Below are positions 1 through 20,905 of a DNA stretch of 20,905 bases, piece by piece. The stretch spans positions 1-20,905 of IMG/VR virus record IMGVR_UViG_3300046460_000413. The stretch is one strand, 5' to 3'. The translations under genes and the position numbers were made by a program. Each line of letters opens with the position of its first letter. Within the stretch, counting starts at the first letter, position 1. The stretch is from a virus. The notes under the pieces are model-generated. The model was not told the DNA's origin, made no database searches, and saw only the letters and a program-made list of their open reading frames with translations.

Positions 1-1191
1 TTGTCCGTTGCCTCCCGAATCCAGAAGCTTCTCCGCCTTGAGACTAAGAGCCTCGCGTCACCCGACGCGGCGCTGTTCGATCTCTTTGGCGCGACCCCAT
101 CCGCCGCTGGCGTGCGGGTAACCCCTCGCGTTGCCATGACGTGTGCGCCCGTCGCGTGCGCCGTTAACGCGATCTCACAGGCTATCGGCCAACTCCCGGT
201 CCACACCTACAAGCGCGGTCATGACAACGCGCGGGAACGCGCGCCAGAGCATCCAGCCTACGGTTTGCTTCACGACGAAGCTAACGAGTGGACGCCTTCG
301 GCAAAATTCCGCGAGGAGATCACCCGCGACGCGCTCCTGTATCCAAACGGTGGGTTCGCTGAGATCATCCGCGTCGATGAAGGTAAGCCTTACGAGCTGA
401 TCCGCATCGATCCTGAAACCACGCCCGTCACCGTTAAACAAACGAGCGACGGACCGGCTTACAGTGTGCAGGAAGACGGCAAGCCCCGTCAGATTGATCG
501 CGCTGACATCATTCACATTCCCTCGCCATCGCTTTCCGGCAAGGGGCTCGCTCACGACGCCCGCGAAATCATCGGCGTTTCGTTGCTCATGGAACGTTAC
601 GCGGCTCGCTTGTTTAGTAACGGCGCACGCCCCGGAAGTCTGCTGATCGCGAAAGACGTCAAGACGCCGGAAGGCGGAAAGAACGCCAAGCTTGCCTTTG
701 ATGCTCAATTCAAGGGCGAGGGCTCCGGCGGCAACGCCATCATGTTCGGCGACATGATTTATCATCAGCTCACGCTATCCAGCGTTGACGCTCAGTTTCT
801 TGAACTGCGTAAATTCCAGATCGAAGAAACAAGTCGCGTCTACCGCGTGCCGCCCAGCCTCATATACGAAATGGGCCGCGCGACTTGGGGCAACTCGGAA
901 GAGCAACGCCAGAACTTCCTCGACTACACCCTTGCCCATTGGATTAGCGCTTGGGAAGGCGAGCTGCGCTTGAAGCTCTTCTCGCGTGAAGAGCGAGACA
1001 CCTATTATGCAGAGTTCATGACGGACGCCTTTGTGCGCGCGAATTATGCGGCGCGCATGGAAGGCTTCAGCAAGGCAATTGCCGCGCGGATCATCAATCC
1101 CAACGAAGCCCGCGCCATGATGAACCTGCCACCCTACGAAGGCGGCGACGAATTCATCAATCCCAATGTGCAAACGGCGAGGCTTAACTGA
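1..1191 (+). CDS. Phage portal protein, HK97 type
   Basis: This gene encodes the dodecameric portal ring at the capsid vertex, through which DNA enters and leaves and to which the neck binds. The 396-residue product has the familiar HK97-portal course: an N-terminal stretch ending in an AVNAISQAIGQLPVHTY-like helix and strand, a middle with LLYPNGGFAEI and RADIIHIPSPSL, and a C-terminal stem/clip part with YRVPPSLIYEMG and the NPNEARAMMNLPPYEGGD tail seen throughout the family. Length is normal. The reading frame opens with TTG at the first base of the window, so the ribosome binding site cannot be seen and a slightly longer N-terminus is possible. Its stop overlaps the next start by one base. 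In most HK97-like phages the terminase genes directly precede the portal; here they lie about 5.5 kb downstream. Confidence 0.95.
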   Translation: MSVASRIQKLLRLETKSLASPDAALFDLFGATPSAAGVRVTPRVAMTCAPVACAVNAISQAIGQLPVHTYKRGHDNARERAPEHPAYGLLHDEANEWTPSAKFREEITRDALLYPNGGFAEIIRVDEGKPYELIRIDPETTPVTVKQTSDGPAYSVQEDGKPRQIDRADIIHIPSPSLSGKGLAHDAREIIGVSLLMERYAARLFSNGARPGSLLIAKDVKTPEGGKNAKLAFDAQFKGEGSGGNAIMFGDMIYHQLTLSSVDAQFLELRKFQIEETSRVYRVPPSLIYEMGRATWGNSEEQRQNFLDYTLAHWISAWEGELRLKLFSREERDTYYAEFMTDAFVRANYAARMEGFSKAIAARIINPNEARAMMNLPPYEGGDEFINPNVQTARLN

Positions 1192-1847
1192 TGCTTCGCA
1201 CCGTTCACCTTCACGGCCGGCTCAAGCGCGAGTTCGGCGCCAAACACCGCTTCGACGTGAGGACGGCGGCTGAGGCGCTGCGCGCGCTCAACTGTGCGTT
1301 CCCCGGTCAGTTCGTCAAGGCGCTGGAAGGCGGCAGCTTTGAGCTGATCGCTGGTCCGCGCAAAACAGGCTTCAATCTCGATATCGATCTGGTCAACGAG
1401 CTGCGCCTCGGTGCCTCCGATCTGCATCTGATCCCGGTCGCTGAAGGTGCGGCAAACGGGAAGGGCACTGCCAAGACTATTCTGGGCGTGGCGCTCATCG
1501 GCGGCGCGATCTTCATGTCGGGCGGCACGCTTGCGGCTCCGCTTTCCATGATGGGTAACGCCGCAGTGTCCGGTCTGGGCATCACGTGGGGCAACATTGC
1601 AATGGTGGGGCTTGGCCTCACGCTTGCAGGCGCTTCGTCCCTACTTACTCAACCGGCTCCAGTCTCTAAAGACGGCGATGCTGACAAGTCCCACGCGTTC
1701 AACGGTCCCGGCAACACTGGCACCCAAGGCGATGCCATCCCATTGATTTACGGTCGCGTCATGACCGGCAGCGTCCCAGTCTCGTTTGATTCCGACATTG
1801 AAGATGTTGGGGCCTATCAGGGCGGTTCAGGATCGTTAGCGGTATGA
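1191..1847 (+). CDS. Tail assembly protein, lambda gpI-like
   Basis: The 218-residue product resembles the lambda gpI family of tail-tip assembly factors. It starts with the typical VHLHGRLKREFG strand and an AEALRALNCAFPGQF helix (residues 5-41). A glycine-rich hydrophobic stretch follows at about 97-152. Near the end, 180-194 carries the GDAIPLIYGRVMTGS element usual in these proteins. In lambda-like phages gpI sits beside the NlpC/P60 gene K and just before the host-specificity gene J, after the tape measure. Here it sits between portal and protease genes, and neither K nor J homologues are visible. The start overlaps the portal stop (TGATG) and its own stop overlaps the next gene by four bases, so it is translationally embedded in the operon. 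The family call is fairly sure; function in this odd position is inferred. Confidence 0.8.
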   Translation: MLRTVHLHGRLKREFGAKHRFDVRTAAEALRALNCAFPGQFVKALEGGSFELIAGPRKTGFNLDIDLVNELRLGASDLHLIPVAEGAANGKGTAKTILGVALIGGAIFMSGGTLAAPLSMMGNAAVSGLGITWGNIAMVGLGLTLAGASSLLTQPAPVSKDGDADKSHAFNGPGNTGTQGDAIPLIYGRVMTGSVPVSFDSDIEDVGAYQGGSGSLAV

Positions 1848-2167
1848 GCAATGATCACACCGCGTTCTTTGGTGACGACGATTACAGCTTCAAGCTTACG
1901 TGGAAGCTTCGCCAAGAGCTTTGCAATCTCACCGGCGGCATCGGTGCGCTTTGCACCCGTGTATTCAACAAGCAGTTCACGTTCGCTGATCTGCACCACA
2001 CCATTCGCCTCGCACTAATTGGCGGCGGTCTGTCGCCTGAACGCGCCGCTGCACTGATCAACACCTATGCCGTTGATCGTCCCCTAATCGAAATCTATCC
2101 GCTCGCCCTCGCGATCCTCGATCGCGCTTGGTTCGGAGAACCAAAGCATGAGGTCGCCAATGGATAA
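1844..2167 (+). CDS. Tail assembly chaperone-like protein, GTA gp10 type (copy 1)
   Basis: This 107-residue protein resembles the small chaperone encoded just before the tape measure in Rhodobacter-type gene transfer agents (GTA gp10 / Phage_TAC_11 family), which is thought to coat the tape measure during tail assembly. The diagnostic part is the C-terminal half: a helix, then LIGGGLS at 58-64, then an A-x-A-L helix and a DRPLIE turn before a final hydrophobic helix. The same pattern recurs in the gene at 9038-9385, so the two are paralogues. It begins with ATGA overlapping the gpI stop, and its last 20 bases overlap the start of the protease. No tape measure follows it, so it is either displaced or has another role, such as a connector factor. 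Confidence 0.72.
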   Translation: MSNDHTAFFGDDDYSFKLTWKLRQELCNLTGGIGALCTRVFNKQFTFADLHHTIRLALIGGGLSPERAAALINTYAVDRPLIEIYPLALAILDRAWFGEPKHEVANG

Positions 2168-2663
2168 GCTCGAAATCAAGGCGACGCTTAGCGTCACAGA
2201 CACCGGCGAAATTATCGGCAACGCGTGGCCATTCGACTCTGCCGACAGTGTCGGTGACATCGTCCGAAAAGGTGCATTCGGCACAATCTTGTCTGACCTT
2301 CCAATCCTCTATCAGCATAGACCTTCCGACCTCGTTGGAACTTGGACAGAGGTCAAAGAAACTGACAAAGGCCTCGAAGTAAAAGGGCATCTGCATCTCG
2401 ACCAGCCCCGCGCGCGTTCTGTTCGCGCAATGTTGATTAGCGGACTGGTTAGCGGCCTTTCGATCGGTTTCCGCACTAAGTCAGCGACTACGCAAGGTCG
2501 TAACCGAATTATCTCGGCACTCGACCTCGCAGAGATTTCTCTGGTGCAGGACCCCAGCCATCCACGGGCTCGGATCAATTCCATCAAATCTGAAAATACG
2601 GCAGCCGCCGTCGCCGAAATCATCAACAGGGCGTCGGCTGCCCTACGAAAGGACTACTTGTGA
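2148..2663 (+). CDS. HK97-family prohead protease
   Basis: This serine protease cleaves the scaffold part of the capsid protein inside the prohead. The product is 171 residues from the ATG at 2148. It shows the family order: GNAWPFDSADSVGDIVRKGAF (strand and loop), YQHRPSDLVGTW with the catalytic His (H57), an LDQPRARSVRAML helix, and SGLVSGLSIGFR with the nucleophilic Ser (S105), followed by DLAEISLV. A second possible start at 2160 (giving MDKLEIKATL) has a GAGG spaced six bases upstream, and many family members begin this way, so the true start may be 2160. It overlaps the chaperone gene upstream and shares a GTGA overlap with the capsid gene downstream, the usual protease-capsid coupling. 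Confidence 0.93.
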   Translation: MRSPMDKLEIKATLSVTDTGEIIGNAWPFDSADSVGDIVRKGAFGTILSDLPILYQHRPSDLVGTWTEVKETDKGLEVKGHLHLDQPRARSVRAMLISGLVSGLSIGFRTKSATTQGRNRIISALDLAEISLVQDPSHPRARINSIKSENTAAAVAEIINRASAALRKDYL

Positions 2664-3871
2664 AAAACGCTGCTCTCGCGCTCGAATTTAAAGACACCGG
2701 CGACGCTGACGACGCCACGACCGTCGTGGCCTCCGCCATCGCCGGATTCCGCACCGATCTCGACAAGGTCATGGCGACGGTGGAGACCAAGGCATTCGAC
2801 CCTGCTGCATTTGCGAAGCTGGTCAGCCGCATCGATGGCATTGAAGCCAAGGGCAACCGCCCCGGTGGTCTGAAGTCGGATAACGACAACGATGGTCAGC
2901 TCGAAACCAAGGCGCTGTCGTCCTTCATGCGCACGGGCAGCGATCTCGAAATGAAGGCCGCTGCGTCCGACAACAATATCGATGGTGGATGGATGGTGCT
3001 TCCGACCGTCGATCTGCGCATCCGCGCTCTGATGACTGATCTGTCGCCAATGCGTGGCCTTTCTGAAGTCGTGACGATCAGCTCGAACACCTATGAGCGC
3101 TTTTACAGCATGGGAAAGCGCGGCGCGCAGCGTGTCGTCGAGCGCGACGACCGCCCGGCAGATACGGCCCGGCCTGAACTGATCAAGCACTCATACGGCG
3201 TCGGCGAATACTATGCTGCTCCCGCTGCGACCCGTCACCTCTTGGATGACGCTGCTGTGGATATCGCGTCCTGGCTGATCGACAACGCAACTCACGACTT
3301 CGCTGAGACGGAAGGCGAAGACTTCCTGCGCTACGACGGCTCGAACGGTTTCCCGCGTGGTCTCCTGACCTATGAGACCACCAATGAGAAGGACTTCACC
3401 CGAGGTTGGGAGAAGTTCCAGTATACCCCGGCAGGCCATGCATCGGCACCGACCGACGCCAATCTGACGGCAGCCCTGATCAAGCTCGTTGCAACTCTGC
3501 GCAAGCCTTACAAGGGCAATGCCCGGTTCGTCATGAACAGCAACACGGCAGTCCGTCTGCGGACCATCGTGGATGCAAATGGTCGCTTCCTTTGGGCTCC
3601 GACCGGCAACCTCATTGAAGGTATCGAGCATCCGTTGCTCGGCTATCCAGTCGAGATCGACGACGAATTCGACGACATCGAGGCCGGTAAGCTCCCCATC
3701 GCCTTTGGCGACTTCAAGCAGGGCTACGTCATCGTTGATCGGCAAGGCATCCGCGTCGCCCGCGATGAATTCACCCAGAAGGGCCGCGTGCTGTTCGACA
3801 CCTACAAGCGTGTAGGCGGCGGCGCTGGCGACTTCAACGCCATCAAGTTCCTCAAGGTTGCGGCCTCGTAA
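2660..3871 (+). CDS. Major capsid protein, HK97 fold
   Basis: This is the main shell subunit of the head, 403 residues. The first ~99 residues are a charged, helical scaffold (delta) domain. The likely protease cut lies near K99 in LEMKAAASDNNIDGGWMVLP, after which the mature HK97 fold starts with the N-arm and strand (PTVDLRIRALMTDLSPMRGLSEV). Later segments such as DFLRYDGSNGFPRGLL, FVMNSNTAVRLRTI, PLLGYPVEIDDEFDDI and IAFGDFKQGYVIVDRQGIRVARDEFTQKG are characteristic of the A and P domains. The start is a GTG overlapping the protease stop, with AAAGGA six bases upstream. Length and organisation are normal, which argues against a decayed gene. Confidence 0.96.
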   Translation: MKNAALALEFKDTGDADDATTVVASAIAGFRTDLDKVMATVETKAFDPAAFAKLVSRIDGIEAKGNRPGGLKSDNDNDGQLETKALSSFMRTGSDLEMKAAASDNNIDGGWMVLPTVDLRIRALMTDLSPMRGLSEVVTISSNTYERFYSMGKRGAQRVVERDDRPADTARPELIKHSYGVGEYYAAPAATRHLLDDAAVDIASWLIDNATHDFAETEGEDFLRYDGSNGFPRGLLTYETTNEKDFTRGWEKFQYTPAGHASAPTDANLTAALIKLVATLRKPYKGNARFVMNSNTAVRLRTIVDANGRFLWAPTGNLIEGIEHPLLGYPVEIDDEFDDIEAGKLPIAFGDFKQGYVIVDRQGIRVARDEFTQKGRVLFDTYKRVGGGAGDFNAIKFLKVAAS

Positions 3872-3878
3872 GAGCCGC
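3860..3878 (+). other. Hairpin with GUAA loop spanning the capsid stop codon
   Basis: GCGG (3860-3863) and CTC (3865-3867), with one bulged C, pair with GAG (3872-3874) and CCGC (3875-3878). The loop is GUAA, a stable GNRA type, and contains the capsid stop codon. There is no T-run, so it is not a terminator. It could stabilise or process the mRNA, or simply be chance. Confidence 0.3.
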
Positions 3879-3906
3879 GTCCACCTCAATCGTAAGGATA
3901 CTGAAT

Positions 3907-4284
3907 ATGAAAGACACGTTCCACGGCTCCAAGATCGCCGCTTCGCTCGCTCCAGCCGTTCAGACGGCGACGCTGAAAGGTGACGCCGTCGATTTGCAGG
4001 GGTTCGGCTCTGCACTTCTCGCTGTCACGACTGGCGCTATCGTCGGCGCGGGCCTGTTCGACCTCAAGATGCAGGAATCCAACACCACGACGGACGGTGA
4101 TTTCACCGACGTCGCGGCTGATGACCTGCTCGGCACGATGCCCGTCAGTCTTGCTGCCTCGACGATTTATCGACAGGGCTACATCGGCTCCAAGCGGTAT
4201 GTCCGCGCGGCCTTCACGAAACAGTCCGGCACGTCGATCGCTGCGGGCGCTGCATTCGTGCTCGGTCATCCGGCCTTGGCGTAA
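3907..4284 (+). CDS. Conserved post-capsid phage protein of unknown function
   Basis: A 125-residue protein encoded right after the capsid gene, with a good AAGGA ribosome site eight or nine bases before ATG. It belongs to a recurrent group of phage proteins, found after the capsid gene in many Proteobacteria phages, recognised by the order VDLQGFGSALLAVTTGAIVG, LFDLKMQESN, FTDVAADDLLGT, GYIGSKRYVRAAF and a C-terminal GHP. The alternating hydrophobic pattern predicts a beta sandwich. Its role is not known to me; a head decoration or neck component would fit the position. It does not look like a tail tube protein, which matters because no tail tube gene is otherwise seen. Confidence 0.8.
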   Translation: MKDTFHGSKIAASLAPAVQTATLKGDAVDLQGFGSALLAVTTGAIVGAGLFDLKMQESNTTTDGDFTDVAADDLLGTMPVSLAASTIYRQGYIGSKRYVRAAFTKQSGTSIAAGAAFVLGHPALA

Positions 4285-4289
4285 CGACA

Positions 4290-4865
4290 ATGCAGCTCGC
4301 ACACGAAACCACCTTCACCGTGGGGCATGAGGTCATCCGACTTCGTGCTTCGCTGCGAGCTGCTATTCGTCTGGATCGTCGCTTCGGTGGCTTTGATAAG
4401 ATCGCAAAGGCCATCTTAGCGGGGAATCTCTCAGTCATGTCGTCTGTGATCCGGGAGTGTTCTGAGTATAAGACCGACATCGCCGATCTACTCGATTGCG
4501 GTGGTTCGCTCTCTATCGAGATGGCAGTCGATCATATCGCGGGACCGCTGCTCGATCACGTCGTGACCCTAACCGGAGTCGATCCCGGCGCACCGGCTAA
4601 ACCTCAGTCCGGCGAAGTTATGCCGTTCACAGAATATCACGCGAAGCTCTTTCGTCTCGCCACCGGTTGGCTCGGCTGGACGCCAGAGGCCGCATACAAC
4701 GCGACGCCGACTGAGATCACTGAGGCATACAAGGGCCGTCTTGAGTTGTTGAGCGCCGTGTTCGGTTCTGGAGATAAGGGCGAAGATGTTGAGGCAGGCG
4801 ACGAAGACGCGCGCCGTCAGCTTAATGCCATCGGCGACCTAAATAACATTGCGATGGTGGCCTGA
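4290..4865 (+). CDS. Two-part tail assembly chaperone-like protein (copy 2)
   Basis: The 191-residue product looks like a fusion of the two small chaperones that gene transfer agents encode separately before the tape measure. Residues ~5-96 (FTVGHEVIRLRASLRAAIRL, then GFDKIAKAILAGNLSVM) follow the GTA gp10 (Phage_TAC_11) pattern: a strand pair, then helices. Residues ~113-160, with LATGWLGWTPEAAYNATPTE and then a helix ending in GR, follow the rcc01693/Phage_TAC_6 pattern (LG.sP..fw..TP.E). A tail of acidic residues follows (GDKGEDVEAGDED). It starts six bases after the preceding stop. In related phages such genes stand between the tube and tape measure; here the next gene is an HNH nuclease and the tape measure is 4.5 kb away. 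The family assignment is by pattern only. Confidence 0.7.
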   Translation: MQLAHETTFTVGHEVIRLRASLRAAIRLDRRFGGFDKIAKAILAGNLSVMSSVIRECSEYKTDIADLLDCGGSLSIEMAVDHIAGPLLDHVVTLTGVDPGAPAKPQSGEVMPFTEYHAKLFRLATGWLGWTPEAAYNATPTEITEAYKGRLELLSAVFGSGDKGEDVEAGDEDARRQLNAIGDLNNIAMVA

Positions 4866-4866
4866 C

Positions 4867-5229
4867 ATGACCATTCGTCCACCTCGCATCTGCTCATGCG
4901 GCAAAGTCGTCGCCAGCAACGTCATCTGTCTGTGCCAGCAGCGCCGCAAGGCTGAAGCTGACAAGCGCCGTCCGACCGCATCAGAGCGCGGCTATGACTC
5001 GCGATGGTCAAAGGCTCGCACCGGCTATCTGTTGTCGCACCCCAACTGCGTGATGATCACTAACAGTGAGGCATGCGGCAAGCCTGCATCCGTGGTCGAT
5101 CATATTAAGCCCCATCGCGGCGATACGAAGCTGTTCTGGGACAAGGCTAATTGGCAGTCCCTATGCACCCATTGCCACAATAGCCGCAAGCAATCCCTCG
5201 AACACCGCACCCACAATCAGGACCGATAA
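4867..5229 (+). CDS. HNH endonuclease, phage type
   Basis: A 120-residue HNH nuclease. The core reads VVDHIKPHRGDTKLFWDKAN, followed by WQSLCTHCHNSRK: catalytic/metal residues D78, H79, N95 and H104, with a structural zinc site formed by C70, C100 and C103 and probably C61. The upstream RGYDSRWSKARTGYLLSHP block is typical of phage HNH proteins. An extra Cys cluster (C9, C11, C21, C23) at the N-terminus may bind a second zinc. HNH proteins of this kind often support terminase during packaging (HK97 gp74 type) or are free-standing homing nucleases; the terminase genes lie 1.4 kb downstream. I chose ATG 4867 over the in-frame TTG at 4849, which would extend the gene into the chaperone. The stop overlaps the next start (TAATG). 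Confidence 0.9.
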   Translation: MTIRPPRICSCGKVVASNVICLCQQRRKAEADKRRPTASERGYDSRWSKARTGYLLSHPNCVMITNSEACGKPASVVDHIKPHRGDTKLFWDKANWQSLCTHCHNSRKQSLEHRTHNQDR

Positions 5230-5606
5230 TGTCGAACTATTTCACTCACAACGGCGAAACGCACAACGGCGAAACGCACAACGTCTCAGAATGGGCGCGC
5301 AAGGCTGGCATGAACCGGATCACGTTGCAGCAGCGGCTGGCACGCGGATGGACAATAGATCGCGCGCTCAACATGCCGATTGAAACGCATCGCGATTGGA
5401 ACACCCGCGAATTGATGCGTGCGGTTGGTCCAGCATTGAGAACGTATAAGCGACAGCACCAAGAGGCTGAGCGTGCATTGGTGGCGTCACTGAAGCACTA
5501 CGCTCAGTCATTCGTCATGCACGTAACAGCAAACGACATGAGGACGCTTGGCCAGCCTCCTGAAGGCACGTTCAAGGCGCCGGGGGGTGGTCGGCAACTT
5601 TGCTGA
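5229..5606 (+). CDS. Putative DNA-binding protein with HTH-like segment
   Basis: The 125-residue product starts with a duplicated HNGET pentapeptide encoded by a perfect 15-base tandem repeat. Next comes NVSEWARKAGMNRITLQQRL then ARGWTIDRALNMP (residues ~18-50). This is the compact helix-turn-helix-like unit often attached to phage homing nucleases and DNA-binding proteins (WA...G...TL..RL..GW....AL..P). The remainder is helical and charged, ending in a Gly/Pro-rich tail. No catalytic motif is visible. It overlaps the HNH stop by one base, and the pair may have entered the structural operon together as one mobile unit. Function is unknown; DNA binding is inferred from the short motif. Confidence 0.65.
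   Translation: MSNYFTHNGETHNGETHNVSEWARKAGMNRITLQQRLARGWTIDRALNMPIETHRDWNTRELMRAVGPALRTYKRQHQEAERALVASLKHYAQSFVMHVTANDMRTLGQPPEGTFKAPGGGRQLC
5247..5283 (+). repeat. 15-base tandem repeat inside coding sequence
   Basis: Two perfect copies of CACAACGGCGAAACG (5247-5261 and 5262-5276) are followed by the first seven bases of a third copy. The unit is a multiple of three, so the reading frame is kept and the protein gains repeated HNGET units. Slippage could add or remove units without a frameshift. Confidence 0.95.
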
Positions 5607-5615
5607 AAAGCCCTC

Positions 5616-5625
5616 TGACCGGTCA
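5616..5625. promoter_or_regulatory. 10-base perfect palindrome in a short intergenic gap
   Basis: TGACCGGTCA is a perfect palindrome in the 60-base gap before the connector gene, the largest gap within the later part of the head operon. It could be a small operator. It is short and GC-rich enough to occur by chance, and I see no convincing promoter hexamers beside it. Confidence 0.25.
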
Positions 5626-5666
5626 CTCTCCACCGCGCAAGACAGAACCTAATTGGAGTTTTTTCA

Positions 5667-5948
5667 GTGGTCACCCTTGATAGCCTGAAGGCGCATCTGA
5701 ACGTCACGACGGACGTTGACGATGCGCTGATCGGCGAGAAACTGGCAGCGGCGGCGGAGTGGGTTTCCAAATTCACCGCCATTCCAGCGGATGCGACCGA
5801 TATTCCTGCGCCGGTGGATGAAGCCGTGCGCCAGCTCGCCGCCCATCTCTATGAGAACCGCGAGGCCTCCCTTGTCGGCGTTACGGCTCAGTCGCTGCCC
5901 TTCGGCATGCTGGATTTGCTCGATCCTTACCGCGCTTGGGTGTTCTAA
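5667..5948 (+). CDS. Head-tail connector protein, HK97 gp6-like
   Basis: A 93-residue, largely helical protein of the gp6-like connector family, which forms a ring under the portal and extends the DNA channel. Typical features are the VTLDSLKAHLNVTTDVDDAL start, the AAAEWVSKFTAI helix, PVDEAVRQLAAHLYENREA, and the ending with FGMLDLLDPYRAWVF, where the closing L.PYR motif is strongly diagnostic. The start is GTG at 5667 with GGAG eight bases upstream. The stop abuts the DUF3168 gene, as in many phages, which supports the neck-module reading. Confidence 0.92.
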   Translation: MVTLDSLKAHLNVTTDVDDALIGEKLAAAAEWVSKFTAIPADATDIPAPVDEAVRQLAAHLYENREASLVGVTAQSLPFGMLDLLDPYRAWVF

Positions 5949-6362
5949 GTGGCTTCTGACCCGTCTTTGGAGCTTCAAAAGGCCATCCGCACGCGCCTAT
6001 TGGCGAGCGATGACGTGATGGATCTGGTTCCGGCTGACAACGTTCTCGACGTTACAGGCCGTCCCGAACGCATGCCCTGCATCAACATCGGTGAAGGACA
6101 GACCGTATTCCGGCGCTTTGATGCCACCGCATACGGGGACATTCATATATGGGCAGGAGAGAACGGCCTCGTTACCGCGAAGCTGATCGCCGACGCCATC
6201 GTGGATGCAATCAGTGTCGATGCCCAGATCGATGGCGTCCTGCACCTCGACGGCTTTGTTTGCCACGACCTCTCAGTTGATCGCGCCCGATATCTGCGCG
6301 ACCCGCACGGCCCGTTCAGCCATGCGGTGCTGTCTGTCGCCGCCATCATGCAGGCCCGCTGA
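5949..6362 (+). CDS. DUF3168 family protein, probable tail terminator / neck protein
   Basis: A 137-residue protein with the DUF3168 layout: an N-terminal helix (LELQKAIRTRLLASDDVMDLV), RPERMPCINIGEGQTVF, a strand-rich centre ending DIHIWAGENG, then a long helix (TAKLIADAIVDAI) and a C-terminal strand carrying the RDPHGPFSHAVLSVAAIM element. This family folds like lambda gpU and usually caps the tail tube at the head-tail joint. The gene starts with GTG immediately after the connector stop, without an obvious strong ribosome site, so translational coupling is likely. Its presence implies a tail is or was made, although no tube gene is seen in the window. Confidence 0.88.
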   Translation: MASDPSLELQKAIRTRLLASDDVMDLVPADNVLDVTGRPERMPCINIGEGQTVFRRFDATAYGDIHIWAGENGLVTAKLIADAIVDAISVDAQIDGVLHLDGFVCHDLSVDRARYLRDPHGPFSHAVLSVAAIMQAR

Positions 6363-6679
6363 TGCGCGCCGGGAACCTAGACCGCCTTGTCTCGATCGAA
6401 CGGTGCACGGTTGCCGTGGATGCCTACGGCACCGCGATCGATACCTGGGCCTTGTTCGCCACCATGCGCGCTCAGGTTTTGCAATACAGCACCGACGACC
6501 GGGAGACCGCGCACGGCAACTCAACCGATCGCTCAATTACGTTCCGCATGCGCTGGCTTGATGGCCTGACGCTGGAACATCGCGTTTCTTACGAAGGCCA
6601 GCCCTTCAAGATCAAGCAAATCAAAGAGATCGGACGCCGCGTTGGCCTAGACCTGATCTGCGAACGGGTAGGGCCATGA
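6362..6679 (+). CDS. Head-tail adaptor / joining protein
   Basis: A 105-residue small beta-barrel protein of the phage head-tail joining family (HK97 gp9, SPP1 gp16 type). The order is diagnostic: MRAGNLDRLVSIER at the start, a DAYGTAIDTW turn, ATMRAQV, a middle segment TDRSITFRMRWLDGL, and the end YEGQPFKIKQIKEIGRRVGL. It forms the stopper ring between connector and tail. The start overlaps the previous stop (TGATG) and its stop overlaps the terminase small-subunit start by four bases (ATGA). Confidence 0.92.
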   Translation: MRAGNLDRLVSIERCTVAVDAYGTAIDTWALFATMRAQVLQYSTDDRETAHGNSTDRSITFRMRWLDGLTLEHRVSYEGQPFKIKQIKEIGRRVGLDLICERVGP

Positions 6680-7053
6680 AAGGCCGGAAACCCCTGCTTG
6701 TGACCGACGCCGATGCCATTGACGGGATCATTCCCCCGACCGGCTGGCTGTCGAAACACGCCAAGGCCGAATGGCGGCGCGTCATGCCGGAAATGGCTAA
6801 GCGCCGCATCTTGACCGCCGCCGATCTCGGCAGCCTTGAAGGTTACTGTGTCGCCACCGGCAAGGTGCGCGAACTTGAGTTGCTGATGCGCGCCGGTTTC
6901 GACGCGAAGCTTTTTCGCATGCAGGACCAAGCCATCAAAACCGCGCGCCAGCTCGCCGCAGAGCTGGGCCTTACCCCTGTCTCAAGGGCTAGGCCGTCTG
7001 TCCGCGACACCTCAAACGACGATGATGATGACAATCCATTCAACATATCCTGA
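6676..7053 (+). CDS. terS: Terminase small subunit, P27 family
   Basis: This 125-residue protein should recognise the packaging site and regulate the large subunit. It has the P27-family pattern: a short basic N-terminus (MKGRKP), an IPPTGWLSKHAKAEWRRVMPEM helix pair, LTAADLGSLEGYCVATGKVRELE, and the AELGLTPVSRAR motif near the end, followed by an acidic Asp-rich tail. The tail overlaps the large-subunit start by 32 bases. It is normally the first gene of the packaging block, at the start of the late operon; here it follows the adaptor gene. Confidence 0.9.
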   Translation: MKGRKPLLVTDADAIDGIIPPTGWLSKHAKAEWRRVMPEMAKRRILTAADLGSLEGYCVATGKVRELELLMRAGFDAKLFRMQDQAIKTARQLAAELGLTPVSRARPSVRDTSNDDDDDNPFNIS

Positions 7054-8647
7054 GTGGCTGTTTGACGCATCCGAGATCGATGACCCGTTCGGGTATGGCG
7101 AGCGCGCCGTGCGCTGGCTTCGCGCCATGAAGCATCCCAAGAGCAAACTGCCGAAAAAGGCGTTTCAGCTAGATCCATGGCAAGAACGTATCGTCCGACG
7201 CATCTATGGTCCGCGCCATGACGACGGCTCTCGCATCGTCAACACCGTCGTCATTCTGGTTCCCCGTGGCAATCGGAAGACTTCGCTGTCGGCTGCACTG
7301 GCATTATTGCACACCATTGGCCCGGAAAAGGTGCCCGGTGGCGAGTCTGTGTTCGCGGCGTCTGATCGTAAGCAGGCCGGTATTGCGTTCAAAGAGGCGC
7401 GCGGAATCATTCAGGCGAACAAGAAACACCTTGTCCCCGTCACCAAGATTTACGATGCGCACAACTCCGCTAAGAAGATCGCATATCCACGTGAAGCGAC
7501 TGAGCTTGAGGTCGTGTCGTCCGATGCGCCCGGTCAGGAAGGTCGGACGCCCGCGTTCGTCCTGGCTGATGAAATCCATGTATGGCGCGGAACTGATCTC
7601 TGGAAAGTTCTGACCAACGGTCTCGATAAAACCGACAACAGCCTCCTAGTCGTCGCCACGACGGCAGGCCGTGGTCAGGACAACATCGCTCATGAAGTGA
7701 TTGAGCGCGCCCGTAAGGTCGCGCGCGGCGATATCATCGACGCTACCGTTCTCCCCGTGCTTTTCGAAGCCGACGCGGAATGTGATTGGGCAAGCGAGGA
7801 AGTTTGGGGCCGGGTCAATCCGGGCAGCGGTTACGGCTACCCGTCAATCGCGGGGTTTCGTCGCCATGTCGCGCGCGCGAAGGACAGCCCGACCGAACGA
7901 GACAGCCTGAAGCAATATAAGCTGAATATTTGGCTAGATCATTCGACATCGCCGTTCGTCGATATGGGGATCTATGACAAGGGCGCGGCTCCAATCGACT
8001 ATGACACGTTCGCCGGTCAATCCTGCTGGATCGGCGTCGATATGTCCAAGACAACCGATCTTTCGGCAGTCGTCGCGTGCTTCCGAGACGGCAACACCTA
8101 TACCGTGCTGCCGCACTTTTTTTGCCCGGAAAACGATATCCGCAAGCGCGGCGACGTTGACGGCGTGGATTATGTCCGCTGGTCAAAGGACGGACACCTA
8201 ACTCCAACCCCCGGCGACGTTATCGATAATGAGGCGGTCGCCAAATACATCCTTGGCCTTTGTGAAAGTTTCGACGTGCGCGAAATCGGCTTCGATATCG
8301 CTTACGCGCAGGCAGTCATCGCCCTCCTAAGCGACGTAAGCGAGCGGATCGTCACTATCCGGCAGGGCTGGGTGACCCAATCGCCAGCCCTCAACACACT
8401 TGAGGCTGCGATCATCAGCGGCAACTTCCGCCACGGCGGCCATCCGGTGTTGCGCTGGAATTTCTCGAACATCGCCGTTCAGACGGACAGCAACAGCAAC
8501 CGGACCATGCACAAAGGCAAGTCCACCGATCGCATCGATGGCGCATCCGCTTCATGGATGGCTGTCAGTCGCGCCGCCGCTGGCGAGACATACACCTCTT
8601 TCTATGACCATCCCGACATCACTGCGGAAATGTTGGTGCTGCCATGA
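7022..8647 (+). CDS. terL: Terminase large subunit (ATPase and nuclease)
   Basis: A full-length 541-residue packaging motor of the Terminase_1 class. The ATPase half has a Walker A-like PRGNRKTS (81-88), Walker B FVLADEI with D183 and E184, and the ATTAG coupling motif (212-216). The RNase H-like nuclease half has WIGVDMSKTTDLSAV (D340), GFDIAYAQ (D425) and DRIDGASASWMAV (D503/D506), which together supply the metal-binding acids. All key residues are present, so the enzyme looks active. Three ATG codons in a row (7022, 7025, 7028) make the exact start uncertain and no strong ribosome site is visible, which fits coupling to the overlapping small-subunit gene. The stop overlaps the next start (ATGA). 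Confidence 0.96.
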   Translation: MMMTIHSTYPEWLFDASEIDDPFGYGERAVRWLRAMKHPKSKLPKKAFQLDPWQERIVRRIYGPRHDDGSRIVNTVVILVPRGNRKTSLSAALALLHTIGPEKVPGGESVFAASDRKQAGIAFKEARGIIQANKKHLVPVTKIYDAHNSAKKIAYPREATELEVVSSDAPGQEGRTPAFVLADEIHVWRGTDLWKVLTNGLDKTDNSLLVVATTAGRGQDNIAHEVIERARKVARGDIIDATVLPVLFEADAECDWASEEVWGRVNPGSGYGYPSIAGFRRHVARAKDSPTERDSLKQYKLNIWLDHSTSPFVDMGIYDKGAAPIDYDTFAGQSCWIGVDMSKTTDLSAVVACFRDGNTYTVLPHFFCPENDIRKRGDVDGVDYVRWSKDGHLTPTPGDVIDNEAVAKYILGLCESFDVREIGFDIAYAQAVIALLSDVSERIVTIRQGWVTQSPALNTLEAAIISGNFRHGGHPVLRWNFSNIAVQTDSNSNRTMHKGKSTDRIDGASASWMAVSRAAAGETYTSFYDHPDITAEMLVLP

Positions 8648-9045
8648 CCGCCGACGAAATGCAGGAATATCTCGAAAGCCTGCCCGACAAAGTGCAAGGC
8701 GAGCTTGCCGACATTCTGCAAGAGCAGGCGGAACGGCTGTCCGCTGCCCAGCGTGCGGAATTGCAGGCGCAACAGACATCACCGGACGAAACCGGCGACC
8801 TTGAGGCGTCTTGTCGTGTTGAGACGCGAAACGATCCGCTGGACGTTCATGTCGTCGCAGGCGGCGATCTCACGACCACGGAAGTCCGCACCGGCAGCGG
8901 CGAACCATACGATTACGCGCTTGGATTTGAGTTTGGCAATAGCCGACAATCTTCGCGGCCTTTCTTTTGGAACACCTATCGGGCGATCAAGCCCTCAATC
9001 GACGAAGCAATTGCAGAAGCCACACAGAAAGCAATCGATGACTGA
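8644..9045 (+). CDS. HK97 gp10-like neck / tail completion protein
   Basis: A 133-residue protein with the gp10-like layout: an N-terminal amphipathic helical region (MTADEMQEYLESL through the Gln/Glu-rich helix), a DETGDLEASCRVE strand, a beta hairpin, and the signature DYALGFEFGNSRQSSRPFFW, continuing with NTYRAIKPSIDEAI, where the E.G...Q..RPF element is diagnostic. Family members (HK97 gp10, lambda gpZ analogues) help complete or join the tail. It overlaps the terminase stop by four bases and the next gene by eight. In most relatives it lies next to the adaptor gene rather than after the terminase. Confidence 0.85.
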   Translation: MTADEMQEYLESLPDKVQGELADILQEQAERLSAAQRAELQAQQTSPDETGDLEASCRVETRNDPLDVHVVAGGDLTTTEVRTGSGEPYDYALGFEFGNSRQSSRPFFWNTYRAIKPSIDEAIAEATQKAIDD

Positions 9046-9385
9046 TATTACCAAAGCGCCCAAACCCATGAAGTGGTCCGGTGGCGAGCATGCTATGACG
9101 CTAAATCACCCTTGGGTGCGCAATGTGCTGAGCATTCGCGGCTTGCCCGGCGATTACGGCACAACGCCGTCAGCGTGCTTCAAGCGGTTCGAGGAGGGCG
9201 TTTTCAGCACCGATGACGTTGAGCGCATCATTTATCTTGGCCTGATCGGCGGCGGATTGTCTCTCAGCGAGGCCGATGCGCTCGTTCTGCGCTTCGTTCG
9301 TTCGCGCCCGATTATGGAAAACCACACGGTCGCTGTTTCTGTTCTAGCCACGCTGTTCAGTGATGTAGAGACGGAGGCCGCATAA
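9038..9385 (+). CDS. Tail assembly chaperone-like protein, GTA gp10 type (copy 3)
   Basis: A 115-residue paralogue of the product of 1844-2167. The shared part is the C-terminal helical domain: DVERIIYLGLIGGGLSLSEA (LIGGGLS at 69-75), then ALVLRFVRSRPIME and a last hydrophobic helix. It directly precedes the tape measure (TAATG, one-base overlap), the expected position for this chaperone, so this copy most probably does the tape-measure job. I chose the ATG at 9038, which overlaps the gp10-like stop; the longer in-frame opening would run deep into the upstream gene. No slippery heptamer or frameshift product is needed, unlike the lambda G/GT arrangement. Confidence 0.8.
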   Translation: MTDITKAPKPMKWSGGEHAMTLNHPWVRNVLSIRGLPGDYGTTPSACFKRFEEGVFSTDDVERIIYLGLIGGGLSLSEADALVLRFVRSRPIMENHTVAVSVLATLFSDVETEAA

Positions 9386-11616
9386 TGGCAAAGCGTCCGT
9401 CTCTCGATATCGCTCTCGGATCGCCTGACATTGAAGCCTTCAAGGGCAAGATGAATGAGGCCAGCAACCACGTCGGCACCGTCGCGCGCCAGATGGCTCG
9501 CCGTTTCCTCGATATGAACGATGAACTTAAGGCCGGATTGCTTGCGTCCGCGTCCAGTATGGCGCTCGGCATGGTCGGTCGGATCGCGCTTGTGGTCGGC
9601 GGCTTCAAGCTTATGTCCGACGCCATCGGTGCGACGCGCGACCAGCTCAAGGAAATGGTCGCCATCGCCGATAAGGCGGAGAACCTTGGCGTGTCGCCTC
9701 AGTTCCTGCAGTCGTTCACCGGCGAGGCTCGCAAACTCAAGATCGAAGCCGGCGAGCTGGAATCAGCACTTTCAAGCGCATTCAACGCTACGAAAGACCG
9801 ATCTCCGATCAATATCGGTGAATGGGAGACCGGCAAAGAGAAGATCAGCGACGTTGAAAAGACGTTGCGCGTTCTCAATGCGACCGTCGCCGGTGGCCGT
9901 CTTGAGGGGCTGGTCCTATTTCGCGACGCCGATACCCAAGAGAAAAAGGTCGTCGCCGTCCTAAAGGCGATGCAGCAACTTGAACAAATTGGGCAGCGCG
10001 CCGCCGCGCTTGATCTTGGCGAGAAAATGTTCGGCTCTCAGTTCGTCGATCGCATTCGGCAGGGTAAGACCAGCGCCGACAGCATGCTGGTCACCATGCA
10101 AAAGCTGAGCGTCGAGTCCGGCGACATCTTCCCGAATGACCTAATGGTTCGGGCCAAGCAGATCGACGATCAGCTCAAGCTTGCTGAAAACCGGCTGACC
10201 ACCGCATTGAAGCCCGCGTTCAACGATCTCGCCGATGGCATGCTGACCATCAAGGGCTATTGGGCTGACGTCGTGAACCTGATCGGGCAGGCGGTTGATT
10301 GGACCAACAAGCTTGGTCTGACCAGCGAGACCATGCGTAAAAAGAGCGAGCTTGCCGCCGTCAATGAGGCCATCAAAAACGGCACCGGCATTTGGGGTGT
10401 CCCGCAGGTGCCCGAGGGATTTCTAGGTGCAACGCCGCGCGCTGATTTGGCCAAGCGACGGGACCGACTGCAAGGCGACATTGACGCCGCAGAACGTCAG
10501 CCGAATGTGTATCCAGAGCAGCCGACACCGTCACGCGGCACGGGCGATGCACCGACGCGCAAGCCGACAGACACCGGCGTCGATAAGCTGGACAGCGCCA
10601 CCGAGAACATCGCCAAGCGGACGGCGGCATTGCAGGCGGAAGCCGCTGCAATCGACCTCGGGACAGAGGCACGTGAAAAGGCCAAGATCACCGCCCAGCT
10701 CGAAACCGTCGCCAAGCAGGCAAACGCCGCCGCTGGCAAGGGAGAGAACCTTGTCACGGCTGAGCAGCGGAAGCTTATCGACGACGTGGCTGCCGGTTAC
10801 GCCAATGCCGCCCAAGCCATGGAAAAGGCGAGGGTGGCCAGCAGCATCAAATTCGGGCGAGCAACGTCCATGCTCGATCCGTCCGACGCGGCGATTGCCC
10901 AGCAGCTTCGCGATATTTACCCCGACGTGGCGACCGCCTTGGGCAGTGTTGAAGCGCAGGCTATGCGCACCAACGAGGCCATGAAGGGCATCGCTGGGAC
11001 TATGTCGTCCAGCCTCACTTCTGGGCTGACTGACATTCTCGACGGCACAAAGTCGGTCAGCGCCGGTTTTGCCGGCATGGGCAAAGTGGTCATCCGGGCC
11101 ATTGAGGAAATGATCGTCAAGATGCTGATCGTCCAGCCCTTGATGCGGGGTTTACAGGGCAGCTTTGGTTTCGCCGATGGCGGCGCCGTCGCACTTCCCG
11201 GCTCGGCTGACTTTATCGGACCAGTCGCGAAAGCCACCGGTGGCATGATCAATGGCCCAGGCACCGGCACCTCAGATTCCATTCCGGCGCGACTGTCAGA
11301 TGGCGAGTTCGTCGTGAACGCCCGTGCGACCTCAAAGAACCGTGCCCTGCTGGAGGCGATCAATGGCGGACACCTTCGGGGCTTTGCCACCGGTGGACTC
11401 GTCAGTGACGTTCCTACGCCGTCTGGCGCGGCTATGGTCGGGGGCCAGACGGTCAATAATCACGTGTCAGTCAACGTGAACGGCTCCGCTGGGACGCCAG
11501 CTCAGAACGCGGACCTCGCTGCGCAGATCGGGAAGCAGGTTGAGGCGTCGGTTCGCCAGCTCGCGATGAAAGAGCTGAGGTTACAAATGCGACCGGGCGG
11601 CGTGATGAGGAGCTGA
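9385..11616 (+). CDS. Tail tape measure protein
   Basis: A 743-residue tape measure protein, which sets tail length and leaves the tube during DNA ejection. The N-terminus is helical. A hydrophobic segment lies at ~52-76. Long helical, Ala/Lys/Glu-rich regions follow, for example around residues 415-470. The end carries the hallmark Gly-rich part: FADGGAVALPGS, GGMINGPGTGTSDSIPARLS, DGEFVVNARAT and FATGGLVS (from ~595 on), then VNNHVSVNVNG. At roughly 1.5 angstrom per residue this would match a tail near 110 nm, an inference from the usual rule. No gpL/K/J-type genes follow; the structural operon ends here. Confidence 0.93.
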   Translation: MAKRPSLDIALGSPDIEAFKGKMNEASNHVGTVARQMARRFLDMNDELKAGLLASASSMALGMVGRIALVVGGFKLMSDAIGATRDQLKEMVAIADKAENLGVSPQFLQSFTGEARKLKIEAGELESALSSAFNATKDRSPINIGEWETGKEKISDVEKTLRVLNATVAGGRLEGLVLFRDADTQEKKVVAVLKAMQQLEQIGQRAAALDLGEKMFGSQFVDRIRQGKTSADSMLVTMQKLSVESGDIFPNDLMVRAKQIDDQLKLAENRLTTALKPAFNDLADGMLTIKGYWADVVNLIGQAVDWTNKLGLTSETMRKKSELAAVNEAIKNGTGIWGVPQVPEGFLGATPRADLAKRRDRLQGDIDAAERQPNVYPEQPTPSRGTGDAPTRKPTDTGVDKLDSATENIAKRTAALQAEAAAIDLGTEAREKAKITAQLETVAKQANAAAGKGENLVTAEQRKLIDDVAAGYANAAQAMEKARVASSIKFGRATSMLDPSDAAIAQQLRDIYPDVATALGSVEAQAMRTNEAMKGIAGTMSSSLTSGLTDILDGTKSVSAGFAGMGKVVIRAIEEMIVKMLIVQPLMRGLQGSFGFADGGAVALPGSADFIGPVAKATGGMINGPGTGTSDSIPARLSDGEFVVNARATSKNRALLEAINGGHLRGFATGGLVSDVPTPSGAAMVGGQTVNNHVSVNVNGSAGTPAQNADLAAQIGKQVEASVRQLAMKELRLQMRPGGVMRS

Positions 11617-11639
11617 CTGCAGCTCCACGCTTCAGACGC

Positions 11640-11645
11640 TATAAT
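11640..11645 (+). promoter_or_regulatory. Possible promoter -10 element upstream of the HUH gene
   Basis: A perfect TATAAT lies about 100 bases before the GTG of the HUH gene, just after the structural operon. The hexamer 17 bases upstream (CTGCAG, 11617-11622) is a poor -35 match, so the site would need an activator. Being in the only gap between the late operon and the next block supports a promoter, but the evidence is one hexamer. Confidence 0.35.
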
Positions 11646-11695
11646 GCAAAGCCTACGCTCTTAACCAGTCGGTCAGGTGCGACTAGAAACGAAAA

Positions 11696-11724
11696 ACGGC
11701 CCCTTGCAGCAAACAAGGGACCGT
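11696..11724. terminator. Hairpin in the HUH-gene leader, terminator-like on the minus strand
   Basis: ACGGCCCCTTG (11696-11706) pairs with CAAGGGACCGT (11714-11724) around a 7-base loop. On the plus strand one C-A mismatch interrupts the stem. On the minus strand the same position is a G-U wobble, so the 11-bp stem is unbroken and is followed by TTTTTCGTTTC. This is what a rho-independent terminator for leftward transcription looks like. In plus-strand mRNA the hairpin lies just upstream of the ribosome site (11730-11735) and may affect translation. Confidence 0.55.
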
Positions 11725-11741
11725 GACTCAAGGAGAACCGC

Positions 11742-12731
11742 GTGTCCGCGCGATTACACCCTCTACATAGCACAAAACCGTCCGAGCTGCATCTGGACGA
11801 ACAGAAACAGCGGTGGGACGCGGTCGTCGCATGGCGTGAAGCCGGTTGTCCGGCGAAGACTATGGAGCCGGATGACGGCGACCTCGATCTGAGCTTCGCT
11901 GAGCCGGTCGAAAATCTGGACCTGTTGGACGATCTCCCTGACGTTTCTGGACCACTTGATGGGTCCAAAAAAGTTACGGCACCCGCGCTCGAAACACCGT
12001 CCAAGAAAGTCAGGAAGCGCTTTCGCCGCTCCGACCGTAACGACAAGGAAGCGCTTGAAAAGATTCAGGCATTCGTTGTTACGCCGGATATGCCCAATAA
12101 CCCCGCTTTAGTAGCAATTCTCAACCCCTCTGATCCCCCCTCCAAATCACCCTCTATCGTCCGTGATCCGTCTCTACCTAAGCCCTCTAACGACAACCTG
12201 ATCCCTGTATGGGAGAAGTCGTCTGATTGGGTGAAGCTGTGCTTTGCCGTGGAAGCTCTAGAAGCGTCAGGAAGGCCAGCGGTCTCGTTTACGCTCGATC
12301 TTGCACCTGCAAACGAGAAAGCCGCCCTGAGTCATCCCAAGGGCTTTACGGAGTCATTGAAACGGGAGCTGGACGTAGAGCTTCAGCGAGAGCTTGGTTA
12401 CAAGCCGCTCTACCTGTTCGGGGCGGACGTTGCCTCGAAAGATCGGCTGCATCTTCATGGTGGCATCGCGGCTCATCCCCATGAGCTTCCAGCGATCAAA
12501 CGGGCGTTGCTCAGCGTCGGCGGGGAGTGGGGTTCAAAACGTCACCCGGACAAGCAGCTCGATATCAACACCCAGCGCTGTGACTGGGGCTGGGCTGAAT
12601 ACTTGCTCAAAAAACAGGGGGCTGTTCGAAAGGTTCTGAAAGGGCGAACCTATACCATCACCGGACCGCTCCGAGCTGAGGCGAGGGAACTTTACGGGAA
12701 TTGCCGGGACGCAATGCGCATCTTGGGATAG
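11742..12731 (+). CDS. Putative HUH endonuclease (Rep/relaxase-like)
   Basis: The 329-residue product has, in the right order, the three motifs of single-tyrosine HUH replication endonucleases: a hydrophobic strand with Thr and Asp (AVSFTLDLAP, T184), the metal-binding HLH within DRLHLHGGIAAHP (H237, H239), and a helix with Y-x-x-K (AEYLLKK, Y287 and K290). Such enzymes nick one DNA strand through a 5'-phosphotyrosine link to start rolling-circle replication or transfer. The first ~160 residues are acidic, Pro-rich and probably disordered, with a basic patch at 88-96 (KKVRKRFRR). The start is GTG with a strong AAGGAG six bases upstream. Similar LHLHG proteins occur in alphaproteobacterial phages and plasmids, but I cannot name a characterised one. 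Activity is inferred from motifs. Confidence 0.7.
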   Translation: MSARLHPLHSTKPSELHLDEQKQRWDAVVAWREAGCPAKTMEPDDGDLDLSFAEPVENLDLLDDLPDVSGPLDGSKKVTAPALETPSKKVRKRFRRSDRNDKEALEKIQAFVVTPDMPNNPALVAILNPSDPPSKSPSIVRDPSLPKPSNDNLIPVWEKSSDWVKLCFAVEALEASGRPAVSFTLDLAPANEKAALSHPKGFTESLKRELDVELQRELGYKPLYLFGADVASKDRLHLHGGIAAHPHELPAIKRALLSVGGEWGSKRHPDKQLDINTQRCDWGWAEYLLKKQGAVRKVLKGRTYTITGPLRAEARELYGNCRDAMRILG

Positions 12732-12759
12732 CGTGTTCCGGAACGATGGGAGCTGTGTG

Positions 12760-13215
12760 ATGGTGTCTTGTTTGCGAAGCATCTTCGGAGGCCAGCGGAG
12801 AGCGAGAGAGTTTGCCGTCGTTTGTGTGGCCCTCAGTGGAGCGATAATTCTGACTACTCCTGCTTCCGCTTGCATGGTGTTTATGGAGCCAGAGCAACGT
12901 ATAGCTCTGGCATACCGGAAGCCATACATCGAGTCCGTTGCTCTCGTTCGTGTGACTCAAGCAACTTACTCACGCCCCCAATACAAAAGCACGCATCCTT
13001 GGGAGGCATCAGCCTCGGTCGTTCGCAGCTTGCACGGTTCGATCGAAGGTGAGGTTAAGTTCAGGGGTGGCGGAGGAACGTCAGCGTGCCAAATGCCTTA
13101 TGAACTGCCGAAGGCCGGCGATGAATGGATTGTTTACTCGTTGCCCGACCGAACGACTTTCGAGGCTTACCCAGCCAGCGTTGCCTACGAGGCTGACCCG
13201 AATATTCGCCGGTAG
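12760..13215 (+). CDS. Secreted protein of unknown function, weakly TIMP/netrin-like
   Basis: A 151-residue protein with a clear Sec signal peptide: a basic n-region containing GGQRRAREF, a hydrophobic core at ~18-33 and a cleavage site after ASA (35-37), leaving Cys38 as the first mature residue. The -3 position is Ala, not the Leu/Val/Ile expected of a lipobox, so signal peptidase I is more likely than lipidation. The mature part (strands around ESVALVRVTQATYS and GEVKFRGGGGTSAC, with a second Cys at 110 followed by AGDEWIVYS) vaguely recalls netrin/TIMP-like OB-fold proteins, with a Cys at the mature N-terminus and G-x-WIVY after the second Cys. I chose ATG 12760 because GGGAG stands seven bases upstream; an in-frame GTG at 12733 lacks this. 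A prophage cargo gene acting in the envelope is plausible. Confidence 0.7.
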   Translation: MVSCLRSIFGGQRRAREFAVVCVALSGAIILTTPASACMVFMEPEQRIALAYRKPYIESVALVRVTQATYSRPQYKSTHPWEASASVVRSLHGSIEGEVKFRGGGGTSACQMPYELPKAGDEWIVYSLPDRTTFEAYPASVAYEADPNIRR

Positions 13216-13436
13216 CGGCCTGATGTCTGCAGGCGCCTATCTTCGATGAAAATAAATGTTCGGCCCAGAAGTAAGCGATCGTTTGAATCCCTGTCGTTGA
13301 TCCGACTCACAAATTTCGGACGAAGCTCGAAATCGTTACAGTCAGCGTTGACTTACTAGAGGTTGAACGACTCTTGCGGCGCACTTTTGATCGTGCGAGT
13401 CAGATTCCATTGCATCACCGACTAGGCAGGGGACCA

Positions 13437-13643
13437 ATGGACACGCCAACTTACTATTCGAACGACCAATACACCGCACTTATTGCAACCTTGAAGCGGA
13501 TCGCGCCGGTAGCGCCCTCGCTCAAGATCCAGCTTAGCGCTTGGACCGGCACCGTCACTGACGACGAAGTAAAGACCGCGCTGGGCGAGACCTGCAACAT
13601 CTGGCCGGAATCGATCCGCGCCGACATGGAGCAGGCGGCATGA
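13437..13643 (+). CDS. Small protein of unknown function
   Basis: A 68-residue acidic protein, not recognised. It begins at ATG 13437 behind AGGGGA, which I prefer over an upstream in-frame TTG at 13374 because the upstream part (Arg-rich and without a ribosome site) does not look coding. The end overlaps the lipoprotein start by four bases (ATGA), so the two are translated together. No membrane segment, metal site or HTH is visible. Confidence 0.6.
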   Translation: MDTPTYYSNDQYTALIATLKRIAPVAPSLKIQLSAWTGTVTDDEVKTALGETCNIWPESIRADMEQAA

Positions 13644-13870
13644 GGCGGCTTGTTTTCGCGTTCGCGGTCTCTCTGTCTGGCTGCGGCGGCGGGTATCACC
13701 GGCTCACGCCGCCGCTGGTCGATATGAACGGCGTCGATCAGGCCAAATACAATGCGGACGTATCCGAGTGCCAGCGCAAGAAAGACAGCGCTTCCTTCAT
13801 CGGTGCGGCGACCATGGTCAGCGATTGCATGGAAGCCAAGGGCTACCGGATCATTCAGAAGATGGGCTGA
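13640..13870 (+). CDS. Small lipoprotein
   Basis: A 76-residue lipoprotein precursor: a short basic start (MRRLVFAFAV) and a canonical lipobox LSGC with lipidated Cys15. The mature part contains PPLVDMNGVDQAKYNADVSE and ends with a DCMEAKGYRI element, with a Cys pair (C44, C63). This pattern matches small outer-membrane glycine-zipper lipoproteins, but the glycine-rich zipper between the two halves is reduced to SFIGAAT, so this is a short version. It is coupled to the preceding small gene. Roles such as surface exclusion or an Rz1-like spanin partner are conceivable; a spanin is unlikely because no overlapping Rz-like gene is present. Confidence 0.75.
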   Translation: MRRLVFAFAVSLSGCGGGYHRLTPPLVDMNGVDQAKYNADVSECQRKKDSASFIGAATMVSDCMEAKGYRIIQKMG

Positions 13871-13871
13871 A

Positions 13872-14027
13872 ATGAGGACTACACATTTCGTGATCGAGGC
13901 GCGGCGTAACGCCAGCTTCTTGGCGCTATATCCCGACTCCGATCAACATTACAGGCTGTGTTCAAACTGCAACGGTCGCCGGCTTTCTGGAATTTCTCCT
14001 AAGCACGGCACCTGTTTGTGTGATTGA
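13872..14027 (+). CDS. Tiny Cys-rich protein, possible zinc ribbon
   Basis: A 51-residue reading frame starting one base after the lipoprotein stop. It ends in LCSNCNGRRLSG and then GTCLCD, a CxxC plus CxC arrangement that could bind one zinc ion. The N-terminal half is basic and aromatic. There is no strong ribosome site, so expression would depend on coupling to the lipoprotein gene. It is short enough that coding status is uncertain; the Cys pattern is the main support. Confidence 0.45.
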   Translation: MRTTHFVIEARRNASFLALYPDSDQHYRLCSNCNGRRLSGISPKHGTCLCD

Positions 14028-14083
14028 TAAGCAGCCTCACTCGAACAGTAGGGGGCGCACCCGGATCAAACCACTGAAATAAA

Positions 14084-14113
14084 ACAGACCACCCGTTGGC
14101 GCGGATGGCCTGT
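14084..14113 (-). terminator. Terminator-like hairpin on the minus strand
   Basis: ACAGACCACCCG (14084-14095) and CGGATGGCCTGT (14102-14113) form a 12-position stem with a 6-base loop. On the plus strand two positions are A-C mismatches. On the minus strand both become G-U wobbles, so the stem is complete, and it is followed by TTTTATTTC. This is a good leftward rho-independent terminator. No minus-strand gene ends here; the nearest lies 3 kb to the right (integrase, stop at 17186), so it may stop antisense read-through or end an unannotated minus-strand RNA. Confidence 0.55.
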
Positions 14114-14207
14114 CTATTCTTCAACACGCATTCGCATTCCGCTTCTGCGATCTATGACGCATGCCGTTTTGCGCGCGAACGCTCACGGCCTACTAAAGGA
14201 AAATCCT

Positions 14208-14648
14208 ATGTCTACTACTATCGATGTTTTTCACGATGACAAGCTCAAGTTTGTCGTCTTGGCGCGTCTCGGTCGCACCAGCGACGATTCCGCAATATCC
14301 ATATGCACCAAATTGCGAGACTATGACCTCTGGACAGATCTAGACGTGGAGGCCGCTCAGGCGTTCTCTGACGTGCTGTCGAGCTTTACAAACGAAATGC
14401 CGCCGACGGTGAAGAAGCATCGATTGGATGTATCTGCCGATACTACGCTAGAGTTTTCCTACTCTCGACGCCATGTAATCACGCTCAAATCTTCGAAGTA
14501 TCTGGACGGTGGTGAAGCAGTTCACTGCGTGAGCTGGGAGGTCGTATTCGCTGTCATCGACGCGATCAATATCCTTGCAGCGGTTAACGCTGAGCTGGAT
14601 CTTATAGAGCAGCATACTGCTGCGCCTGGAATGAGGGATGCCGCATGA
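14208..14648 (+). CDS. Phage accessory protein of unknown function
   Basis: A 146-residue acidic protein that I do not recognise. The start at ATG 14208 (MSTTIDVFHDDKL) has AAAGGA seven bases upstream; an earlier in-frame ATG at 14154 adds 18 residues without a ribosome site. The protein alternates strands (KFVVLARLG, TLEFSYSRRHVITL) and ends with a long hydrophobic helix (VVFAVIDAINILAAVNAELDL). It overlaps the next gene by four bases (ATGA), making a coupled pair that ends at the terminator at 14873. No catalytic or DNA-binding motif is visible. Confidence 0.75.
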   Translation: MSTTIDVFHDDKLKFVVLARLGRTSDDSAISICTKLRDYDLWTDLDVEAAQAFSDVLSSFTNEMPPTVKKHRLDVSADTTLEFSYSRRHVITLKSSKYLDGGEAVHCVSWEVVFAVIDAINILAAVNAELDLIEQHTAAPGMRDAA

Positions 14649-14848
14649 GCAAGACATCGGGTGTCGTGACGCACCAGCGCTACGAAGCGAGCTGGAAGTT
14701 TGAGGGTGGGCTGATCCACCTTCATATGGGTGGCTACAGGAAAGCTCCGGCGGTGCCCTTTGCGGGGCGCGCTAATGAGGCGATGGCGCTGCATTTGCTC
14801 AAAGAGCTGATCGGCGAGATCAAGCTGGGGACAGCCCGTCGGCAGTGA
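14645..14848 (+). CDS. Small phage accessory protein of unknown function
   Basis: A 67-residue basic protein, not recognised. It contains YEASWKFEGGLIHLHMGGYR and a C-terminal helix, EAMALHLLKELIGEIKLG. Its HLH sequence is too short a context to call an HUH site. It is coupled to the upstream gene by an ATGA overlap, and is the last gene before the plus-strand terminator 25 bases downstream. Confidence 0.65.
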   Translation: MSKTSGVVTHQRYEASWKFEGGLIHLHMGGYRKAPAVPFAGRANEAMALHLLKELIGEIKLGTARRQ

Positions 14849-14872
14849 TTGAACTTTCGTATAGCTATGGGA

Positions 14873-14900
14873 GAGAGGGCGTGGAAACCCGCGCCCTCTC
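14873..14900 (+). terminator. Rho-independent terminator
   Basis: GAGAGGGCGTGG pairs with CCGCGCCCTCTC (one T-G wobble) around an AAAC tetraloop: a 12-bp GC-rich stem, followed by AGCGGTTTTG. It lies 25 bases after the stop of the 67-residue gene and 19 bases before the next promoter. It therefore separates the accessory block from the cassette at 15030-17139. The T-run is short but the stem is very stable. Confidence 0.85.
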
Positions 14901-14918
14901 AGCGGTTTTGCAAAGGGC

Positions 14919-14947
14919 TTGACGATGTTCATGTTTTGTTCTACTCT
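14919..14947 (+). promoter_or_regulatory. Sigma70-type promoter of the three-gene cassette
   Basis: TTGACG (14919-14924) and TACTCT (14942-14947) are separated by exactly 17 bases. The -35 box is preceded by C as in many alphaproteobacterial promoters, and the spacer is T-rich. It stands between the terminator and the cassette's first gene (ATG 15030), predicting a start near 14954 and a leader of about 75 bases. No clear operator is seen, so expression may be constitutive. Confidence 0.75.
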
Positions 14948-15029
14948 TGCTCTAGTTGTGTAAGGATGTTGAATCCCGTTGCTGGTTTGCGCTGATTGTC
15001 GGATGTTGCGCGCGGCTGGGAGATTTTTG

Positions 15030-16094
15030 ATGAGCATTGAAGATATTGCAAAGACCATGGCGTCGCGAATGCCGTGGGATACTGCCAAGCGCGTATTCGA
15101 CTCAGGTGAAATCGAGAAGTCGCATGGCTGGGATAATACGGTTCGCAAACTTGCCGACGAAAACGCAGACGATGAGGAAGCGGCCGCGTATCTAAGCGGA
15201 GCTTTGTCGCACCATATTCTCTGCGGCGAAAAGCTTTCGCGGTTCTACAAATTGAGTAAGGTTGACATGGACGCGCTTAGAGTTGCCGCGCTCGATCTCC
15301 AGCCGAAGAATACTGAATTTCGAAAAGCATATCCGTCGAACATCAGCGATGAACTTATCGAGGAGACTTTTCCTCAGAAGCACACGCTGGCTGCGGTTGA
15401 AAAGAATGATGATGGAGTCGGTCTTGTTTTTGCGTCCACACGGGCAGTTGAGATGCGGCAGCCGATCGAGCTTGATATACTCCCGGAAGACGCTGCGGAA
15501 CTTTTGGAAGGCTTCAGTGAGGTGGTCGGTATCAAACTGATCAAATTCCAAGCGATGGACGTCGTTTGGATACCGCACAAAGGCAGTTTTGTAGATGTAA
15601 GGGTGGACTTTCCTAGAGGCATGCATCTTGATACCGGTAGCGCGGCACATGAAGCTACAACGACTACGCTCGCTAAGCTGATCCAGACTGATTATCTCGC
15701 TAGTCCGGCCAATCTTTTTCCGCTGATTAAAAAAATTTACGAGGCTCCCAAGGAAGGGAGCATCGTTGAGTTAGCGTTCGGAACGACGACCGCGTCTCTC
15801 AAGCATGAAAAAATGAGGCGTGGCGGTAAAGATCTGCGGAATGAGAAATATCATCAGGGTGGCAAGTCTGCCCTGAATACACCTATAGAGCCCTACAGAT
15901 TGAGCGTGCGTTGGGATTTTGACCTCGAAGCTGATGTGGTCTCACATCCCGAACTAAGTCTGAATGGAAACTCTAGAATGAATAGCTCAGCTACTCGAAC
16001 CATTCAGGATATCAATATTCGAGGATGTGTAGGTGTTGCCGACTACGAGTTCGTTCGGGAACGGATTGAACATTACATGACGCAAAAAGTTTAG
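15030..16094 (+). CDS. Cassette gene A: large protein of unknown function
   Basis: A 354-residue protein that I do not recognise. The start is ATG 15030 (MSIEDIAKTMASRMPW) with GGGAG seven bases upstream; an in-frame opening at 14979 lacks a ribosome site and would lie very close to the predicted transcript start. The N-terminal ~110 residues are helical and acidic. The middle is strand-rich (GVGLVFASTRAVEM, ELDILPEDAAELL, DVRVDFPRG). A lysine/arginine-rich loop (KHEKMRRGGKDLRNEKYHQG) precedes a further strand (YRLSVRWDFDLEAD) and a closing RTIQDINIRGCVGVADYEF segment. There is no Walker, nuclease, methylase or membrane motif. It is followed after seven bases by gene B and then the nuclease gene C. 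A sensor or substrate-recognition subunit would fit, as inference only. Confidence 0.8.
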   Translation: MSIEDIAKTMASRMPWDTAKRVFDSGEIEKSHGWDNTVRKLADENADDEEAAAYLSGALSHHILCGEKLSRFYKLSKVDMDALRVAALDLQPKNTEFRKAYPSNISDELIEETFPQKHTLAAVEKNDDGVGLVFASTRAVEMRQPIELDILPEDAAELLEGFSEVVGIKLIKFQAMDVVWIPHKGSFVDVRVDFPRGMHLDTGSAAHEATTTTLAKLIQTDYLASPANLFPLIKKIYEAPKEGSIVELAFGTTTASLKHEKMRRGGKDLRNEKYHQGGKSALNTPIEPYRLSVRWDFDLEADVVSHPELSLNGNSRMNSSATRTIQDINIRGCVGVADYEFVRERIEHYMTQKV

Positions 16095-16101
16095 CGGGCA
16101 T

Positions 16102-16515
16102 ATGCCGAAGATCGATGATCTTAAGAATGAGGTGGTGAAAGGTTGGGCCGAAAGCCCAGCCTTGAACACCTGCATTCGCATCATCGATTACATAAATGCG
16201 CTGCCAAAAGATGAGCTGCAAATGCTCACGTTTACTTCTCTACAGCATGCAGCCGGCGAGGAAAGCGTTACGGACGATTTGCTGCGCGCAGTGTCGTTGC
16301 TTGCAAACACTTCAATTCATGCTCTCGATTCTAAATTGTTATTTATCGATGATGATGAAAGGGAGTTCGATGTCTCTAAAGCCGAGTTATCCGTTGCACG
16401 TTTAAAGGGAGTTTTTATTCACCCAGACAGTGGTCAGCCCGTTCCGAATTTTGAGAAAAAAATAGTCCCATACTTTGTCCCGTCCGACCGATTCTTCGAA
16501 TTCAAGGATCATTAG
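16102..16515 (+). CDS. Cassette gene B: small protein of unknown function
   Basis: A 137-residue acidic protein that I do not recognise, in the middle of the cassette, seven bases after gene A and three bases before gene C. The first part is helical (TCIRIIDYINALPKDELQML). A helical bundle-like segment follows (TDDLLRAVSLLANTSIHAL). Then come two strands around an acidic turn (KLLFIDDDEREFDVS), ending with IVPYFVPSDRFFEFKD. No catalytic motif is visible. The size and tight spacing suggest an adaptor, inhibitor or partner of the nuclease. The stretch is strikingly AT-rich (16321-16380: 21/60 G+C), pointing to acquisition from another source. Confidence 0.75.
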   Translation: MPKIDDLKNEVVKGWAESPALNTCIRIIDYINALPKDELQMLTFTSLQHAAGEESVTDDLLRAVSLLANTSIHALDSKLLFIDDDEREFDVSKAELSVARLKGVFIHPDSGQPVPNFEKKIVPYFVPSDRFFEFKDH

Positions 16516-16518
16516 CGG

Positions 16519-17139
16519 ATGGATTTTACGCTGGAACAATTGTTGGCACGCGCGGCCGGTAACCCGGCTGCGGAAATCGTTATCGAGATGCTATTGATTC
16601 CCGATTACCCAAAATGGGTCGGGCTGATCAACAAGGCGATTGATAAGTCCTTTCGAGCAATGGCGGAAAATCCCGAACTGAGGAAGGATCGGAAGGAGGA
16701 TGAGCTCACGATTGAGCTGGTTACTCTTTTGAAGCAACTTGAAATCGACGCTCGCCATGAAGAAAAAGTTGGAGGACACTGCGATGTGACTATTCGTGGT
16801 CCGAACGGCTATGCTTGGCTTGGCGAAGCGAAGCGACATAATCGTGGACTAGATTGGTTATTCCAGGGCTTTCAGCAGCTCAATACTCGCTACTCAACTG
16901 GTCTCCCTGAGCACAGTAAAGGCGGTATGATCATCTACACTTACTCCGCAGACTTAGCGGGACAAATGACTGAGTGGGGTGATTATCTTGCGAAAAATCA
17001 GGATGGACTCGCTCTTTCAGCGTGCCCGGTAAATCAACTATCGTTTCTATCGACACATAAACATGAACGATCGGGATTGCCTTATGAGATCCGGCACATT
17101 CCGTTGAGTCTATATTGGAATCCCAAAGATAAGAAATGA
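16519..17139 (+). CDS. Cassette gene C: PD-(D/E)XK-type nuclease
   Basis: A 206-residue protein with the restriction-endonuclease-like core. It has an acidic helix (EDELTIELVTLLK, E62/E66), then GGHCDVTI with D89, a beta hairpin, and YAWLGEAKRH with E103-A-K105, giving the D-x13-E-x-K catalytic signature. A helix with a conserved-looking Gln and Arg follows (FQGFQQLNTRYSTG, Q120, R124). The strand GGMIIYTYS follows, as in many defence-related PD-(D/E)XK proteins. There is no attached recognition domain, so target choice probably comes from partners A and B or from DNA structure. It starts three bases after gene B and is the last gene of the cassette. DNA cleavage is inferred from motifs; an RNA or nucleotide target is not excluded. 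Confidence 0.82.
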   Translation: MDFTLEQLLARAAGNPAAEIVIEMLLIPDYPKWVGLINKAIDKSFRAMAENPELRKDRKEDELTIELVTLLKQLEIDARHEEKVGGHCDVTIRGPNGYAWLGEAKRHNRGLDWLFQGFQQLNTRYSTGLPEHSKGGMIIYTYSADLAGQMTEWGDYLAKNQDGLALSACPVNQLSFLSTHKHERSGLPYEIRHIPLSLYWNPKDKK

Positions 17140-17185
17140 ATGCGATAATTGGACCGCCTGACCGCTGAGATCGGTTCTAATCGGA

Positions 17186-18976
17186 TCAAAGTTTCAGAAT
17201 CGCAAAGTTGACAGCTTCAATCATCTTTACGCGCTCGCTCAAAATGCCCTCCGGCATGATGCCATATCGCCCGGTCGTCGTCGCCTTGGTATGCCCGAGC
17301 AGCATGTTGAACTGTTCATCCAGATAGCCAGCGGTTCGCAGTGCATCCGCAAAGCCATGGCGGAAGCTGTGGAAGTTGACAGTCTTGTCTACCTTCACGC
17401 CGATGTCGCGGAAATACTGATTAAAGAACGACGACGGCACTCCAGATATGAAACCACGACCGTCTGGCTCTAATTCCGGGAACAGGTTCGCCTCGTTGAT
17501 CGCCTGCATCCGCGCGATGTAGTCGAGAAGGCCGAGCTTGATCAGTTCGGGATGCACCGGGACAACCCGTTCAGATCCCGCATTCTTGACCGACTTCCGC
17601 GTTGAGCCCTCGCGAGTGATATGGAAAATCCACTGACCGTGTAGCTGGCGAACGTCCTTCGTCAGAAGCTGAGCGATCTCGCCAAGGCGGGCACCGGTGT
17701 AAAGGCCAATCCACGGGATCCAGTAACGCCAGTCGCGGATGGCGACGTTGCCAGCTTCATGCTCAAGCTTGTCGCCGCCGCACGTGTGAAACAGCGGCGA
17801 CGCAAAAATCTTTTGCAGGTTTTCCTCGCTGTGAGGGAAGCGGGTCTGCTTTCGACGATCTAGCTTGAGAAACAGGCCAGCCATAACGTCGGTGGTAACG
17901 TAATCATTGGACAGCAGCCATTTGCAGAACGCACCCAGCGCCGAAATGTATCGGTTGACGGTGACGTCGGTGATGGTCTGCCGCCGCACGATCTCGTTTT
18001 TCTCAACGACCTTTAAGAACGTCAGTCCTTTGAAGTGTCCGGTATCGGCAGCGCGGGTAGGCCACAAGAAAAGCTTGGCCTTCCAGTCGCGAACGTTCGC
18101 ACGTGTCAGCAGCGAGATATGCGCGTTGCCACCGAGGAATTGATCGAACAGAACGACGATCTTGCGGTTCTGATCCCAGGTATCGGTCGAGATCCCCGCT
18201 GGTGCTTCACGATGGAAGCGATCGAACAATTCAAGGATCTTCTCGCCGGGCTTGTGCGCCATGGTCGTAGGCTGCTGCACAAGCGGGTCAGTCGGTTTGC
18301 CTGAGAAGTCGGCAGCGTCCCGTTCTTCCGCCCGCTTAAGGTATTCCAGCTCCGCACGCTGGATGCCGTTGGCGAGCCGCTTATACTCCAAACTGTGCAT
18401 GTCGAGGTCCAGACGGCGTTCGTCGATGACCTTGCGGACGACATCGGCAACTGCGCGCGTCTCTCCCTTGGCAACATCGGCCTTTAACGTGACGAAGCGG
18501 GCGGCACGCTCGCGTTGATCGACGTCGAACTGGTCGCGAAGCATTTCCAGTATTCGGAAGGCGTCGAGTTCATAGACGCCGCCAAACTCGCCTTCCATAT
18601 GGTTCCAGATCGCGTCGAGGTCGGCAGCGGTAGGGCAGGCCTGTCGGAACTTTTCGTCGGTCGTGATCAGTTCGACGTATCGCTTCCAGACGGCATCCCG
18701 CAGTTCATCTTCCGAGAACTGTCGCGGTCGCCGGTGTTCATCGATCTCCCGTTCCCATGCGTCCAGAACAGGTCGCGCCCGGCGCTTAGCTTCGCGCGGG
18801 TCTGTCGTTTCGAGAGACTTCCAAAACTCTCGCTTGAGCTTCCCGACGCGACCGGAGAGCCGGGCCTGTAGATCTTTCGGGATCGCCATGCGCGCATAGT
18901 AGTTCACGCTGCCGGGACGACGGACGACGTTGGTCGCTGCACTCATGTTTCGGGCGATCGTTTTTGCTGTGTTCAT
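17186..18976 (-). CDS. int: Tyrosine recombinase (integrase 1)
   Basis: A 596-residue site-specific recombinase. Its N-terminal ~240 residues are a helical DNA-binding part starting RRPGSVNYYARMAIPKDL, typical of the long alphaproteobacterial phage integrases. A SAM-like core-binding domain lies at ~245-365. The catalytic domain has R430 (YTGARLGEIAQL), H536 and R539 (HSFRHGF), H562 (LLGHTKATT) and the nucleophile Y571 (GRYG). All active-site residues are present, so it should be functional. The start at ATG 18976 has no visible Shine-Dalgarno sequence; Met11 (18946) is an alternative. It runs leftward, convergent with the cassette, and only 46 bases separate the two stops with no terminator on this strand. 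It probably integrates this element. Confidence 0.95.
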   Translation of the reverse strand: MNTAKTIARNMSAATNVVRRPGSVNYYARMAIPKDLQARLSGRVGKLKREFWKSLETTDPREAKRRARPVLDAWEREIDEHRRPRQFSEDELRDAVWKRYVELITTDEKFRQACPTAADLDAIWNHMEGEFGGVYELDAFRILEMLRDQFDVDQRERAARFVTLKADVAKGETRAVADVVRKVIDERRLDLDMHSLEYKRLANGIQRAELEYLKRAEERDAADFSGKPTDPLVQQPTTMAHKPGEKILELFDRFHREAPAGISTDTWDQNRKIVVLFDQFLGGNAHISLLTRANVRDWKAKLFLWPTRAADTGHFKGLTFLKVVEKNEIVRRQTITDVTVNRYISALGAFCKWLLSNDYVTTDVMAGLFLKLDRRKQTRFPHSEENLQKIFASPLFHTCGGDKLEHEAGNVAIRDWRYWIPWIGLYTGARLGEIAQLLTKDVRQLHGQWIFHITREGSTRKSVKNAGSERVVPVHPELIKLGLLDYIARMQAINEANLFPELEPDGRGFISGVPSSFFNQYFRDIGVKVDKTVNFHSFRHGFADALRTAGYLDEQFNMLLGHTKATTTGRYGIMPEGILSERVKMIEAVNFAILKL

Positions 18977-18986
18977 GGGCTGGATA

Positions 18987-19008
18987 TAGCGCCAAAATCA
19001 CGGCGCTA
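18987..19008. promoter_or_regulatory. Inverted repeat TAGCGCC-N8-GGCGCTA upstream of integrase 1
   Basis: A perfect 7-bp inverted repeat (18987-18993 and 19002-19008) with an AT-rich 8-base spacer, 11 bases before the integrase 1 start codon. In the transcript it would be a hairpin covering the region where a ribosome site should be. As DNA it resembles either an operator or a recombinase core site with two arms and a crossover region. The sequence alone does not decide between these. Confidence 0.5.
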
Positions 19009-19021
19009 CGGATCGCGCGCC

Positions 19022-19063
19022 GTAACACCTGTCCGTTACACCGCGTTCCTAAAACGATAGCAA
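19022..19063 (-). promoter_or_regulatory. Possible promoter of integrase 1 with overlapping inverted repeat
   Basis: Read leftward, TTGCTA (19063-19058) and TGTAAC (19040-19035) are 17 bases apart, each matching four of six consensus bases. The -10 overlaps an inverted repeat, GTAAC (19022-19026) and GTTAC (19035-19039) with an 8-base spacer, a layout expected for repressor or autoregulatory control of the integrase. The promoter match is modest and unproven. Confidence 0.35.
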
Positions 19064-19162
19064 AAACATGAAGTTGAATGATATCAAAAACTTAAGCGTC
19101 CCACCCGAATCGTCCTAGTTCCCCAGCCAAGCACATCGCTAAAGCTCTGAATAATTTGGGAT

Positions 19163-20905
19163 TTGTTCGGTTCGACATCATACGAATGTCGAGATGTCGT
19201 CCCCTTGCTCCCACAACGCTCCCACATTACTAAGAAGCGCGGCGTGTATTTCTACCGTCGGCGCATCCCCAAGACCGCAAACGGTGAGGTCGTCCTATCG
19301 CTGCGAACGCGCGTATTCCGCGTTGCCGAGAGCATTGCCGAAGGGCTGGACCGACATTTCGAGAGGCTTGTTCAAGGCGTGACCACTGACGGCGAAGCGG
19401 ACCTTCATTCGATCCTCCGTACCTACCTGAAGCAGCGACTGGACTTGGACATGTGGCGGCGAGAGGAGACACCTCACGCTCCCATCTTCGGTTCGCCAGA
19501 GCCGGGCAAGTCCCACGCAAGCATTGACCTTGAGTGGATCGACCACGAGTTGGCGATAGCCCGCAGCGATCTGGCCGGAAGAGCCTACGGTCAACAGCGC
19601 CCTTTGATCGATGAGGTGATGGAGGCTCACGGCGTCCCAGAGGAACACCGCAACGCGCTTGCTCACGGCATCCTCCGCGCCAATGTCGAACTGTGGGAAA
19701 CCGTACGGAAGCGTACGCTAGGCGAGTATCCACCGTTCAATGACGTGGTTCTCCGACCAACGGTGATGAGCCCGCCAGAGGCGAAGGCTTCCGCCGGACC
19801 CAAGATGACGGAAGTGCTCCCTGCGTTTCTTGACTATGCCCAGAAGGACAAGGGATGGCGCGGCCAAACTCTCGCGCAGAACAAGACCACGTATAGGATG
19901 TTTCAGGAGTGTTGTGGGGACCGCCCTCCCGCTGCATACGACAAGACCGATCTGACCAAGTTCTATGATCTGCTACGGGCACTACCAAAGCTGTACTCAA
20001 AGAACCGGGAGTGGGCAGGACTGACGCTTGAACAGATCGTCGAACAGACCAAGGGACGTGAGGTTGAACGGCTCTCGATAACCACACGGAAGCGGCACTT
20101 CTCCGCGCTTGGCGTGTTCTTTCAGCACCTGAAGCGCCGTAAGGAGTATCTCGGAGAGAACCCTGCCTACGGTTTCGAGTTCCCAAAAAAGGGTCGCGCA
20201 CGAAATAAGCGCCTGATGTGGGAAGGAGAGCTTCTCACCCGGCTATTCGCGTCTCCAGTTTGGACCGGGTGCTATTCTGAGAAGCGCCGGTCGCGGTCGG
20301 GCTCGTTGATCCTACGCGATGAGCGTTACTGGCTTCCACTTCTTGGCGTCTACCACGGCAACAGGTTGGAAGAGTTCGCGCAGCTTCTCCGCAGTGATGT
20401 GAGGTGCCAAGACGGTATTTGGTACATGGACATTAACGACGAAGGCGCAAAGCAACTGAAGAACGAGCAATCCACGCGCCGTGTGCCCCTCCACCCAATT
20501 CTCCTAGAGCTTGGGTTCATGGACTACTTGACGACCACAGCGCCCAACCCAGACGACCGAGTGTTCCCGCAGCTTCGTCCGGGCGGACCTGACAAGAAGA
20601 TCGGTTACTACTTCACGAAATGGTGGACGCAGTATCGCAGGGATGTCGGCGTCTATCAGGAGAAGTTAGACTACCACTCGTTTCGAGGCGGCGTGACGAC
20701 CAAGCTATCCGCCGCCAACATTTCACTGGACGTAAGGAACGAACTGCTCGGTCACGAGGGCAAGAGCGTCGATCAGCAAGTCTATCTGAAGGGCTTACCA
20801 CTTCAGATGCTGGCTGATGCCATCGCTCTCGTCGAGTGGCCGGAGGTCCAGTTGATCAACGCGGAAGCGCAAGGACCGCTTCCCGACACTCAAAACGCGA
20901 AATAA
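19163..20905 (+). CDS. Tyrosine recombinase (integrase 2)
   Basis: A second long recombinase, 580 residues from the TTG at 19163, divergent from integrase 1. The order is the same: an N-terminal part with RGVYFYRRRIPK, a core-binding domain (~215-330) and a catalytic domain with R401 (YHGNRLEEFAQL), H505 and R508 (YHSFRGG), H531 (LLGHEGK) and Y541 (QVYLKG). The usual HxxRH is HxxRG here and the first box reads HGNR instead of TGAR, but the main catalytic residues remain. No good ribosome site precedes 19163. A TTG at 19205 would give MLPQRSHITKKRGVYF, closer to the usual family start. Clear relatedness to integrase 1 in the catalytic part (RDERYWLPLLG versus RDWRYWIPWIG) but strong divergence elsewhere rules out recent duplication. 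It ends at the last base of the window. Confidence 0.92.
   Translation: MFGSTSYECRDVVPLLPQRSHITKKRGVYFYRRRIPKTANGEVVLSLRTRVFRVAESIAEGLDRHFERLVQGVTTDGEADLHSILRTYLKQRLDLDMWRREETPHAPIFGSPEPGKSHASIDLEWIDHELAIARSDLAGRAYGQQRPLIDEVMEAHGVPEEHRNALAHGILRANVELWETVRKRTLGEYPPFNDVVLRPTVMSPPEAKASAGPKMTEVLPAFLDYAQKDKGWRGQTLAQNKTTYRMFQECCGDRPPAAYDKTDLTKFYDLLRALPKLYSKNREWAGLTLEQIVEQTKGREVERLSITTRKRHFSALGVFFQHLKRRKEYLGENPAYGFEFPKKGRARNKRLMWEGELLTRLFASPVWTGCYSEKRRSRSGSLILRDERYWLPLLGVYHGNRLEEFAQLLRSDVRCQDGIWYMDINDEGAKQLKNEQSTRRVPLHPILLELGFMDYLTTTAPNPDDRVFPQLRPGGPDKKIGYYFTKWWTQYRRDVGVYQEKLDYHSFRGGVTTKLSAANISLDVRNELLGHEGKSVDQQVYLKGLPLQMLADAIALVEWPEVQLINAEAQGPLPDTQNAK
19172..19192. repeat. Inverted repeat TCGACAT-N7-ATGTCGA at the 5' end of integrase 2
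   Basis: A perfect 7-bp inverted repeat (19172-19178 and 19186-19192) around the 7-base centre CATACGA, followed at once by a further partial ATGTCG. Two arms around a 7-base crossover is the shape of a tyrosine-recombinase core site, but it would also suit an operator. If translation starts at 19205 rather than 19163, the repeat lies just upstream of the gene instead of inside it. Confidence 0.5.

Follow-up and report, generated by a model that had tools for sequence, protein, structure and literature searches.

The window, by which we mean the whole stretch of 20,905 nucleotides that was analysed, is an IMG/VR virus record that holds structural genes of a tailed phage (with tape-measure and terminase matches), a stretch of small ORFs, a cassette of three genes, called here A, B and C, and two tyrosine integrases (Table 1). 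The cassette is intact: its ORFs follow one another on the plus strand with intergenic gaps of 7 and 3 bases. The ATG codon of gene A is preceded by a Shine-Dalgarno-like GGGAGA, and an alternative start is the TTG codon at 14979. According to the preliminary description of this DNA, a strong terminator and a good promoter stand in front of the cassette, and both were overstated. The hairpin itself is real and strong (-29.5 kcal/mol for the stretch, z -4.67, with 0 shuffles equally good), but its T-tract is weak, with just TTTT some bases downstream, and the terminator scan made no call there. The promoter-like motif TTGACG-N17-TACTCT is indeed present, but its -10 element agrees with 3 of the 6 consensus bases, and scanning for consensus promoters revealed no site here and no excess over shuffled sequences.

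Table 1. Coordinates of the cassette and of the features discussed together with it (positions in the window unless a locus is named).
Feature	Coordinates	Strand	Description
Small lipoprotein-like ORF	13640-13870		weak match to the Cor superinfection-exclusion family (phrog_1119, E=0.07)
Hairpin	14873-14900	+	12-bp stem, 4-nt loop, between the trio and the upstream genes; possible terminator, weak T-tract
Candidate promoter	14919-14947	+	TTGACG-N17-TACTCT; weak -10
Gene A	15030-16094	+	354 aa from ATG; phrog_12777 (4e-53); predicted RdgC-like fold, proposed DNA-binding sensor
Gene B	16102-16515	+	137 aa; phrog_11490 (5e-20); small conserved protein, proposed adaptor
Gene C	16519-17139	+	206 aa; phrog_9664 (2.5e-51); predicted PD-(D/E)XK nuclease, proposed DNase effector
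Tyrosine integrase	17186-18976	-	DUF6538 and Phage_integrase; convergent with the trio, 46 bases from its end; context, outside the system
Second tyrosine integrase	19163-20905	+	DUF6538-type; runs past the end of the window
Type ISP and MmeI enzymes with C-terminal B and overlapping gene C	L018:2689-8609; L197:690-6613; L007:2687-6591

The claim that the unit is richer in A+T than its surroundings was confirmed: its G+C content is 48.2% versus 58.4% in positions 1-14000, and GC3 is also lower (0.48-0.51 in the trio versus 0.67-0.73 in four structural genes). This composition fits a recent acquisition of the trio. The two divergent integrases of the DUF6538 type are arranged back to back, possibly as a result of tandem integration or because a border between two elements lies there.

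Each of the three proteins matches, over nearly its full length, a PHROG of unknown function (Table 1), and the identifiers of these PHROGs were not found in the literature that we searched. A, B and C have no match in Pfam, NCBIfam or PADLOC (2023) at E<1, so the comparison with known defence systems that had been proposed at the outset returned none in PADLOC. Sequence and profile searches of the PDB revealed no credible relative of A, B or C, and no remote homologue of gene B was found. With the single C protein of the window as query no relatives were detected in the genome or viral collections, and an alignment was required; the alignment of A offers no conserved stretches that could be used for a scan.

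The AlphaFold2 model of C (pLDDT 96.1, pTM 0.90) shows the alpha-beta-beta-beta-alpha-beta order (helix 60-73, strands 77-79, 90-93 and 99-106, helix 111-125, strand 134-141). The motif D89, E103-A-K105 noticed earlier is present in the sequence, and in the model the third strand carries E103-x-K105, with D89 at the strand before it and Q120 in the helix after it, all in the elements where the fold requires them. E60, D89, E103, K105 and Q120 are invariant in all 56 of 56 diverse relatives, and every catalytic residue is present in the copy from the window. The structural neighbours found by Foldseek include NucS/EndoMS (probability 0.90), EcoO109I, BglII and McrC, all with E > 0.03 and hence below significance, and weak matches to PDDEXK_9 and HamA were obtained among members of the C family. 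Thus, the PD-(D/E)XK fold postulated for C is borne out by the core fold of the model and by the invariance of the active site, and we predict that C is a nuclease of this fold with the corresponding activity.

RdgC is a DNA-encircling, recombination-associated housekeeping protein, which, to our knowledge, has not been known as a partner of a nuclease. When the model of A (pLDDT 95.7, pTM 0.92) was compared by Foldseek with 350,542 PDB chains, the crystal structures of RdgC occupied ranks 1 and 2, with 2owy aligned over almost the whole chain (E=1.7e-4, probability 1.00) and 2owl as the second match (E=3.7e-3); among the viral models of BFVD, RdgC proteins of phages rank second and third. The global TM-scores between A and RdgC are low (0.33-0.37), which could be attributed to hinge movements of a multidomain protein. 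The conserved residues of the A family are D177, D193, R270 and G278. At the level of sequence, A does not match the Pfam family RdgC (PF04381), and the comparison of its profile by hhalign indicates no relation to RdgC (probability 0.3%) or to lambda RexA (probability 0.1%), while the crystal structure of RexA is absent from the 50 best PDB matches of A. As these profile comparisons were negative, we keep the claim at the level of the fold: A is predicted to be RdgC-like in its fold, rather than a member of the RdgC family. Two genomes that carry the trio possess, besides the main copy of RdgC, a second, divergent one (L207, G005:C105:3252-4136, and L208, G003:C110:46504-47376).

The alignment of C was built from phage and plasmid records and used to scan IMG/VR and 84,980 species genomes. 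Carried out with C alone, this search yielded 95 loci (36 from species genomes and 59 from IMG/VR), with carriers among the cyanobacteria and the Alpha-, Beta- and Gammaproteobacteria. At 88 of these loci C is immediately preceded by A and B, in the same order and on the same strand; the other seven comprise five fusions or replacements and two loci interrupted by contig ends. The three ORFs therefore form a cassette in the sense originally proposed and are kept together elsewhere. The median gaps between A and B and between B and C across the loci are 0 and -4, i.e. the genes typically abut or overlap. Loci that diverge in one of the three genes tend to diverge in the other two as well, with pairwise distances correlated at r 0.75-0.80 (46 loci; 0 of 2000 permutations), which indicates that the genes travel together. 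The set of loci includes near-duplicates, and at an identity cut of 80% it is reduced to 53 sequences of A, 60 of B and 57 of C. Further samples showed that C is sparse (it occurs in 7 of 397 genomes of the order of the Rhizobium locus and, within the cyanobacterial phylum, in 1 of 386), and the trios found there again exhibit the A-B-C order.

The trio behaves as independent cargo, as had been suggested, since it is found on prophages, plasmids and chromosomes. A match to the trio was detected in 28 of 5426 complete genomes of E. coli, and at the three E. coli loci that we inspected it is flanked by the genes for the replication endonuclease and the portal protein (gpA-gpQ) of P2-like prophages; in the Klebsiella phage KP12 it occupies the same position. 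One of the copies from E. coli P2 prophages, L106, spans positions 6028-8222 of its locus. The cargo of the gpA-gpQ hotspot of P2 has been shown to include anti-phage systems (Rousset et al., PMC9122126). Five of the 80 P2 loci sampled here carry the trio, and the others carry different cargo. A few proteins from this hotspot, namely those of 370, 106 and 165 aa in L160:8112-10035 and that of 389 aa in L170:9646-10815, have no PADLOC match at E<0.001 and are candidates for further defence cargo. The plasmids with the trio include a mobilizable one of 6.1 kb, and one of the plasmid-borne copies lies near a gene of the AbiEi family. A convergent integrase is found less than 200 bp from the trio in six sampled viral loci, as well as in the window.

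The exceptions to the A-B-C order are informative with respect to the roles of the individual genes. Three Rhizobiales have B as the C-terminal domain of a restriction enzyme, which is of the MmeI type in Rhizobium phaseoli and of type ISP in the other two; gene C follows in each case with an overlap of 4 bases (Table 1). The domains of the type ISP-B enzyme are an Mrr-like nuclease, a ResIII helicase and Type_ISP_C, and the second type ISP enzyme was identified by its length, by a match to ResIII and by its resemblance in sequence to the first. At yet another locus (L198:4830-12168), a divergent gene C is inserted between the genes for a ResIII helicase and a Mod-like methyltransferase, in what resembles a type III restriction-modification (RM) operon. 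Finally, the NACHT-HEAT proteins encoded at four cyanobacterial loci (L011, L013, L026 and L036) carry C as their C-terminal domain and are NLR-like proteins with a C-terminal effector. These fusions occur without B, indicating that B is not always required. Taken together, B and C have the appearance of an adaptor-nuclease module that can be transferred between systems. What chiefly suggests the roles of sensor for A, coupler for B and effector for C is that each time A is replaced by a DNA-scanning or immune-sensor protein.

With a probability of about 0.6, we propose that the trio is a mobile defence system, which temperate phages and plasmids use against other invading DNA. A, as an RdgC/RexA-like dimer, would encircle or clamp DNA and recognize a feature of the invader, e.g. 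intermediates of replication or recombination. B would couple A to C, the formation of the complex would switch on the PD-(D/E)XK DNase, and C would then cut the DNA of the invader or, in a scenario of abortive infection, all DNA of the cell. The computed support for this reading comprises the conservation of the trio, the fold and active site of C, the predicted fold of A, the placement in the hotspot, and the exchange of A for restriction enzymes or NACHT-HEAT proteins. The observation that the nuclease has no recognition domain was incomplete with respect to the system, in which A is likely to be the DNA-binding part by virtue of its RdgC/RexA-like fold, and B is likely to be the coupler. 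A and B did not turn out to be ordinary phage replication or morphogenesis genes, the trio is conserved, and the predicted structure of C has the PD-(D/E)XK fold. Hence the suggestion of an anti-phage or plasmid-exclusion system gains from the fold, the conservation, the cargo-like behaviour and the P2 defence hotspot, although these data do not distinguish between phages and plasmids as the targets.

The RexAB systems offer a close parallel for a sensor of this kind. RexA of phage lambda, a DNA-binding protein involved in phage exclusion, shares its fold with RdgC, with a Dali score that is modest (PMC11077077), and RexAB of P. putida consists of a DNA-binding sensor and a toxic effector and blocks phage (PMC12894663). 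Both RexAB systems are, like the trio, borne by prophages, and both combine a DNA-binding sensor of the RdgC fold with a separate effector, as is predicted for the trio. In the Moraxella phage Mcat13 and in L098, an S24 repressor gene precedes the trio at a distance of no more than about 110 bp, as cI precedes rexAB in lambda. We rejected such a cI-rex-like position as a general rule, because a repressor gene is found at this distance in just two lineages. However, the effector of RexAB is the membrane protein RexB, whereas the trio has no membrane effector but a PD-(D/E)XK nuclease and a third gene, B; besides, A displays no detectable sequence similarity to lambda RexA. RdgC itself, which heads the structural matches of A in the PDB and holds ranks 2 and 3 in BFVD, also shares no sequence-profile similarity with it.

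Among the systems from the P2 hotspot, Rst_3HP (Hp1-Hp2-Hp3; Rousset et al. 2022) resembles the trio in having three genes without Pfam domains. Its PADLOC profiles, however, have 333, 359 and 227 positions as compared to 354, 137 and 206 aa in the trio, and we rejected the identity of the two, as the PADLOC profiles of Hp1-3 match L173, a different P2 locus, and none of the trio copies L106, L107, L109 and L120. The repeated adoption of C by different partners is reminiscent of the gated nuclease-protease pairs (HamMAB, AVAST, canu; PMC12799240), in which a nuclease module has likewise been adopted by unrelated immune systems; there, however, an MBL-type nuclease is activated by a protease, whereas in the trio a PD-(D/E)XK nuclease is accompanied by the small partner B.

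The association with restriction enzymes calls for consideration of the trio as a plasmid-exclusion or general anti-DNA system of a restriction-like type, whose main targets would be plasmids or transforming DNA, recognized by A in the manner in which unmodified DNA is recognized. The RM enzymes with which B and C are associated (type ISP, MmeI and type III-like) attack unmodified DNA of any kind, and the carriage by plasmids, including the 6.1-kb mobilizable one, agrees with such targets. Yet, unlike the type ISP and MmeI enzymes, which in Rhizobiales carry a C-terminal B domain followed by C, the standard trio contains no methyltransferase, helicase or target-recognition domain. The search for a cognate methyltransferase gave no Pfam match in A, B or C; the trio stands alone at most loci, and a methyltransferase accompanies B and C just in the fusion and RM loci of Rhizobiales. 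As the standard trio lacks a modification gene, and as the P2 hotspot and the carriage by phages point to competition between phages, we consider a restriction-like system quite unlikely. One could also envisage a toxin-antitoxin or addiction module that stabilizes prophages and plasmids, with C as the DNase toxin, B as the antitoxin and A as a DNA-binding regulator, considering that the operon is compact, with overlapping genes, that it is found on small plasmids and prophages, and that the small B immediately precedes C. This appears distinctly improbable given that C occurs without B in the NACHT-HEAT fusions, that the fusion partners of B are restriction enzymes rather than DNA-binding repressors, and that A, a conserved protein of 354 aa, would be atypical as a regulator.

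The trio occurs sporadically on elements that are unrelated to one another, among them plasmids and chromosomes, and it occupies variable accessory slots instead of replication modules; these facts and the fusions to immune-type proteins argue against a set of recombination or replication genes, in which an RdgC-like protein and a nuclease would serve the DNA metabolism of the carrier itself. PD-(D/E)XK nucleases do serve in recombination, and RdgC proteins occur in some phages, as seen among the BFVD models; nonetheless, we regard this explanation as very improbable. A different question is whether the trio, interpreted as a defence system, has already been validated under another name. The DefensePredictor study tested operons taken from 69 strains of E. 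coli, and PD-(D/E)XK domains are present in 13 of the systems that it validated (PMC13092281); the trio could be among these, since E. coli is a species where it occurs. We find this unlikely, though worth bearing in mind, as few E. coli genomes carry the trio (28/5426), and none of the main texts searched reports an RdgC/RexA-like protein combined with a nuclease in defence. The parts of the trio are of known kinds, and their combination appears to be undescribed within the same scope. The label "undescribed" given to it earlier accordingly holds with respect to PADLOC 2023, Pfam, NCBIfam and the main texts searched.

Returning to the proposed sensor-coupler-nuclease scheme, the trio is a conserved candidate for a three-gene defence system, which ranges from cyanobacteria to E. 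coli and was missed completely by the annotation libraries tested. It is possible, and we put this forward tentatively, that it represents a new class of immunity, in which an RdgC/RexA-like DNA clamp senses the invader and licenses a PD-(D/E)XK nuclease via an adaptor, and from which the adaptor-nuclease pair has been captured independently by restriction enzymes and NLR-like proteins. If A senses in the way of RexA, the trio would be a soluble, nuclease-linked version of the long-unexplained logic of Rex exclusion, and it would become testable what a clamp of the RdgC fold recognizes on invading DNA. That B and C are found fused to type ISP, MmeI and NACHT proteins suggests that a single effector module serves several kinds of sensors, and such fusions provide a direct experimental handle on the exchange of parts between immune systems.
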